From contig JAUTCQ010000009.1 of NCBI GenBank assembly GCA_030673845.1, positions 124,001-188,000 of the forward strand: a DNA stretch of 64,000 nt. Reading direction: 5' to 3'. The translations under genes were made by a program, and so were the position numbers. The notes beneath the pieces are model-generated. The model did no database searches. It was given only the letters and a program-made list of their open reading frames with translations, and was not told where the DNA came from. The DNA is from Verrucomicrobiota bacterium JB022. GTDB taxonomy: Bacteria > Verrucomicrobiota > Verrucomicrobiia > Opitutales > Oceanipulchritudinaceae. Below are positions 1 through 64,000 of the stretch, one piece after another. Position 1 is the stretch's first letter. Each line of letters starts with the position of its first letter.

Positions 1-395
1 GTGGTGCCCTGGGGGCCCGTCGCCAATAGCAGCCGCTGGCCTTCGGCAGCGACGATCACGAGGTATTGGCGCTGCCCGATCGCACGGGTTTCGAGGATCT
101 GCAGGTTGCCGGTGTCGCCGGGGCCGAAGGTGCGCCCCCCGACAGTGAAGCCTTTTTTGGCCGCGAGGATCCAGAGGCCAGCGCCCGCCAAAACGAGGAT
201 CGCGATCACCTGCACCCAGAGGCTCAGGTCGACCGCGTCGTTTTGCCGTGGGCTGGAGCGGGTCGTCGATGGGTAATACAGCTCCTGCTCGGCGGGAGGC
301 GGCTCGCTCGGGGCGGTGGTTTGGGCTTGGAGGGCAAAAGTTCCGGGCACCAGCAAGGCGAGAGCGAGGCAGAGGCACTGCCAGAGCCTAGGCAT
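1..395 (-). CDS. fliO: Flagellar export-gate protein FliO (partial, cut by left edge)
   Basis: FliO is a membrane protein that helps assemble the FliPQR core of the flagellar type III export gate. The visible 131 residues begin at the ATG at 395. They show an N-terminal hydrophobic signal-like segment (about 6-23), a Pro/Glu-rich spacer, a transmembrane helix (about 60-78), then the small cytoplasmic beta domain with 'GNLQILETRAIGQRQYLVIV', typical of FliO. The start overlaps the end of fliN by 8 bases, which supports both translational coupling and this start. The gene continues to the left, where fliP, fliQ and fliR would be expected. Identification rests on position plus the domain pattern, because FliO is poorly conserved. 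Confidence 0.85.
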   Translation of the reverse strand, partial: MPRLWQCLCLALALLVPGTFALQAQTTAPSEPPPAEQELYYPSTTRSSPRQNDAVDLSLWVQVIAILVLAGAGLWILAAKKGFTVGGRTFGPGDTGNLQILETRAIGQRQYLVIVAAEGQRLLLATGPQGT

Positions 396-651
396 GGATG
401 TCTCCCACCAGTTCGGTGATCTTGACGCCAAAATTGTTTTCGACCACCACCACTTCGCCGTAGGCAATCAGCTTGCCGTTGACGAGGAGGGAGACGGGTT
501 CCTTGGCATTCTGCTTGAGCTGCAGGACGGCGCCGGGGGTCAGCTCCACGATCTCGCGCATGGGGAGTTCGCAGGAGCCAAGCTGGATGGTGACTTCCAC
601 CTTGATGTCCATCACCCGGCTGAAATTCTTTGCGTCGCGTATATCCATCAC
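388..651 (-). CDS. fliN: Flagellar motor switch protein FliN
   Basis: An 87-residue SpoA-fold protein that forms the lower C-ring with FliM. It sets motor direction, binds the FliH-FliI export complex, and acts at the cytoplasmic face of the basal body. The sequence has the FliN signatures 'VEVTIQLGSCELPMREIVEL', 'PGAVLQLKQNAKEPVSLLVNG' and 'GEVVVVENNFGVKITEL'. It is shorter than enterobacterial FliN because it lacks the N-terminal extension, leaving only the SpoA core. It lies 16 bases downstream of fliM and overlaps fliO by 8 bases. The protein begins Met-Met, so the start could be either of two adjacent ATGs. Confidence 0.96.
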   Translation of the reverse strand: MMDIRDAKNFSRVMDIKVEVTIQLGSCELPMREIVELTPGAVLQLKQNAKEPVSLLVNGKLIAYGEVVVVENNFGVKITELVGDIHA

Positions 652-667
652 GGGGTCTTGCTGGTGG

Positions 668-1942
668 TTAGAGGTCGAGGAGTTGCTCGGTTACTTGAAC
701 GGCCACCTGGCCGTCCTGCACGCCGACTTTTCCACGATACGGCACGGTGTTATTCATGCGTAGCAGCGTTTTGTCGAGAATACCTTCGGGCATCATGACG
801 ACATCGCCTGGCCGGAGCATGAGCAGATCGCGCACGGAGCACTCAAAACCGCTCCACTCGGCACTGATCGGCACCTTGATGTGGTCGTAGGTTTTCCACC
901 AGTGCTGGGTCTTCTCGGTGGTATTGAGCGTGCTGAACTTTTTCGTCTCGTCCTGCAGTTTCTTGAGGACGGGCTGCATGGTGTAATACGGGAGCGCGAT
1001 CTCCAGCGTCTCGGTGCAATCGCCCATTACGGCTTCGATCACGACTACGAGCAGGATCGTATCGCGCGGGGAGGTCTGCAAAAAGCGGCCGTTGTTTTCG
1101 TTGCCGATGATGCTGGAGTTGAGCTCGTAAATGTCTTCCCACTGCGCGCACCATTCCTTCAGGATTACTTCGACCACGTCTTCTATCAGCACAACTTCGA
1201 GGTCGGTCAGGTAACGCTCGCCGCGCACGGAGTGGCCGGGGCCGCCGAGCAGGCGGTCGACCATCGTCATGGCGAGGCGCGGGTTGATGTCGACGATCCC
1301 CACCCCATTGAACTGCTCGAGCTTGAAAAGCGAGATGTGGGTGGGGCTGGAAATGGAGTTGGTGTGGTTTTGATACTGCGTGGTGAACAGCTTGGCCATC
1401 TTGAGCCCCACATCCATCCGCAGGAACATCGAGAGGCGGGCCGAGAGGTGGTGGACGAACTGCTCGTGGCGGATCCGCACTTGGCGCATCTCGCCTTCGG
1501 TCATGAAGACCGGGTTGGAAAAATCGAACTCTTCGATCGTGATCTTCTCGCCGCGGTTCACCCGGCGACCGTCGTGGCGAAAGATCAGCGTCTGGGGGGA
1601 GGTCCCGGCCTCCGCCATGATCGCGTCGATGTCCGTCTGGTTGAGGATGCTGTCGACGTCGGCCTGGCTAAACGCCTCCTCGTGGATCAGGTCGTCGTCA
1701 TCGTCGCCACCGCCACTGCTGCGGCTGCTGCCGCTGAGAATGCCCTGAAGGTCTTCCTCGCTGAGGATATCGTCGTCTTCGGAGGCCTCGGGCTCGCGGC
1801 TGCTGCCTTGGTTGAGGATCTTGGAAATTTCGTCTTCGCTGATCAGCTCTTCATCCATGGACGCGGCTTCGCCCTCTTCGCTGATCATCTCTTCGTCGAA
1901 GTTCAGGTCCTCTTCGTTCGGGTTTTTAGGTTCTTCCGCCAT
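668..1942 (-). CDS. fliM: Flagellar motor switch protein FliM with long acidic N-terminal tail
   Basis: FliM is the middle C-ring protein that binds phosphorylated CheY and relays the signal to FliG. At 424 residues it is about 90 longer than E. coli FliM. The extra length is an acidic, Ser-rich N-terminal tail (about residues 1-115) carrying three copies of a motif like the canonical CheY-binding 'LSQxEIDALL': 'ISEDEISKILNQ' (about 35-46), 'LSEEDLQGILSG' (60-71) and 'FSQADVDSILNQ' (91-102), the last followed by 'TDIDAIMA'. The CheC-like middle domain follows, including 'FVHHLSARLSMFLRMDVG' and the 'GGPG' segment, and then a C-terminal SpoA domain ('LMLRPGDVVMMP', 'GKVGVQDGQVAVQV'). It sits 30 bases after fliL. 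Confidence 0.97.
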   Translation of the reverse strand: MAEEPKNPNEEDLNFDEEMISEEGEAASMDEELISEDEISKILNQGSSREPEASEDDDILSEEDLQGILSGSSRSSGGGDDDDDLIHEEAFSQADVDSILNQTDIDAIMAEAGTSPQTLIFRHDGRRVNRGEKITIEEFDFSNPVFMTEGEMRQVRIRHEQFVHHLSARLSMFLRMDVGLKMAKLFTTQYQNHTNSISSPTHISLFKLEQFNGVGIVDINPRLAMTMVDRLLGGPGHSVRGERYLTDLEVVLIEDVVEVILKEWCAQWEDIYELNSSIIGNENNGRFLQTSPRDTILLVVVIEAVMGDCTETLEIALPYYTMQPVLKKLQDETKKFSTLNTTEKTQHWWKTYDHIKVPISAEWSGFECSVRDLLMLRPGDVVMMPEGILDKTLLRMNNTVPYRGKVGVQDGQVAVQVTEQLLDL

Positions 1943-1972
1943 GGTGAGAGTCCGGGGTGAACGAGTGCCGCG

Positions 1973-2563
1973 TTACTGGGTAACGAAGTCCGTAAAGTAA
2001 AGGTTTTCCACGTAAGGCCCGCCCAGGATCTGGTTGAAGGAGGTGATCAGGTCGGTCTTGACGATGTTCTGGATGCCGGGGGTCTGCGTGTCGACGAGGG
2101 TGAGCAGGCTCAGGATCTTGAGCGTGGCGTCGATCAGCGCGGGCTTCTTGGCCTCGACCATGCCCGCAAAGCTGGGGTCGTTACCCTCAACGGCAAACTG
2201 GACGATAATCAGCGTGCTCGAGGGGCGGGCGAGGTTCGTCTTCATCAAGTCGAACTTCACCATGTTGCCCGAGGCGCTGGACGAAGAGCCGCCATGGCCA
2301 CCCCCACCGCCTCCGTGGCCGCCGCCACTGCTTTTGGCCGGCGCGGCGTGAGCGGCTTCCGCGCCATGCGCGTCGCCGCCTCCGCCCAACTCGGCCTTGA
2401 GGCGCGGGATCAGGACGAACTCCGTCATCACAAAAGAAAGCAGCGGCAGCAGAATGACGACCGCTACGATGGGGATGAACGGGTTGCCGCCCCCACCCCC
2501 GCCCGCTTTCTTCGGCGTGGGCAATTCTTCGATCGAGTCCTTGTCTTTAGGTTCCTTGGCCAT
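1973..2563 (-). CDS. fliL: Flagellar basal body-associated protein FliL with Gly/His-rich linker
   Basis: FliL is a single-pass inner-membrane protein that surrounds the stator units and supports torque under load. The 196-residue product has a short charged cytoplasmic N-terminus, a Gly run, one transmembrane helix (about 29-52), a low-complexity linker rich in Gly, His and Ser (about 60-99), and a periplasmic FliL domain ending '...LGGPYVENLYFTDFVTQ'. The C-terminal 'YFTDFV' resembles the conserved FliL ending. It stands between flgE (34-base gap) and fliM (30-base gap), the usual place for fliL. The His-rich linker is unusual. Confidence 0.93.
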   Translation of the reverse strand: MAKEPKDKDSIEELPTPKKAGGGGGGNPFIPIVAVVILLPLLSFVMTEFVLIPRLKAELGGGGDAHGAEAAHAAPAKSSGGGHGGGGGGHGGSSSSASGNMVKFDLMKTNLARPSSTLIIVQFAVEGNDPSFAGMVEAKKPALIDATLKILSLLTLVDTQTPGIQNIVKTDLITSFNQILGGPYVENLYFTDFVTQ

Positions 2564-2597
2564 GACGTTGGGGTGCTTTCTGCTCTAGTAACGCCGG

Positions 2598-4106
2598 TTA
2601 GCGCTTCAGATTAACCGCTTCGTTCAGGATTTCGTCAGAAACGGTGATGATGCGCGAGCCAGCCTGGAAGCTGCGTTGCATGGTGATCATGCGCGCAAAC
2701 TCCGAGGTGAGGTCGACATTGGACCTTTCGAGGTGTCCTTGCAACAATTGACCGTTGCTGCCTTGTGACGGCGTGTTGGCGAGGAAGGCGCCTTGCTGCC
2801 CGGCACCTTCAAAATTGGAATAGAGGCCATTGCCTTGCTGGTTGAGCGCCTGGGGGTCGGTAAAGCGCAGGAGGCGGACGGCACCGCGCTCGAAGCGCTG
2901 GCCGTCGCTCATCACCAGATCCAGCTTGCCGTCGACGTCGATCTCGTAGTCCACCACTTGCGGGGCGAAGCTGTTGATGTCGCTCAGCGTGTAGGTGGTC
3001 GCGGTGTCGGGGTTGATCTTGAAGAGCCCGTCGAACTGGCTGTAGCCGGCCGTGGCCGCGCCGTTGTAGACGGTGCCGTCGAGCGTCACGGGGTTGGCCG
3101 CGAGGGCGGTATTGATGTCGGCCGCGCTCAAGACGCCTTCTTCCACGGCGGTGCGCAGCTGGGCTACATCGCGGTAGCGGGCCTGCAGGCCGGTGGTGTC
3201 GGCCCCGGCCAGCGCGGTGTCGATCTCGGTCGTCGTAACCGTGCCGGCACTGAGGGCGGCGCGGAGTTCTTCGACCGACTGGTAGGACTGGCCGCCGACC
3301 TGGAGTCCGGCGCCGGCGTTCTGGGCCGTCAGGGCGGCATCAAATTGGGATTCGCCCACGCGCTGGCCGAGGATGGCGTTTTCGAGACCTTGCCAGCTCG
3401 TGTAGGTGCTGCCGACCGGCAGGCCGCTGCCCGCAGCCGCGCCACCGAGGGCCTGCTCGCCTTGAGTCAGCGAAAAGGGCTGGCCGGTGCTGGAGAGCGG
3501 GATCGAGCTGAGGCCGTTGCTGGGCGTATTGCCGAGGAAGAGGTTGCCGTTGGTCAGCGAAAGGTCGTCGGGGCTCACGTTGAGGGTCGACTGCACGCCT
3601 GCGGTAGGCTGCGTGGTGGCCAGAGGGCGGTAGACGAGGCGGCCCGTGCTGTCGGCATAGACCTGGTAGCTGATGCTGCCGCCGCTGAGCCCCTGCAGCT
3701 CGAAGCCGTCGGAAGTGGTGAGGTTGCCGTTGGGGCTGACGATAAAGTCGCCTTGGCGCGTGGCGTATTCCTTGCCCGAGTTGGGATCGACGACCTTGAA
3801 GAAGCCGTTGCCGGCGATCGCCACGTCGGAGCTTTTGCCCGTCTGGTCGATATAGCCTTGGCCGAAATCCTGGCTGACCTGCGAGACCCCGACGCCAAAG
3901 CCGATCTGAGAGGCGGCGGGCTGGACCTGCCCGCCCGCAAGGGCGGTGCGGTTCATATATTGGCTGAAGGTATCGGCAAAGTCGGCCCGGCTGCCCTTGA
4001 AGCCGACGGTGTTGACGTTGGCGATGTTGTCGCCGATGACTTCGAGGCCCCGGCTGAAAGAGTTGAGGGCTGAGACGCCGCTGTTGAGGGATGCGAGCAG
4101 GGCCAT
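2598..4106 (-). CDS. flgE: Flagellar hook protein FlgE
   Basis: The protein polymerises into the flagellar hook after export through the flagellar type III system. At 502 residues it has the N-terminal rod/hook motif ('NSGVSALNSFSRGLEVIGDNIANVNT', shown here split as NSGVSALNSF plus GDNIANVNT), the 'GNGFFKVVDP' segment near residue 100, and the C-terminal 'SNVDLTSEFARMITMQRSFQ' followed by 'LNEAVNLKR'. Residues 235-338 in the variable surface domain hold three 28-residue repeats (listed separately). The gene follows flgD by 2 bases. With flgD and a FliK-like gene upstream, this is the complete hook-building set. Confidence 0.97.
   Translation of the reverse strand: MALLASLNSGVSALNSFSRGLEVIGDNIANVNTVGFKGSRADFADTFSQYMNRTALAGGQVQPAASQIGFGVGVSQVSQDFGQGYIDQTGKSSDVAIAGNGFFKVVDPNSGKEYATRQGDFIVSPNGNLTTSDGFELQGLSGGSISYQVYADSTGRLVYRPLATTQPTAGVQSTLNVSPDDLSLTNGNLFLGNTPSNGLSSIPLSSTGQPFSLTQGEQALGGAAAGSGLPVGSTYTSWQGLENAILGQRVGESQFDAALTAQNAGAGLQVGGQSYQSVEELRAALSAGTVTTTEIDTALAGADTTGLQARYRDVAQLRTAVEEGVLSAADINTALAANPVTLDGTVYNGAATAGYSQFDGLFKINPDTATTYTLSDINSFAPQVVDYEIDVDGKLDLVMSDGQRFERGAVRLLRFTDPQALNQQGNGLYSNFEGAGQQGAFLANTPSQGSNGQLLQGHLERSNVDLTSEFARMITMQRSFQAGSRIITVSDEILNEAVNLKR
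3093..3404 (-). repeat. Three 28-residue protein repeats inside FlgE
   Basis: FlgE residues 235-262, 275-302 and 311-338 align without gaps. They share Tyr at position 1, a hydrophobic residue at 4, Leu at 7, Ala at 10, a hydrophobic at 11, a hydrophobic at 16 and 21, Asp/Asn at 22 and Ala-Leu at 24-25. The spacers are 12 and 8 residues. The DNA copies have diverged, so the repeats are visible at protein level only. They fall where FlgE proteins carry their exposed D2/D3 domains. Confidence 0.8.
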
Positions 4107-4108
4107 GG

Positions 4109-4555
4109 TTACGCTTCGGTGGAGGTGGCGGGGTTATGGATCTGGACGATCTGGTCGAGGGTGTAGCTCTTGCCTTCGATCTGGACCTTCACTTCGCCCT
4201 TGTTAAGGCTCACGGAGTCGATCTTGCCTTGCAGGGTGGTGCTGGAGTCGACCTGCACCGTCACGTCTTTGCCAATGTAGCTCTGGGCGATGAGGCTGCT
4301 CTGGCTTTGCGAGAGCGAGCTCATCTGGCTGTTCATGTCGCCCATCTGTTCGAGGGAGCTGAACTGGGCCATTTGGGCGATGAACTCGGTATTGTCCATC
4401 GGGTCGAGCGGGTTCTGGTTGGTCAGCTGCGTGAGGAGGAGGGAAAAGAAGTCCTCCTGGCCCATGCTGTCGCCTTCCTTGGCGCTCAACTGCGAGTTGA
4501 TGGCGTCGCGGATGGCCGCAGTGTCTTTGGTGGCTAGGGCGGTGGAAATGTCCAT
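4109..4555 (-). CDS. flgD: Flagellar hook-capping protein FlgD
   Basis: FlgD caps the growing hook so that FlgE subunits can polymerise, and it is replaced by HAP1 when the hook is complete. The 148-residue product has the conserved N-terminal FlgD region 'QEDFFSLLLTQLTNQNPLDP' followed by 'MDNTEFIAQMAQFSSLEQ'. The short C-terminal beta region 'YIGKDVTVQVDSSTTLQGKI' lacks the full Ig/tudor module of enterobacterial FlgD (about 230 residues), so this is a compact form. It lies 4 bases after the fliK-like gene and 2 bases before flgE. Confidence 0.96.
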   Translation of the reverse strand: MDISTALATKDTAAIRDAINSQLSAKEGDSMGQEDFFSLLLTQLTNQNPLDPMDNTEFIAQMAQFSSLEQMGDMNSQMSSLSQSQSSLIAQSYIGKDVTVQVDSSTTLQGKIDSVSLNKGEVKVQIEGKSYTLDQIVQIHNPATSTEA

Positions 4556-4559
4556 GGCT

Positions 4560-5603
4560 TCAGGACGCGAGGTCGGTGGTGGAAGGGTCTACGAAGACGG
4601 GGGAGGAAATACGGAGGCCGTAGCGCTGGCCGTTGCTCTGCACGCGTTCCCAGCCGCGGTTGAGCGTGTTCTTGAGGTCCGCGTTTTGGGTGACGAAGCG
4701 GACTTCGAGCTGGGAATCCCGCAGGCGGAGCACGACGCCCATCTCTTCCCCACCCTCCAGGCTCAGGCGTGTCATCACTTGCTGCTGCGGGCTCTGGGCC
4801 ATCGCAGTCACGATCTGGTTGACGCGCTCGACGAGGGAGTTGGTGAAGGTCGACTCCGCGCTGGCCACAGCGCTGCCGCTTTGGGCAGTGGTGGAGGCGA
4901 GGGTCGGCTGGGCGGCTACAGGCATTCTTCCTTCACTGGAAGCACTCGACATACCAGCGCGCGCATCGACAGCTACTACCTGTTGTTTATCTGCATCTTG
5001 TGTATGCGAATCAACAGAAGCGACCGGAGTTACGGCTTTGGCGGCGGAAAACTTTTCCGCTGCCTGGGCGGCCGAAAGTGTGGCTTCCTTGCGCGCAGAG
5101 CCTTCGTCGGGCTGGCGGCTTTGCAGGCGCATCTGCCGCATATTGGGGGGCGGCAGCAAGGGAGCGGCGGTCGTGGCTGGATTGGCGACTTTTTCGGCCG
5201 CGAGCCGGGATTTTTCCGCCACCAATGCCTCCGACTGCGCATCACTCACTTGCGCAGCCGGAGGCTCGGATTTGGCTTCGGAAATTCGTTGTGCCTGGCC
5301 GCCGGCTGCCGTTTCGCGCTGGGTGCGCGCCATTTCGCCTTGGCTCAGGCCTTGGCGGGACTGGCCGGGGTGCTGGCGGCGAGCATCCTGTTCGGCGACC
5401 TCGCGCTCGCCATCGAAGGCGGTCAACTGGTCACCGCCGGAAAAGCGGGGCGTGGGTGGCGGAGGCGGCTGGTTTTCACCCAGCCAGCCAAAGGCCATCA
5501 AGGCGGCAAAACCTTCCGCCTCGGACTCACTGCGACTGGGAGAAGAACGGGTGCCGGAAACTGCGGGAGTGGCCCCCGCCCCGGCCATACTGGATACCTG
5601 CAT
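4560..5603 (-). CDS. fliK: Flagellar hook-length control protein, FliK-like
   Basis: FliK is a secreted molecular ruler that switches export from hook to filament substrates. Of the 347 residues, about 1-240 are low-complexity, rich in Ala, Ser, Glu and Gln, as in other FliK ruler regions. The C-terminal part (about 270-345) shows the FliK domain pattern 'MTRLSLEGGEEMGVVLRLRD' followed by 'VRFVTQNADLKNTLNRGWER'. FliK proteins share little sequence outside that domain, so the call rests on it and on the place directly before flgD and flgE. A 101-base gap with a hairpin separates it from the motE-like gene. Confidence 0.87.
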   Translation of the reverse strand: MQVSSMAGAGATPAVSGTRSSPSRSESEAEGFAALMAFGWLGENQPPPPPTPRFSGGDQLTAFDGEREVAEQDARRQHPGQSRQGLSQGEMARTQRETAAGGQAQRISEAKSEPPAAQVSDAQSEALVAEKSRLAAEKVANPATTAAPLLPPPNMRQMRLQSRQPDEGSARKEATLSAAQAAEKFSAAKAVTPVASVDSHTQDADKQQVVAVDARAGMSSASSEGRMPVAAQPTLASTTAQSGSAVASAESTFTNSLVERVNQIVTAMAQSPQQQVMTRLSLEGGEEMGVVLRLRDSQLEVRFVTQNADLKNTLNRGWERVQSNGQRYGLRISSPVFVDPSTTDLAS

Positions 5604-5666
5604 GGTATATGGGGTGTGTGGCGTCCCGCCTGCCTTCTGGCGTGTCGGTCCTGGCTGTGAGTGCGG

Positions 5667-5688
5667 CGCCGGGGCTTCTGCTCCGGCG
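5667..5688 (-). other. GC-rich hairpin in the largest gap of the flagellar operon
   Basis: Nine-base arms CGCCGGGGC and GCTCCGGCG (one G-T wobble) enclose a TTCT loop in the 101-base gap between the motE-like gene and fliK. No T-tract follows on the minus strand, so it is not an obvious intrinsic terminator. It could be an RNA-processing or stability element separating the basal-body and hook parts of the transcript. Confidence 0.4.
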
Positions 5689-5704
5689 ACTGATCTGTGG
5701 GGAG

Positions 5705-6313
5705 CTAGCGGCCCGCGCGACGGTAGCGCATCAGCTCCTGGCTGAAGTAGGCGACCCGTTGGGCTTGTTTACCGCTAGCGTTGTCGGTGTTGACCATAGC
5801 GGCAAAAATGGCCCCAATGGTGTCTGGCTTCATTTGGAGCAAGAGCTTTACCACTTGTTCGTCGGGCATTTCGGCCAAAATCGGAACCACTTGCTCTGGT
5901 GGCATTTGCGAATAAGTGGAGGCGAGAAACTTGAGATTTTTCTCTTCCTCGGCGCTGACTTCCTTGAGGATCTTGGTCAACGAGCTGCGCTCGTTGGCAA
6001 GGCTGGCGCGAAAATCGGAAAGCTCGGTCATCTCGGCTGCGATGGCAGCCTTGCGCTCTGCCAGCTCGCGCTCGCGCTTATCGACTTCGACTTCGCGGGC
6101 ATCCAGCTCGCGCCGCATCTCGTCGAACTGGGTAAACTCGAAGGTCCAATACTCGGGAGTATTCTTCTCGGGCTTCACGACGTGGCCTTCTTCACCTTCG
6201 GAGGGGTGTGGCAGGTAGGCCTCGCGCTTCATATAGATCGTGCCCATCACGACGCCGAGGTTGATGACGAGGCCCACCATGGCGAGCACCCAGGTATTGT
6301 TGAGGAAATTCAT
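5705..6313 (-). CDS. MotE-like membrane coiled-coil protein of the flagellar operon
   Basis: The 202-residue product has one N-terminal transmembrane helix (about 8-27), a Glu/Arg-rich coiled coil (about 65-125), and a C-terminal domain with 'MPPEQVVPILAEMPDEQVVKLL' (shown in two parts: MPPEQVVPILAEM, PDEQVVKLL) and 'MKPDTIGAIFAAM', matching the MgtE N-terminal/FliG-like helical repeat. This layout matches the MotE family; in alphaproteobacteria MotE stabilises the stator protein MotC. Its exact partner here is unknown. It overlaps fliJ by 4 bases. No motA or motB lies in the window. Confidence 0.75.
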   Translation of the reverse strand: MNFLNNTWVLAMVGLVINLGVVMGTIYMKREAYLPHPSEGEEGHVVKPEKNTPEYWTFEFTQFDEMRRELDAREVEVDKRERELAERKAAIAAEMTELSDFRASLANERSSLTKILKEVSAEEEKNLKFLASTYSQMPPEQVVPILAEMPDEQVVKLLLQMKPDTIGAIFAAMVNTDNASGKQAQRVAYFSQELMRYRRAGR

Positions 6314-6780
6314 CGGGCGTCACCTCCGGCGAGTTGCTGTTGCCGTAGATAGAGCATCTGCACCATGTCTTCGCGCTCGACCTCTTCGGCGTGCGCCTGC
6401 TCCTGCAAAAAGCGTTCGTAATGGCGCTCTTTCAGCTTTTCGACCACTTCCATCTCGCGCTTGGCGGCGAGATAGGCCTGGCGGGCTTTCTCCAGCTCCT
6501 GGGCGCGCTGCATGCGTTCGCGCTCGGCCTGGCGGAGGGTTTCCTGCCGTGCCTGGAGGCCCGCAAGCCCTTGGCGGTGCATGCCGACGGGCACTCCGCC
6601 GTGGTTGCGCAGCTCCAACAGGGCGCGGCTGGCGTCTTGCTGCTGCTGGCGGGCCTGCTCGACCGCGCGGAAGGCAGCCTCGTGGCGCTGCGTGGCCTGC
6701 CCAAACGCCTGCATGGCCTGATCCAGCGCTTGCTGGCGCAGGGTGATGAGGGCCTGGAGACTGAAATGGAAGCGCTTCAT
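6310..6780 (-). CDS. fliJ: Flagellar export chaperone FliJ
   Basis: A 156-residue, almost entirely coiled-coil protein beginning 'MKRFHFSLQALITLRQQALD', the classic FliJ N-terminus (basic and aromatic, then a long Gln/Glu/Arg helix). FliJ is the central stalk of the export ATPase; it links the FliI hexamer to FlhA and escorts unoccupied chaperones. It overlaps fliI by 4 bases upstream and the motE-like gene by 4 bases downstream. Confidence 0.93.
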   Translation of the reverse strand: MKRFHFSLQALITLRQQALDQAMQAFGQATQRHEAAFRAVEQARQQQQDASRALLELRNHGGVPVGMHRQGLAGLQARQETLRQAERERMQRAQELEKARQAYLAAKREMEVVEKLKERHYERFLQEQAHAEEVEREDMVQMLYLRQQQLAGGDAR

Positions 6781-8096
6781 ACGCCGAGGACGGCGGAGAG
6801 GAGTTGAAAGGATTGGTCGCGACCGGTGTGCTCGTGCTGTTGCTGGCGGAGGATTTTCAACAATCCTTCGCGTTTGGCAATCGCTTCGTCGAGGCGCGGG
6901 CTGGTCCCCCGGGTGTAGGCCCCGAGGTTGATCATGTCTTCGTTCTTCTTGTAGAGCGAGAGCAGGTCGCGCGCGCGGCCTACCGCCTGTTGCTGCTGCT
7001 GGTTGCAGACGGCGCGGATGAGGCGGCTGACCGAGCCGAGCACGTCGATGGCCGGGTAGTGATTGGCCGTGGCCAGCTCCCGGCTGAGCAGCAAGTGACC
7101 GTCGAGGATACCGCGCACGGTGTCGGCCACCGGCTCGTTCATGTCGTCACCTTCGACGAGCACGGTGTAAAGGGCAGTAATGGAGCCGTGTTCACCCTGG
7201 CCGGTGCGTTCGAGCAGGCGGGGAAGCTGGGCAAAAACGCTGGGCGTGTAGCCGCGGCTGGCGGGCGGTTCACCGACGGCCAGGCCGATCTCGCGTTGTG
7301 CCATGGCAAAGCGGGTCAGCGAGTCCATCAACATCATGACGCTGGCCCCTTGATCGCGGAAATACTCGGCAATGGCCGTGGCGAGGAATGCGGCCCGCAG
7401 GCGCAAAGGCGCAGCCTGGTCGGAGGTCGAAACGACGACGACGCTACGGGCGAGGCCTTCTTCGCCGAGGTCGTTTTCGATAAATTCGCGCAATTCGCGG
7501 CCACGTTCACCCACGAGGCAGACGACGTTGATATCGGCCTGCGCGCCGCGGGCGATCATGCCCATGAGGGTGGACTTACCGACGCCGGAGCCGGCAAAAA
7601 CGCCGAGACGCTGCCCCACCCCGACGGGCGTAAACAGGTCGATGGCACGCACGCCGGTGGTAAAGGATTCGCGGATGGGCTGGCGCAACATCGCATTGGG
7701 GGGGTCGCGATGCAGGGGCACGTGGTCGGCAGCATCGAGTGGGCCCTTGCCATCCATCGGGCGGCCCAGGCCGTCGATCACGCGGCCTACGAGTGCGGGG
7801 CCGACGGGCACATGCGATTGGCCCTCGGCCGCCACGGTGCGGCAACCGGGGTGGATGTGCTGCGTGGCCCAGTAGGGCATCAACAAGAGGCGATTGCCGC
7901 GAAACCCGACCACTTCGGCCACAATGCGGTGGTCGCGCTGGTCGGACTGGATCTCGATGATGTCGCCGACCCCGGCTTCGGGGCCTTCGGACTCGATGAT
8001 CAGGCCGCGCACTTCGACGACCCGGCCGGAGCGCTCTACCGTGGTGGCTTTGCGGACGCGGCCTTCGAGCCAGTCCATGCGGTCCATCAGGTTCAT
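6777..8096 (-). CDS. fliI: Flagellum-specific ATPase FliI
   Basis: The ATPase that energises substrate unfolding and chaperone release at the flagellar export gate, with FliH and FliJ. The 439-residue product has an F1-like N-terminal barrel, Walker A 'GSGVGKST' (169-176), a Walker B region 'ASVMMLMDSLTRFA', and the family segments 'ERGRELREF' and 'PASRGYTPSVFAQLPRLLER'. Length and motifs are normal. It is flanked by 4-base overlaps with fliH and fliJ. Confidence 0.98.
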   Translation of the reverse strand: MNLMDRMDWLEGRVRKATTVERSGRVVEVRGLIIESEGPEAGVGDIIEIQSDQRDHRIVAEVVGFRGNRLLLMPYWATQHIHPGCRTVAAEGQSHVPVGPALVGRVIDGLGRPMDGKGPLDAADHVPLHRDPPNAMLRQPIRESFTTGVRAIDLFTPVGVGQRLGVFAGSGVGKSTLMGMIARGAQADINVVCLVGERGRELREFIENDLGEEGLARSVVVVSTSDQAAPLRLRAAFLATAIAEYFRDQGASVMMLMDSLTRFAMAQREIGLAVGEPPASRGYTPSVFAQLPRLLERTGQGEHGSITALYTVLVEGDDMNEPVADTVRGILDGHLLLSRELATANHYPAIDVLGSVSRLIRAVCNQQQQQAVGRARDLLSLYKKNEDMINLGAYTRGTSPRLDEAIAKREGLLKILRQQQHEHTGRDQSFQLLSAVLGV

Positions 8097-8692
8097 CCGG
8101 CGTGGATCTCCTTCCAGAGGCGCGCGAGGCGGGTATCGAGGCGGGCGTCGACGAGGCCGAAACGGCTGTGTACGGTCATGTCGCCGGGGCGCAAGCGGTC
8201 GTCGTCGCGCAGGTCGAGGTAGTTGAGATTGAGGGTGCCGGCGTTTTCGAGGTGCTCGGTCAGGCGCTCGAGGTCCTGCGGGTTGAGGCGCACCTCGACT
8301 CGTTCGCCTTCCGCCGGTTGCATCTCGGCCAGCAGGTTGGCAATGGCGCTCTCCAGCATGGGGCCGTCGAATTGCATTCCTTCGAGCACTTTCTCGACGA
8401 GGGAGAAGACGAGCGACGGCAAGCGGTCGGCGGTCCCGGCGAGCAACTGGCCGACTTCGCGCTCGAGGCGTTCCAGCACGTTGCGCTGGAAGTCGAGCAC
8501 GTCTTCGCGCTGGCTGCTCATCTGGGCGTGGAAATTCTGCTCCGCCGCGCGTTTGCCGCGCTCGTAAGCTTCCGCCACGGCCTTCTCGTGCACGTCGGCA
8601 TCGACGGGAGGCGGCCCGAAGCGAACGAACTGGACCGCGCGCACGGGGCGCGACAGCCGGAGGTCGAAATGGTGCACGCTAGACGAGGACAT
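8093..8692 (-). CDS. fliH: Flagellar assembly protein FliH
   Basis: FliH is the regulator and peripheral stalk of the FliI ATPase and tethers it to the C-ring through FliN. The 199-residue product has a variable N-terminus, an Ala/Glu/Gln-rich helical region (about 35-75, 'YERGKRAAEQNFHAQM') and a C-terminal domain with 'EGERVEVRLNPQDLERL' and 'LRPGDMTVHSRFGLVDARLD', which matches the FliH/SctL/V-ATPase E-subunit fold. It overlaps the end of fliG by 14 bases and fliI by 4. Confidence 0.93.
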   Translation of the reverse strand: MSSSSVHHFDLRLSRPVRAVQFVRFGPPPVDADVHEKAVAEAYERGKRAAEQNFHAQMSSQREDVLDFQRNVLERLEREVGQLLAGTADRLPSLVFSLVEKVLEGMQFDGPMLESAIANLLAEMQPAEGERVEVRLNPQDLERLTEHLENAGTLNLNYLDLRDDDRLRPGDMTVHSRFGLVDARLDTRLARLWKEIHAG

Positions 8693-9710
8693 CGCCGCCT
8701 CCTCCGTCGATCGTGATTTCGCCTTCTTCTTCGAGCTGGCGCACCGTCTGGATGATGCGGTCTTGCGCGGCTTCGACTTCCTTCAGGCGCACCGGCCCGA
8801 GCATGTCCATTTCTTCCATCAGCGTCTCGGCCGCGCGCTTGGAAACCGCACCGAGCAGGGCCTGCTGCAGCGGCTTGTTGGCCGCCTTGAGCGCCACCAC
8901 CAGGTCGTTGCTCTCGATCTCGCGCATGACGCGCTGGAGGTCGCGCTGGGAGAGCGAGATGAGGTTGTCGAAGGAGAACATCTTGCGCTGGATCGCCTGC
9001 CCGAGGTTCGGGTTGCGCTCGGAGAGCTTGGTGAGCAGCGTCTTGGAAAGGTTCTTGTCGAGCAGGTTGAGCAGGTCGGCCACCGCGCGGACGCCGCCGC
9101 TTTGGCTCATGCCGCTGGTCGGCTCCTTCTGGCTGGCGTGGCGGCGGATGTTTTCGATCACCTTCTGCACGTTGTCGGGCGTGGTCTTGTCCATCGTCCC
9201 AATGCGCTCGATGACTTCTTCGCGCGTCTCCTGCGGCACCATCATGAGCACCTCGGAGGCTTTCTTGGAGCTGAGGTAAGACATGACGAAGGCGAGCGTC
9301 TGCGGCTGCTCGTTGCGGATGAGGTTGTAGATCATCCGGGTGTCCATCTCGCTCAACTCGCTCATCACCTCGGTGGAGGTGCTGAGGGGGGCGATGCGGC
9401 CCATGAGCGTCGAGGCCTTGTAATCGCCCTTGGCCATTTCGAGGGCCTTCTGGGCAAAGGGCGTGCCGCCGAGGATGGCGCCGAAGCTGGTGCCGATGAT
9501 CTCCGAAAACTCGTCGATGGCCATGCGTTGCACGTCCTCGCCGATGATGCGGAAGTTCGCGATCTCGCGCACGATCATCTCGATTTCGAACTCGTCGAAC
9601 TGCTGGAGGATCTGCGCGGCCTGCTCGGGCCCGATCACGATGAGGAACAGAGCCAGCTTCTGGAAGCGGTTCAGGCCTTCGTATTTAATATCCTGGATGG
9701 CGTCGCTCAT
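8679..9710 (-). CDS. fliG: Flagellar motor switch protein FliG
   Basis: The upper C-ring protein that contacts the MS ring through its N-terminus and the stator through its C-terminus, converting ion flow to torque. At 343 residues the length is standard. The N-terminal domain contains 'FLIVIGPEQAAQILQQFDE', the middle domain 'LIRNEQPQTLAFVMSYL', and the C-terminal torque helix region contains 'LISLSQRDLQRVMREIES' and 'MLGPVRLKEVEAAQDRI' with its charged residues. It lies 27 bases after fliF. Confidence 0.98.
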   Translation of the reverse strand: MSDAIQDIKYEGLNRFQKLALFLIVIGPEQAAQILQQFDEFEIEMIVREIANFRIIGEDVQRMAIDEFSEIIGTSFGAILGGTPFAQKALEMAKGDYKASTLMGRIAPLSTSTEVMSELSEMDTRMIYNLIRNEQPQTLAFVMSYLSSKKASEVLMMVPQETREEVIERIGTMDKTTPDNVQKVIENIRRHASQKEPTSGMSQSGGVRAVADLLNLLDKNLSKTLLTKLSERNPNLGQAIQRKMFSFDNLISLSQRDLQRVMREIESNDLVVALKAANKPLQQALLGAVSKRAAETLMEEMDMLGPVRLKEVEAAQDRIIQTVRQLEEEGEITIDGGGGDVLV

Positions 9711-9737
9711 GTTCTATGCGCTCCGGTTGGCGGGCAC

Positions 9738-11294
9738 CTAGGCCTTGTTCTGCCCTTCGCTCACCCAGTTCTTGAGCGCGAGGCTGACGTTTTGCGGTTT
9801 GGACTGGATCAGCTCGTTGAGCAGCTCCGGCGTCAGTTTCGGGGTCACGTCGCGCGGCTCCGAAGAGGAGGCGGCCTGGGTGGGCACGGGCGTCATGACT
9901 TCGAAATCGGTCTTCTGGCGCTGAAGTAAACGGAGGAAGATACCAAACATTACGATTGCGACGCCCAACGCAAGGAAGTTGCGGATAAATTCCTGGTATT
10001 GGAAGGCCATTTCGATCAGCCCGGGCGATTGCTCCTCGCCGGTGTCGACGACCATAAAGGGCATTTCCTGCACCGTCACGAGGTCTTCGATGCGTTGATC
10101 GGGCGCGATGCCGAGGGCGTTGCCGACCATGCGCTGCAGACGGGAAATTTCTTCCGGCGTGCGCACCACAGGGGCTCCGTCTTCGCCAAGGCGCTGGGCC
10201 ACGACCACCGCCGCAGTGAGGCGCTGAATCGTGCCAGGGGCCTGGATCACTTCGACGCGGGTCGAATTGATCTCGTAAGAGGCGGAGCGTTCCTTGCGGC
10301 TTTCGTTGTTGCTGCTGACGGCTTCGTTGCCGCCGGCAGGGGCGCCACCGGCATTTTCCGGCAGGTTGGCGGCCACACCGGCCCCTTGAGTGGGGCGCGA
10401 TTCGCTGCTCTGGTTGGTGTTTTCGCTCGCGGTCTCCTGGCGGACGACGGCGCTTTCGGGGTCGTAAATCACTTCGGTGCGGGTGGCCGAGTCGGTATTG
10501 ACTTCGACGGATACGCGGGCGACGACGCCCCCTACCCCGACCACCGGGCTGAGCATGGTCTCGACCTTCTGGCCGTAGTAGCGCTCGATCTCGCGGCGGA
10601 ACTTGAGCTGCCCGCTGACTTCGGCCAGGCCTTCGTCGGTGCGGAGGGATTCGCTCAGCACGTTGCCCCGGTTGTCGACCACTGCGACGTCGTCGACGTT
10701 GAGGCCTTCGACGGCGTTGGCGACGAGGAAGCGGATGGAGTTGACGGCGTCGAGCGGCAGCGGCTTGCCGCCGGTTTCGACAAAGACGGATGCAGTGGGC
10801 TTGGAGCCGGTGGGCGTCACGACGAGGCGGCTTTCGGGCTGCACGATCATCACGCGGGCGGAGCGGATGCCGTTGATCTGCGTGATCGTGCGGCCGAGCT
10901 CGCCCTGGATGGCGCGCATGTAGTTGGTGCGCTGCACAAAGTCGCTGATGCCAAAGTTGCCGCGGTCGAAGATCTCGAAGCCCACGCCGCCGCCCTGGGG
11001 GAGGCCTTGCGAGGCCAAGTCCATCCGCAGCTGGGAAAGGGCTTCGCGGGGCACGTAGACGGAGTTGCCGCGCAGCTCGTACTTCACGCCATTGTCTTGC
11101 ACGACCTTGGCGATGGCGGAGAGGTCTTCGTTGTCGAGCTCGCCGTAGAGCAGGCTCATCTGGGGTCGGCCCGACCACCAGAGCAGCGCGCCCATCACGC
11201 CGACGATGAACAAGGCGGAGAGGATGACCGATACCTTCTGGTTGGTCCCGAGCTCCTTCCAAAACTGTGTAAACTGCTGGAGTATGTTGTTCAT
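9738..11294 (-). CDS. fliF: Flagellar MS-ring protein FliF
   Basis: FliF forms the membrane-supramembrane ring on which the rest of the basal body is built. The 518-residue product has two transmembrane helices (about 22-40 and 432-452), the ring-building motifs between them ('LYGELDNEDLSAIAKVVQDN', 'VYVPREALSQLRMDLASQG', 'TNYMRAIQGELGRTI'), a Ser/Gly-rich region around 305-335, and the C-terminal FliG-binding tail '...LALKNWVSEGQNKA'. It is flanked by fliE (26-base gap) and fliG (27-base gap). Confidence 0.98.
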   Translation of the reverse strand: MNNILQQFTQFWKELGTNQKVSVILSALFIVGVMGALLWWSGRPQMSLLYGELDNEDLSAIAKVVQDNGVKYELRGNSVYVPREALSQLRMDLASQGLPQGGGVGFEIFDRGNFGISDFVQRTNYMRAIQGELGRTITQINGIRSARVMIVQPESRLVVTPTGSKPTASVFVETGGKPLPLDAVNSIRFLVANAVEGLNVDDVAVVDNRGNVLSESLRTDEGLAEVSGQLKFRREIERYYGQKVETMLSPVVGVGGVVARVSVEVNTDSATRTEVIYDPESAVVRQETASENTNQSSESRPTQGAGVAANLPENAGGAPAGGNEAVSSNNESRKERSASYEINSTRVEVIQAPGTIQRLTAAVVVAQRLGEDGAPVVRTPEEISRLQRMVGNALGIAPDQRIEDLVTVQEMPFMVVDTGEEQSPGLIEMAFQYQEFIRNFLALGVAIVMFGIFLRLLQRQKTDFEVMTPVPTQAASSSEPRDVTPKLTPELLNELIQSKPQNVSLALKNWVSEGQNKA

Positions 11295-11320
11295 GGGTAT
11301 ACTTCGCCGCTAGGGGTGGG

Positions 11321-11806
11321 CTAGACCTGCATCCGCATCAGTTCTTGAAATGATTCCACCAACTTGTTTCGGACTTCGACCATCATGGTGAAGGCCAGGC
11401 CCGACTCGCGCATGCTGATCATGGCCTGGTGGAGGTTGGTGCTCTCGCCCGTCATCAGCTGGCGCACCTCGTGAGAGGCCACGTCCTGCTTCTGGTCGAC
11501 GGCGCGCACGAAGTCGCGGGCAAGATTTTCCACCCCGAGGGCCGGGGCGCCGGAAAGATTGGGCAGTCCGCTGCGAGCCGCTCCTTCGACGCCGTCGTTT
11601 TTCCACGGGGCATCGGTCGGGCGCTGGGTCGCAGTGTTGAGCTTCGACATCCAGTCCTGGGCGTCGAAGTTGGCACCGGCCTTATCGAGCCCGGGCAGGC
11701 CGGCGGTGGGCCCTTGGAGCTGGCGCGCCTGCTCCATCGCGCGCTGGGGGTCCAGCCGGGTGAGGAGCGAAGGGTTGAGGGCGGAAATGGAGGGAATGGC
11801 GGCCAT
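11321..11806 (-). CDS. fliE: Flagellar hook-basal body protein FliE (long form)
   Basis: FliE joins the MS ring to the rod and is among the first rod proteins exported. The conserved C-terminal part is clear ('VENLARDFVRAVDQKQDVAS', 'MTGESTNLHQAMISMRESGL', 'FTMMVEVRNKLVESFQELMR'). At 161 residues it is about 55 longer than the usual 100-110; the extra length is a Gly/Pro/Asn-containing region between about 25 and 90. It follows flgC by 17 bases in the common flgB-flgC-fliE order. Confidence 0.95.
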   Translation of the reverse strand: MAAIPSISALNPSLLTRLDPQRAMEQARQLQGPTAGLPGLDKAGANFDAQDWMSKLNTATQRPTDAPWKNDGVEGAARSGLPNLSGAPALGVENLARDFVRAVDQKQDVASHEVRQLMTGESTNLHQAMISMRESGLAFTMMVEVRNKLVESFQELMRMQV

Positions 11807-11823
11807 GGGTCAGGACGAAAGGG

Positions 11824-12240
11824 CTAGATTTGCATGGCCTGGAGGGCCATCTGGCGGGAGGTGCGGATCACGCTGAGGTTGGCTTCGTAGGCGCGGGAGA
11901 CGTTGATGAGGTCGACCATCTCCATGGCGGTTTTCACGTTGGGGAGCGCCACCATGCCGTTGTCGTCGGCGTGCGGGTGGTTGGGCATGTAGACGCGCTC
12001 GCCGGGGGTGTTGTCGACCGAGACCTCGGAGACGCGCACGCTGCGGGAGGTGTTTTGCGGCTCCATGCCGCCGATCTTGGGCAGGTAGCTCTCGAAGACG
12101 ACCTGACGGCGCTGGTAGGGTTGCCCATCCACATCGCGCGTGGTTTGCGCGTTGGCCAGGTTCTGCGCCACGACGTCCATCTGCAGGCGGTGGGCTTGCA
12201 GGGCATCGGTGGTGTAGCGGGCGGCGGGGATGAGTTCCAT
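11824..12240 (-). CDS. flgC: Flagellar basal-body rod protein FlgC
   Basis: A proximal rod subunit exported by the flagellar apparatus. The 138-residue product has the N-terminal rod motif 'TTDALQAHRLQMDVVAQNLA', a mid region 'YQRRQVVFES', the FlgC-typical 'YMPNHPHADDNGMVALPNV', and the C-terminal helix 'MVDLINVSRAYEANLSVI'. It lies 24 bases after flgB. Confidence 0.98.
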   Translation of the reverse strand: MELIPAARYTTDALQAHRLQMDVVAQNLANAQTTRDVDGQPYQRRQVVFESYLPKIGGMEPQNTSRSVRVSEVSVDNTPGERVYMPNHPHADDNGMVALPNVKTAMEMVDLINVSRAYEANLSVIRTSRQMALQAMQI

Positions 12241-12264
12241 GGTTTAAAGCGGCGGGTTTACGGT

Positions 12265-12663
12265 TCAGCTCGGCTGGACGCGGCCGGTGATGGCGGTCTC
12301 GAGGTGCTTCAGCGAGGTGCTGACGTATTGAGTCATGAACTGATAGCGCAGGGCGTTTTCGTTGATGGCCTGCATTTCTTCTTCGATGGCGACGTTGTTG
12401 CCATCGGGGCCCACCGCACGGGCGCTGGTGTCGGTCTCGACCGAGAGCGGAAAATTCTGCCCGTTGCCCAACTGGCCCGACTGGAGTTCACGACGGAAGT
12501 TGGCCTCGAAGTCCGAATTGAGGTCGACCCGCTTGTAGCCCGGCGTCGAGGCATTCGCGAGGTTGGCCGCCAGCGCCTGTTGCCGCATCGCCGTGGCGTC
12601 GAGCCAGACGCGGGCGGCGGCAAGATTGGGCTGGTTGGCGATGGATTCGAGCATGGCCGTCAT
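12265..12663 (-). CDS. flgB: Flagellar basal-body rod protein FlgB
   Basis: The first rod protein and first gene of the long minus-strand flagellar operon. It contains the rod motif 'ATAMRQQALAANLANASTPG' followed by 'YKRVD', and the C-terminal 'QAINENALRYQFMTQYVSTS' helix. The first ATG is at 12663; a second ATG three codons on (12654) fits usual FlgB N-termini better, and a sigma-54-like site would put the transcript start at about 12655. Neither start has a Shine-Dalgarno sequence. Confidence 0.96.
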   Translation of the reverse strand: MTAMLESIANQPNLAAARVWLDATAMRQQALAANLANASTPGYKRVDLNSDFEANFRRELQSGQLGNGQNFPLSVETDTSARAVGPDGNNVAIEEEMQAINENALRYQFMTQYVSTSLKHLETAITGRVQPS

Positions 12664-12666
12664 TGA

Positions 12667-12681
12667 GCAAGGGCAATACCA
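12667..12681 (-). promoter_or_regulatory. Candidate sigma-54 (-24/-12) promoter of the flagellar operon
   Basis: On the minus strand the sequence TGGTATTGCCCTTGC has GG at 12680-12679 and GC at 12668-12667 with the standard 10-base spacing; TTGC matches the -12 box fully and TGG the -24 box. The predicted start is about 12655. A sigma-54 activator gene at 20255 in the divergent cluster makes this site plausible. The near-leaderless transcript is a reason for caution. Confidence 0.5.
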
Positions 12682-12835
12682 GTTCCGCGATCACACAACT
12701 TAAAAACTTGAAAACCAACGTCTTGAAAATCTTTAGGAACTTTCTCCACGACCTGCCCGGAAAGTTTTTCCGCAGCTCGGCGAGCGGGGTTACACCCACC
12801 TCGTAAAGTAATCTACGTATTCCACATAATGCCCC

Positions 12836-12862
12836 TAAAACCTCAGGTGCTTAAGCCGAATT
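12836..12862 (+). promoter_or_regulatory. Candidate FliA (sigma-28) promoter of cheR
   Basis: TAAA, then 15 bases, then GCCGAATT, compared with the FliA consensus TAAA-N15-GCCGATAA. The -10 element ends 9 bases before the cheR ATG, so the transcript would be nearly leaderless. Three further sites with the same -10 core lie in the cluster, at 18113, 21990 and 23850. Confidence 0.5.
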
Positions 12863-12871
12863 TATACCTGC

Positions 12872-13735
12872 ATGGCACGTCAGCCCGCGGTCACATCTTC
12901 ATTCAGCATCGGTCCTCTCAGTCAGGAGGAATACGACCGTTTTAGCGAAGCTATTTACCGGCTCGCACGCATCAACCTCGGCCCCCACAAGAAAGAGCTG
13001 GTCACAGCCCGGCTGTCCAAGCGCCTCCGTGCGTTAGGCATGACGCGCTTCAGCGACTACTACAACTTTATCACCAGTAAGGCGGGCAGCGAGGAACTGA
13101 CTAATTTCGTCGACGCGATTTCGACCAATCACACGTTTTTCTTCCGCGAGGTGCTGCACTTCGAGTTCATGGCCTCCCAGGTCGTGCCGGAGCACATCAA
13201 GCACCACGGGCGCCGGCCGCTTCGAGTATGGAGCGCGGCGTGTTCGAGCGGTGAAGAGCCCTACTCCATCGCCATCACCTTGGCTGAAACCCTCCCAATG
13301 GGTTCGCACGAGAACTTCGAGGTGATCGCTACCGACATCTCGACCAAGGTCCTGAACAAGGCGAAGGAGGGCATCTATCCCGCCTCGCGCCTGCAATCGA
13401 TGCCGCTGGAGGTGATCAAGCGTTACTTCACCCCGTCGCGTGGGCGCGATGAAGAGCCGCACTTCCAGGCGCGCCCCCAGTTGCGCCAGCGCATTCAATT
13501 TCAGCACCTCAACCTGTTTTCCAACTACCCATGGCGCGAGCCGTTTGATATGGTGTTTCTCCGAAACGTCATGATCTACTTCGACCGTGATACTCAGGTA
13601 GACTTGATCCAACGCATCCTCCCGTGGATTCGCCCCGGCGGCTACCTCATTACCGGCCAAAGCGAATCGCTGGGCCACAGTGTTCAGGCCCTGAAAGTTC
13701 TGCGCCCCTCCATCCATCAGAAGACCCATGGCTGA
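12872..13735 (+). CDS. cheR: Chemotaxis protein methyltransferase CheR
   Basis: CheR transfers methyl groups from S-adenosylmethionine to glutamates on chemoreceptors, the adaptation arm of chemotaxis. The 287-residue product has an N-terminal helical domain, the conserved 'NHTFFFRE' (86-93), the SAM-binding 'VWSAACSSGEEPYSIAI' (about 119-134), 'FEVIATDIST', and 'FDMVFLRNVMIYFD' near the C-terminus. It opens the plus-strand cluster, diverges from flgB across 208 bases, and overlaps cheB by 8 bases. Confidence 0.98.
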   Translation: MARQPAVTSSFSIGPLSQEEYDRFSEAIYRLARINLGPHKKELVTARLSKRLRALGMTRFSDYYNFITSKAGSEELTNFVDAISTNHTFFFREVLHFEFMASQVVPEHIKHHGRRPLRVWSAACSSGEEPYSIAITLAETLPMGSHENFEVIATDISTKVLNKAKEGIYPASRLQSMPLEVIKRYFTPSRGRDEEPHFQARPQLRQRIQFQHLNLFSNYPWREPFDMVFLRNVMIYFDRDTQVDLIQRILPWIRPGGYLITGQSESLGHSVQALKVLRPSIHQKTHG

Positions 13736-14900
13736 TCTCTCCTCCCCCATCCGCGTTCTGCTCTGCGACGACTCGGCCGTCATCCGGTCTTCCGTGGCTC
13801 AAATGCTGCGCCGCGACCCGGAGCTCGAAGTCGTCGGCACCGCCGAGAACCCTTATCAGGCCCGCGACCAGATCCTGAAGCTCGACCCTGAAGTGTTGCT
13901 GCTCGACCTGGAAATGCCGCGCATGGACGGGCTGAGCTTCCTCAGCATCATCATGCGCGAGCGCCCGATGCCGGTCGTGATCTTTAGCTCGCTGAGCCAG
14001 CAGGGCTCGCACGTCGCCTGGGAGGCGATGCAGCGCGGGGCGATCGAAGTGCTCGGCAAGCCGCGCAGCCCGCGCGAGCTGCAAGACCTGGCGCCGATCC
14101 TCATTTACAAGCTGAAGGCTGCTGCCTTGGCCGGTCGCAGCGCGAGCTTCCGCAAGCATGTGGATGCCGCCATCGAGGCTGGCAAGGCCCCTTCCCCGGT
14201 GGCTGCCATTAAAAACAGCCAACCCGCTACCGCCTTTTCGCAAAAACCGCAGACCAAGGAGCAGGTCGACTGCTCGCACCTCGACCCGAAGGCGCTCATC
14301 CTGCTCGGCGCCTCCACCGGCGGCACCGAAGCGCTGAAAAACGTGCTGGTCGACTTGCCGGCCGACATGCCGCCGATCCTGATCGTGCAGCATATCCCGG
14401 CCTATTTTTCCGCCAGTTTTGCCAACCGTCTCGACAGCCTTTGCAAGCTGCGGGTAAAGGAGGCGCGTCACGGCGACGTGTGCCAGCCCGGCCACGTGCT
14501 CGTCGCACCCGGTAATTACCACATGACGGTGCACGCTGCGGCGGGCGGCTACCGCGTAAAGCTCGACGACGGGCCGCGTGTATGGCACCAGCGCCCAGCC
14601 GTCGACCTGCTGATGAAGAGCGGCGCGCAGACGGCGGGCATGCATGCCATTGCCGGCGTGCTAACGGGCATGGGCCGAGACGGGGCGGAAGGTTTGCTTG
14701 CCTTGCGCCGCCGCGGTGCGATAACGTTCGCTCAAGATGAAGCGACCTCAGTAGTTTACGGTATGCCCCGGGCTGCCAAAGAGGTCGGAGCCGCCCAGCG
14801 CGTGCTCCCTCTCCATCAAATGGCTGCCTTCCTGCAGGAAGCCACTCGCACCCGTCGCCGCACCTCCCCGCCTACCGAACATGAAGTCTCCAGTGTCTGA
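13728..14900 (+). CDS. cheB: Chemotaxis response regulator / protein-glutamate methylesterase CheB
   Basis: CheB removes methyl groups from, or deamidates, chemoreceptors when phosphorylated by CheA. The receiver domain (1-125) has the acidic pair D14/D15 and phospho-acceptor D60 ('LLLDLEMPRMDG'). The esterase domain (about 195-375) has 'GASTGGTEAL' (catalytic Ser), 'IVQHIPAYFS' (His) and 'GMGRDGAEGL' (Asp). Architecture and length (390 residues) are standard. Its end overlaps the next gene by 20 bases. Confidence 0.98.
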   Translation: MADLSSPIRVLLCDDSAVIRSSVAQMLRRDPELEVVGTAENPYQARDQILKLDPEVLLLDLEMPRMDGLSFLSIIMRERPMPVVIFSSLSQQGSHVAWEAMQRGAIEVLGKPRSPRELQDLAPILIYKLKAAALAGRSASFRKHVDAAIEAGKAPSPVAAIKNSQPATAFSQKPQTKEQVDCSHLDPKALILLGASTGGTEALKNVLVDLPADMPPILIVQHIPAYFSASFANRLDSLCKLRVKEARHGDVCQPGHVLVAPGNYHMTVHAAAGGYRVKLDDGPRVWHQRPAVDLLMKSGAQTAGMHAIAGVLTGMGRDGAEGLLALRRRGAITFAQDEATSVVYGMPRAAKEVGAAQRVLPLHQMAAFLQEATRTRRRTSPPTEHEVSSV

Positions 14901-16794
14901 TTCCGTCCACTACGATCCGCTGCAATTCGTAGTAGATCAGGATCTGCAAGTCGTGAAGCTCGACCCTGTCTTGCTTCCGGCTTTCGGAGGTGAGCAGGCG
15001 GCCCCGACGCTGGAACAAGTCTTCAAAAGCATCAACCCGGAATGGCAAGTTCCGGGCCCTTCGTTTTTTCAAGGTGAGAGCAACTCGACCTTCCTGCCTT
15101 GGGAGCCGGGCCCGCCGCCGAGCCCTTACGGCATGCGCCTGCAGGCATTGCGGGCCGGAGATTTGATTTGTTGTTCGTTGATGCCTGCCCTCGGTTCCGC
15201 CCAGGCGGTGGCCGACGCAGGGCTGCAGGAGATCCCGGAAGGCGACCAGTGGTCGGCTACGCTCTTCATGCGGCTGAAAAAGTCGGAAAACAAGATCAAG
15301 ATCTACAGCCACCACTTCCCGGGCTTCATGTATCAGCAGCGGGCGGATCTTTCGTTCTCGTATCTCGACCCGAGCTTGCGCGAGATCTTCGGACTCGATG
15401 TGAGCCTGCTCCAGCGTAGCGGCAGTTCGTTCCTCGACCTGATCTACGAGAAGGATCGCGATTTTTACCTGCATGAAGTCCAGAAAGGCTCGCAGACGGG
15501 TGAGCGCTTTACGCTGACGTATCGGCTCAAACTGCCCCACACCGGCCAGATCATCTACCTGCAGGACTATCGCTCGGCCGTAAAGTCGGCCAACGGGCTG
15601 CTGCTGGGATACGAAGGGGTGTGGCTCGACATCACCCGCCAGGCAGTGGCGGAAAAGCGCCTCTCCAGCGCGGGCTGGAAGGAAAGCCTCGCCACCCTCA
15701 CCAGCGGTCTGCTGCACGACTTCAAGAACAGCATGACGGGGATCGGCACCCTCAGCGAGCTGTATTGCCGCACGATGGACCGTGCGCACCCGTGGCACGA
15801 GGGGATGACGATGATCCGCAAGAATGCCCTCGAAGCCCAGAAGATCGTGCAGCGCATGATCGACCTCAATCGCGAGGAGGCTGGGCGACGCAATTACCAC
15901 AACTTGCGTGAGTTGGTACGCGACCAGATCGAGCTTGTCCGCATCGTGCTGCCCAAGCACATGCATATCGAGACCCAGATCACCGAGCAGGATATCCCCG
16001 TCTACCTCGACGAGGTCGCCTTCCGCCAGATGGTGCTCAACCTCGTGATCAATAGCCGCGACGCGAGCCCGCACGACGGCACCATTACCATCCGCATGTT
16101 GCCGGCGGAGACGGGCCAGGTGATCGATGGCGAAGCGCCTGCCGGCTTCGTCTGCCCCAAGGACGGGGCGCTGATCGAGATCGCCGATCAGGGCCACGGC
16201 ATCCCACCGGAAAACCTGCCCCACGTCTTCAACCCGTATTATACGACGAAGGAAATTTCCAAGGGTTCGGGCCTCGGGCTCTACAATACCCGCATTTTTA
16301 TCCAGGACCATGGGGGCGAGATCACAATCCAGAGCGAGCAGCATATGGGCACCACGATCCGCCTGTTTCTGCCCACGGCCGACTTTACCGAATCGCTCAG
16401 CAGCGTGGGCGGCAAACACGAGCGCGGCCAGTCCGAGCGGCGCACGGTGATCATCTTCCAGCAGGCCGATGCGGCGGACTTCACCGACCAGCTGCGCCAG
16501 CAGGGCTGCGAAGTCATTTCCTTCCAGCAGGCCAGCCGCCTCTTGCGCTACCTGCCCGATGTGACGTCGCGGCACAATCTGCTCGTACTCCTGGGGCCGC
16601 GTTTCACGCCAGCGATGCAAGAGCTTGCACGCCACGTAGAGGCCAATTATCCGTCTCTGCCCATGGTGCACGTGCACCCGGCGCACGACGACGACCAGTT
16701 GCCTGCCGAATTTGAGCACCTGCTCGACCTCACCATACCCCCGGGCGGCAATCACCGCCGCCTCGTCATGCAAATCCTTGATCTCCTAGGCTAG
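14881..16794 (+). CDS. PAS sensor histidine kinase with C-terminal degenerate receiver-like domain
   Basis: The 637-residue product has no transmembrane segment, so it is probably cytosolic. An N-terminal region without a recognisable domain (1-140) precedes a PAS domain (about 145-255), a dimerisation/phospho-acceptor helix with 'LLHDFKNSMTGIGTLSEL' (H279), and an ATPase domain with 'VLNLVINSRDAS' (N box), 'IADQGHGIPPENL' (G1), 'FNPYYTTKEISKGSGLGLYN' (F and G2 boxes). Residues about 512-637 look like a receiver fold ('RRTVIIFQQADAADFTDQLR') but lack the acidic pair and a phosphorylatable Asp. With the sigma-54 activator at 20255 it resembles a FlgS/FlgR-type pair; the partnership is inference. 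Confidence 0.88.
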   Translation: MKSPVSDSVHYDPLQFVVDQDLQVVKLDPVLLPAFGGEQAAPTLEQVFKSINPEWQVPGPSFFQGESNSTFLPWEPGPPPSPYGMRLQALRAGDLICCSLMPALGSAQAVADAGLQEIPEGDQWSATLFMRLKKSENKIKIYSHHFPGFMYQQRADLSFSYLDPSLREIFGLDVSLLQRSGSSFLDLIYEKDRDFYLHEVQKGSQTGERFTLTYRLKLPHTGQIIYLQDYRSAVKSANGLLLGYEGVWLDITRQAVAEKRLSSAGWKESLATLTSGLLHDFKNSMTGIGTLSELYCRTMDRAHPWHEGMTMIRKNALEAQKIVQRMIDLNREEAGRRNYHNLRELVRDQIELVRIVLPKHMHIETQITEQDIPVYLDEVAFRQMVLNLVINSRDASPHDGTITIRMLPAETGQVIDGEAPAGFVCPKDGALIEIADQGHGIPPENLPHVFNPYYTTKEISKGSGLGLYNTRIFIQDHGGEITIQSEQHMGTTIRLFLPTADFTESLSSVGGKHERGQSERRTVIIFQQADAADFTDQLRQQGCEVISFQQASRLLRYLPDVTSRHNLLVLLGPRFTPAMQELARHVEANYPSLPMVHVHPAHDDDQLPAEFEHLLDLTIPPGGNHRRLVMQILDLLG

Positions 16795-16806
16795 CCGCCC
16801 TACCCC

Positions 16807-18063
16807 ATGAAAGAGCTGCGTTCAGTCCTCATCCTCGATGACGACAAAATCATTCTGATCGCCCTGCGGGAAACGGTGGCGCCGGAAGGATACGAGGTCG
16901 TCACGGCCGATCGCCCGCACGATGCCATCAAGCTGATGGAAGAGCGCGAGTTTTCGATCATCATCTCCGACCAGCGTATGCCGGAGATGACAGGGCTCGA
17001 ATTTTTCGAGCATGCCAAGCGCCTGCAGCCCAACGCCTCCCGCATCCTCATCACGGGGGTGTTGACGCTCAACACCATCATCCAGGCCGTCAACGAAGGC
17101 GAGATCTTCCGCTTCGTGGCCAAGCCCTGGATCCGGGAGGAGATCATTGCCACCCTCCACAACGCCCAGCAGCGCTACACCCTCATTACCGCCAACCAAC
17201 GCCTGCAGGAAGACGCCCTGCAGCTCAACGACACGTTGACGGAAACCAACGCCAAGCTGGAGGAGAAATACGAGGAGCTGAAGGGCATCCACAAGGAGCT
17301 GGATGCCGCGCACCTGGCGCTGAGCAACAATTTCGACAAGTCGCTCCAGCTTTACCTGAAGCTGCTCGACAGCTTCAACCCGCTGCTGGCCGAGGAGACG
17401 CGCACCATTGCCGAGCTGTGCCAGCGCATGATCGAGCATCCCAACTTCCCCGATGCCGATGCCCATACGCTCAAGGTCAGTGCATGGCTCAAGAACATCG
17501 GGATGCTCAGCGTCCATCGCGACTTGATCCTGCGCTTCCGCAATCGTCGGGGGGAGCTAACGGACGACGAGGTGACGCGGATTGAGCACACGCCTATTTA
17601 TGCCCAGTCTCTAGCGTCGTTTGTCGACCACCTCAAGGACGTGGGCGTGACCATTCGTGCCCAGTACGAGCGTTGGGACGGCAAGGGCTTTCCCGATGGG
17701 CTGGCGGGCAACCTGATCCCCCGCCCCGCGCGGTTCCTGCAGGTGGCCGTCTTTTACGTGGAGTGCGGGCTTTCACGCGAAGATGCCCTGGCGATGATTC
17801 TGGACGAGTCTGGCGCGCGCTTTGCTCCGGAGGCGGTGCAAATCTTTGTCGAGGCCACCCGCCCGGCCCGCCTGCCCCGCACTTTGCGGGAGTTGAGCCC
17901 GGCGGAGCTGCGCACCGGCATGGTTTTGGCCAAGGATGTCTACAGCGCCGCCGGCCTGCTGCTGATCCCTGCCGGCAAGACGCTGGATCAGCATCTGATC
18001 AAAAAGGTGCGCGACATCAATGAGGCCTGCGAACTCAACCACCGCCTGATTGTTTACAATTAA
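16807..18063 (+). CDS. Response regulator with degenerate HD-GYP domain
   Basis: The 418-residue product has an intact receiver (1-125; 'LILDDDKI', D55 in 'IIISDQRMPEMTG', K108 in 'VAKPW'), a coiled coil (about 126-185) and an HD-GYP-like domain (about 185-350). In HD-GYP phosphodiesterases the metal-binding HD dyad reads 'LLHDIG'; here it is 'WLKNIG' (K229-N230). The downstream signature is 'QYERWDGKGFPDG' rather than 'HHExxDGxGYP'. Loss of HD suggests no cyclic-di-GMP hydrolysis and a binding or scaffold role. It begins 12 bases after the kinase gene, so it is a likely partner of that kinase. Confidence 0.85.
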   Translation: MKELRSVLILDDDKIILIALRETVAPEGYEVVTADRPHDAIKLMEEREFSIIISDQRMPEMTGLEFFEHAKRLQPNASRILITGVLTLNTIIQAVNEGEIFRFVAKPWIREEIIATLHNAQQRYTLITANQRLQEDALQLNDTLTETNAKLEEKYEELKGIHKELDAAHLALSNNFDKSLQLYLKLLDSFNPLLAEETRTIAELCQRMIEHPNFPDADAHTLKVSAWLKNIGMLSVHRDLILRFRNRRGELTDDEVTRIEHTPIYAQSLASFVDHLKDVGVTIRAQYERWDGKGFPDGLAGNLIPRPARFLQVAVFYVECGLSREDALAMILDESGARFAPEAVQIFVEATRPARLPRTLRELSPAELRTGMVLAKDVYSAAGLLLIPAGKTLDQHLIKKVRDINEACELNHRLIVYN

Positions 18064-18112
18064 GACCCTCATTCTGAACAAGATTTAAGCGTGGAAAATC
18101 ACGTTGTCGGTC

Positions 18113-18139
18113 TCAAGGCGCCAAGGGCTCAACCGATAT
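18113..18139 (+). promoter_or_regulatory. Candidate FliA (sigma-28) promoter of cheW
   Basis: TCAA, 15 bases, then ACCGATAT, in the 120-base gap before cheW. The predicted leader is about 40 bases. The pattern is shared with the site at 23850, including the TCAA variant of the -35 element and the TATA that follows CCGA. Confidence 0.55.
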
Positions 18140-18183
18140 AGAGACTATCACCCGGTTTATCACCTGCTAACACGATTGCTCCC

Positions 18184-18681
18184 ATGCCGACCACGGACGT
18201 AGCACCCACGGAAAAGAAAAAAGTTTTTCAAGGTGGCAAATTTCTCACCTTCCGCCTCTGCGATGAATCTTATGGCATCGCGGTGCTGAAGATCCGCGAG
18301 ATCATCCGCCTCCAAAAGATCACGCCGGTGCCGCAAATGCCGCACTACACACGTGGCGTTATCAACCTTCGCGGCAAGATCATCCCCGTGATCGACATGC
18401 GCCTGAAGTTTGCCCTGCCCAAGGGCATCGAAGACGAGCGCACGTGCATCGTCGTCGTGCAGGTCAATATCCGGGGCGACGAGCAAGTCTCCGTCGGCCT
18501 GATCGTGGATGCGGTGGAAGAAGTCACCACCATCTCCGGCGACCATATCGAAAAGAACCCGGAGCTGGGCACCACCCGCAAGAACGAGTACATCCACGGC
18601 ATCGCCAAGATCGACCAGGAGGTGAAGACCTTGCTGGATATCGACAAGCTGATCGCCGAGGAAGACGTCGTGCGCATGTAA
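18184..18681 (+). CDS. cheW: Chemotaxis coupling protein CheW
   Basis: CheW bridges chemoreceptors and the kinase CheA in the receptor array. The 165-residue product has the typical CheW beta-barrel segments 'FLTFRLCDESYGIAVLKIRE', 'VPQMPHYTRGVINLRGKIIP', 'VIDMR' and 'VGLIVDAVEEVTTI'. The N-terminal 20 residues are a charged extension. It is preceded by a FliA-like promoter and followed after 13 bases by a gene of unknown function. No cheA lies in the window, so its kinase partner must be encoded elsewhere. Confidence 0.97.
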   Translation: MPTTDVAPTEKKKVFQGGKFLTFRLCDESYGIAVLKIREIIRLQKITPVPQMPHYTRGVINLRGKIIPVIDMRLKFALPKGIEDERTCIVVVQVNIRGDEQVSVGLIVDAVEEVTTISGDHIEKNPELGTTRKNEYIHGIAKIDQEVKTLLDIDKLIAEEDVVRM

Positions 18682-18694
18682 GGAGCCTTGCCTG

Positions 18695-19171
18695 ATGAAC
18701 CCCATTCTGTTCAGCACCCTGACTTACGCGGCCGAGAAGGTGGTCGACGGCATCGCCTCCATCGGCTCTTCCAGCCGCAAGGCCGATGCCGCCGAATTTG
18801 CCCGCCTGCTCGAAGCCCAACAAGCCAGCCAGCCGGAAAGCCCGCTCGCGCGGCTTCTGGCCGACGAGGGGGTGCAGAGTGTGGAGGATCTTCAGAACCT
18901 GATCGACCGGCTGATGGCCCAGTTGCGCGCAGCCTTCCTCCAGTCGGGGGCGAGCGGCGACGGCTCCAACCTTACTTTATCTCCTCCCAACGCCCCGGGC
19001 GGCTCCTGGAGCCTGACCGACGGGCAGCATAGCCTGGAGTTGACTTCAGGCTCCGCGCTGGCGGCGCAAGCCGACCAATGGCAAGAGCTGCAGGCTCTCG
19101 CGGCCCAATGGGAACAAAATCCGGCACTTTCCCGCCAAGAAGTGCTGAAAACGGTCGATATTCACGCCTAA
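18695..19171 (+). CDS. Unknown protein between cheW and cheD
   Basis: I do not recognise this 158-residue product. It has no clear signal peptide or transmembrane helix. Residues 30-95 are Ala/Leu/Gln/Glu-rich and predicted helical; the middle is Gly/Ser/Pro-rich ('SGDGSNLTLSPPNAPGG'); the end is again helical and Gln/Ala/Trp-containing. The size and helix-linker-helix layout would suit a small adaptor or exported flagellar protein, but no motif supports either. It lies 13 bases after cheW and 14 bases before cheD, so it is co-transcribed with them. Confidence 0.7.
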   Translation: MNPILFSTLTYAAEKVVDGIASIGSSSRKADAAEFARLLEAQQASQPESPLARLLADEGVQSVEDLQNLIDRLMAQLRAAFLQSGASGDGSNLTLSPPNAPGGSWSLTDGQHSLELTSGSALAAQADQWQELQALAAQWEQNPALSRQEVLKTVDIHA

Positions 19172-19185
19172 CTTTATTGCCTTCC

Positions 19186-19752
19186 ATGTCTGTTTCTTCG
19201 GTAGCAACGCCCACCAACCCTGCCAACAACGGAGGCGCCCCCAGCCTTGGGTCGCTCCTCTCCGAACGGATCGTTGTTGGCGTCGGTGACATGGCCGTCT
19301 CGAATCGCGCCTACATCACGATCAGCACCTATGCGCTGGGTTCCTGCGTCGGCGTGATCGCTTACGATCCGGCGGTCCAGACGGGGGGCATCCTGCACTT
19401 GATGCTGCCGGAGAGCAAACTCTCCCCCGAGCGCGCCCGCCAGCACCCGGCCGTTTTTGCCGACACGGGCATCCCGCAGTTCCTGAAGAACCTGGTGTCT
19501 CTCGGCGCACGCCCCGGCCGCATGGTCGTCTTTATCGGCGGCGGCGCGCTGACGCTCAATCAGGACAACGACCTCTTCAAGATCGGCGAACGCAATGTGG
19601 CGGCCACCCGCCAGATCCTGGCGCACGAGGGTATCCAGCCCAAGTATTCGTCCGTCGGCGGCAACGCCAACCGCAGCGTGCACCTCGAGATCGGCACCGG
19701 CAAGATGACCTTGCGCATGCCGCAGGGCACCAAGTCGGTCGTGCTCGGGTAG
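19186..19752 (+). CDS. cheD: Chemoreceptor glutamine deamidase CheD
   Basis: CheD deamidates glutamines on chemoreceptors and, in Bacillus-type systems, binds CheC to feed back on CheA. The 188-residue product has the catalytic Cys in 'TYALGSCVGVIAYD', the catalytic His in 'GGILHLMLPES', and the family segments 'VVFIGGGALTL', 'IGERNVAATRQIL' and 'SSVGGNANRSVHLEIGTG'. The start at 19186 gives the first residues 'MSVSSVA'; a longer reading frame upstream overlaps the previous gene and has no CheD similarity. Phosphatase-family partner CheX is encoded at 23943. Confidence 0.96.
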   Translation: MSVSSVATPTNPANNGGAPSLGSLLSERIVVGVGDMAVSNRAYITISTYALGSCVGVIAYDPAVQTGGILHLMLPESKLSPERARQHPAVFADTGIPQFLKNLVSLGARPGRMVVFIGGGALTLNQDNDLFKIGERNVAATRQILAHEGIQPKYSSVGGNANRSVHLEIGTGKMTLRMPQGTKSVVLG

Positions 19753-19774
19753 AGGTGTGGCTGCCACCCTCTCC

Positions 19775-19818
19775 ACGACGCCCGGCAAAAAAGTATCCCT
19801 TTGGTGCAAGGGCGTCGT
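19775..19818 (+). other. Hairpin between cheD and the following unknown gene
   Basis: Perfect 9-base arms ACGACGCCC (19775-19783) and GGGCGTCGT (19810-19818) enclose a 26-base A-rich loop in the 105-base gap after cheD. No T-tract follows, so an intrinsic terminator is unlikely. It may set the relative level of downstream genes or act as a leader structure. Confidence 0.4.
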
Positions 19819-19857
19819 TGAAAAGCGGCCACAAAGTCCTTTAGCTTGGAGGGAGTT

Positions 19858-20238
19858 ATGTTGCTGAACGAGGTACTCTACATCGATTTGCTGGAGCGGC
19901 ATCTGCTGGAGGCTTACCTCGACCCCGACAGTGAGCTGGGGCAGCAGATCGAGCGGCAACGGTTTTTCGACTTTGCCCGCCACGAGGCGACTTTGCGCCT
20001 CAGCTGGCCGCACCCGGCCGGGATGGGCACCTCTTCCCTACGCGTGGTCATCCGCCATCACCCGGCCCGAGACGACAACGCACAGACGTTTGAAGTGCGC
20101 TTGTTGATGCCTGCGCTGGACCTCGACCGATCTTTCCTGCAAATTGCGGGTAGCGAGTATGCCTTGCGGCCTCATGTCGAGGCCACGGGGCAGCACGTTT
20201 TCATGGCCTGGCAGCGCGGTCTCAGCACTACCGGCTAA
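19858..20238 (+). CDS. Unknown protein upstream of the sigma-54 activator
   Basis: A 126-residue product I do not recognise. It begins 'MLLNEVLYIDLLERHLLEAY' and has predicted helix followed by beta strands ('LRVVIRHHPARDDNAQTFEV'), with no signal peptide, membrane helix or known motif. The ATG at 19858 is chosen because a strong GGAGG lies 5 bases upstream, one of the few clear ribosome binding sites in this window; a TTG four codons earlier is in frame. It ends 16 bases before the activator gene, so the two are probably co-expressed. Confidence 0.75.
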   Translation: MLLNEVLYIDLLERHLLEAYLDPDSELGQQIERQRFFDFARHEATLRLSWPHPAGMGTSSLRVVIRHHPARDDNAQTFEVRLLMPALDLDRSFLQIAGSEYALRPHVEATGQHVFMAWQRGLSTTG

Positions 20239-20254
20239 CCTACCCCTTGGCGCG

Positions 20255-21973
20255 ATGGCATTCGAAAAGATATTGGTGGTCGATGACGACCTGATCATCC
20301 GCAAGACCTTGACGGCCCACCTGCAAAAGCAGCACTACAAGGTCGCCAACGCGGAGAATATTGCCGACGCGCTCAAGATCCTGCAGCAAGACGCTTTCGA
20401 CCTGATCCTGCTCGACGAGCGTTTGCCCGACGGGATGGGCTCGGACTTGCTGGGAGACGTGAAACAGACGGCTTCGTCCAGCGCCTTCACGGTCATGATG
20501 TCGGGCTATGCCACGCTCGACGGCGCACTCCAGTGTATGCGCCAGGGGGCCTTCGACTACATCGTGAAGCCGTTTTCGCTGGAGCAGATCGACGTCGCGC
20601 TCAAGCGTGCGGAAAATTACGACCAGCTCGTCCGCGTCAACCAGTATTACACCAAGGAGCTGAACCCGAAGAGCGAGCTGCTCGGCCAGTCGCCCGCCGT
20701 GCTGCAGCTGAAGAAGGTGATCCGCAAGGTTGCCGCGACCGAGGCCACCGTGCTGGTGCTGGGCGAAAACGGCACCGGCAAGGAGCTGGTGGCCAACGAG
20801 CTGCACCGCCTGAGCAATCTGGCGGACCGGCCTTTTATTAAGGTCAATTGCGCGGCCATCTCCGAGAGCCTGATCGAGAGCGAATTTTTCGGGCACGAAA
20901 AGGGCGCCTTTACCGGCGCCGCCGCCCGCAAGCCGGGTCGCTTCGAACTCGCCGACGGCGGCACGATCCTGCTCGACGAAATCGGCGAAATTTCCCCGCG
21001 CATCCAGGCCAAGCTTTTGCGCGTTTTGCAGGAGCGTGAATTCGAGCGTGTCGGCGGCACAAAAACGATCTCCGTGAAGGTGCGCGTGATCGCCACCACC
21101 AACCGCGACCTGCTGGAGGCGGTGCGGCGCGGCGAATTCCGCGAAGACCTTTATTACCGGCTGAGCGTGTTCCCCATCGATGTGCCTTCGTTACGCGAGC
21201 GGGGTGAAGACATCCTGCTGCTCGCCCGGTCCTTTGCCCAACGCTTTGCCCAAAAGCACCGGCAGGCAGGCAAGGGCTTTACGCCGGATGCGGAGCAGCG
21301 CCTGATGCAGCACCCGTGGCCCGGCAATGTGCGCGAGCTGCACAATACGATCGAGCGGGCGGTGATCCTGACCGAGCCGAACCAGCCGATCGAAGTCATT
21401 TCCCTCCATTTGCCCCGCCCTCGCCAAGCGGCACCTTCGCCCTACGGGGCGCCTCCTGCTGGCGGCTACCCGCCGGCAGGCGTCTACGGCGGCTACCCGC
21501 ATGGCGTCGGCGATACACCCCCGATCGTCAATGGCGGCACATTTGCGGCGGGCAGCCAACCACCCCCGGGCTACGGCTTCCCCTACCCCGGCTACATGCC
21601 GCCCAATGCCGGTTACCCGCAGTATCCGCAGACTCCGCCCCCTCAGCACTACGCACCGCCCCCGGCCCAGATGCCTCCCCCGGAGCCGAGCCGTACCGTG
21701 CCCACGATGCCCGACCCGCTCGACTTCGGCGATGACGACGACGAGGCGGCAGACGAAAAGCCGGTGACGCCTCGGGCCGCCGCCACGCCTTCGCCAGAAA
21801 CTGACAGCGGCGAGCTGATGAGCCTCGAAGATCTGGAACGCCGCCAGATCCTCAAAGCTTTGGAGGTGACGGAAGGCAATCGCGCCAAGGCTGCCGAAAT
21901 GCTGAAAATTTCTACCCGGACATTGCGTAACAAAATCAACCAATACCGGGATGAGGGGTTGGTTATTGAATAA
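20255..21973 (+). CDS. Sigma-54-dependent response regulator (NtrC/FlgR type) with Pro/Tyr/Gly linker
   Basis: A bacterial enhancer-binding protein that, when phosphorylated, remodels RNA polymerase-sigma-54. The 572 residues comprise a receiver (1-120; D54 in 'ILLDERLPDG', K105), an AAA+ domain (about 142-385) with Walker A 'GENGTGKE' (170-177), the sigma-54-contacting 'GAFTGA' (217-222) and 'GTILLDEIGE', and a Fis-type helix-turn-helix (about 522-572, 'GNRAKAAEMLKISTRTLRNK'). Between them, residues about 391-520 form a low-complexity linker of repeated Pro, Gly and Tyr followed by an acidic stretch; NtrC proteins usually have a short linker here. The start at 20255 opens directly into the receiver. 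It probably controls hook-basal-body genes. Confidence 0.95.
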   Translation: MAFEKILVVDDDLIIRKTLTAHLQKQHYKVANAENIADALKILQQDAFDLILLDERLPDGMGSDLLGDVKQTASSSAFTVMMSGYATLDGALQCMRQGAFDYIVKPFSLEQIDVALKRAENYDQLVRVNQYYTKELNPKSELLGQSPAVLQLKKVIRKVAATEATVLVLGENGTGKELVANELHRLSNLADRPFIKVNCAAISESLIESEFFGHEKGAFTGAAARKPGRFELADGGTILLDEIGEISPRIQAKLLRVLQEREFERVGGTKTISVKVRVIATTNRDLLEAVRRGEFREDLYYRLSVFPIDVPSLRERGEDILLLARSFAQRFAQKHRQAGKGFTPDAEQRLMQHPWPGNVRELHNTIERAVILTEPNQPIEVISLHLPRPRQAAPSPYGAPPAGGYPPAGVYGGYPHGVGDTPPIVNGGTFAAGSQPPPGYGFPYPGYMPPNAGYPQYPQTPPPQHYAPPPAQMPPPEPSRTVPTMPDPLDFGDDDDEAADEKPVTPRAAATPSPETDSGELMSLEDLERRQILKALEVTEGNRAKAAEMLKISTRTLRNKINQYRDEGLVIE

Positions 21974-21989
21974 ATAGAGGATTGGCTTG

Positions 21990-22015
21990 TAAAAAATCGT
22001 CAGGTTTGCCGATCT
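21990..22015 (+). promoter_or_regulatory. Candidate FliA (sigma-28) promoter before the REC-HDOD gene
   Basis: TAAA, 14 bases, GCCGATCT (or GTAA with 15 bases), in the 52-base gap after the activator gene. The -10 element ends 10 bases before the ATG at 22026. This is weaker than the other three sites because of the spacing and the CT at its end. Confidence 0.4.
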
Positions 22016-22025
22016 ATCTCCTCAG

Positions 22026-23819
22026 ATGGCCACCGTTCTGATTGTCGAAGACGATCTTCTGGCGCGGACGCTCCTCAAGCGGTTTCTTGAGGGTGCCGCG
22101 CACCAGGCATGCTTTGCCGATACCGTTTTGGGCGGCTGGCAGCTGCTGCAGGCAACGATCAATGTCGACATGGTGGTGCTCGACAATGTGTTAGGTGAGG
22201 AATTCGGGTGGCAGTTTTTGCGCGACTTGCGCAGTGATCCCATCTTTCGCGAGCTGCCCGTGCTTGTCTACACCGCCACTTCCGACCGCGGCTCCGTCAT
22301 CAAATACCTGAAGATGGGCGTCCAGAACATCCTCGTGAAGCCTTACGTGAAGGGCCGCGTGATGGAAGAGCTGGACAAGGCATTGAATTTTTCGTGGCGC
22401 GACAAGCTGTTCGAGCCGGTGGAGCACGTCTGCCATCGCCTGGACCTCGACGAGGATGAGTATTACCGGATGCTCCACCTCAACGCCGAGACGATCCTGG
22501 ATGTGGTGCACAGCCTCAAGGGCGCTATCGGCACCACCCGGATGCGCAAGAGCACGTCTTACCTGGAGAAGTTTACCAGCATCTCCCGCGTGCTCGGGGT
22601 CTCCGCGCTCGACGACCTCACCGACCGTCTGCAAAGGCACTTGCTGGAGGAAGATCTCAATCTTTCGCTGACCGCGCTGCGCCAGGCGGAGGTGATCGCC
22701 AAGCTGATGCAGCATCGCTTTGCCGTCCACTTCCAGATCCAAAGCGACAAGGACCTCGGGGAGAGCATCAGTCAGAAGGAGGCCGTTGGGGCCGCCCGCC
22801 GCGAAGTCCGCAAACAGGAATGGACGCGGCAGGCGCGCAATGCCGCCCGCGAAGCGTGGCAGCAGATGACGCACGCGCCTTTTCACGATTTTGCCCGGCT
22901 CATCACGCACGCGCAAATACCCCCTGCCCGTTGGGATGCCGCAACCTTGCCCCCGGGCCAGCGCTACCTCGGCCCCAGCCTGCGCCCTTGGCTCCACCGC
23001 CCGCTGAGTGAAGAAAACACGCTCGACTTCCTGTCGCAGATCCCGGGTCTTCCAGTGCACCTTGGGCGAATCGTCTCGACGGAAAACGACCGCGTCTCGG
23101 GCGCGCGGGCCTTAAAAAAAGCGCTCGATATCTTTGGAGCCGCGCCTTTGCTCGCCGCCATGCTGCTGAGCTACTGGCAAGACGAGGCGCGACGCCTGCA
23201 CAACCCGCTCGACCTGCGCCCGCTGGCCAAATACACCCTCGCCAACGTCATCCTCTATTGGGAGTTGAGCCGTAAGCTGCCGCTGGCCCGCGAGGTGCCG
23301 CTGGCCGGCCTGATGCCCTTGCTGGGCCAGTGGCTGTGGGCTACGACCCAACCGGTGCGCTATGCAGTGCTGCTCGCACAGGCGCAGGCCAGCATGACGG
23401 CCTTTATGGAGGGTGCTTACCGGATTTTTGCCGAATCGGCCGAGGAAACGGCCTTCCGCTGGCTGATGGAAAACCAGGCCCCGGCCGCCCTCGTCGCCTC
23501 CGCCCGCGACTTTCAACGGCCCGAGCAGGCGGAGGGGCACCTGGCCCGGATTGTGGCCTCGATGGCCCAACTGGCGGATGCACTCAACGCCGGCATGTCG
23601 TTCGGCTTCCGCGGCTACTTGCAGGAAGATGGGACCGATGCGTTTGTCCATGCCAGCGCCTGGCAGGTCTTGAAAACGTGCGATGTGGAGATGTCGCTCG
23701 CCCCGGCCGAGCTGCTGAGCGCGCTCGATCCGCTGTTGAAGCGTATCCCGCGGCAGGTGGAACTGATGTTGGAGCTACCCTCGATGCCGCTCTTGCCGGA
23801 GGCCTATGCCACCGTTTGA
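22026..23819 (+). CDS. Receiver protein with Hpt-like and HDOD-like regions
   Basis: The 597-residue product starts with a receiver domain (1-120; acidic pair D9-D10, D53 in 'MVVLDNVLGEEFG', K105 in 'LVKPY'). A helical region follows with 'DVVHSLKGAIGTTRMRKS' (H162), resembling the HxLKG phosphotransfer motif of Hpt domains. From about 330, 'IPGLPVHLGRIVS' and 'SGARALKKALDIFGAAPLLA' resemble the start of an HDOD domain, a helical signalling domain without HD catalysis. The Hpt and HDOD calls are inference from short motifs. The layout suggests phosphate capture or relay controlling a protein-protein output. It lies in the chemotaxis cluster but has no enzyme domain. Confidence 0.75.
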   Translation: MATVLIVEDDLLARTLLKRFLEGAAHQACFADTVLGGWQLLQATINVDMVVLDNVLGEEFGWQFLRDLRSDPIFRELPVLVYTATSDRGSVIKYLKMGVQNILVKPYVKGRVMEELDKALNFSWRDKLFEPVEHVCHRLDLDEDEYYRMLHLNAETILDVVHSLKGAIGTTRMRKSTSYLEKFTSISRVLGVSALDDLTDRLQRHLLEEDLNLSLTALRQAEVIAKLMQHRFAVHFQIQSDKDLGESISQKEAVGAARREVRKQEWTRQARNAAREAWQQMTHAPFHDFARLITHAQIPPARWDAATLPPGQRYLGPSLRPWLHRPLSEENTLDFLSQIPGLPVHLGRIVSTENDRVSGARALKKALDIFGAAPLLAAMLLSYWQDEARRLHNPLDLRPLAKYTLANVILYWELSRKLPLAREVPLAGLMPLLGQWLWATTQPVRYAVLLAQAQASMTAFMEGAYRIFAESAEETAFRWLMENQAPAALVASARDFQRPEQAEGHLARIVASMAQLADALNAGMSFGFRGYLQEDGTDAFVHASAWQVLKTCDVEMSLAPAELLSALDPLLKRIPRQVELMLELPSMPLLPEAYATV

Positions 23820-23849
23820 GGCATTACTGGAGAATTTTGCAGCAGAGAC

Positions 23850-23876
23850 TCAAATTTAGCAGGCCTGAGCCGATAT
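23850..23876 (+). promoter_or_regulatory. Candidate FliA (sigma-28) promoter of cheX
   Basis: TCAA, 15 bases, GCCGATAT: seven of eight -10 positions match the consensus GCCGATAA. It lies in the 123-base gap before cheX, giving a leader of about 60 bases. This is the best of the four candidate sites in the cluster. Confidence 0.6.
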
Positions 23877-23942
23877 ACCTACACAAGTCACTTAGAGTCT
23901 ACTTTCCAACGAATTCCAACCTGTCCCGATTCTGCCTAAAGC

Positions 23943-24506
23943 ATGAAAACGACCGCCCTACCTGAAAAAATCTCTGGAGAACGCCTTGAGGCCTTGGTCA
24001 TCGAAGCAGTGGACCGCTTCTTCTCGACCATGGTGGGGACGGAGGCTACGTTTGTCAGCTCCGCTATGATGGTGGAAAAGGAACAGAAAAGCTTCGATGA
24101 AGACGAGGCTCCCCCGCCCGCCGGCGAGCTGCCCCTCAAGTCCAAAGGCCTTGTCGTGGCTGCGGTCGGTTTCTGCGGCGAGCTCGACGGCGTCGCCTAC
24201 CTCTATTTCACCGAGACTCTGGCCGAAAGCGTTACCTGCGGCTTCCTCGGGATGGAAATGGAAGATGTGCGCGGCAACCACGAAGTCGTCAACGACGCTC
24301 TCGGCGAAGTGGCCAACATGACCATCGGCACGATCAAGAATACCCTTTCCCAGTTTGGTTACGAATGTCGCCTGACAGTGCCCTCGATCGTGCGCGGCAG
24401 CAATTTCACCATCCAGTCTTCTTCCGGCGTGCACCGTCAGCGTTTTGAATTTAGCCTTTACCAGGACACGCTTCTTGTGGACATGATGTTCAAGCGCACC
24501 GCCTAG
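23943..24506 (+). CDS. cheX: CheX-type CheY-P phosphatase
   Basis: CheX dephosphorylates phosphorylated CheY and ends the motor-switching signal. The 187-residue product has a CheC/CheX/FliY-like fold with 'VVAAVGFCGELDGVAYLYF' and, in the signature helix, 'VNDALGEVANMTIGTIKN', which contains the catalytic ExxN pattern (E-V-A-N). One signature helix is seen, as in CheX, rather than two as in CheC. An acidic loop ('SFDEDEAPPPAGELP') is inserted near the N-terminus. It has its own FliA-like promoter. Confidence 0.9.
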   Translation: MKTTALPEKISGERLEALVIEAVDRFFSTMVGTEATFVSSAMMVEKEQKSFDEDEAPPPAGELPLKSKGLVVAAVGFCGELDGVAYLYFTETLAESVTCGFLGMEMEDVRGNHEVVNDALGEVANMTIGTIKNTLSQFGYECRLTVPSIVRGSNFTIQSSSGVHRQRFEFSLYQDTLLVDMMFKRTA

Positions 24507-24555
24507 GTCACCCACCATTCCTGTAATCTTCTAATCTTTTCCGACGCCCCCACCC

Positions 24556-25728
24556 ATGAGTCTTAAAATTCTCACAGTCGACGACTCCCGTGCCGTTCGC
24601 ATCATCGTCAAAAAGGCTTTCCGGAGCTATGACTGCGAAGTGATGGAAGCTTCCAACGGTGTTGAGGGTTTGGCGCTGGCGGCAAAAGAGCAACCCGATA
24701 TCATCCTGCTGGACGTTACGATGCCGGTGATGGATGGGATCGAGATGCTGACCAAGCTCAAGGCCGACCCTTCCCTCAAATCCATCCCCGTCATCATGCT
24801 TACGGCCGAGGCCGGTCGTGAAGCTGTGCTGCGCATCGCCAAGCTCGGCATCCGCGACTACATCGTGAAGCCCTTCAAGGAAGAAGTGCTGATCGAAAAG
24901 GCAGGCCGCGTGATCGACCTGCGCCCGGCCGATGAAAAGGTGAGCAAGGCCAAGCGTCTTTCGGACTCGGTGGACATCCTCGTCGTCGAAGACAAGCCGA
25001 TCATCATCGACCAGATCAGCAAGGGCCTCGCGCACCTGCACTGGAAGATCCACGGCGTCTCCACCACCGGCGGCACGATCGACTTCTGCCAAAAGCAGAT
25101 GCCCGACCTGATCATCATCAGCCTTTCCCTGCCCGAAGAAGGCGCATTCTCCCTCTTCCGCATCCTGCGCGCCCAGCACAAGACCAAGTATGTGCCCGCG
25201 TTTGGCCTCGTGGTGAAGACCGATGTGGAGATGCAGCAAAAGGCCCAGCAGCTTGGCTTCAACAGCATCGTGACCAAGCCGATCGACTTTGCCGACCTCG
25301 AGACCAAGGTGGCCAAGGCCATCAATCTCGATACCTCGGAGCGCTACTTTACCTACGATGAGGACTACCTCATCATCCACCTGCCGCACAACACCAACGC
25401 CTACATGCTGACCGAAGTTCAGAACTACATGAAGGCCAAGATTGCGGACGCGGTGGACAAGGGCTTCTACAAGGTGATCCTCGACGCCAGCCGCCTGCAG
25501 AAGATCGATATGGAAACCATCAAGATGATGGTGCACGCCAAGGAGATCTGCCAGGACCTGACCCTGACCTTGATCCTCGTCGGCAACGACGCGGTGAAGG
25601 GCGAATGCGGTGCCTACGAGGAAACCCGCAACTGGACGTTCTACAGCAGCATCGACCAGGCCAAGACGCAGCCCATGGGCGGCGGCAGCGGCAGCGCCCA
25701 GCCGGAAGCGGCCGAGATCGAGCTGTAA
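24556..25728 (+). CDS. REC-REC-STAS fusion regulator
   Basis: The 390-residue product holds three domains. The first receiver (1-122) is intact: D9-D10, D53 in 'IILLDVTMPVMDG', K105 in 'IVKPFK'. The second (about 137-258) keeps 'ILVVEDKPII' and 'IVTKPID', but the phospho-acceptor position is Ser189 ('LIIISLSLPEEG'), so it cannot be phosphorylated normally. The last part (about 265-375) resembles a STAS domain ('DYLIIHLPHNTNAYMLTEVQ', 'YKVILDASRLQKIDMETIKM'), the fold of anti-sigma-factor antagonists. The tail is Gly/Ser/Gln-rich. It closes the cluster 49 bases after cheX. Its output is probably protein binding; the partner is unknown. Confidence 0.85.
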   Translation: MSLKILTVDDSRAVRIIVKKAFRSYDCEVMEASNGVEGLALAAKEQPDIILLDVTMPVMDGIEMLTKLKADPSLKSIPVIMLTAEAGREAVLRIAKLGIRDYIVKPFKEEVLIEKAGRVIDLRPADEKVSKAKRLSDSVDILVVEDKPIIIDQISKGLAHLHWKIHGVSTTGGTIDFCQKQMPDLIIISLSLPEEGAFSLFRILRAQHKTKYVPAFGLVVKTDVEMQQKAQQLGFNSIVTKPIDFADLETKVAKAINLDTSERYFTYDEDYLIIHLPHNTNAYMLTEVQNYMKAKIADAVDKGFYKVILDASRLQKIDMETIKMMVHAKEICQDLTLTLILVGNDAVKGECGAYEETRNWTFYSSIDQAKTQPMGGGSGSAQPEAAEIEL

Positions 25729-25758
25729 GGCTCCCTCTTTTCCATCCCTTTCCCATCA

Positions 25759-25786
25759 GGGCGGTTCCTCACGGAGCCGCCCTTTT
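25759..25786 (+). terminator. Rho-independent terminator of the chemotaxis cluster
   Basis: A 10-base stem (GGGCGGTTCC pairing with GGAGCCGCCC, one G-T pair) with a TCAC loop and a TTTT tail, 31 bases after the REC-REC-STAS stop codon. Confidence 0.9.
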
Positions 25787-25855
25787 ACTTCATCCCAACT
25801 CCCGCCGCGAAATGCGTTCGACATGCGGGCGGGCGTCCTCATCTTCGGCTCCAGC

Positions 25856-26692
25856 ATGGCAGACAGGCTTTACGTCTTCTTCGGTCACCACAAATGCGCC
25901 ACCTCCTGGGTGGTCGAGATCTGCCGTTTTGTGGCCGACTACACGGGCCGAAATTTTGGGAGCTACGACAACCCTCGCCAATATGCCGGGGACCTGGCGG
26001 CAGCGGTCCAGCGCGAGGGCACCGACATCCTGTGCCTGCGCAACGCGAAGGAGAGCGAACGCCAGCAGCTGCCGGAGTTTCTTGGGTTCCACCTGATCCG
26101 CGACCCGCGCGACATCCTGGTGTCGGGCTACTTTTCGCACCGCAACTCCCACCCCACCGAGGGCTGGGCGGAGCTGAGCGCCCACCGCGAACGCTTGCAG
26201 CAGCTGTCGCAGAGCGAGGGCTTGATCGCCGAAATGGAGTTTAGCGCCAGCGTTTTCAGGGACTTGGCGAGCTGGAACTATGGAGCCGCTAACGTGCTGG
26301 AGATGAAATACGAGCGCTTTGTCCAGAACCCTTATCAGGCGATGCTGGATGCGTTCGACTTTCTGGGCCTCGTGAACTGGCATGAGCCCAAGGCGGGCGA
26401 TTGGGTGCGCGATGTCGGCGTGCTCTATCACCATAAGCTGAAGCGCCGCCTGCCGTGGTGGCCTTGCAACCCCACGCCGGCGCAGGTGCCGCAATACCTG
26501 CTGCTGGGCAAGTGCCACGAAAACCGTTTTTCCCGCTTGGCCGGTGGGCGCCGGGAGGGGCAGGAAGACAAGCAGAGCCATTACCGCAAGGGCGCGGCGG
26601 GCGACTGGGTCGAGCACTTTACGCCGGAGGTCACGACTGCCTTTCGCGAGCGCTTCCCTCGCCTGGTCGAGACGCTGGGCTACGCCTGGTAG
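25856..26692 (+). CDS. Sulfotransferase-family protein
   Basis: The protein probably transfers a sulfuryl group from PAPS to an unknown acceptor in the cytoplasm. The 278-residue reading has the 5'-phosphosulfate loop pattern near the N-terminus ('YVFFGHHKCATSWVVEICR', the counterpart of GxxKsGTTW) and the 3'-phosphate motif 'HLIRDPRDILVSGYFSHRN', then 'KYERFVQNPYQAMLDAFDFL', typical of the family. I chose ATG 25856; an in-frame ATG at 25823 would add 11 residues, and neither has a clear ribosome binding site. It follows the cluster terminator and is convergent with the helicase gene. Confidence 0.82.
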   Translation: MADRLYVFFGHHKCATSWVVEICRFVADYTGRNFGSYDNPRQYAGDLAAAVQREGTDILCLRNAKESERQQLPEFLGFHLIRDPRDILVSGYFSHRNSHPTEGWAELSAHRERLQQLSQSEGLIAEMEFSASVFRDLASWNYGAANVLEMKYERFVQNPYQAMLDAFDFLGLVNWHEPKAGDWVRDVGVLYHHKLKRRLPWWPCNPTPAQVPQYLLLGKCHENRFSRLAGGRREGQEDKQSHYRKGAAGDWVEHFTPEVTTAFRERFPRLVETLGYAW

Positions 26693-26717
26693 CCACGTTT
26701 GCGGCCAGATACAAGAA

Positions 26718-26744
26718 GAGGATGGCTCGTTTTGAACCATCCTC
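26718..26744 (-). terminator. Terminator between convergent sulfotransferase and helicase genes
   Basis: Perfect 8-base arms GAGGATGG and CCATCCTC enclose an 11-base loop. On the minus strand the stem is followed by TTCTTGTAT, a weak T-tract, so it best serves the helicase transcript but may act both ways. Confidence 0.6.
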
Positions 26745-26775
26745 GAAAGCTATCTTGAACTTTTACCAGCCAGCC

Positions 26776-28053
26776 TTAGCGGTGCCAGCGGGGCGTATGC
26801 GAGCCGGGGGCCTGGAAGCCGCGGTTGCGCTTCTTCTTGCGCGTCTTTTCGTGCGACATGGCGGGCGTGTAGGCGTAGTCGAAGCCGTCGAGCTGCTTGC
26901 GCTCGATCGTCTTGCCGATGAAGCGCTCGATCGCGCCCAGGAAGTCCTTGTCTTGCGCGGTGTAGAGCGTCACGGCGTCGCCTGTCTTGGCGGCACGACC
27001 GGTCCGGCCGATGCGGTGCACGTAATCTTCGGCGTTTTCGGGCACGTCGTAGTTGATGACATGGCTGACGCCGCTGATGTCGATACCGCGCGCCACGATG
27101 TCGGTCGCGACGAGGATTTCGCACTTGCCGTCCTTGAACTCCTTGAGCGCCTTTTCGCGCTGGCTCTGGGTGCGGTCGCTATGGAGGACGACGGACTTCC
27201 CGGGGAGGTGGAGGTTGAGCCAGTTGCCAATGATGTCGGCCCCGGCCTTGGTGCGGGTAAAGATGAGGACGCTGTGATACTCCGTCTGCTCCAGTAGGGA
27301 GACAAGCAGGTCGAACTTCTGGCGGTCATCCACCGGGTAGATCGCGTGGTTGATCGTCTCGGCCGGCTTGCGACCTCCGCCGATGCGGATTTGCGCGGGC
27401 TCCACGAGCATGCGCTCGGCCAGCTTTTCAATCGCGGGCGGGATGGTGGCGGAGAAGAGCAGGCTTTGGCGCTTCTCGGGGCATTGGTCGAGAATGCGAC
27501 GCACGTCGGGCATGAAGCCCATGTCGAGCATGCGGTCGGCTTCGTCAAGCACGAGCACTTCGAGGTTCTTGAGCGTCAGCGCCTTCTGCTGCATGTGGTC
27601 GAGCAGACGGCCCGGGGTAGCGACGACGATGTCGACGCCCGCATCGAGGGCTTCACGCTGCTTGGTATACTTCACACCGCCGTGCAGGAGGGCGATCTTG
27701 AGGTCGAGGTACTTCCCGTAGACTTCGAGCTGGGCGATGACCTGCTGGGCAAGCTCGCGCGTGGGCTCGAGGATGAGGCAGCGGGGGTTTTTCTGGTGCC
27801 CGCCCTTCATCAGATTGGAAAGGATGGGGAGGCAGAAGGCGGCCGTCTTGCCGGTGCCGGTCTGCGAGCCGCCGGTCAAGTCCCTGCCTTGTAAAAGGAC
27901 CGGGATAGCCTGGGCCTGAATCGGTGTCGGGCGCTCGTAACCCTTTTCCAGCACGGCCTTGAGGACGGGCTCGGCGAGGCCGAGTTCGGAAAAGCTGGGG
28001 AGCGGAGTGTTGTTTTCGACGGTAGGTGTTTCTTCCGTAGCGGTATCGATCAT
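26776..28053 (-). CDS. DEAD-box RNA helicase (RhlE-like)
   Basis: An ATP-dependent RNA-unwinding enzyme for ribosome assembly or RNA decay. Reading from ATG 28053 gives 425 residues: Q-motif region (F21 to Q48), Walker A 'SQTGTGKT' (63-70), 'PTRELAQQV', 'ATPGRLLDHM', 'VLDEADRMLD' (DEAD at 170-173), 'LFSATIP', 'IFTRTKAGADIIGNWL', 'VATDIVARGIDISGVSHVIN' and 'YVHRIGRTGRA'. The basic tail is short ('KTRKKKRNRGFQAPGSHTPR'). An in-frame ATG at 28131 would add 26 unconserved residues. The subfamily is inferred from the compact core and tail; CsdA-type length is excluded. Confidence 0.95.
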   Translation of the reverse strand: MIDTATEETPTVENNTPLPSFSELGLAEPVLKAVLEKGYERPTPIQAQAIPVLLQGRDLTGGSQTGTGKTAAFCLPILSNLMKGGHQKNPRCLILEPTRELAQQVIAQLEVYGKYLDLKIALLHGGVKYTKQREALDAGVDIVVATPGRLLDHMQQKALTLKNLEVLVLDEADRMLDMGFMPDVRRILDQCPEKRQSLLFSATIPPAIEKLAERMLVEPAQIRIGGGRKPAETINHAIYPVDDRQKFDLLVSLLEQTEYHSVLIFTRTKAGADIIGNWLNLHLPGKSVVLHSDRTQSQREKALKEFKDGKCEILVATDIVARGIDISGVSHVINYDVPENAEDYVHRIGRTGRAAKTGDAVTLYTAQDKDFLGAIERFIGKTIERKQLDGFDYAYTPAMSHEKTRKKKRNRGFQAPGSHTPRWHR

Positions 28054-28241
28054 GGTTACTGTTGTAGTGCGGGGCTCCGGTAACCGGGAGCGGGCGGTCC
28101 CCAACCACGAATCGACGCGGGTGCCCATCAAGGCGTGCTCATGAGCACTCGCGGAAATTCGTGGCTGGACATGTATTCTTCGCCAATAAAACCTTCGATC
28201 GGCCTTTTGGCAAAGATATTCACAATCCGTGACGGAATCGT

Positions 28242-28694
28242 TTACTTTTGGGCAGAGGCTAACGGATCGAATACTTTTCGAAACCCCATGGCTTCAAAAT
28301 CCCTGACGTTTCGTGTAGCTAACTCATCCACGCCGTGGTCCTGCAAACTAATGGCCAAACGCACGTCAAATATGGCGCGCGTAGAAAAGGTTTGTGAAGC
28401 CGCTCGCTCCCAGAGGCGGTCATGCACAAGTTGACTGTTCTGATTAAATCCAAGTGTGCGCCAACTTGGATGCTGCCGATAATGTTGAATGATCGCCGCA
28501 GCTTCGGAGGCAGACTTGGGGCGATCCAGTAACGTCGCGTTCCTCAGGAGCCTATAAAATTCCACCAAGACAAATTCTGATATCACCACATCGCTGCGAG
28601 TATGCTGGTCTTTCAACCACGCCAACGCAGCTGGATGCTCAGGTCGCCCCGCCGCAAAAGCGTAGAAGAGTATGTTTGTGTCAATGGCTAACAT
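28242..28694 (-). CDS. PIN-domain toxin of a VapBC-type pair
   Basis: A 150-residue PIN-domain RNase toxin. The first conserved acid is in 'MLAIDTNILFYAF' (D5), then 'VISEFVLVEFYRLLRN' supplies Glu residues, and 'IFDVRLAISLQDHGVDELAT' supplies the later Asp of the metal site. It starts immediately at the antitoxin stop (TAA followed by ATG), so the two are translationally coupled. The region is visibly more AT-rich than its neighbours, which suggests transfer. Known VapC toxins cut tRNA or rRNA; the target here is unknown. Confidence 0.9.
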   Translation of the reverse strand: MLAIDTNILFYAFAAGRPEHPAALAWLKDQHTRSDVVISEFVLVEFYRLLRNATLLDRPKSASEAAAIIQHYRQHPSWRTLGFNQNSQLVHDRLWERAASQTFSTRAIFDVRLAISLQDHGVDELATRNVRDFEAMGFRKVFDPLASAQK

Positions 28695-28937
28695 TTACAG
28701 ACGCGGCTCTTCCTCCTGAGCTAACCGCTTCAGCATTTCATCGTCGAAATCCTTGTAGCCGAGATCTTCTGGCTGCGGAAATTGCCAGTCTCGTGCGGCT
28801 AGTCGAGGAGGATAATCCGTCACGATGCGCTCCAACCCTCTTCTGACGACCTCAGCAAAGCTCATTTCATAATCCTTAGAAACCCGCTTTGCTTCAGTAT
28901 ATAAGTGATCAGGAATCTGAACCTGCGTTTTAACCAT
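28695..28937 (-). CDS. Ribbon-helix-helix antitoxin of the VapBC-type pair
   Basis: An 80-residue product beginning 'MVKTQVQIPDHLYTEAKRVS', a ribbon-helix-helix DNA-binding start, followed by helices and an acidic C-terminal tail ('DDEMLKRLAQEEEPRL') expected to bind the PIN toxin. I chose ATG 28937 over an in-frame ATG at 28976, because the 13 extra codons would be formed by the perfect palindrome directly upstream, which looks like the operator. Confidence 0.85.
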   Translation of the reverse strand: MVKTQVQIPDHLYTEAKRVSKDYEMSFAEVVRRGLERIVTDYPPRLAARDWQFPQPEDLGYKDFDDEMLKRLAQEEEPRL

Positions 28938-28947
28938 AGCAAAGAAC

Positions 28948-28970
28948 AATGATGGCAATTTGCCATCATT
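28948..28970 (-). promoter_or_regulatory. Perfect 23-bp palindrome, probable antitoxin operator
   Basis: Arms AATGATGGCAA and TTGCCATCATT are exact inverted repeats around one T, ending 10 bases before the antitoxin start. Autoregulation through a palindromic operator is usual for ribbon-helix-helix antitoxins. A weak terminator role for glgB cannot be excluded, because the hairpin lies 58 bases past the glgB stop. Confidence 0.75.
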
Positions 28971-29027
28971 TATCAAGCTCGATATTCAATGTTGAAAGCA
29001 GTGGCGGCCGATACGACCGCCACACCC

Positions 29028-31280
<2,253 letters not shown>

Positions 31281-31462
31281 TGAGTATAACCGATGCGTAG
31301 CAGTGGAAAGCCTTTTCTGTCCAACGCTTTCCCGAAAAATAACACAGGGCGCCCTTTTTGTCGTCCATTGTGTATAACGTATCGTATTTCACCTCCGTGC
31401 CGGGCTGGCCCTTATCCCCCAGATGCTGGTAATTCCCTGCAGATGGGCCCGCCTTTTGGCTT

Positions 31463-33631
31463 GTGCAGCGAAGCGCCTGCCGCACACTGCGCAGGGTGAG
31501 GTTGCGCCACCTGCTCATGTTTCTGGCCCTTTGCGGCACCACTTCCGTCCCCTTGATGCACGCCCAGGTCTCCGATTTGGCCTCGGGGGCCGAATTGAGC
31601 GCGGACGAGCCGCTCGAACGCGATCTGGAAAACGGGATTGTGACCGCCCGGGGCAATGCCGAAGTCCGGAGTCAAGACATCCGCATCACTGCCGACCTGA
31701 TCCAGTTTTACGAGCAGGATCGCAAGCTGGTAGCCCAGGGGAAGGTGACGGCGACGGGCCGCGGCCTGCGCCTGCTGGCCGACGAGCTGACCTACGACCT
31801 CGACTCGCAACGCTTTACCACCGGTCATTTCCGCGCGGGCTATCCGCCATTCTTTATCGAGGGTGAGAGCGCGGAGGGCACGCCGGAGGAATTTATCGGC
31901 GAGATTGCCACCCTGTATTATGGCGAGCCGTCGACCGGGACCCCGCGCCTTCGCGTGAAGTCGGCCCGAGTCGTGCCCGGGCAACGGGTGCGGGCAGAGG
32001 ATGTGCGCTTTGGCGTGCAGGGCCTCGGCTTCGAAGTCCCGATTGCGACGCTCGACCGTTCCTTTGCCCTGCCCTCATTGCAGGCGACGGCCTCCGGGGG
32101 CTACCGGGGCAATCTGGGCGCCTATATCCAATCCGAGCTGCTGGTGCCGGTGGACGACCGCTGGCTGGCCGGTGCCAATTTCGACGCCTACAGCAACCGG
32201 GGCGTGCTCTTTGGGCCCATCGTGTCTTACGTGGACGAGGAGGGGCCGTCGCAGAGCGTCACGACCCTCAGCACAGGCTGGATCTACGACTTCGACACGG
32301 GCGAACGCGGCGTCGACCGTTTGAACGAGCCGATCGACCCGCAGCGCTACTTCCTGCGTCTCAATCACCAGCAGACGCTCGACCGCCTGAGCTTCAATGC
32401 CAAGCTCGACTACGTCTCCGACTCGGAGATCCTGCGCGACTTCCGTTGGGATTTGTATCCCTACTTGCAGGAGGCGGACAGCCATTTCGAGGTGCTCTAC
32501 ACCGCCGATACGTGGTTCCTCACCGGCTTGGCCCAGACAACCGTCTCGCCGTATTTCCCAATGACGGAGCGCCTGCCGGAGGTGCGCTGGCAAAGCCGCC
32601 TGCGCCCCATCACGGAGTTCAATTTCTACCACCGCGCGCATGTGCAGGCTGGCTATCAGCGACGTCGTGACATCGTTGGCTTCGACTACAACGAGCGCCT
32701 GCCGGAGGAGGAAATCCTCCAGATCGAGACCTCGGATGCGGTCGGCCGCGTGGATGGTTATTACGAGCTGCAGCGCCCCACCCTGCTCACCCCCTGGTTG
32801 ACGCTGACGCCCAACGGTGCGGCCCGCTACCTCTATTACGGAGACAGCCCTTCGGGCGAACATGCCGACCGGATCCTCGCGCAGGCCGGGGTCGACCTGA
32901 CGGCGGAAGCCTCTGCGTATTGGGGCTACGAAAATGAGACGTGGGACATCAACGGCCTGCGCCACCTCCTGCGCCCGATGGTGCGTTACAATTTCCGCGA
33001 AGCCCATGGTGCCTCGCCGGACGAGCTGTATCAATTCGACGCCTACCTGCCCAATCCTTCGCGCCCGCTCTTCAACCTGGGCGACCGGCGAGATGTGGAC
33101 ACGCTCGACAGCATGCATGTCGTGCGCGTAGGCGTGGAAAACGCGCTGCAAACCCGCAGCAGCGACGGTAGCACGCGCAACCTCGCCCAGCTCGACGTTT
33201 TCCAGGACTTCAACCTCGACGACGACACCGACGACGCCCTCTACACCGAGTTGGGCACCCAACCGGCCCCGTGGCTCGACCTCCGCGCCGCCCACAAGTG
33301 GCGGACGGAAGATGGCATGGCCGAGGCTTACTACCTCGACGCCAGCATCCTCAGCGCGGACAAGTGGCGCATCACCTTCACCCTCGACCATCTCGAAGAC
33401 GAGGTGTCGCAATACGGCTTCAGCGGCTATTACCGCCTGACGGAGAACATTGGCGCGCTGGCCTCCCTCCGCTACGACGACGAGCGCGGCCAGTTGACCC
33501 GCCAGGTGTATGCGATCCGCCAGCGTTGGGGCAGCTACTGGGAGTTTGACTACGGGGTGCTGCTGACCAATGGCGACCAGCGGCAGGACGACTTCCGCCT
33601 GCAGCTGAAGGTGCGTTTCCTCGCCTTCTAG
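31463..33631 (+). CDS. lptD: LptD-like outer-membrane LPS-assembly protein
   Basis: Inserts lipopolysaccharide into the outer leaflet of the outer membrane. Of 722 residues, about 1-35 form a signal peptide ('LLMFLALCGTTSVPLMHAQ'), about 45-150 match the OstA/LptA jelly roll ('DLENGIVTARGNAEVRSQDI', 'ITADLIQFYEQDRKLVAQGK'), and the rest is strand-rich beta barrel ending in Phe ('LQLKVRFLAF'), as outer-membrane proteins do. It lacks the many cysteines of E. coli LptD. The GTG at 31463 is used; a GTG at 31496 also gives a good signal peptide. The next gene, scpA, starts two bases after its stop. Confidence 0.85.
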   Translation: MQRSACRTLRRVRLRHLLMFLALCGTTSVPLMHAQVSDLASGAELSADEPLERDLENGIVTARGNAEVRSQDIRITADLIQFYEQDRKLVAQGKVTATGRGLRLLADELTYDLDSQRFTTGHFRAGYPPFFIEGESAEGTPEEFIGEIATLYYGEPSTGTPRLRVKSARVVPGQRVRAEDVRFGVQGLGFEVPIATLDRSFALPSLQATASGGYRGNLGAYIQSELLVPVDDRWLAGANFDAYSNRGVLFGPIVSYVDEEGPSQSVTTLSTGWIYDFDTGERGVDRLNEPIDPQRYFLRLNHQQTLDRLSFNAKLDYVSDSEILRDFRWDLYPYLQEADSHFEVLYTADTWFLTGLAQTTVSPYFPMTERLPEVRWQSRLRPITEFNFYHRAHVQAGYQRRRDIVGFDYNERLPEEEILQIETSDAVGRVDGYYELQRPTLLTPWLTLTPNGAARYLYYGDSPSGEHADRILAQAGVDLTAEASAYWGYENETWDINGLRHLLRPMVRYNFREAHGASPDELYQFDAYLPNPSRPLFNLGDRRDVDTLDSMHVVRVGVENALQTRSSDGSTRNLAQLDVFQDFNLDDDTDDALYTELGTQPAPWLDLRAAHKWRTEDGMAEAYYLDASILSADKWRITFTLDHLEDEVSQYGFSGYYRLTENIGALASLRYDDERGQLTRQVYAIRQRWGSYWEFDYGVLLTNGDQRQDDFRLQLKVRFLAF

Positions 33632-33632
33632 C

Positions 33633-34460
33633 ATGTCCGACACGGCGGACCTCAAGAGCTTTTTCCCGCGCACGGACCACCCGATCCGGCTCTCGGCCTT
33701 CGAGGGGCCGCTCGACTTGCTGCTGTTCCTCATCCGGCGGCAGGAGATCGACATCTACGACATCCCGATCGAACAGGTGACGCGGCAATACCTGGCGGTG
33801 CTGCGCGCCACCGAGGAGCGTCAACTGGAGGTGGCCGGCGAGTTCTTCGTCATGGCCGCCACGCTGATGCAGATCAAGAGCCGCATGCTTTTGCCACCGG
33901 AGCAGCATGTGGATGAAGAGGATCCATCGAGCGAAGACGACGAAATCGACCCTCGTTGGGAACTCGTCCAGCAGCTGCTCGAATACCGGCGCTTCAAGGA
34001 TGCGGCGGCAGATCTGGCCAAACTGGTCAACAACGCGCAAACGCTCGTCGACCGTCACATCGTGGAAGAGCCGGTGCCGCTGAGTGAGCTGCCGCTGGCC
34101 CCCACCGATCACGTGGAGCTGTGGAACACCTTCAACCGGGTGCTGCGTCGCCTGGCGGAAAAGGTGAATGTGGGCGAAATCGAGGATGAGAGCGTAACGG
34201 TGGCCGAACGCATGGAGGCTATGCTCGACCGGCTGGAGCGGCAGGAGCACTTCACCTTTACCGAGCTGCTGGGCGAGCAGGAGCGCCCAAGCGTGATGTT
34301 TGTGGTGGCCACCTTCCTCGCGTTGCTGGAGCTGACCCGGCTCAAGCGCATCTCGCTGGAGCAGCACGACAATTTTGGGGATATTCTCTGCCAAAAGCGT
34401 GCTCCGGATGACGACCTTGCGGAGGCGCTGCCGGAGCCGGCTGGGGACCCAAAGGAATAA
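33633..34460 (+). CDS. scpA: Segregation and condensation protein ScpA
   Basis: ScpA is the kleisin subunit that links SMC heads in the bacterial condensin. The 275-residue product has the signature N-terminus 'RLSAFEGPLDLLLFLIRRQE', 'IDIYDIPIEQVTRQYL' and 'FFVMAATLMQIKSRMLLPP', an acidic spacer (about 88-108), and a C-terminal winged-helix region ('FLALLELTRLKRISLEQHDN'). scpB and smc are not in the window. Confidence 0.95.
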   Translation: MSDTADLKSFFPRTDHPIRLSAFEGPLDLLLFLIRRQEIDIYDIPIEQVTRQYLAVLRATEERQLEVAGEFFVMAATLMQIKSRMLLPPEQHVDEEDPSSEDDEIDPRWELVQQLLEYRRFKDAAADLAKLVNNAQTLVDRHIVEEPVPLSELPLAPTDHVELWNTFNRVLRRLAEKVNVGEIEDESVTVAERMEAMLDRLERQEHFTFTELLGEQERPSVMFVVATFLALLELTRLKRISLEQHDNFGDILCQKRAPDDDLAEALPEPAGDPKE

Positions 34461-34501
34461 AGCGCCTTGCAAAAGCTCATACTTTCACAAGGTTGTCACC
34501 A

Positions 34502-34750
34502 ATGAATGAACGTCAGCACGCGGAACAGCGAGCGCATATCCTGGGGATCGGCTTGGACCATGCAGATGGCCACAAGCGGATTACGCGTGCGGAGCAGTTT
34601 TCGATCGTGGGCGGGTCTGAGGAAACTCATTCGCGCATGACGGAAACGCTGATGAAAACTTGCGAAGACCTGCGCCGGAAGGGTAAGCGTCTTGAAGAGA
34701 CCGAAGCCCATCAACTGGCGGAGATCATCGACAAGAACACGCCCCGCTGA
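34502..34750 (+). CDS. Small unknown protein between scpA and trxA
   Basis: An 82-residue hydrophilic product, 'MNERQHAEQRAHILGIGLDH' onwards, with two parts: 'KRITRAEQFSIVGGSEETHS' and a helical, charged C-terminus ('KTCEDLRRKGKRLEETEAHQ'). No motif or membrane segment is visible. Codon use matches the neighbours and it stands 41 bases after scpA and 34 bases before trxA, so it is likely real. The ATG at 34502 is chosen over a TTG three codons earlier. Function unknown. Confidence 0.75.
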   Translation: MNERQHAEQRAHILGIGLDHADGHKRITRAEQFSIVGGSEETHSRMTETLMKTCEDLRRKGKRLEETEAHQLAEIIDKNTPR

Positions 34751-34784
34751 TTACGTTCGCTGAGCCCCCTTATCAAAAGCAACC

Positions 34785-35111
34785 ATGTCTGAAGCTATTG
34801 TAAATCTAACCGAAGCCAACTTTGAGGAAATCGTCACCAAGTCCGACAAGGTCGTGGTCGTCGATTTTTGGGCCCCGTGGTGCGGCCCCTGCCGGACCAT
34901 CGCTCCGATCCTGGAGCAACTCGCCACCGAAATGAGCGGCGAAGTCCAGATCACCAAGGTGAATGTGGACGAAAACCAGGGCCTCGCGCAAAAGTTCAAT
35001 GTGCGCGGTATCCCCACCCTGCTCTTCTTCAAGGGCGGCGAGCTGCGCGATCAGTCGGTGGGCCTCGTGCAAAAGGAAGCGATTGCCAAGAAGGTTCGCG
35101 AACTCAACTAG
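34785..35111 (+). CDS. trxA: Thioredoxin
   Basis: A 108-residue cytoplasmic thiol-disulfide reductant. It has the active site 'WAPWCGPC' (C33, C36), the buried D27 of 'VVDFWAPW', the cis-proline loop 'VRGIPTLLFFKGGE' and normal family length. Its likely terminator is about 200 bases downstream, beyond a fold-back element. Confidence 0.98.
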   Translation: MSEAIVNLTEANFEEIVTKSDKVVVVDFWAPWCGPCRTIAPILEQLATEMSGEVQITKVNVDENQGLAQKFNVRGIPTLLFFKGGELRDQSVGLVQKEAIAKKVRELN

Positions 35112-35125
35112 TTCGCCCTCCTTTA

Positions 35126-35291
35126 GAGCATTTCCGGATTAAGCTGAAACAGTGGATGGGAGCTATTTTGAGCCGCAGCGCGAGGCTGAGGCTTCGAAGG
35201 CGGGCCCAAAGGCCCATTGAGAAGCCGCAACGAAGCGAACGGCCAAAAGAGCCCCATTACTTCGCTGGTTCAGATTAAAACGGAACTGCTC
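35126..35291 (+). repeat. 166-bp fold-back element with terminal inverted repeats (MITE-like)
   Basis: The 27-base ends, 35126-35152 and 35265-35291, are inverted repeats matching at 22 of 27 positions (starting GAGCA and ending TGCTC). Inner arms also pair imperfectly (ATGGGAGCTATTTTG on the left, CAAAAGAGCCCCAT on the right), with GGGCCCAAAGGCCC near the centre, so the whole element folds back. It has no coding capacity and no obvious target-site duplication. No second copy was seen in this window. Confidence 0.65.
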
Positions 35292-35309
35292 AAGACATCA
35301 CTTTACCGG

Positions 35310-35342
35310 GCCAGCCGTCCTTCGTGGGCGGCTGGCTTTTTT
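35310..35342 (+). terminator. Rho-independent terminator downstream of trxA
   Basis: An 11-base stem (GCCAGCCGTCC with GGGCGGCTGGC, one G-T pair), a TTCGT loop and a run of six T on the plus strand. It ends 12 bases before the convergent menA stop. Confidence 0.9.
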
Positions 35343-35353
35343 GTGCGCGCCGA

Positions 35354-36280
35354 TCAATGCGCCTGAGTATCGATGATCAGGCCGGCAGCGAGGAGCACTC
35401 CGTAGAGCAGCATGAAGAGGGCGCTCTGGGCGAGGCGCTTGAGCCAGCCTTCGCGCTCGGCCGCTTGCCCCATCGTCAGCGCCAGCTTGAGGCCGAGCGG
35501 CAGCGACAGCCAGGGCAGCAGGGTCCACAAGCCGAATTGATAATCGAGAATCAGGAATAAAGGCACGATGGCTGCCAGGATCACAAGCACCTGGTATTGC
35601 CGCACCCCAAAGTCGCGCCCGAAGCGGACGGCCAGCGTGCGCTTGCCTGTCATCGCATCGGTCCCGACGTCGCGCAGGTTATTGACCACCAGGATATTGG
35701 TCGCCAGCGCACCCGGCACGATAGAGATCCAGAAGGCCGGCCCGATGTAGAGGACAGCCGCGTCTTGTGCCCAGTTGTAGCCTATCCAGCTCTGCGCCTG
35801 CACATAAAACGTGAGCATGGTGGCGACAAAGCCGAAGAAGAAAAACACGAAGACATCGCCCAGGCCATTGTAACCTAGCGGATAAGGCCCGCCGGTGTAG
35901 GCCCAGCCGCAAGCGATGCTGGCCACGCCCACCACCAGCAGCCACCAGCCCCCGAAGGGGATCAGCCCGCAGCCGACCAGAAAGGTGAGGCCGAAGACGA
36001 GCCACATGGCGCGGCGCATCTCCTCGGGCTTCACCAGCCCGGCAGCGGTGGCGCGAGTCGGCCCGATGCGGTCGGCCGTGTCGGCGCCTTTGACAAAGTC
36101 GTAGTAGTCGTTGGCGTAATTGGTACCCACCTGCACGAGCAGGGCGAAGAGCAGCGCCAAGCTCGCCGCCAGCGGATCGAACTGGTGCGCATGCCAGGCG
36201 AGCGCAGTCCCGAGCAAGACGGGAATGATCGCCGCCGGGAGGGTCTTGGGGCGGGCAGCCAACAGCCAAGGGTTTGCCAT
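35354..36280 (-). CDS. menA: 1,4-dihydroxy-2-naphthoate polyprenyltransferase MenA
   Basis: An inner-membrane UbiA-family enzyme that prenylates 1,4-dihydroxy-2-naphthoate to demethylmenaquinone. The 308-residue product has eight or nine membrane helices, the Asp-rich motif 'NYANDYYDFVKGAD' and the second motif 'NNLRDVGTDAMTGKRTLAVR'. The N-terminus 'WLLAARPKTLPAAIIPVLLG' is typical of MenA rather than UbiA. The cytochrome bd oxidase encoded at 44.7-47.2 kb could use the resulting quinol. Confidence 0.95.
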   Translation of the reverse strand: MANPWLLAARPKTLPAAIIPVLLGTALAWHAHQFDPLAASLALLFALLVQVGTNYANDYYDFVKGADTADRIGPTRATAAGLVKPEEMRRAMWLVFGLTFLVGCGLIPFGGWWLLVVGVASIACGWAYTGGPYPLGYNGLGDVFVFFFFGFVATMLTFYVQAQSWIGYNWAQDAAVLYIGPAFWISIVPGALATNILVVNNLRDVGTDAMTGKRTLAVRFGRDFGVRQYQVLVILAAIVPLFLILDYQFGLWTLLPWLSLPLGLKLALTMGQAAEREGWLKRLAQSALFMLLYGVLLAAGLIIDTQAH

Positions 36281-36320
36281 ATGCGCATGGTTACGATCCC
36301 CCGGCGCGAACGCAACTCCT

Positions 36321-36959
36321 TCAGTATCCGTCGCTCAACAATGGCGCGAGCTCCAGCACGCCGCTGTCGTCCCCGGCCTGCCAGCGTACCCGCACGGTGA
36401 GTTGCGGCACGGCATCCGAGGCTGGCAAACGCCACCCCTGCTCCGGCTCCCGAGGCCAGGGCTGCCAAACGCCATCGTTCCGGCGACCGACCTCCAGCTC
36501 GACGGCGTCCAGCGGCCCCACCAGCACGGTGCGCTCGCCCGCGATCAGCGGTTCCCACTCGGCCAAGGAGTCCGCTGCCGCCGGGGCCTTGCGAATCACC
36601 GCCAGAGACGGCTTGGCGCGGGGGCTGCCCCAGGCATCTTCCGCGACCAGGGCCAATGCCTGCCACGCCAACGCCTCGTCTTCGTCCAGCCATGCGCCCT
36701 TGAGCAACACGGCGGGTTCGGTCCGTTCGCCGGCCACCACGTCGAGCCAAAGCGGCGCATCGGGCGCGGGCAGTCGATGGTGCCAACCCTCCTCGACTTG
36801 CCAGAGCGCCTCCACCACTGACGAGCGGTCGGCCAGGCGCAGTTGACCAAACGAAGCCTGAAGCGTCGCCCGGAACAGGCCGACGAGCACCAGCAGCAGC
36901 CCCGCCAGCAGGCTGAGGGCGACCGTCACCTCCAGCAGCGTAAAGCCACGGCGTTTCAT
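36321..36959 (-). CDS. Pseudopilin, GspJ-like (last of five)
   Basis: A 212-residue product with a type IV prepilin start 'MKRRGFTLLEVTVALSLLAG' (cleavage after Gly, then Phe; Glu at mature +5), followed by a long variable, Trp-rich periplasmic domain. Size and last position suggest a minor pseudopilin of the GspJ kind. The ATG at 36959 overlaps the stop of the previous gene as ATGA. Confidence 0.8.
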   Translation of the reverse strand: MKRRGFTLLEVTVALSLLAGLLLVLVGLFRATLQASFGQLRLADRSSVVEALWQVEEGWHHRLPAPDAPLWLDVVAGERTEPAVLLKGAWLDEDEALAWQALALVAEDAWGSPRAKPSLAVIRKAPAAADSLAEWEPLIAGERTVLVGPLDAVELEVGRRNDGVWQPWPREPEQGWRLPASDAVPQLTVRVRWQAGDDSGVLELAPLLSDGY

Positions 36960-37318
36960 GGCCGAACCTCCAGCCACAGGTATTCCGGCCCGCCAGCCAG
37001 CTCCTGCAGTGCCACCCAATATTCGGCCTCGCCTACGCCGGGAGTAAAAGTGACCTTCCAACCGTGGCCGCCGGCGCAACATTCCTGCCAGAGCCACGCC
37101 TCCCCTTCGCGCACGAGCATCCAGTCGGTCGCAACTTCAGGTGGATGAGCGTGCAACTGCTCCTGCACCGCCCGCACGACCTCCGCCGGGCGGACCGCTT
37201 GCGCTGGTGCCGTATCGGCCAAAGCCCGAGCCAGCAGGAGGACAAGCGCCATCAGCGCCACGCCCATCACGCCAAGGGCCAGTGCCACCTCCAGCAGGGT
37301 GAAGCCGCGGTGCCTCAA
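36956..37318 (-). CDS. Pseudopilin, GspI-like (TTG start)
   Basis: A 120-residue product with prepilin signal 'LRHRGFTLLEVALALGVMGV' read from a TTG start at 37318. That TTG overlaps the previous stop as TTGA, the same 4-base coupling used by its neighbours, and any longer start would run far into the previous gene. The mature part has 'EVVRAVQEQLHAHPPEVATD' and a Cys pair ('QECCAGG'). Confidence 0.75.
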   Translation of the reverse strand: MRHRGFTLLEVALALGVMGVALMALVLLLARALADTAPAQAVRPAEVVRAVQEQLHAHPPEVATDWMLVREGEAWLWQECCAGGHGWKVTFTPGVGEAEYWVALQELAGGPEYLWLEVRP

Positions 37319-37800
37319 GGCGCCACCTCCCGCTGCTGCGGCAACCCACCCGGTTCCCAGCGGCCTTCCGTGCCGTCGGCCCAGCGCCAAGTATAAGTGT
37401 GAACGGGTTGGCCGCTCGCGTTCAGCTCAATAACCTGGGCTTCGCCTCGTGCGGCCCAAACAGAAAACGTATGCCGGTCCGCATCATTAATGGTCAGGCG
37501 GACACCGCTCCATGCAAAAGCAGAGGTAGGCTCCGGTTCCCATTCACTTCCGGCCAGGATCAGCTGTTCGGCGTACAGCCCCGTCTCATCGCTCCAAATC
37601 GCTACGCAGACCGGGCGGCCCCGCGCTTGAGCGAGTTGGCGAGCATTGGCGAGGTAGGCTTCCCATGCTTTGGGCGCCTCCAAATCTGGCGGCGGCTGCG
37701 CGGGGCTGGCCTGCCAGACCCATAGCGCACCGCCCAGCAAGCCGGTGACGAGCGCCAGTACGACCACGATCTCCAGCAATGAAAAGCCGCGCCGCATCAC
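37315..37800 (-). CDS. Pseudopilin, GspH-like
   Basis: A 161-residue product with prepilin start 'MMRRGFSLLEIVVVLALVTG' (Glu5 present), a hydrophobic alpha helix, and a beta-rich periplasmic domain typical of GspH/FimT minor pseudopilins ('LANARQLAQARGRPVCVAIW'). It overlaps the upstream gene by 4 bases. The subtype is inferred from size and order. Confidence 0.8.
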   Translation of the reverse strand: MMRRGFSLLEIVVVLALVTGLLGGALWVWQASPAQPPPDLEAPKAWEAYLANARQLAQARGRPVCVAIWSDETGLYAEQLILAGSEWEPEPTSAFAWSGVRLTINDADRHTFSVWAARGEAQVIELNASGQPVHTYTWRWADGTEGRWEPGGLPQQREVAP

Positions 37801-38345
37801 CAGCTCACGATCCAGGGGCCTTCGGCTCCACCTTCTACATACCAGTATACGCCCGTCGGCAAGGGGCGCACCGGGCGGGAGGCTTCCGGCACGTTGGTCA
37901 GCTCCGCCAGCTCAATCCAGCCGTCGCGATCGTGGTCCCACACATAGTGCCAGCGGTGATTGCCAAAAGCGTCGGTCCAGCGACCGTCCTCTTCCAGATC
38001 GTCGGCAGCAAGCTGGAGGAAATTGCGCGCTTGCGGATTCAACGCACGGGCGGCAGCGGCCATTTCGCCACCATCCAGACCGTAGCCGAGCAGGGATTCC
38101 AGCAGGAGGGCTTCCTGCCCCGCCAGCGAGACATCGGCGGTCTCGGCCAAGGCGGGGTAGCGCCCATAATACCCGCGGTATGCCTCCACCGCCAGGCTGA
38201 GACGGGCAAACTGGGCGCGGGTGTGTTCGACTTTGGCCGCACGCTGCGAACCACTGATCGCGGGAATCGCGAAACTGAGCAGCACCCCGAGCACCGCCAG
38301 CACGCCGACCAGCTCCAGCAGCGAATACCCGCCCTTACTCGCCAT
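37797..38345 (-). CDS. Pseudopilin, GspG-like (second)
   Basis: A 182-residue product with prepilin start 'MASKGGYSLLELVGVLAVLG' and a major-pseudopilin layout: helix, then 'RLSLAVEAYRGYYGRYPALA', then a C-terminal 'DAFGNHRWHYVWDHDRDG' resembling the DPWG/calcium-loop region of GspG. It overlaps the first gene by 11 bases. Confidence 0.82.
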   Translation of the reverse strand: MASKGGYSLLELVGVLAVLGVLLSFAIPAISGSQRAAKVEHTRAQFARLSLAVEAYRGYYGRYPALAETADVSLAGQEALLLESLLGYGLDGGEMAAAARALNPQARNFLQLAADDLEEDGRWTDAFGNHRWHYVWDHDRDGWIELAELTNVPEASRPVRPLPTGVYWYVEGGAEGPWIVSW

Positions 38346-38859
38346 ACACGAGGTTGTCGCGGTAGAGGTTGGCCTCCGAATAACCCGTCGTCAGCCAGCC
38401 GTCGGGCTCGATGCCGCAAGGCTCGGGGTTGCCATTGCTTGCCGCGCTCGCCCCAAGGGAGAGCAGGCGAAAGCGCGGATACGTCCACTCGCTGGCCGTG
38501 GTGTAGAGGTAAACGTAAGGCGTGCCCCACGGGTCGAGCAAGGCTTGGCCGTCGTCTGCCAAGGCGGGGACTAGCGGCTTCCAGCGAGCGGGTGCGGCTT
38601 CGCCGTTTGGCCCCTGCCCCAGGCGCAGGCTACGGTAGAGCACCGCCGCGCCATCCGCCTCCGAGGCAACCGGATAGGCCCCCCAGTGGCGATGGTAGGC
38701 CTGCAGGGCCGCCGCCATGGCCTCGAGCTGCGCCTCGGCCTGGAGGCAGCGCTGGTGTCGTTGCACGGAAAGCCCGCCCCAGCCGACCGCGCCCAGCATC
38801 AAGCCGATGATGCCCAAGGCGAAAACCAGCTCCAATAGCGTCCAGCCGCGTGCGTTCAT
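38335..38859 (-). CDS. Pseudopilin, GspG-like (first of the operon)
   Basis: A 174-residue product with prepilin start 'MNARGWTLLELVFALGIIGL' (Trp at mature +1 instead of Phe), a helix, 'MAAALQAYHRHWGAYPVASE', and 'ALLDPWGTPYVYLYTTASEW', the GspG 'DPWGxPY' signature. It heads an operon of five pseudopilins without ATPase, platform, secretin or prepilin peptidase genes, so the secretion machinery must be elsewhere. The longer upstream frame has no prepilin features. Confidence 0.85.
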   Translation of the reverse strand: MNARGWTLLELVFALGIIGLMLGAVGWGGLSVQRHQRCLQAEAQLEAMAAALQAYHRHWGAYPVASEADGAAVLYRSLRLGQGPNGEAAPARWKPLVPALADDGQALLDPWGTPYVYLYTTASEWTYPRFRLLSLGASAASNGNPEPCGIEPDGWLTTGYSEANLYRDNLVYGE

Positions 38860-38930
38860 CGGGCCATCAAGGGACGTTTGCACCGGGGAGTCAAGACGGA
38901 CCCTTGGCACAAATTTCTGTTTCCCGCGCG

Positions 38931-38960
38931 TTGACACGATAAAAAACATCTCACTAGATA
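38931..38960 (+). promoter_or_regulatory. Sigma-70-type promoter of rho
   Basis: TTGACA at 38931-38936 and TAGATA at 38955-38960, 18 bases apart, in the AT-rich part of the gap. The predicted leader of about 140 bases before the rho ATG contains a small hairpin (ACGTCC and GGACGT arms). A long leader is common for rho, which often limits its own transcription. Confidence 0.6.
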
Positions 38961-39103
38961 ACATCACTGGTGTCTGCCGACTTAGGTGAAAGCAGCGTTG
39001 GCGGCACCGCCCCTCTGGAACGTCCTCTTCCTTTCTCGGACGTCTGATTGCAAGCGCCGGTGTGGTGTATTGCACCCCGTTATAGCCTCTTTTATCAGGA
39101 CCT

Positions 39104-40237
39104 ATGGAGAACCAAGACTCGTCGCGCGACAGCTTAGCCATCGCGGGCATTTTCGAGCCACAGAACAACAAGGCCGGCGTATTGCTGAACCCGGAGCACA
39201 ACGGCAAGAACCGCCCGTCGGACCCGTTTGTCCCGCGCGAGATGATCCGCCGCTTCAAGATCCAGCGCGGCAGCTTTGTCGAAGGTTTCGGCCAGGAAGA
39301 CGGCAAGCACCCCAACCCGAAGCTGCGCTTCATCGAGAAGATCGACGGCATCAAGGTCGAAGAGCGCAAGCGCGTGCTGGCCTTCGAGCACCTGACGACG
39401 GTGACGCCCAACCAGTGGCTGAAGATGGAGCGCGAGGGCAGCGGCAGCATGGTGGGCCGCATGATCGACCTCTTTTGCCCGATCGGCAAAGGCCAGCGCG
39501 GCCTGATCGTGGCCCCGCCGCGCACGGGCAAGACGACGATCCTGCAAGAGATCGCACATGCCGTGGCCGAAAACCACCCCGAGTGCGAGGTGCTGCTCCT
39601 GCTTGTCGACGAGCGCCCCGAGGAAGTGACGGACATCAAGCGCAACGTGCCGGGCCGCCTCTTTGCCTCCTCCAACGACGAGGATACCAAGAACCACCTT
39701 TATGTGGCCGAGCTGGCCATCGACCACGCCAAGCGCCTCGTCGAAAGCGGCAAGGACGTCGTGCTGCTGATGGACTCGCTGACCCGCCTCGCGCGCGCCT
39801 ACAACGCGGCCAAGGCCGGCAGCGGGCGCACCATGAGCGGCGGCCTCGATGTGCGTGCGCTCGAAAAGCCGCGCCAGCTCTTCTCCACCGCCCGCAATAC
39901 GGAAGAGGCCGGCAGCCTCACGATCATCGCCAGCGCGCTGATCGAGACCGGCAGCCGGATGGACGAGCTGATCTTCCAGGAATTCAAGGGCACCGGTAAC
40001 ATGGAAATGGTGCTCGACCGCAAGATCGCCGAGCTGCGCCTTTGGCCCGCGATGAATATCGCCAGCTCCGGCACACGCCGCGAAGAGCTGATCCTGCCGC
40101 CCGACGTTTTGAAGAAGGCCACCCTCTTCCGCCGCGCGCTGACCAGCCTCAAGCCCGACGACGCCGTCGAGCGCGCTCTTAGCCGACTCTCGAAGACGAC
40201 CACCAACGAGCAGTTCATGAAACTGCTGGAGGTGTAG
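39104..40237 (+). CDS. rho: Transcription termination factor Rho
   Basis: A hexameric RNA-dependent ATPase that ends transcription. The 377-residue product is shorter than E. coli Rho (419) and lacks the usual N-terminal helical bundle. The RNA-binding domain begins around 'GVLLNPEHNGKNRPSDPFVP'. The motor has P-loop 'APPRTGKTT', 'LLLLVDERPEEVTDIKR', Q-loop 'ARAYNAAKAGSGRTMSGGLD' and R-loop 'IFQEFKGTGNMEMVLDRKIA'. The start is the first in-frame ATG. Confidence 0.97.
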   Translation: MENQDSSRDSLAIAGIFEPQNNKAGVLLNPEHNGKNRPSDPFVPREMIRRFKIQRGSFVEGFGQEDGKHPNPKLRFIEKIDGIKVEERKRVLAFEHLTTVTPNQWLKMEREGSGSMVGRMIDLFCPIGKGQRGLIVAPPRTGKTTILQEIAHAVAENHPECEVLLLLVDERPEEVTDIKRNVPGRLFASSNDEDTKNHLYVAELAIDHAKRLVESGKDVVLLMDSLTRLARAYNAAKAGSGRTMSGGLDVRALEKPRQLFSTARNTEEAGSLTIIASALIETGSRMDELIFQEFKGTGNMEMVLDRKIAELRLWPAMNIASSGTRREELILPPDVLKKATLFRRALTSLKPDDAVERALSRLSKTTTNEQFMKLLEV

Positions 40238-40424
40238 GCCAAGCGCGACATACGCTCGCTATTTCGCAAGTCAATGCCTCTGCTACCGTCTAATTTGGCG
40301 CTATTTAAGCGGCATGAGCGCCCCACTTGCTCGCCATCTCACCAATTCGCAGAAAACCCTGCAAATTATTCAGCTTTATCCTTGCGGGGGGTAAAAGACC
40401 TCTCCTAAATGCTCCTCTTTCGGA

Positions 40425-42188
40425 ATGGAGAACTTCGCCGCTCAGTGCTTAGACATGGCCCGTGCAATTTTGGGCCAAAACCTGGATTCGATCAACGCAG
40501 ATGGGACTATTCAGCCCATCGAGGGCGAACAAGCCCGCGCCGATGAAAGCGGGCACGCTGCGCTCGCCATCGGTGAGTTCTACCGCGCGACGGGCGAGAC
40601 ACAGTTCTCGAACTTCGATCTCGTCGACCTCGCGGCTCGGTGTGTGACGGCGCAAGCCTTCACCGAGGAAGAACATGAAAACGGCCTCGGCTACGCTGCG
40701 TTGGGCATCCTCTCCTTTGGCCCGGCCAAGGAGCGCAATTTGGTGTGGGAACGCCTGCTTGACCCGACGCGCGAGCGTCTCGACAAGCGGATGCTCGCCC
40801 GCACGGACTACGACAACCACCTGCAGTCGTTCAACGTCGCCAAGTCGGTCGTGCGCTACAGCATGGGCTTGTCGAAGAAAGACGAGACGGGCAAGCTGAT
40901 CGACCGCTTCCTCGAACGCGCTCAATCGCGCAGCTCGGCTGGCTTCTTCGACGACAGCTCTGAAGAGAGCCCGATCAACGGCGCCTTCGACATTTACGGT
41001 GTGATGTCCCTCGTGTTCATCCGCCAGTCCCTGCAGCTCCACGCCAATATCCACCTGCGTGACCGCAAGCTGCCCAGCCTGCGCACGATGGCGGAGAAAT
41101 ACCTGAAGCTGCTGCCCGACCTCGTCCGCCAAGACGGCCTCGGCTGGAACTACGGCCGCGGCGTCGGCGCCTACGGGCAGATGCACTGCATCTCGCTGAT
41201 CCTCCAAGCCCTGCGCGACGGCTGGATCGAACCGGAAAAGCGCGGCCTCTACAACGACCTGCTGCGTCGCCTCTTCCAGTTCTTCTTCCTGACCTACATG
41301 GATCAGGAGCACGGCTTCCTCGTCATTCGCGACCATGAGCGCGACACGCAGGATGCCCACACCACGCGGATGGCCAACTTTGACGCCGCGCGCTACCTTT
41401 GCCAATGGTCCCGCCTCGCCAAGAGCATCGGCGGCGACCTGAAGGCCCAGCCCTCCCCCGCCCGCACCGGCGGCCGTTGGGTGATCTTCGACAAGAGCAA
41501 CAAGAAGGAACAAGGCCTCTTCATCTATCAGGATGCCGAGAGCGGCCTGCACCTGCACCTTCCGCTGCTGGCCAACAATGGCCTGAAGAACGCCAACAGC
41601 CTCGCCTTCCCGCACTGCCCGGGCGTGTTCGACTGGCCCGTCAACAAGTTCCTGCCGATCCTCGTGCCGGAACTGACCTTCGGCGAGCACAAGATCGTCC
41701 CCGCTTTCTACGGCAAGAAGTGCGTCACGGGTATGGGCATGCGCCGCTCTTTCTACTTCCGCTACGAGCAGCCCGAGCTGATCACGTCGGAAGAGAAGAT
41801 CGTCCCCGGCCTCGGCTCCTGCCGCGTCAACTGGAACTTCTCCGGCAACACGATCTCCAGCGAATTCATCTTCACGGTGAAGTCGCCGATCAAGTGCGAC
41901 AAGATGCGCTACGTCCTGGCCATCGGCTCGCCGCACAGCGAGAAGCACCTGCCGGGCACCTTTACTCTCGGCGCCAACGGCCTGGGTTGCGAAGTGGAGC
42001 ACGACGACTTCCAAGGCCAGTGGCAGGAAACCGAAGAGGTGACCAACGAGCCCGAATACCGCGGCTACTGGGGCAACATGCACTACATCCAGACGCTCCT
42101 GCGCGATCATCCGCTGCAGATGCGCCCGGGTGTCCAGTACCGCCTCAAGATCTCCTTCACGCCCGACGTGGCGATGCTGGAGGCCTAA
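40425..42188 (+). CDS. Unknown protein, possible helical-toroid plus beta-sandwich
   Basis: I do not recognise this 587-residue product. It has no signal peptide or membrane helix, so it is probably cytoplasmic. Residues 1-330 are strongly helical with spaced aromatic and Gly residues ('[20 protein letters not shown]', '[20 protein letters not shown]'), like an alpha/alpha toroid of glycan-active enzymes; residues 340-587 are strand-rich. No catalytic residues can be assigned. Codon use is strongly biased to C- and G-ending codons, as in rho next to it, which suggests high expression. It is followed by hisF after 25 bases. Confidence 0.8.
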
Positions 42189-42213
42189 GGCTCGGCCCCT
42201 CTCGCAATATCCG

Positions 42214-42978
42214 ATGCTTTCGGTCCGCATCATCCCCTGCCTGGACGTCAATGCCGGGCGCGTGGTGAAAGGCGTGCGCTTTCAGGAGCTGCGTGATGCC
42301 GGTGACCCAGTCGAAACCGCCAAGGCCTACGAGGCCCAAGGCGCGGACGAACTGGTGTTCCTCGACATCACGGCCTCCAGCGACGGGCGCAGCATCATGC
42401 ACGACGTCGTCGAAGCCACCGCCTCGCAGTGCTTCATGCCCTTGACCGTGGGCGGCGGCCTGCGGACCGTCGACGACATCCGCGCCATGCTCAATGCGGG
42501 CGCGGACAAAGTCAGCCTCAACACCTCTGCCGTCAAAACGCCGGACCTGATCGACAAATCGGCCAGCTTTTTCGGCAACCAATGCATCGTGGTGGCCATG
42601 GATGCCAAGCGTGTGCCGGGCGAGGAGCGTTGGGAAGTCTACACCCACGGCGGTCGCAACCCCACCGGGCTCGACGCCATCGAGTGGGCTCAAGAGGTGA
42701 CGCGCCGTGGCGCGGGAGAAATCCTGCTCACCAGCATGGACGCCGACGGCACTAAGGCCGGCTACGACCTGGAATTGACCCGCCGCCTGAGTGAGGCGGT
42801 GGAAGTTCCCGTCATCGCCTCCGGTGGCGCGGGCACGCTCGACCACTTCGTGGATGTGCTGCGACAAGGCAAGGCTTCGGCGGTGTTGGCCGCCTCCATC
42901 TTCCACTTCGGCACGTTTACGATTGCTCAGGCCAAGCAGCACTTGCACGCCGCCGGTCTGCCGGTGCGGTTGAGTTAG
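42214..42978 (+). CDS. hisF: Imidazole glycerol phosphate synthase subunit HisF
   Basis: The cyclase subunit of histidine biosynthesis, a TIM barrel that uses ammonia from HisH. The 254-residue product has '[19 protein letters not shown]' (catalytic D11), 'EIAL'-like barrel strands, '[18 protein letters not shown]', '[11 protein letters not shown]', '[20 protein letters not shown]' (second catalytic Asp) and '[18 protein letters not shown]'. The start at ATG 42214 matches the family N-terminus. No other his gene is adjacent. Confidence 0.98.
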
Positions 42979-43022
42979 CCTGTTACTGGTAGTTGCACGC
43001 AGGGCCGGATGGCATTATCTTG

Positions 43023-43745
43023 ATGTCGATGGCCCGCTTTCTCCTCAGTTTGTGCCTCGTCTGGTGGGCAATTCCCGCTTGGGCGCAGAGTTCGGACAAG
43101 CTGATGGAGCGTTTTCTCGACGGCTTTGGCGGTCGAGAGGCCCTCGATGCGGTGGAGAATGTCCGTTTCATTGGCTTTCTGCACTTTGAGTCGGGCCGCA
43201 GCATCCCGTTTATGCTTTTTTATGCCCAGCCGCAAATGAGCCGGCTGGTGCTGCAGTTCCCGGAGTGGCAGCAGCTGGAGTTGACGCGTTTGGGCGAAGC
43301 TTGGGAGGGCACCGTGAGCCCGCGTGGAACGGATGTGACCCAACTGGAGGGGGCCAAGGCGCAGGCTATGTTGGCCGAAGCCTTCCCGCTCGGGAGCCTC
43401 GTCGCCTACCTGCAAAAGCGCTATTTGCCGCGCTCGATCATGGTCGAAGGTGCTTCGGGCAACGATACCCTGGTGCGCCTGGCGCACGGCGACGGCGTCT
43501 TCAGCGAACATCGACTGGCGGAAGATGGCAGCGTACGGCAGATCGCCGTGGTGACGGTCTACGAAGAGGAATTCCCCGACCGTTTCGAGGTGCTGCCGCT
43601 GGAGTTTACCGAGGTCGCGGGCGTGCGCTGGCCCACGGAGCTTGAAAACCGCATGAACGGCGAGTTCGTATCCCGGCTCCAGATCGTGGACGTAGCCGTC
43701 AATCTGGCCTTGCCGGGCGAAACCTTTGCCCTGCCCGCGCAGTAG
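43023..43745 (+). CDS. Exported protein, possibly LolA-like
   Basis: A 240-residue product with a clear signal peptide ('MARFLLSLCLVWWAIPAWAQ', cleavage after AWA) and a strand-rich body ('VRFIGFLHFESGRSIPFMLF', 'MSRLVLQFPEWQQLELTRLG', 'FEVLPLEFTEVAGVRWPTEL'). The fold pattern resembles the LolA/LolB half-barrel found in many periplasmic proteins, but I see no defining motif. The start at 43023 precedes the signal peptide by two codons. It converges with the next gene with only 3 bases between stops. Confidence 0.8.
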   Translation: MSMARFLLSLCLVWWAIPAWAQSSDKLMERFLDGFGGREALDAVENVRFIGFLHFESGRSIPFMLFYAQPQMSRLVLQFPEWQQLELTRLGEAWEGTVSPRGTDVTQLEGAKAQAMLAEAFPLGSLVAYLQKRYLPRSIMVEGASGNDTLVRLAHGDGVFSEHRLAEDGSVRQIAVVTVYEEEFPDRFEVLPLEFTEVAGVRWPTELENRMNGEFVSRLQIVDVAVNLALPGETFALPAQ

Positions 43746-43748
43746 CGC

Positions 43749-44642
43749 CTACTCGGCAGCAGCGGGCGTAGCTTCGGTGGCTGGCGCGGGTTGTGCCGCC
43801 GGAACGGGTTCCACGATCGCGGCCTTTTTCAGCAGGTCGAGCATCTTACGGTTGTTCAATCCAGTGGTGTCGACCTTGAGCCGGCGGCCGATGAAGTCGA
43901 ACGTCATTTCCCAGGACTGGAGCGTCGCCTTCTCGTCAAACTCCTCCTTGCCCTTCTGGTTGGCGGCAGGGTTGGTAAAGGCGTGGGTGGCCTTGCTGAA
44001 TTCGACAAAGGTCCAGTCCACATCCGTGTCGCGCATCTGCACGAGGAACTTCAGCACTTCCTCCAGCGGCACATAGGGGTCGCGCGAGCCCTGGAGCACC
44101 AGCAGGCTGGTCTTGATCTTGCGGTTGTCCTCCGGCAGAGGCGTCGAGAGGCCGCCGTGGAATGACACCACCCCGTTGATCGTGCTGCCGGAGCGGGCCA
44201 GCTCCAAGGCGGCCGTGCCCCCAAAACTGAAACCGATGGCCACGATGCGCTGCTTGTCGACCTCGGGCCGATTACGGATCTCCTTGACGGCCGACGTGAT
44301 GCGGTTGCGCATCATACTGCGGTCACCTGCCCCCACGACCGAAGCTGCTTCGGCCGCCTGGTTGAGGTTGGCCGGGCGGACGCCTTCGCCGTACATGTCG
44401 ACCGTCATGGCCACGATGCCATTGCGGGCAAACTCCTGCGCCATGGCATCATAATACGGCCCCGGGCCCATCCAGTTGGGCACGATGAGCACGGCTGGGC
44501 GCGTCTGTTCGGCGGTGGCATTGGCCGGCAGGACAAGGGTGGAAGCCATCGTGGAGTCACCCACTTTGTAGCGGACCACCTCACTCGTCTGCCCCATCAG
44601 GGCAGCCGCCAGCAGGCAGGGAAACAAGAGCAGGAGTTTCAT
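43749..44642 (-). CDS. Exported dienelactone-hydrolase-family alpha/beta hydrolase
   Basis: A 297-residue product with a signal peptide (about 1-18) and an alpha/beta-hydrolase body: 'RPAVLIVPNWMGPGPYYDAM', nucleophile elbow 'GFSFGG', acid in 'LVLQGSRDPYVPLEEV', and His in 'SKATHAFTNPAAN'. The layout is that of dienelactone hydrolases, but the nucleophile is Ser instead of the usual Cys, as in many family members of unknown substrate. The tail is Ala/Pro/Thr-rich. Confidence 0.88.
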   Translation of the reverse strand: MKLLLLFPCLLAAALMGQTSEVVRYKVGDSTMASTLVLPANATAEQTRPAVLIVPNWMGPGPYYDAMAQEFARNGIVAMTVDMYGEGVRPANLNQAAEAASVVGAGDRSMMRNRITSAVKEIRNRPEVDKQRIVAIGFSFGGTAALELARSGSTINGVVSFHGGLSTPLPEDNRKIKTSLLVLQGSRDPYVPLEEVLKFLVQMRDTDVDWTFVEFSKATHAFTNPAANQKGKEEFDEKATLQSWEMTFDFIGRRLKVDTTGLNNRKMLDLLKKAAIVEPVPAAQPAPATEATPAAAE

Positions 44643-44719
44643 CGTTCTTAGGGGATAGGGGTTTCCACTCTAATAATCGACAAGATACGCGCATTGTTTC
44701 ACGCGACAAGCTTCGTACT

Positions 44720-45751
44720 TCAATAGCTCATCTCGTCGAGGCGCACCTTGCCACGGAAAATCCAGTAGATTACCGCAGTGTAACCGAGCACGAGCGGCAC
44801 GCCGATCGCCGCAATGATCGCCATGATGCCCAACGACTTGTCGCTGCTCGCGCCGTTGTAGATATCGAGGCTGTGCTCCGGGTTGGGCAGCGAATACACC
44901 AGGTAAGGATACATGCCGATGCCGAAGAGCCCCATCAGCAGCCCCATGGCGACGACCGAGGAGGCAAAGGCCTGCCCACCCTTGTCGAGGTAGATCGAGC
45001 GCGGGATGTTGGCGATGGCGAGGATCACGAGCACTACGAGCACGAAATAGGCGGGCTGGGCGCGCAGCGCGTCGGTGATGTGCGGCACGTAGAGCAAGGT
45101 GGCCAGCGTAAAGAGCGCGTAGCAGAGGATAAAGGCGATCATGCAGGGCTGGATCCAGGCCTTGACCCGCTGGTGGTAGTTGCCCTCCGTCTTGAGGTGG
45201 AGGTAGATCGCGCCGTGCATGGCAAAAAGTGCGACAGTGGTCACGCCCATCCAGAGCGAATAGGCGTTGAACAGGGTGAAGAAGCCGCCCGCGTATTCGA
45301 AGTCGGCATCGAGCGGCACCCCGCGCGCGATGTTGCCCATCGTGACGCCGATGATGAAGCTGCAGAGGATCGAGGCCAGCGAGAAGCTGACGTCCCACGT
45401 GAGGCGCCACCAGCGGTATTTGAGCTTGCTGCGGAAGTCGATTGCCACCGCGCGGAAGATCAGGCCGGTCAGCAGGGCGAAGAAGGCGAGGTAGAAGCCG
45501 CTGAAAACGGTGGCATACACCTCCGGGAAGGCGGCGAAGAGCGCGCCCCCACCGGTGACGAGCCAGACTTCGTTGCCGTCCCATACCGGGCCGATGGCGT
45601 TGAGGTTGACGCGGCGTTCCTCATCGGTGCGCGCGAACAGGTGCAACACCCCTACCCCCAGATCGAAGCCGTCGAGGATGGCGTAGCCGGCGAAAAGGAT
45701 GCCCACAAGGACAAACCAGATCGTGTTCAAGTCTACAGGTAGCCAGTCCAT
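44720..45751 (-). CDS. cydB: Cytochrome bd ubiquinol/menaquinol oxidase subunit II
   Basis: The second subunit of the bd-type terminal oxidase in the inner membrane. The 343-residue product has about eight to nine membrane helices and the family segments 'ILFAGYAILDGFDLGVGVLH', 'NLNAIGPVWDGNEVWLVTGG' and 'AFPEVYATVFSGFYLAFFAL'. The ATG at 45751 overlaps the last base of the cydA stop (TAATG). Confidence 0.97.
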   Translation of the reverse strand: MDWLPVDLNTIWFVLVGILFAGYAILDGFDLGVGVLHLFARTDEERRVNLNAIGPVWDGNEVWLVTGGGALFAAFPEVYATVFSGFYLAFFALLTGLIFRAVAIDFRSKLKYRWWRLTWDVSFSLASILCSFIIGVTMGNIARGVPLDADFEYAGGFFTLFNAYSLWMGVTTVALFAMHGAIYLHLKTEGNYHQRVKAWIQPCMIAFILCYALFTLATLLYVPHITDALRAQPAYFVLVVLVILAIANIPRSIYLDKGGQAFASSVVAMGLLMGLFGIGMYPYLVYSLPNPEHSLDIYNGASSDKSLGIMAIIAAIGVPLVLGYTAVIYWIFRGKVRLDEMSY

Positions 45752-47238
45752 TACTGCTTGAAAAGTTGCTTGGTGTGGGCGTATTCGGTCTCGTCTTCCT
45801 CGATATCCGGCCCGTGTGTAATCTTGATCGTGAGCAGAAAGACGAAAAGCGCGAACAGGAGGAAGTAAATGAAGCCGAACATGAGCAGAGAGGCCAGCAC
45901 CTGCTCCGGAATCACGACCTTGGAGAGGCCTTCGGAGGTGCGCAGCAGCTCGTAGACGATCCATGGTTGGCGACCCATCTCGGCCGTAAACCAGCCGACC
46001 TGGTTGGCGACCTGCGGGCCGAGCACCGACGCGACCATGATGACCATGAAGATGCGCACGCTGCGCCGCGACAGGTCGAAGAGCTTACCGCGCCACCAGA
46101 GCCAGCAGCCCCAGAGGCTGACCGCGATCAGCCCCATGCCGATGGCGACCATCAGGTGGTAGAACTGGAAGACGTAGTTCACCTTGGGCCAGTAGTGGTC
46201 CTGACGCAGGGCCGGGTAGTCGGCAGGGTCGACCTCCGGGTGGCGCTCGGCCAGGAAATCGTCGGCCGGCAGGTCCTTGAGGCCCTTTACCTCGTGGTTC
46301 ACGTCGCCGCTAAGGAGAAAGCTGAGCATGCCGGGGATGGCGATGCTGTAGGTCTTCTGCGCGTCTTCGTCGACCCAGCCGACGATGCTGAGGGGGGCGC
46401 TTTCCATCGTCTCGTAGTGCCCTTCCATCGCAGCAAGCTTCACCGGCTGGTGCTCCGCCACAACTTCGGCCGAGGCGTGGCCAGCCACGAGCTGCAGCAG
46501 CGAGGTGATCGTCGCCATGACAAGTGCCACGACAAAGGAAAAGCGTGCAAAGCGGATGTGCTTACCCCGCAGGAGGTAAAACGCACTGATACTCAGCACC
46601 AGGAACGCCCCGGCCAACCAACAGCCAAGGATGACGTGGGTCAGGCGTTCGACCGACGAGGGGTTGAAGACCATGGCCCAGAAGTCGTCGATCACGGCGC
46701 GGGTGTGCGGGATATCCTCGGGGCGCAGCAGCGTTCCCGGATCGAGGCGCTGGTCGCCCACCTCCAGCACGAAGCCAGCGGGGGTCTGCATCCAGCTGTT
46801 GGCGACGACGATCCAGATGGCGCTGAAGTGGGAGCCGAAGCAGACCATGAGGGTCGCGAAAAAGTGCATTTTAGGCCCCACCTTGTCCCAGCCGAAGAGC
46901 AGCACCGCGAGGAAGCCCGATTCGAGGAAGAAGGCGAAAATGCCCTCCGCCGCCAGCGCACTGCCAAAGACGTCGCCGACGAAGCGCGAATAGGTTGCCC
47001 AGTTGGTGCCAAACTGGAACTCCATCACGATGCCCGTCGCCACCCCGATCGCAAAGATCAGGGCGAAGATGCGCACCCAGTATTTGGCCGTCTGCCGGTA
47101 AAACTCGTCCCGCGTCTTCAGGTAAACGGCTTCGTTGATGACCAGGAAGGTCCCCAAGCCGATACTGAGTGTCGGGAAGATATAGTGGAACGCGATCGTG
47201 AACGCGAATTGCAGCCGAGACAGAATCTCCAGATCCAT
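45751..47238 (-). CDS. cydA: Cytochrome bd ubiquinol/menaquinol oxidase subunit I
   Basis: Carries the three haems and quinol site of the high-affinity bd oxidase, which reduces oxygen without pumping protons. The 495-residue product has 'RLQFAFTIAFHYIFPTLSIG' (haem ligand His18), 'GTNWATYSRFVGDVFGSALA', 'HVILGCWLAGAFLVLSISAF' (haem ligand His) and 'NQVGWFTAEMGRQPWIVYEL'. Its start lies 92 bases from hicA. The operon order cydA-cydB is standard; no cydX-like frame was identified. Confidence 0.98.
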   Translation of the reverse strand: MDLEILSRLQFAFTIAFHYIFPTLSIGLGTFLVINEAVYLKTRDEFYRQTAKYWVRIFALIFAIGVATGIVMEFQFGTNWATYSRFVGDVFGSALAAEGIFAFFLESGFLAVLLFGWDKVGPKMHFFATLMVCFGSHFSAIWIVVANSWMQTPAGFVLEVGDQRLDPGTLLRPEDIPHTRAVIDDFWAMVFNPSSVERLTHVILGCWLAGAFLVLSISAFYLLRGKHIRFARFSFVVALVMATITSLLQLVAGHASAEVVAEHQPVKLAAMEGHYETMESAPLSIVGWVDEDAQKTYSIAIPGMLSFLLSGDVNHEVKGLKDLPADDFLAERHPEVDPADYPALRQDHYWPKVNYVFQFYHLMVAIGMGLIAVSLWGCWLWWRGKLFDLSRRSVRIFMVIMVASVLGPQVANQVGWFTAEMGRQPWIVYELLRTSEGLSKVVIPEQVLASLLMFGFIYFLLFALFVFLLTIKITHGPDIEEDETEYAHTKQLFKQ

Positions 47239-47330
47239 CAGGAGCGAAACTACCGCACCCTATAAGGCTGGCTCAAGGCCGTATAATCCTTTAATACCCC
47301 GGCTAATACTCGGGAGTAGCGGGAGCGCGG

Positions 47331-47510
47331 TTATTCGGCACCGAGAGACTTCAAAATCTTGCGCGCCAAGTGCTCCTTGATCTCTACATGCCGGGGCACT
47401 GCTTCCACAATGCCCGTTCGCGGATTGATCCAAAGCGAGTGTGATCCACCTTCACGCTTTAGGAAGCAACCGGCAAAACGTAGCCGCTTTTCCAGTTCGC
47501 GGCGGTTCAT
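47331..47510 (-). CDS. hicA: HicA-family mRNA interferase toxin
   Basis: A 59-residue double-stranded-RNA-binding-fold toxin that cleaves mRNA. The translation begins 'MNRRELEKRLRFAGCFLKRE', has the catalytic His in 'GGSHSLWINPRTG', and ends 'EIKEHLARKILKSLGAE'. The ATG overlaps the last base of the hicB stop (TAATG), so the antitoxin comes first. The order antitoxin-toxin and size are common for HicBA variants. Confidence 0.9.
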   Translation of the reverse strand: MNRRELEKRLRFAGCFLKREGGSHSLWINPRTGIVEAVPRHVEIKEHLARKILKSLGAE

Positions 47511-47725
47511 TAAACCGCCACAACAGTTCTGATGGCGTCGTCCGGGAGACCGCGAGTCATATCATCCACGCGGTCCTCGAAGATCAGAATGATCGCCTGC
47601 CGGAGACTTTCCTTCGCTTCGTCGATTGTCTCCCCTTGGCCGTTTGCGCCTGGGACCTCTGGACAGACTGCCCAGTAGCCTCCTTCAGGAGCAGCTTCGA
47701 TGATGGCAGAAAACTCACCTTTCAT
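47510..47725 (-). CDS. hicB: HicB-family antitoxin without DNA-binding domain
   Basis: A 71-residue protein with only the partial RNase-H-like HicB fold: 'MKGEFSAIIEAAPEGGYWAV', 'CPEVPGANGQGETIDEAKES' and 'LRQAIILIFEDR'. Full-length HicB proteins carry a C-terminal HTH or ribbon-helix-helix for autoregulation; here it is missing. It would bind and block HicA; transcriptional control must come from another protein or is absent. Confidence 0.9.
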   Translation of the reverse strand: MKGEFSAIIEAAPEGGYWAVCPEVPGANGQGETIDEAKESLRQAIILIFEDRVDDMTRGLPDDAIRTVVAV

Positions 47726-47854
47726 GATGATTGAGTATGAGCGCCCGCACCTGCCCCGTCAATCCTGCCGCAAGCTTGGGGATCGACGGATCGCGCGGGG
47801 TGCGGTATGTTCTGCTACAACTCGCTTTGTTGATTCACCATTTCGCTCGGATCA

Positions 47855-49675
47855 GTGGAAAAATCGGAGGACACCCTACCCCAGCTCACCCTACGTGCCT
47901 TGCTCACGGGCATGATCATCGGGGCCATTCTCACCCCGGCCAATATTTACAGCGGCCTGCGCATCGGTTGGTCGTTCAACATGTCGATCAACGCCTGCCT
48001 GCTCAGCTACGCGATCTGGAAGCTGTTCGAGGTGTTTGGCGCGGCGCCGTGGGGCGAAAAGGAAAATACGATCAACCAGACGACCGCGTCCAGCGCGGCT
48101 TCGATCATCTCGGGCGGTCTGGTGGCACCCATCCCGGCCCTGACTTTGATCACGGGACAGCAGATGAGCTGGGCGGTGATGAGCGCGTGGGTCTTCGCGG
48201 TCAGCGCGACGGGTATCACGGTGGCGGTGGCCTTGCGGCGGCAGATGCTGATCCGCGAAAAGCTGGCCTTCCCGGCAGGGGTTGCCACGGCGGAGACGAT
48301 CCGTGAGATCTACGCCAAGGGCAAGGAGGCCTTCCAGCGCGTGGCGGTGCTGTTGAGCGCCGGGGTGAGTGCCATGGCGCTGGAGCTGATGAAGCGCCTC
48401 GGGCCGGGCGTCTGGACGCCTACCTTTACCCAAGTCGCGGCCAAGGGCGGGGCGATGGGCGGCACCACGGCGAGCTGGAGCAACCTTTCCTTTGGGCTCG
48501 ACCCTTCCCTACTGATGATCGGTTTTGGTGCCATTATCGGCATCCGGGCCGGGATCAGCCTATTGATCGGCGCGATCGTCGGCTGGGGTGTATTGATGCC
48601 CTATGCCCTGCAGCAGGGTTGGGCGCCGGTGGGCGTGGCCGACCCGAGCGCCAACTGGTTTGGCGGACTGGTCGAGTGGCTGCTCTGGCCGGGCGTGACG
48701 ATGATGGTGGTGAGTTCGTTGACGTCGTTCGCGTTTTCGCTCTGGGAGGCCTACGGCAAGAAGAAGCCGGCCACCGACTCCGACGAGCCGGGCGTGCTGG
48801 TCGACGACGCGGGCCAGCGGATTGAGGAAGACGCACCTGGCGTGGCCGAGGGCATCCCGGCGAGCTGGTTCTGGGGCGGGCTACTGGTTTTCGGCGGGGC
48901 GGCAGTGGTCGCGCAGGTCACGATTTTCAACATCCATTGGCTGCCCGCGCTGCTGGCGATTCCCATTTCGTTTGTCTTGGGGGTAGTCGCGGCCCGGGTG
49001 GTCGGCGAGACGGGAATTCCTCCGATTGGCGCGCTGGGCAAAGTCTCGCAGGTGGCATTTGCGGCCATTGCTCCGGCCAACGTCACGGCCAACTTGATGA
49101 CGGCCAACGTCGCGGGCGGCACGGCGGGACAGTGCTCGGACCTGCTGAACGACCTCAAGACGGGGCTGCTGGTGCGCGTGAATCCGCGTTCGCAGATCAT
49201 CGCGCAGGTTTTCGGCATCCTTGTCGGGTCTCTGGTGGGCTGCGGCACTTACCTGCTGCTGATCCCCGATCCTCAGACGATGCTGATTACCGACGAGTGG
49301 CCAGCCCCTGCGGTCGCCACCTGGAAGGCGGTGGCCGAGGTGCTGCAAGACGGGCTGAGCACGATCCCGATGCACGCTCGCTGGGCGATGCTGATTGCGG
49401 CGGTTTTGGCGCTGGCGATCGAAGTCGTCAGCCGCCTGAGCCCGCAGAAGGTGCGCAAGTGGCTACCGAGTATCCCGGCGGTGGGGCTGGCGTTCGTGAT
49501 TCCCGCCTCGCTTTCGATCAGCATGTTTCTCGGGGCGCTGCTGGCGTGGCTGGCGAGCAAGTGGGTGCCCAACCTGGCTGCCCGGTTCACGCTCTCCATT
49601 GCGGCCGGCTTTGTAGCGGGCGAGAGCCTTGCAGGGGTGGGCGCGGTGCTGTGGCAGTATCTCGTTTCCTCGTAA
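47855..49675 (+). CDS. OPT-family oligopeptide/metal-chelate transporter
   Basis: A 606-residue inner-membrane transporter with about 14 to 16 helices. OPT signatures include 'GMIIGAILTPANIYSGLRIG', 'NTINQTTASSAASIISGG' and 'NVAGGTAGQCSDLLNDLKTG'. It belongs to the prokaryotic oligopeptide branch; the substrate is unknown. The start is a GTG at 47855 ('MEKSEDTLPQLTLRALLTGM'), because no ATG lies before the first helix. It diverges from hicB across 129 bases. Confidence 0.93.
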   Translation: MEKSEDTLPQLTLRALLTGMIIGAILTPANIYSGLRIGWSFNMSINACLLSYAIWKLFEVFGAAPWGEKENTINQTTASSAASIISGGLVAPIPALTLITGQQMSWAVMSAWVFAVSATGITVAVALRRQMLIREKLAFPAGVATAETIREIYAKGKEAFQRVAVLLSAGVSAMALELMKRLGPGVWTPTFTQVAAKGGAMGGTTASWSNLSFGLDPSLLMIGFGAIIGIRAGISLLIGAIVGWGVLMPYALQQGWAPVGVADPSANWFGGLVEWLLWPGVTMMVVSSLTSFAFSLWEAYGKKKPATDSDEPGVLVDDAGQRIEEDAPGVAEGIPASWFWGGLLVFGGAAVVAQVTIFNIHWLPALLAIPISFVLGVVAARVVGETGIPPIGALGKVSQVAFAAIAPANVTANLMTANVAGGTAGQCSDLLNDLKTGLLVRVNPRSQIIAQVFGILVGSLVGCGTYLLLIPDPQTMLITDEWPAPAVATWKAVAEVLQDGLSTIPMHARWAMLIAAVLALAIEVVSRLSPQKVRKWLPSIPAVGLAFVIPASLSISMFLGALLAWLASKWVPNLAARFTLSIAAGFVAGESLAGVGAVLWQYLVSS

Positions 49676-49710
49676 AAAAGCAGCAGGGCGACCCCCGAAA
49701 AGTCGCCCTG
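49674..49710 (-). terminator. Terminator of the 49746-53225 gene
   Basis: Perfect 9-base arms CAGGGCGAC and GTCGCCCTG with a 9-base loop. On the minus strand a run of six T begins four bases after the stem. The hairpin follows the OPT stop on the plus strand with no T-tract, so it serves mainly the minus-strand gene. Confidence 0.85.
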
Positions 49711-49745
49711 CCCTGTCTGATTATGGTTCTGATCGTGAAGCGACT

Positions 49746-52700
49746 CTATTCGAGGCGCAACCAGCGTTGCTCGGTAAAGAGCCAGACCTTGTTACCCACG
49801 CGGTCGCACCATTGGGCCGTGTCGGCACTGTAAAACAGCGGATAGAGGGAGGCTGAGGTCCAGAGCCAGCCTAGCTCTTCATAGGTGGCGTCATGGAACA
49901 TCCACCAGCCGCCTGGGCCGCCGTCGATCCACAGCCAGCCCCAGTCGTCTTGCCATACCCAAGGTTGTGAGCGGGCCCAGAGCCAGCCGAATTGGCCGGC
50001 GTGGTACCAGGAGGTGCCGGCCAGCGGCTCAGCGCCCGCGAGGTTCTCCCCCACCCACTGGGCCTCCCCGGCCTGTTGCTGGATGTAGGGTTCGAGGATT
50101 TCGGCCCAAAGGGCGGCGTGCGCGGCGAGGCCTTCGGGTGTGAAGTGCACGCGGCTGCCGTCAGGCTGACGGTATTCGAGGCCCAGCGTGTCGGAATTGG
50201 CCCCCTGCAGCGCGATGCCATCGGCCCACAGCTGTTGTTGTGCACTGCTGATCTGGATATCGCCATTGGGGTTATCGACCGGCCAGACAGAGGCTTGGGC
50301 GACGAACCACGGCATGTCCCAACCGGCAGCCGCTTGTGTGCTCTCGATCAGCGTCTTCATGCCGTTGTAATACTCCTCTTGTGAGGTGCGGATGACGCCG
50401 GGCTCGTGGCTGGAATCGCTCTCGCCTTGGTGCCAGAGCACGCCTCGGAAGCCGCCGGCGCCGAGCTGCTCGATGCGATGCAGCGTCCACGGATAGAGGC
50501 CATTATAGCGGGCGTAGGAGAGATACGTGGTGTAATCGTACTCGTAATCGGGCTGCCATTGGCTGACGGAGGTGCCGCCGTGGCCGGTGCTGGCAATCGC
50601 GACCGGCACCTGCAAGTCGGCCGCCAGCGAGTCGAGCAAGGCCGGGTAGTAGCTGCCCTTGGTGCTGAGGCCGTGAATGCCGGGTTGCGGGTCGGCCGCA
50701 GGCTGCCAGTGACCGCCGCTGAAGGAGACGGCAAACTCGCTGCTCGGGTAGGTTGGCTCGGTGCCGCTGTTGGTCGAGTTGGACTGGCCGGAGCCGATGA
50801 AGACTTCGCCCACGCCGAACTTCTCAACCACTTGCTGCGCAATCTCCGTCGCGTCTTGCTGGAAGGATAGCGTGGCGGTATACCAGCCACCGGCGGGCAG
50901 CGTAACGGTTTCCGCGAAGTGGCCGTCGGCGCTGATCGGGATTGTGACCGTATCGGGCAGGCTGCCCGCGAGCGGTGTGCCACCGGAGAAGCTGACGACT
51001 ACCGCATCGGCACCATTCACGGCACGGCCTGCAATCTCGACCGGCCCCTGCTCCAGCGTCTGGCGCTGGAAGACCTGGTATTGTTGCGGTGAGGCGACGT
51101 GGGTTGCGGAGGGAGTCACTTCGATGTCGCGGATCTCACGCGACTGCAACTCGGCCTCCACGATGAGGGCGTCTTCGGCGGCGTCGAGGTAGACGCGGTC
51201 GACACCGGTCAGTTGGAGGGTGTTGTAGCCGGTCGAGAGCACCAGCGCCTCCGCAGCGGCGGCGCTTGCACTTGGGACGATTACCGTGCCTGCGCCGTCA
51301 CGGATTTCGCTGATGCGTGAGGCCTGGAAGGCAAAGCGATAGGTGCCGGCGTTCGCGTCGTCGTTGTTCTGGAGGGTGATGGTGAAGCCGTCGCGTCGGG
51401 CTGCCACGGCACTGAGCACATACTCCGTCTGCATGGCGAAGTATTGGTCGCCCAACATGACGTTTTTGCCGATGCTGCCTTCGTTGATGAGTTCCCAGCC
51501 GCCGGAGGGATAAGCGGCGCCGGTGTAGAGCAGGTCTTCGCCGCCCGCCGCCAGCCGCTGGAGCTGGAGGTTGCCGGTAAACTGTGCGAAGTAGTCGGCA
51601 GCGTCGATCGTGTATTGGCCCGTCTGCTGGGTCACACTAAGGGCCGGGCGTTCGACGGGAGTGCGGTCGAGGCTCATCGCGAGGGAGCCTGAAGCGCGCA
51701 GGTTGTCGAGGCTCAGCGGTACGCCTTCGGCAGAATCCAGGAGCGCGACCCCGGCCACGGAGGCGTCGCTGGTGTCTTTCTCGACTGCCACAAGCAGGTC
51801 TGGCTCGGCGGCGGCGTCCGCCGGATCGAGCCAGAGGGCGCGGTCGTTGGTGCCGTAGCTTTTGCGAACCACGAGGGTGTGCCACGCTTGATCGGTAATT
51901 TCAACGGGGCTCCATTGGATGTCGGCGACATCGTCGGTCACGGAGAGGCCGACTTTGAGCGAATCGGTCGTGCTGCCCTCGCCTACCCAGACGAGGCCGG
52001 TCACGCGGTCGGCAATGCTGCCGTTTTGCAGGCCCATGATGGGGGTCGGTGCGAGACCTGCCGTGCTGCCGTCGAGCCGCAGATCGGCCCGCAGGTAGAC
52101 GCGCGGCCCGGGTTCGGTACCGACAGGTGAGCGCTTGACGAGCTGGGAATCGTAAAAGCCGAGCTGGTAGTGGCCGCTGGCTGTGCTGCCGGCCGGATCG
52201 AGGTCGAGCACACCATCGGCCTGCACTTCGAGATCGGGCATGCCGGTGGCATTGGCCCAGCGCGAGATGCGGTCGAGCGGGCCCGCGCGGTAGTCAAAGG
52301 TCTCGTCGAGCAAGACGAGATCGTAGTCTTCGCCTTCGTCGCCCGAGAGGTCGGGCTGGTCGCCGGGCCACGGCACGGGGTTGGCATCTTCGCTCAGGTC
52401 GTCGAGCGTCTGGACTTCGAGGTTGTCGATCAGGAAATCCACGCTCACGGTCGAGGTGGTGGAGACAAAGCCGATGCGACCGAAATTGGCGGCTTGCAGG
52501 CGGTAGTTAAGGGTGTTGTCGAGCATGCCTTGGGCGAAGAACTCGCCGTCGAGAAACACGGTGACGGAGTTGGTGTAGAGTCGGTGCTCGCCATCGTAAT
52601 CGAGCACGAAGGTGCGGTCTTCGTAGTCGTTGATAAAGATGTCGAGGTGGTGGGGCGCATCGGTGCTGAAACTGCCGCTGATGGAGTCGGAGTCGCTGAG

Positions 52701-53225
52701 CGAAAGCACGATGTTGCCGTCGTTGTCGACCGTGATCATGAAGGGCCGGTTGCCGCCGTTGGAGAGGTTGATCTTGTCCTGATCATAGTAGGCACCGAGG
52801 CTGATCCGGAGGTCTTGGGCGCCGGAAACCGATGCGCTGGTGGCGGCAAAATCGAGACCGTAGCGCAGCAACGATACCTGCTCGCTGGCGGATTCGACGA
52901 AGTTGTATTCGAGCCCGAGCCCGACCTTGGTGTCATAGTCCCACAGGCGGAGGAACTGGCCTTCGCCCACGTAGTTGGTGGCCGGGCTGCCGCTGTAGGG
53001 GGCGATGGCGATGCCGATGGGGCCGCCTTCCGCCGGGGTGATCGGCAGGCCGGCTTCAGGACCGGTGTTGGTCTTGAGCGGGCGGGGAGAAGCCGAAGCC
53101 ACGGGTTGCTCGCCCGGCGTAGCGTCTTCGAAGTCGAGGTAGAGCAGCGTCTCGGCCGAGGCCGCAAGCGGCGGCATGACCAGAAGGAGACGCCACCAGG
53201 AAGTTGGGGTAGGTAGCGATTTCAT
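49746..53225 (-). CDS. Large secreted SGNH/sialate-O-acetylesterase-type protein with Trp-rich C-terminus
   Basis: A 1159-residue exported protein, signal peptide about 1-24 ('RLLLVMPPLAASAE'). Two LamG/jelly-roll-like beta regions follow (about 25-275, 'ETLLYLDFEDATPGEQPVAS'; and 300-510, 'LLDETFDYRAGPLDRISRWA'), then a beta region without a recognisable name (510-800). The SGNH esterase (about 804-1055) has 'GVGEVFIGSGQSNSTNSG' (Ser), 'GFRGVLWHQGESDSSH' and 'DGSRVHFTPEG' (Asp and His). The last 80 residues are Trp-rich ('QDDWGWLWIDGG', 'EELGWLWTSASLYPLFYS'), a domain seen at the end of many secreted Opitutia proteins. It is probably a carbohydrate acetylesterase on the cell surface. It is divergent from lacI and shares its AT-rich operator candidate. 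Confidence 0.88.
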   Translation of the reverse strand: MKSLPTPTSWWRLLLVMPPLAASAETLLYLDFEDATPGEQPVASASPRPLKTNTGPEAGLPITPAEGGPIGIAIAPYSGSPATNYVGEGQFLRLWDYDTKVGLGLEYNFVESASEQVSLLRYGLDFAATSASVSGAQDLRISLGAYYDQDKINLSNGGNRPFMITVDNDGNIVLSLSDSDSISGSFSTDAPHHLDIFINDYEDRTFVLDYDGEHRLYTNSVTVFLDGEFFAQGMLDNTLNYRLQAANFGRIGFVSTTSTVSVDFLIDNLEVQTLDDLSEDANPVPWPGDQPDLSGDEGEDYDLVLLDETFDYRAGPLDRISRWANATGMPDLEVQADGVLDLDPAGSTASGHYQLGFYDSQLVKRSPVGTEPGPRVYLRADLRLDGSTAGLAPTPIMGLQNGSIADRVTGLVWVGEGSTTDSLKVGLSVTDDVADIQWSPVEITDQAWHTLVVRKSYGTNDRALWLDPADAAAEPDLLVAVEKDTSDASVAGVALLDSAEGVPLSLDNLRASGSLAMSLDRTPVERPALSVTQQTGQYTIDAADYFAQFTGNLQLQRLAAGGEDLLYTGAAYPSGGWELINEGSIGKNVMLGDQYFAMQTEYVLSAVAARRDGFTITLQNNDDANAGTYRFAFQASRISEIRDGAGTVIVPSASAAAAEALVLSTGYNTLQLTGVDRVYLDAAEDALIVEAELQSREIRDIEVTPSATHVASPQQYQVFQRQTLEQGPVEIAGRAVNGADAVVVSFSGGTPLAGSLPDTVTIPISADGHFAETVTLPAGGWYTATLSFQQDATEIAQQVVEKFGVGEVFIGSGQSNSTNSGTEPTYPSSEFAVSFSGGHWQPAADPQPGIHGLSTKGSYYPALLDSLAADLQVPVAIASTGHGGTSVSQWQPDYEYDYTTYLSYARYNGLYPWTLHRIEQLGAGGFRGVLWHQGESDSSHEPGVIRTSQEEYYNGMKTLIESTQAAAGWDMPWFVAQASVWPVDNPNGDIQISSAQQQLWADGIALQGANSDTLGLEYRQPDGSRVHFTPEGLAAHAALWAEILEPYIQQQAGEAQWVGENLAGAEPLAGTSWYHAGQFGWLWARSQPWVWQDDWGWLWIDGGPGGWWMFHDATYEELGWLWTSASLYPLFYSADTAQWCDRVGNKVWLFTEQRWLRLE

Positions 53226-53247
53226 AGTGGAGTGATGGGGGAAGTGA

Positions 53248-53260
53248 TTAATATTATTAA
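53248..53260. promoter_or_regulatory. AT-rich palindrome, candidate LacI-type operator 1
   Basis: TTAATATTATTAA, a perfect 6+1+6 palindrome between the divergent esterase and lacI genes, 22 bases from the esterase start and 68 from the lacI start. A near copy (TAATATTATTAA) lies inside lacI at 53858. Confidence 0.6.
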
Positions 53261-53328
53261 CTTATACTTATTACCTGTCGATAAAGAAGTGACAGCTTTT
53301 CTCGCGGCGCCCAAACTCGCCCCACCCC

Positions 53329-54366
53329 ATGAAACGCCTCTCTCAACAGACCATCGCCCAGGAGCTGGGGGTATCGCAGGCTCTCGTATCGCTCTGCCTG
53401 CGGGGTAAGCGCCAAGGTATTGCCGATGCCACCTACGAACGGGTGCGCGCCTACGCGCAGGAGCACGGCTACCGCCTCGGTGGCGAGGGTATGAGCGCCG
53501 TGCCCAATGGGCTCGCCACCGTGGGCTACCTGCTCCGCAAGCCGCTGAGAATCGCGCATGGCAGCAATTTCTTCCACCCCGTGCATCAGGGCATGCACGA
53601 CCAGCTGCGGGAGCACGGGCTGCACACCACGTTTCTGGGCTCGGAAGACGAAGTAGATGTGAGCGCCCTCGTGCAACGCCTTTCCAGCGACCCTAATTAT
53701 GCTGGCACGATCGTACTTGGGCAGGTGGAGATGGGCTTTCTGCAGCGTCTGGCAGAGGTGCCTCGCCCCTTGGTCACGATCAACGCGCGCTACCCTGGCT
53801 TGTGCCACTCGGTGCAGCCCAATGAGGTAGAAGCGGCGGATCTACTGGCCCAACATCTAATATTATTAAATCACCGGGAGATTCTTTACCTCGGCAGCGA
53901 ACAGCCCAGTGCGATCAGTGAAGCCCGCCTCGCTGCCTTCCAGTGGGCGGCACGCAAACATGGGCTCGACCTACCGCCGGCGCGGTGTTTCCAGGCCCCT
54001 TGGTCGCTGCGGCATCATGGGCGCGAGCTGGCGCGGCAGATTCTGGAACGGCAGGGGCGAAGCTTTGGCAGCGCGTGGGTGTGCGTAGGCAGCCTGCTGG
54101 CCCGGGGTGTGGTGGATGAGCTGCAGCGGCAAGGCCTACGGGTGGGCGAAGACATCAGCATTGCCACCCTGGACGACAGCCCGGCCGCCGCCGAAGAGGA
54201 GCCGTGCCTGACCAGCGCGGGGACCAGCCCGGAAGACTTGGGCCGGGAGGCTGCCAGCCTGATCCTGAATGAGGGGCGCACGCGACCGACACACAAGATC
54301 GATCTGGTATTACCGGCCCGATTACAGGCTCGCCAAAGCACGTGGGTGCGACATGAAAGTAAATAA
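53329..54366 (+). CDS. LacI-family transcriptional regulator
   Basis: A 345-residue sugar-responsive repressor or activator. The helix-turn-helix is at the N-terminus ('LSQQTIAQELGVSQALVSLC', hinge region 'ADATYERVRAYAQEHGYRLG'), followed by the periplasmic-binding-protein-like effector domain ('ATVGYLLRKP', 'YAGTIVLGQVEM', 'PRPLVTINARYPG', 'DISIATLDDSPAAAEEEPCL'). It lies between an esterase and a TonB-dependent receptor and probably controls them. Codons 177-181 (CTA ATA TTA TTA AAT) are strikingly AT-rich and form the second operator candidate. Confidence 0.94.
   Translation: MKRLSQQTIAQELGVSQALVSLCLRGKRQGIADATYERVRAYAQEHGYRLGGEGMSAVPNGLATVGYLLRKPLRIAHGSNFFHPVHQGMHDQLREHGLHTTFLGSEDEVDVSALVQRLSSDPNYAGTIVLGQVEMGFLQRLAEVPRPLVTINARYPGLCHSVQPNEVEAADLLAQHLILLNHREILYLGSEQPSAISEARLAAFQWAARKHGLDLPPARCFQAPWSLRHHGRELARQILERQGRSFGSAWVCVGSLLARGVVDELQRQGLRVGEDISIATLDDSPAAAEEEPCLTSAGTSPEDLGREAASLILNEGRTRPTHKIDLVLPARLQARQSTWVRHESK
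53858..53869. promoter_or_regulatory. Candidate operator 2 inside lacI
   Basis: TAATATTATTAA repeats 12 of the 13 bases of the site at 53248, 609 bp away, inside an otherwise GC-rich coding region, where it forces rare Leu, Ile and Asn codons. Two sites this far apart could support DNA looping. Confidence 0.5.
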
Positions 54367-54381
54367 TGGCGCCTAATCTTG

Positions 54382-54397
54382 GTTCTAAAGTTAGAAC
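54382..54397. promoter_or_regulatory. Palindrome upstream of the TonB-dependent receptor
   Basis: GTTCTAAAGTTAGAAC: exact 7-base arms around AG, 15 bases after the lacI stop and about 170 bases before the receptor start. No T-tract follows, so an operator is more likely than a terminator. The rest of this 199-base gap holds no other feature I can support. Confidence 0.5.
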
Positions 54398-54565
54398 GAA
54401 GGAGCGGTTGCTGTAGAGATGCCGGAATTCGAGAATGCCTCCAGGTTTCGGTTCTGTCCAAAACTGAAGCCCCACCCCAGTAGTCTCCCGTAAGAACGTG
54501 CTCCAATGCCTCGAAAGGCCAAGGGCTGTGCTTACCCAAATCCACTGCTCCAACCCTGATTACCC

Positions 54566-57500
54566 ATGTCCACCCCACAATCGCTCTTTTGGCGGCTGCT
54601 CGTCCTCGGCGCGCCATTTCTAACGTTATCGAGCCTAGACGCTCAAAACAACGGGGCCAGCGAAGAGGAAGTCTTTGAGCTGACGCCCTTCGAAGTCACC
54701 GCCGCCGAAAACAGCGGCTACATGGCCGCAAACACCCTCGCTGGTACCCGCATCCGCACCGATTTGCGCGATGTCGGCTCGGCCCTTTCCGTCTACACGG
54801 AAGAGCTGATGGAAGACGTAGCCGCGACCGATAGCCAGTCGCTACTACTCTACGCCACCAGCGCGGAAGTCGGCGGTGCCTACAGCATCTACGCAGGCAC
54901 CGGCAACGCCACCACAGTCGACGAAACCAGCGCCCTTGCGAGCCCCAACACCAACACCCGTGTGCGTGGCCTGGCCGCCGCCGCCAACGCTCGGAACTTT
55001 ATCTATACCGACATTCCGTGGGACGGCTTCAACGTCTCGCGGATCGACCTGCAGCGGGGCCCCAATGCGGTGCTCTTCGGGCTCAGCAGCCCGGCCGGAC
55101 TCCTGAATGCGACTGTCCGCCCGGCGGAGTTTACCGACTATGGAGAGATCGGACTGCGCTATGGCTCCTACGGCAGCTATCGCCTCTCGCTCGACGTAAA
55201 CCGTGAGATCATTGACGGGCAACTCGGGATTCGCGCGTCTGCCTTGGTAGACCACGAAGACTTCCAGCAAGACCCGGCTTTTGAAGACGATGAGCGGATC
55301 TATTTGGCGGCTCGCTACGATCCCAAACTCTTCGACGAGGGTCTCGGGCAGACGATGATCCAGGTCCAGTATGAAGGGGGCAGCATCGACGCCAACCGCC
55401 CGCGCATGATCACCCCGGTGGACTACCTCACACCGTGGTTCCGCGACGAGGATTCCGAATGGGGCGGCCTCGGGCAGCAGTTTTTCGACCCCTACCAGGT
55501 GGAAGACCAACAGAACATCGCGGGTGACAATCGTGGCCAACGGCGCATCGCCGACCCGGATTTCAACGGCTGGGTAGGCTCCTTTGGCGGCACCTTCGAT
55601 CAGCCGATCGGTTTCTTCGACAATCAGACGGGTCAACTGAACCGCTACTACATGGGGATCATCCCCAATGGCGGTCGCGACGCAACCGGCGGGATCGACC
55701 GCGGCATCAACGCGATCCCCTACCGGCGGCTCGCATCGGTTTCCGGTTTTGCAGAGTATGCCACCCAAGCCCAACTGCCCGGCTACCAGTTTGGCCAGTA
55801 TCGCAACCAGCACCTGACCGACGCCTCGATCTTCGACTTTTACAACAACCTGATCGATGGCCCCAACAAGGCTGAATGGTCGGACTGGGATGCCTTTAAC
55901 CTCAGCATTTCGCAAACTGCGCTCGACGGTAAGGTGGGGGTGGAGCTGGTCTACGACCGGCAGCAGTTTGAGCGCGGGCAGCAGGCGCTGCTCTCCGGCC
56001 AAGCGGGGATTTACGTCGACATCATGTCGATGCTGGAAGACTTCAGCCCCAACCCGAACGCGGGTCGCGCCTTCACCGTGGGAACAGGCCAATACGGCAA
56101 TAATTCCTACGAAAGCGATCAGGAAGACATTCGCCTGACCGCCTTCGGGAAGGTGGATGCCGCCGATTTTCTGGACCGTAACAGTTTCCTGGCCAAGCTC
56201 CTTGGCCGCCATACCTTCACGGGCCTGGCGGAGCGCTACAAGAAGGAGACCGAAGATCGTAGCTGGATGCTGCACGGGACCGATGATGCCTTCGACCGCT
56301 ACGCCTATATCGGTGGCAGTGGCGGCTCGCGCTTCAACGAACTTATCCCGGCTGCCGTCATCTATCTGAGCGATCCTTTGACCGGTCGTAGTGCGGCCTC
56401 GGGTGCCAACATCGGGCCCATCAGCTCTCGCATCAACGTCAACGACGGCTCCCTGTACCATTTCAACTCGACCTGGAACGCCGACCCTTCCGTCGGCTTC
56501 GGCGACCCTTGGTCTCCAGCTGAACACCCGGTGTGGAGCCAGCAACCGGAGAGCTATGGTGAGACCCAATCCGAAAATCCAGACAACTATGTAGGGTGGA
56601 GCAATTACGACCTGAACGTGCTGCGCTTCGAAGACGGTGACAATGGCCTCTACACCGCAGCGGCAAAGGAAAAGCGGCAGGTCGACACCTTTGCAAGCGT
56701 TTGGCAAAGCTTCTGGTGGGATGGTGCGGTCGTCGGGCTCGTTGGCTGGCGGCACGACAAATACGAGTCGCACTCCGCCCAGGCGCCCGTCGACGGCCAG
56801 GCCAACCGCTATCGTCTCATGCTGGGGCCCGATGTCTATCGCTACACCGACGATCCATCGACGATAACGAAGGTTACCAACGATTCGATGACCTACGGCT
56901 TGGCCGTGCACTTGAACGACCTGCTCAACGACCGGCTACCGATCAATGTGAGTCTCTACTACAGCGAGTCGGAAAACTTCGATGTCGGGCCCTCGAATGT
57001 AAACCTTTATGGAAGCGCTTTTCCGAACCCCTCCGGCGACACGACAGACTACAGCGTCATGCTGGCGACAAAGGACAATCGCTACATGTTCAAGGTGACG
57101 AAGTTTGAGACCAACTCCTACAATCAGGAGTTCGAAGGTTTCAGCGGTAACTATCTGGGGGGCGTGCTGGCGCGTGGCATCGCATGGGCCAACGTGTTCG
57201 AGTATAACCTCTCCGGCTATACGATGGACACCGCCAACACGGGCAACTCCGGGCGCTACAACTACGCCCCGGCGGCGGGTGAAACCGAAGAGCAAGCTGC
57301 CGCCCGCGAAGCGGCTGCTGTCGCGGCCTGGCGGGAGCTGGCGGACCAAGTCGACCCCTCGTTGTATGAGACTTGGGGCATCGATCCGGACGCGGTCGTC
57401 AGCCACTCAGCCCTTGCCCCCAATGGCCTGGCCATCACGCAAGACACGCGCTCGGAAGGCTACGAATTCGAGTTTATCGCCAACCCAACCAAGAACTGGC

Positions 57501-58108
57501 GTATCTCCTTTAACGCCTCGAAGACCGAAGCGACTCGGATCCTCGTGGGAGACCCGCGCACCACGGAGTATGTGGATATGATCGGAGATTACCTGAATAA
57601 TACTCCGGCCGGCGATCTGCGGGTCTTCTGGGGCAATCCGGAAGCGACGACCATGCTCGCGCAGTGGAACCAGAACTTCGCCGCGAACTGGGCGTTGGTC
57701 AAGCTGCAGGAGGGCGCCGCGACGCCGGAGATTCGCAAGTGGCGCTATAACATCGTGACGAACTACTCCTTCACCGAGGGTTTCCTCGATGGCGTGAACA
57801 TCGGGGGTAGCTATCGCTGGCAAGACGATGTCGTCATCGGCTACCCAGTAGTCCAGGTGGACGGGCGTTCGACCTTTGATATTGGGAACCCTTACAAGGG
57901 GCCGACCGAGGATTTTGTCGACTTGTGGGTGGGCTACAAGCGCATGCTCACAAGCAATGTAGAATGGTCGATCCAGCTGAATGTGCGCAACGCCTTCTCC
58001 GATGGGGGGCTGGTGCCCGTCTCGGTGCAGCCCGATGGCGAAACCTGGGCGGCGGTCCGGATCAAGCCCGAACGCACCTTCTACCTCACGAACACGTTCT
58101 CGTTCTAA
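54566..58108 (+). CDS. TonB-dependent outer-membrane receptor
   Basis: A 1180-residue outer-membrane active transporter. Signal peptide about 1-26 ('LLVLGAPFLTLSSLDAQ'), TonB-box-like 'VFELTPFEVTAAENSGY', plug domain with 'NTLAGTRIRTDLRDVGSALS', 'NTRVRGLAAAANARNFIYTD' and 'VSRIDLQRGPNAVLFGLSSP', then a long beta barrel ending in Phe ('ERTFYLTNTFSF'). It is larger than siderophore receptors and of the Opitutia type often found beside carbohydrate genes. No SusD partner is present, as is usual in this phylum. The ligand is inferred to be a glycan from context only. Confidence 0.95.
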   Translation: MSTPQSLFWRLLVLGAPFLTLSSLDAQNNGASEEEVFELTPFEVTAAENSGYMAANTLAGTRIRTDLRDVGSALSVYTEELMEDVAATDSQSLLLYATSAEVGGAYSIYAGTGNATTVDETSALASPNTNTRVRGLAAAANARNFIYTDIPWDGFNVSRIDLQRGPNAVLFGLSSPAGLLNATVRPAEFTDYGEIGLRYGSYGSYRLSLDVNREIIDGQLGIRASALVDHEDFQQDPAFEDDERIYLAARYDPKLFDEGLGQTMIQVQYEGGSIDANRPRMITPVDYLTPWFRDEDSEWGGLGQQFFDPYQVEDQQNIAGDNRGQRRIADPDFNGWVGSFGGTFDQPIGFFDNQTGQLNRYYMGIIPNGGRDATGGIDRGINAIPYRRLASVSGFAEYATQAQLPGYQFGQYRNQHLTDASIFDFYNNLIDGPNKAEWSDWDAFNLSISQTALDGKVGVELVYDRQQFERGQQALLSGQAGIYVDIMSMLEDFSPNPNAGRAFTVGTGQYGNNSYESDQEDIRLTAFGKVDAADFLDRNSFLAKLLGRHTFTGLAERYKKETEDRSWMLHGTDDAFDRYAYIGGSGGSRFNELIPAAVIYLSDPLTGRSAASGANIGPISSRINVNDGSLYHFNSTWNADPSVGFGDPWSPAEHPVWSQQPESYGETQSENPDNYVGWSNYDLNVLRFEDGDNGLYTAAAKEKRQVDTFASVWQSFWWDGAVVGLVGWRHDKYESHSAQAPVDGQANRYRLMLGPDVYRYTDDPSTITKVTNDSMTYGLAVHLNDLLNDRLPINVSLYYSESENFDVGPSNVNLYGSAFPNPSGDTTDYSVMLATKDNRYMFKVTKFETNSYNQEFEGFSGNYLGGVLARGIAWANVFEYNLSGYTMDTANTGNSGRYNYAPAAGETEEQAAAREAAAVAAWRELADQVDPSLYETWGIDPDAVVSHSALAPNGLAITQDTRSEGYEFEFIANPTKNWRISFNASKTEATRILVGDPRTTEYVDMIGDYLNNTPAGDLRVFWGNPEATTMLAQWNQNFAANWALVKLQEGAATPEIRKWRYNIVTNYSFTEGFLDGVNIGGSYRWQDDVVIGYPVVQVDGRSTFDIGNPYKGPTEDFVDLWVGYKRMLTSNVEWSIQLNVRNAFSDGGLVPVSVQPDGETWAAVRIKPERTFYLTNTFSF

Positions 58109-58124
58109 TTCTAATCTTCGCATA

Positions 58125-58156
58125 AAACCTCCCGTGCCAACGCGGGAGGTTTTTTT
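58125..58156 (+). terminator. Rho-independent terminator after the TonB-dependent receptor
   Basis: A 10-base stem (AAACCTCCCG with CGGGAGGTTT), an 8-base loop and seven or more T. It ends only 13 bases before the next start codon, so the following esterase either has a promoter overlapping the terminator or depends on read-through. Confidence 0.92.
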
Positions 58157-58169
58157 GTTTACTATACCT

Positions 58170-60131
58170 ATGCACTTTATCGCGCCCCACCCGCCCCACC
58201 CGTTTCGTTTCATCGCCGCCAGCCTGGCTTGCCTCGCCGGGGCGAGCACCTTGGCGGCCGCCGTTTCCCTGCCCGCCGTCCTCAGCGATGGGGCCGTGTT
58301 GCAACGCGATGCCGCCGTGCCGATCTGGGGCTGGGCCGAAGCGGGTGAAGACGTCGCAGTGACCTTCCGGGGCGAGACGTATACCACTTCTGCCAGTGAG
58401 GACGGGCGCTGGCGGATCGAGCTGACGCCGCAGCCAGCCGGTGGCCCGTATACGCTGGAGGTCGCAGGCGAGACCATGATCACGCTGCGCGACGTGTATT
58501 TGGGCGACGTGTGGCTCTGCTCCGGCCAGTCCAACATGGAGCTGCCAGTCGAGCGGGTAAAGGAGCGCTATGCGACTGAGATTGCGTCGTCGGCCAATCC
58601 GCAGATTCGCTACTTCGGGGTGCAGCAGGTCGCAGATTTCGAGGCACCGCGCGACGATGTGCAGTCGGAAGGCTGGTTGACGGCGAGCCCGGAGACGGTG
58701 CTACGCTTCAACGCGGTAGGCTACTTCTTCGCCCGCGCCTTACAGGCAGAGGTTGGGGTGCCCATCGGCATCGTCAACGCCAGTGTCGGCGGCACGCCCA
58801 TCGAGGCCTGGATGAGTGAAGAGGCCCTTACAGCCTTCCCCCGCGAACTGGCTGAAGCCCATCGCTGGCGCGACGACGCTCTCCGCCGCGAGGCACAGGA
58901 CCGCAATGAGCAGATTCTGGCCGACTGGGACCGCGAGGCGGCGGAGCAAGACCGGGGCCTCAACGGCCCCACCCCATGGTTTGCCCTGGATCTCGACGTC
59001 GAAGGCTGGCCGACGCTGCAGGTGCCGGGCTTCTGGGATGAACAAGGGCTGGAGCCGATGCATGGCGTGGTGTGGTTTCGACGGGAGTTTACGGTGCCGG
59101 AAAGCATGGTCGGGCAGCCGGCGATGGCCTACCTCGGCACCATTGTCGATGCAGACGAGACCTACCTGAACGGCCAGCGCATCGGCAACACGACCTATCA
59201 ATACCCGCCGCGCCGCTACGAGATCCCGGCAGGGCTGCTGCGCGCGGGGCGCAATGTGTTGACGATCCGCGCCTTCGCCCACCAGAACCGGGGCGAGTTC
59301 ACGCCCGACAAGCCATTCGAGATCACGACTGGTGAATCCACCATCGACTTGCACGGGCCGTGGCAATACCAGGTGGGCGCACGACTGGAGCCGCGCGAGG
59401 CCCTCACCTTCGTCAACTGGAACCCGCTCGGCCTCCACAACGGCATGATCGCCCCGTTGACTCCCTTCCCGGTCAAGGGCGTGCTCTGGTATCAAGGCGA
59501 ATCCAACGTCGACGAGGCAAGCATGTACGAAGCTCGTCTACGGGCCTTGGTAATGGACTGGCGCAGACAGCGGCAGGATGCAGACTTGCCCTTCATCTGG
59601 GTGCAGTTGGCCAATTTTTTGCAGCCCGACACGGCCCCCAGCGAGAGCGAATGGGCGCGCCTGAGAGATGCGCAACGCCGGGCTCTGGATCTGCCCGCCA
59701 CCGGCATGGCGGTCGCGATTGATGTAGGCGAATGGAACGACGCGCACTCGTTGAACAAGTCGGCGGTGGGCGAGCGGCTGGCCTTGGAGGCTCGCCGGGT
59801 GGCCTACGGTGAAGACGATCTGGTGAGCGCCGGCCCATTGCTCCGGTCGGCCCAGCGGGAGGGCTCCAAGGTGCGCCTGCGCTTCGACCACGTCGGCAGC
59901 GGCCTGATTGCCCGTGGCGGCTATGCGCCGCGTCACTTTGCGGTGTCGGGGCCAGACGGCCGTTTCGTGAAAGCCGAAGCGCGGATCGAGGGTGATTCTG
60001 TAGTGGTGTGGAGCCCACAAGTTGCGAGCCCTACTCATGTCCGCTACGCATGGGCCGACACGCCGCTCGGAGCTAATTTATATAACCGCGAGGGTCTTCC
60101 AGCATCGCCATTCGAAGTGAATGTAGATTGA
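58170..60131 (+). CDS. Sialate O-acetylesterase-family protein
   Basis: A 653-residue exported esterase. Signal peptide about 1-30 ('FIAASLACLAGASTLAAA'), an N-terminal beta domain ('LPAVLSDGAVLQRDAAVPIW'), the SGNH core split by an inserted galactose-binding-like domain ('GFWDEQGLEPMHGVVWFRRE', 'ADETYLNGQRIGNTTYQYPP'), with 'VWLCSGQSNMELPV' (Ser), 'GTPIEAWMS', 'GVLWYQGESNVDEA' and 'DVGEWNDAHSLNKSAVGERL' (Asp and His). It probably removes acetyl groups from plant or algal glycans. The ATG at 58170 is the only start before the signal peptide; the upstream frame overlaps the receptor gene. Confidence 0.93.
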   Translation: MHFIAPHPPHPFRFIAASLACLAGASTLAAAVSLPAVLSDGAVLQRDAAVPIWGWAEAGEDVAVTFRGETYTTSASEDGRWRIELTPQPAGGPYTLEVAGETMITLRDVYLGDVWLCSGQSNMELPVERVKERYATEIASSANPQIRYFGVQQVADFEAPRDDVQSEGWLTASPETVLRFNAVGYFFARALQAEVGVPIGIVNASVGGTPIEAWMSEEALTAFPRELAEAHRWRDDALRREAQDRNEQILADWDREAAEQDRGLNGPTPWFALDLDVEGWPTLQVPGFWDEQGLEPMHGVVWFRREFTVPESMVGQPAMAYLGTIVDADETYLNGQRIGNTTYQYPPRRYEIPAGLLRAGRNVLTIRAFAHQNRGEFTPDKPFEITTGESTIDLHGPWQYQVGARLEPREALTFVNWNPLGLHNGMIAPLTPFPVKGVLWYQGESNVDEASMYEARLRALVMDWRRQRQDADLPFIWVQLANFLQPDTAPSESEWARLRDAQRRALDLPATGMAVAIDVGEWNDAHSLNKSAVGERLALEARRVAYGEDDLVSAGPLLRSAQREGSKVRLRFDHVGSGLIARGGYAPRHFAVSGPDGRFVKAEARIEGDSVVVWSPQVASPTHVRYAWADTPLGANLYNREGLPASPFEVNVD

Positions 60132-60509
60132 TTGCAAAGTTAGGCCGCGTGGGATTACTCAGCATCATGGAGACGAAGCGCTCGTAATAGGCTTCCTGCT
60201 ACTTCGATTAAAACAACCACTACAGCCTTTCATGAAATGACAGACAAGAGGTAGCATCTTCATTGAAGATTCATGCCGCAATCCATGAAATTTTCACTGG
60301 ACGCGGCTAGAAATTAAGGCTACCTGTACCCCATCCTTTGCTTTACTAATACCCCTTTCAGACCCCTACCCCTTTAGCTACTCCACCCGGCCTGCTGCTT
60401 AGGAATCTACCTTGCGGCAGCCATGATAGACGTCTCCTCCCCTTAGCAGATCGCAGATCAGCCCAGGTTCCTTGAGCCTGCATTAATAACGTCTGCTTAA
60501 TTAGATACT
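60132..60509. other. 378-base non-coding gap before the pectate lyase gene
   Basis: AT-richer than its surroundings, with no frame that looks coding. It holds a perfect palindrome ATCTTCA-T-TGAAGAT at 60256-60270, a TTTCATGAAA palindrome nearby (about 60228-60237) and a second CATGAAAT at about 60284. These may be operator sites of the lyase gene. The TTAATTAGATACT just before the start could hold a -10 element. No terminator is seen. Confidence 0.5.
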
Positions 60510-63500
60510 ATGATACCCCGAACTACCCCCCACCTCCGGTCGCGCTACCGGCACATGCTCTTCCTCGCCAGCAGCCTCGGCCTTTTGAGCCAGGCAGCAC
60601 TGGCCGAACTGAAAGTCGACATCAACAACACGGGGCGACCCCTGACCGAAGGCCAGGACCCGGCCTTCGCGCCTTGGTCTTCCAACCAGAACTGGTTTAC
60701 CAGCGGCTCGAACTCCATCTCTGCCACTTTCGGCAATATCGGCGTCACCTTTACCCGTACGGGCTCCGGCGGCACAGCCCTCTCGCCGGGCTACTGGAAG
60801 GCGGGCGTGCAAAGCACCTCCTACGATGTGCGCCTGACGGGCGACGGGATCAAGGTGGACAACGGCGACAGCGGATCGCAGATCGAGATGCGCATCTCCG
60901 GCCTGTCCTCCGGCACCCATACCGTGCTGCTCTACCACAATTCGTGGGACAATTTGAGCACCTCCGCCCTGGCCCCAGTCGATGTACTGGTCAACGGCAC
61001 CCTGCTGGTCAACAACTCGCCGCAGTCGGTCCGCACGACCAACAACAGCACGGCGGGCACCTCTTACGTGACCTTTTCTGCCACTTCAGGGCAGGATGTG
61101 GTGATCCTCATCCGCGCGGAGACAGGCGGCTCCTACTCGGTCCGCAACCTCTACCTCAACGGCTTCGAGATCGACACGCCCAACGCCAAGGCACAGGCGA
61201 ATACGCCCAACCCGCCGAATGCGGACGAGCACGTAAATGCCGACAATGGCTCTTACACGCTCACCTGGTCCCCCGCCATTCAGGGCGCGGCTTCTCACAA
61301 CGTCTACTTCGGCACCAGCCGCTCGGCAGTCGAAAACGCGACCACCGGCTCATCTCAGTTTCTGGGCAACCAGACTTCCACCAGCCGCAGCGTCTCCAAC
61401 CTCAGCAGCGCGCAGACTTACTACTGGCGCGTGGACGAGGTCTCCAGCGGCGGCGCCGTGACGAAGGGAGGCGTGTGGTATTTCCGCCCGCGTCGCCTGG
61501 CGTTCCCGGGAGCGGAGGGCTACGGTCGCTTTGCCCAAGGCGGGCGTGGCGGCGTGGTCGTTGAGGTGACGAACCTCAACGACAGTGGCGCGGGCAGCTT
61601 GCGTGCAGCAGTCGAAAACGATGTGGGGCCGCGCACGATCGTCTTTACGGTCGGCGGCCTCATCACGCTCAACTCACCGCTGACGGTCAACCAGCCCTAT
61701 ATCACGCTCGCGGGCCAGACGGCACCGGGTAAGGGCATCTGCGTTCGCGGCTACTCGATGGGCTGGAGCGGTGCGGTCGATAACATCATCCGCCACATGC
61801 GGTTCCGCCCCGGCGACATCTCGGGCACCACGCTCAACGGCACCGGCATGGCAGGCGTCGATCACACGATCATGGACCACTGCTCGGTCAGCTGGGGACT
61901 CGACGAGGGCATCAGCACCCGCAATGGCAAAAACCTGACCCTGCAGCGCACGCTGATCTCCGAGGCGCTCAACATCGCCGGCCACTCCAACTACCCGGCG
62001 GGCACGGCACATGGCTACGCCGCGAGCATCGGCGGCGATGTCGCCAGCTTCCACCACAACCTGCTGGCCCACAACTCGGGCCGCAATTGGAGTCTGGCGG
62101 GCGGTCTTGATGGCGCGGGCTACTACGCCGGCAAAATCGACATCTTCAATAACGTCGTCTACAACTGGGACAACCGGACGACCGACGGCGGCGCGCACCA
62201 GGTCAACTTCGTCAACAACTACTACAAGCCCGGCGCCGCCACGAGCTACTTCTACGCGCTCAACGCCCAGTACGACTCGTTCCCCGGCACGCAGCAGTAT
62301 TACTTTGCGGGTAACGTGATGCCGGGCCGTTTCGGCCTGAGCAACCAATCGGCAGGGCGCACGCGCTCGGGCGACGTGCCCAGCTCCTACAGCACATGGG
62401 TCAACCAGCCCTTCTTCCCGTCTTATGCGACGATCCACTCGGCCGAAGACGCCTACAAGCTGGTGCTCTCCGACGTGGGGGCCAACCAGCCGGTGTTGGA
62501 TGCGCACGACCAGCGTGTGATCCAGGAGACCTACAACGGCAGCTACACCTACACGGGCCAAGGGCCGTATGGTGGCGAGCCGGGCCTGCCGAATTCGCAA
62601 AACGATGTGGGCGGCTGGGAGAACTACCCGACCACCTACCGCGCCTCGGGCTTTGACAGCGACCGCGACGGCCTGCCCAACTGGTGGGAAGAGATGAAGG
62701 GCCTCAACCCGAACTCGAGCCAGGGCAACTTCGCAGATGCCAATGTGGACCTCGTGGGCGATCAGTTCACCGAGCTGGAACGCTACCTCAACTGGATGGC
62801 GGAACCGCATGTGATGACGGACGAAAACGTCTATGTCGACGTGCCCATGACACCCCTCGCCGCCGGCTTCCCGAGCAACGCCAGCTTCAGCGTCAATGGC
62901 GCACAGGGCGGCAGCGTGAGCATCGTCAGCGGTAATGTGGCCCGCTTCACCCCCACCAACGGCTTCAGCGGCCTCGGCAAGTTCAACGTGGTCGTCTCCC
63001 AAGGCGGCACCACAATGACGCGCACGATCGGCGTGGCGGTGATCGACGACCCGAATACCGGCGGCGGCAGCAACAACCCGCCCACCGTCTCGATCACCTC
63101 GCCGGCCAACAACGCCACCATCACGGCTGGCAGCAACGTAACCGTATCCGCCAACGCCGCCGACAGCGACGGCACGATCTCGGGCGTAGCCTTCTACCGT
63201 GGCCAGACCTTGCTGGGCAGCGACACCAGCCCGCCCTACTCCGTCTCCTGGAATAACGTGACGGCAGGCAATTACGTGCTCGCCGCCATCGCGGTGGACG
63301 ACGACAACGCGCAGACGACCTCCAGCCCCGTCTATGTGACGGTGACGGGTAACAGCGGCAATTCCACCACCCTGCAGGCCGAGTCGGCCAGCGTGGGCGG
63401 CGGCACCACGATCGACAGCAACAACGCGGGCTTTAACGGCAGCGGCTTCGCCAATGCTCCGGTCAGCGGCGGCTACGTGCAGTTCAACAACGTGAACGGC

Positions 63501-64000
63501 GGCAGCGGCGGCACGGCTACCCTGGAGATCCGCTATGCGCTCGGGGCGACCAGCAGTCGCACGGGGGCGTTGATCGTCAACGGCTCCTCGCAAAACATCA
63601 CGTTTAACCCGACCGGCTCCTGGACGGCCTGGACCACCATGTCGCTGACCGTGCCTTTGCAAAGCGGCACCAGTAACACGATCCGTTTCGAGTCGAACGG
63701 GCAAGACCTGGGGAACCTCGACGAGATCACGGTGACGCCCGCCAGCAGCGGCGGCGGCACCACCACGCTTCAGATCGAAAGCGGCAGCATCGGCGGCGGC
63801 ACGGCGATCGAAAGCAACAACGGCGGCTTCAACGGCAGCGGTTTCGCCAACTTCCCCAGCTCGGGCGGCTATGCCCAATTGAGCGGGATCAGTGGCAGCA
63901 GCGGTGCCGCCACGCTGGAGATCCGCTACGCCCTTGGCGCCAGTGGCAGCCGCACGGGTGCGCTGGTCGTCAACGGCTCGTCGCAAAGCATCACGTTTGA
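60510..64000 (+). CDS. Multidomain pectate lyase with tandem CBM-like repeats (partial, cut by right edge)
   Basis: The visible 1163 codons read without a stop. Signal peptide about 1-32 ('HMLFLASSLGLLSQAALA'); beta-sandwich (33-215); fibronectin III-like domain (about 235-325, 'SAQTYYWRVDEVSSGG'); a parallel beta-helix lyase of the PL1-like kind (about 330-700, 'LAFPGAEGYGRFAQGGRGGV', 'LRAAVENDVGPRTIVFTVGG', 'NIIRHMRFRPGDIS', 'MDHCSVSWGLDEGIS'); a Ca-binding-like 'DSDRDGLPNWWEEMKGLNP' stretch; a cadherin-like segment; a bacterial Ig-like domain (about 860-950, 'PPTVSITSPANNATITAGSN'); and two CBM6/35-like modules from about 954. Start at ATG 60510; Met16 is an alternative. It should cleave polygalacturonate-type polymers by beta-elimination. 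Confidence 0.9.
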   Translation, partial: MIPRTTPHLRSRYRHMLFLASSLGLLSQAALAELKVDINNTGRPLTEGQDPAFAPWSSNQNWFTSGSNSISATFGNIGVTFTRTGSGGTALSPGYWKAGVQSTSYDVRLTGDGIKVDNGDSGSQIEMRISGLSSGTHTVLLYHNSWDNLSTSALAPVDVLVNGTLLVNNSPQSVRTTNNSTAGTSYVTFSATSGQDVVILIRAETGGSYSVRNLYLNGFEIDTPNAKAQANTPNPPNADEHVNADNGSYTLTWSPAIQGAASHNVYFGTSRSAVENATTGSSQFLGNQTSTSRSVSNLSSAQTYYWRVDEVSSGGAVTKGGVWYFRPRRLAFPGAEGYGRFAQGGRGGVVVEVTNLNDSGAGSLRAAVENDVGPRTIVFTVGGLITLNSPLTVNQPYITLAGQTAPGKGICVRGYSMGWSGAVDNIIRHMRFRPGDISGTTLNGTGMAGVDHTIMDHCSVSWGLDEGISTRNGKNLTLQRTLISEALNIAGHSNYPAGTAHGYAASIGGDVASFHHNLLAHNSGRNWSLAGGLDGAGYYAGKIDIFNNVVYNWDNRTTDGGAHQVNFVNNYYKPGAATSYFYALNAQYDSFPGTQQYYFAGNVMPGRFGLSNQSAGRTRSGDVPSSYSTWVNQPFFPSYATIHSAEDAYKLVLSDVGANQPVLDAHDQRVIQETYNGSYTYTGQGPYGGEPGLPNSQNDVGGWENYPTTYRASGFDSDRDGLPNWWEEMKGLNPNSSQGNFADANVDLVGDQFTELERYLNWMAEPHVMTDENVYVDVPMTPLAAGFPSNASFSVNGAQGGSVSIVSGNVARFTPTNGFSGLGKFNVVVSQGGTTMTRTIGVAVIDDPNTGGGSNNPPTVSITSPANNATITAGSNVTVSANAADSDGTISGVAFYRGQTLLGSDTSPPYSVSWNNVTAGNYVLAAIAVDDDNAQTTSSPVYVTVTGNSGNSTTLQAESASVGGGTTIDSNNAGFNGSGFANAPVSGGYVQFNNVNGGSGGTATLEIRYALGATSSRTGALIVNGSSQNITFNPTGSWTAWTTMSLTVPLQSGTSNTIRFESNGQDLGNLDEITVTPASSGGGTTTLQIESGSIGGGTAIESNNGGFNGSGFANFPSSGGYAQLSGISGSSGAATLEIRYALGASGSRTGALVVNGSSQSITF
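63369..64000 (+). repeat. Tandem CBM6/35-like modules in the pectate lyase
   Basis: Two copies with a period of 396 bases (132 codons), the second cut by the window edge. Shared segments are 'NGSGFAN', 'TLEIRYALGA', 'SRTGAL' and 'VNGSSQ'. DNA similarity is also high, which points to recent duplication. Confidence 0.8.

Follow-up and report, generated by a model that had tools for sequence, protein, structure and literature searches.

A FliM with four CheY-site-like motifs in its acidic tail and a candidate fused CheY partner in a verrucomicrobial bacterium

Introduction

The CheY-binding site of FliM is normally single; in Escherichia coli and Salmonella it is LSQAEIDALL, at residues 5-16. 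It has long been asked how FliM converts the binding of CheY-P into a steep directional switch. In Caulobacter, FliM carries an internal motif at residues 47-62 that is bound by CheY homologues and by Cle proteins (PMC5677366). Motors that combine FliM with FliY (or FliN) have EIDAL motifs on more than one C-ring protein (PMC6946799). We found no description in the open literature of repeated CheY sites within one FliM.

Here we analyse a 64,000-nucleotide stretch (the window) of the genome of Verrucomicrobiota bacterium JB022, in which the FliM tail carries four CheY-site-like motifs, M1 to M4, that extend across 80 residues and end with the canonical one. Compared with the FliM of E. coli and Salmonella, M3 and M4 have the same hydrophobic positions, Gln8 and Asp12, and the genome encodes a receiver with a matching face, but there is one site in those species and four segments here. 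As in Caulobacter, a motif for CheY-like proteins lies deep in an extended N terminus, whereas the Caulobacter study has one motif, ILNQDEIDSLLG, and describes no array (PMC5677366). The locus shares with FliM and FliY/FliN motors the presence of several CheY-type motifs per switch unit, although there they sit on different proteins and here on one FliM chain (PMC6946799). A natural FliM with extra sites offers a test case for whether site number, as against local CheY-P concentration, sets sensitivity.

Four motifs in an extended acidic tail

The open reading frame at 668-1942 on the minus strand encodes a FliM of 424 amino acids, with matches to the middle domain (PF02154, E=9e-36) and to the C-terminal SPOA domain (FliMN_C, PF01052, E=3e-13), and it is the single FliM in the whole 4.35 Mb genome. 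The neighbouring fliN (388-651, minus strand; FliMN_C E=2e-24) lacks the motif. The FliM core begins at residue 139, so that the tail (residues 1-138; 1529-1942, minus strand) is 138 amino acids long, compared with 43-62 in most relatives from the same order, and its net charge is -33 over residues 1-110. A low-confidence AlphaFold model of FliM shows the tail as disordered except for short helices at M1, where the low-confidence helix covers residues 36-44, and at M4.

We scored the tail with a PSSM trained on 44 distinct motifs from other FliMs, for which the leave-one-out median of true sites was 29.4 bits. M4 (ILNQTDIDAIMA, residues 99-110; 1613-1648, minus strand) scored 28.1 bits and is identical, with the same score, in the sister species; the initial annotation had read it as a partial motif, 'TDIDAIMA', but it is full and canonical. 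The other three, also on the minus strand, are M3 (AFSQADVDSILN, residues 90-101; 1640-1675) at 16.3 bits, M1 (LISEDEISKILN, residues 33-44; 1811-1846) at 7.7 bits and M2 (ILSEEDLQGILS, residues 59-70; 1733-1768), the weakest, at 2.7 bits. Their counterparts in the sister species are FFNQNDVDDILN at 14.2, NLSEDDIANLLN at 17.3 and ILSEESISDILK at 2.1 bits, respectively. The tandem array that the initial annotation had proposed thus stands, with four motifs: when the same acidic tail was shuffled with its composition kept, 0 of 3000 shuffles had three or more non-overlapping sites that reached 6 bits. Against shuffled remainders, the single-motif P values were 0.0005 for M3, 0.015 for M1 and 0.05 for M2, and the same test in the sister species gave 0.0005 for M1, 0.0025 for M3 and 0.13 for M2. 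M1, M3 and M4 exceed chance; M2 is borderline and not significant on its own, and the case for it is its conserved position.

The place of M4 before the core is held by ILSQSDIDALMAEA and LLNQTDIDALIAEA in two single-motif relatives (L006 and L067, respectively). M4 is the complete, canonical and ancestral site, the orthologue of the one motif found in other genera, and M1, M2 and M3 are the additions. M3 and M4 overlap by three residues, ILN, which are common to both motifs, so the tail offers at most three separate sites and M3 and M4 cannot both be fully occupied at the same time.

Conservation and spread of the extra motifs

A single further genome of the genus was sampled (G040, the sister species), and it has all four motifs with their places and patterns kept. 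Between the two species, identity is 67% in motif columns, 38% in the linkers between motifs and 88% in the core. The FliM-bearing genera elsewhere in the family (g6, g69 and g5) have one motif. Among the 91 genomes of the order that were read, the four-motif form occurs in the two genomes of the genus only, and two or more sites that reach 6 bits occur in four, namely these two, G012 and G015. About 105 further FliMs read beyond the family have one motif or none, except for the two two-motif genomes; outside the order, one or none was the count in about 19 FliMs. The survey covered Verrucomicrobiota together with seven loci (Verrucomicrobia, Lentisphaerae or Victivallales) from the profile of a closer alignment, and the rarity of the array applies within these groups.

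The two two-motif FliMs resemble the present one in carrying several motifs on a single chain. G012 (family f13; L012) has two motifs 39 amino acids apart, and G015 (family f16; L015) has an overlapping pair nine amino acids apart, which is the M3-M4 spacing. Unlike the tail described here, neither has SE-type motifs like M1 and M2, and each form is represented by one genome. In a tree of FliM cores G012 and G015 group together (97/91) within an unresolved cluster that includes the genus, so the M3-M4 pair is compatible with both a shared origin and independent gain.

A probable fused CheY that keeps the FliM-contact residues

In the E. coli complex, FliM residues L6, Q8, I11, D12 and L14 contact CheY residues A90, I95, A99, Y106, V108 and K119 (PMC3774744). 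M3 and M4 have the hydrophobic residues at positions 6, 11 and 14, Gln8 and Asp12 (contacts as in Table 3 of PMC3774744). In both species M1 and M2 keep the hydrophobic residues and have Glu at the Gln8 position but lack Asp12; Gln or Glu at position 8 and hydrophobic residues at positions 6, 11, 14 and 15 agree with the E. coli CheY-FliM contacts (PMC3774744, Table 3), and the type of residue that M1 and M2 lack is the partner of CheY Lys119. A two-hybrid test of Caulobacter FliM showed that CleA no longer binds after the double change ID57WA (PMC5677366), and by analogy M1 and M2 would be expected to bind more weakly or to differ in specificity.

The initial annotation had stated that the neighbouring cluster has no stand-alone CheY. 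This is literally true, but CheY is there as a receiver-receiver-STAS-like fusion, encoded at 24556-25728 on the plus strand. The protein has two Response_reg stretches, REC1 (residues ~1-124) and REC2 (~137-255), followed by a C-terminal region (~258-372) that we call only STAS-like because the Pfam STAS match lies below its cut-off (16-18.5 versus 22.6 bits) and the best PDB profile matches, all to STAS proteins, are weak (E=0.01-0.1). A single-sequence fold of the fusion was poor (pLDDT 45). REC1 keeps the whole phosphorylation pocket (D12, D13, D57, T87 and K109) and, on the FliM face, A90, A99, Y106, V108 and K119, with the changes K92R, I95V and K122R. REC2 is by its sequence a pseudoreceiver in which the phospho-acceptor Asp is replaced. 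Among the receivers of its own genome that were read (about half of 80), REC1 matches E. coli CheY best and alone keeps the FliM-contact residues, which gives no support to the earlier idea that the extra motifs serve different receivers. These features suggest that REC1 works like CheY, though it is fused and not a single-domain protein. We found no description in the literature of an architecture that joins a CheY receiver, a degenerate receiver and a STAS-like domain.

The CheY gene comes directly after cheX, which encodes a CheX-family CheY-P phosphatase (23943-24506, plus strand; PF13690, E=4e-18). In this cluster (12872-25728), domain matches identify cheR, cheB, a PAS histidine kinase, a REC-HD protein and cheW at 12872-18681 on the plus strand, and sequence features identify CheD at 19078-19752. 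The CheW domain matches twice in the genome, in the cluster CheW and in one CheA. This single CheA, found through its CheW domain and confirmed in L080, maps about 50 kb ahead of the window. Two receivers on contig C13 (122-133 amino acids) were considered as stand-alone CheY candidates and rejected: the one at 14457-14837 (L045) lacks the FliM-face residues, and the one at 6798-7166 is outside the best CheY matches.

Covariation of the FliM motif and the fusion

Across the 91 genomes of the order whose FliM tail was read, a strong FliM motif and the full fusion occur together in 47, both are absent from 40, four (G634, G654, G336 and G648) have the motif only, and none has the fusion only (Fisher p=1e-21 for co-occurrence, with kinship ignored). 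In 25 of the 40 genomes that have neither (families f2, f12 and f19), we found a protein with REC2 and the STAS-like end in which REC1 is unmatched; the motif is absent from the FliM tails of f2 and degenerate in those of f12 and f19. Eight such proteins that were read, from f2 and f12 (L104-L111), have a different N terminus of the cNMP-binding type in place of REC1, and both of the two that were scanned against Pfam matched cNMP_binding (E=1e-8 and 4e-12). In family f14, motif and fusion were lost jointly on several branches: in G066 beside G692 (98/98), in G644 beside G013 (weak), and further in G616, in G656 and in the pair G459/G652. The genus g77 shows decay of the fusion in progress, with a fusion pseudogene carrying several stops and no FliM match in G420, a fusion fragment with a stop and a kept FliM motif in G648, and no fusion but a kept motif in G336.

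Loss of chemotaxis as a whole may contribute to this covariation. Still, that one domain of a retained protein is exchanged favours a direct link between REC1 and the motif. Because of the covariation, we take REC1 to be the likely ligand of the canonical motif; the covariation bears on that motif and by itself does not extend to M1-M3. The order-wide pairing and the domain swap make the fusion at 24556-25728 the probable motor-binding CheY of the order, identified from genomes alone.

Two further observations concern genomes that lack the motif. The motif-less tails of f2 (L019, L020, L023-L029 and L163-L178) share a conserved DESFD(L/I/V)SE(I/L) segment, which may be a leftover of the CheY motif that has taken on a new role. 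L157, L158 and L156 (from G646, G656 and G616, respectively) have FliM cores on long branches, and both the motif and the CheY fusion have been lost in these genomes; the long branches suggest relaxed constraint after chemotactic switching was lost.

A proposed multi-site docking strip and its alternatives

The motifs, one of them canonical, their conservation within the genus, the contact residues of CheY and the motif/receiver covariation are all seen directly and give good support to the suggestion in the initial annotation that the tail is a CheY-docking region. On balance, we think it somewhat probable that the tail works as a docking strip with several sites for one CheY-P, M4 being the main site and M1, M2 and M3 auxiliary ones. 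The ligand would be the phosphorylated REC1 of the fusion, and M4, the inherited site, would place CheY-P beside the FliM core. M3 would act as an alternative register of the M4 helix, the two never being filled together, and M1 and M2 would be weaker capture sites farther out on the flexible tail, which would raise the local CheY-P concentration and rebinding and then pass CheY-P to M4. We infer CheY-P binding by M1-M3, the relative affinities of the sites and their effect on switching. A gain in avidity from several sites is plausible, although M1 and M2 lack the Asp12-type residue and so may be weak. With three extra copies, the switch protein may offer the direction-switching signal a larger landing area. 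An extension of this model, which we regard as unlikely, is a multivalent switch in which four segments per FliM are arrayed round the C-ring and the CheY fusion perhaps oligomerises through its STAS-like domain; if true, many weak contacts would make the switch unusually steep or long-lived.

That M4 works alone, and that M1-M3 are decayed or drifting duplicates in a tolerant acidic linker with no binding reason for their presence, seems to us rather improbable but deserves the most weight among the alternatives. One site suffices in sister genera, the motif copies are alike at just 16-22 of 36 nucleotides, M1 and M2 lack Asp12, and M2 reaches only 2-3 bits. Drifting duplicates would nevertheless have to account for motifs that diverge less between the two species than the linkers do, for the 17-bit M1 of the sister species and the 14-16-bit M3 of both, and for an overlapping pair with the M3-M4 spacing in another family (G015). 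A role of the tail in C-ring assembly or solubility, with the likeness of M1 and M2 arising from a Glu/Asp/Leu/Ile/Ser make-up, is very improbable: the tail is indeed strongly acidic, and G018 and G052 also have acidic FliM tails, with no more than one motif, but the array does not arise when the tail is shuffled with its composition kept, and the motif positions are retained in the sister species despite linker turnover.

The extra motifs could also serve another partner, such as FlhG or another receiver, and leave M4 to CheY, which we hold to be an improbable reading. In monotrichous bacteria FlhG interacts with FliM/N through the FliM N terminus, and this contact in polar flagellates (PMC12826062) lends the idea some credit, as does the fact that M1 and M2 form a consistent subclass in both species, with SE at positions 7-8 and no Asp12. 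It is weakened by the finding that none of the receivers read other than REC1 keeps the FliM-contact residues, and by the lack of flhG beside the divergent flhF within the flhA-flhF-fliA-motAB stretch, the only stretch to which this statement applies. The protein encoded there at 11671-12852 (L081; contig C9 of G000) is a divergent FlhF-like GTPase that scores below the family cut-off; its gene comes after flhA and is followed by fliA, motA and motB.
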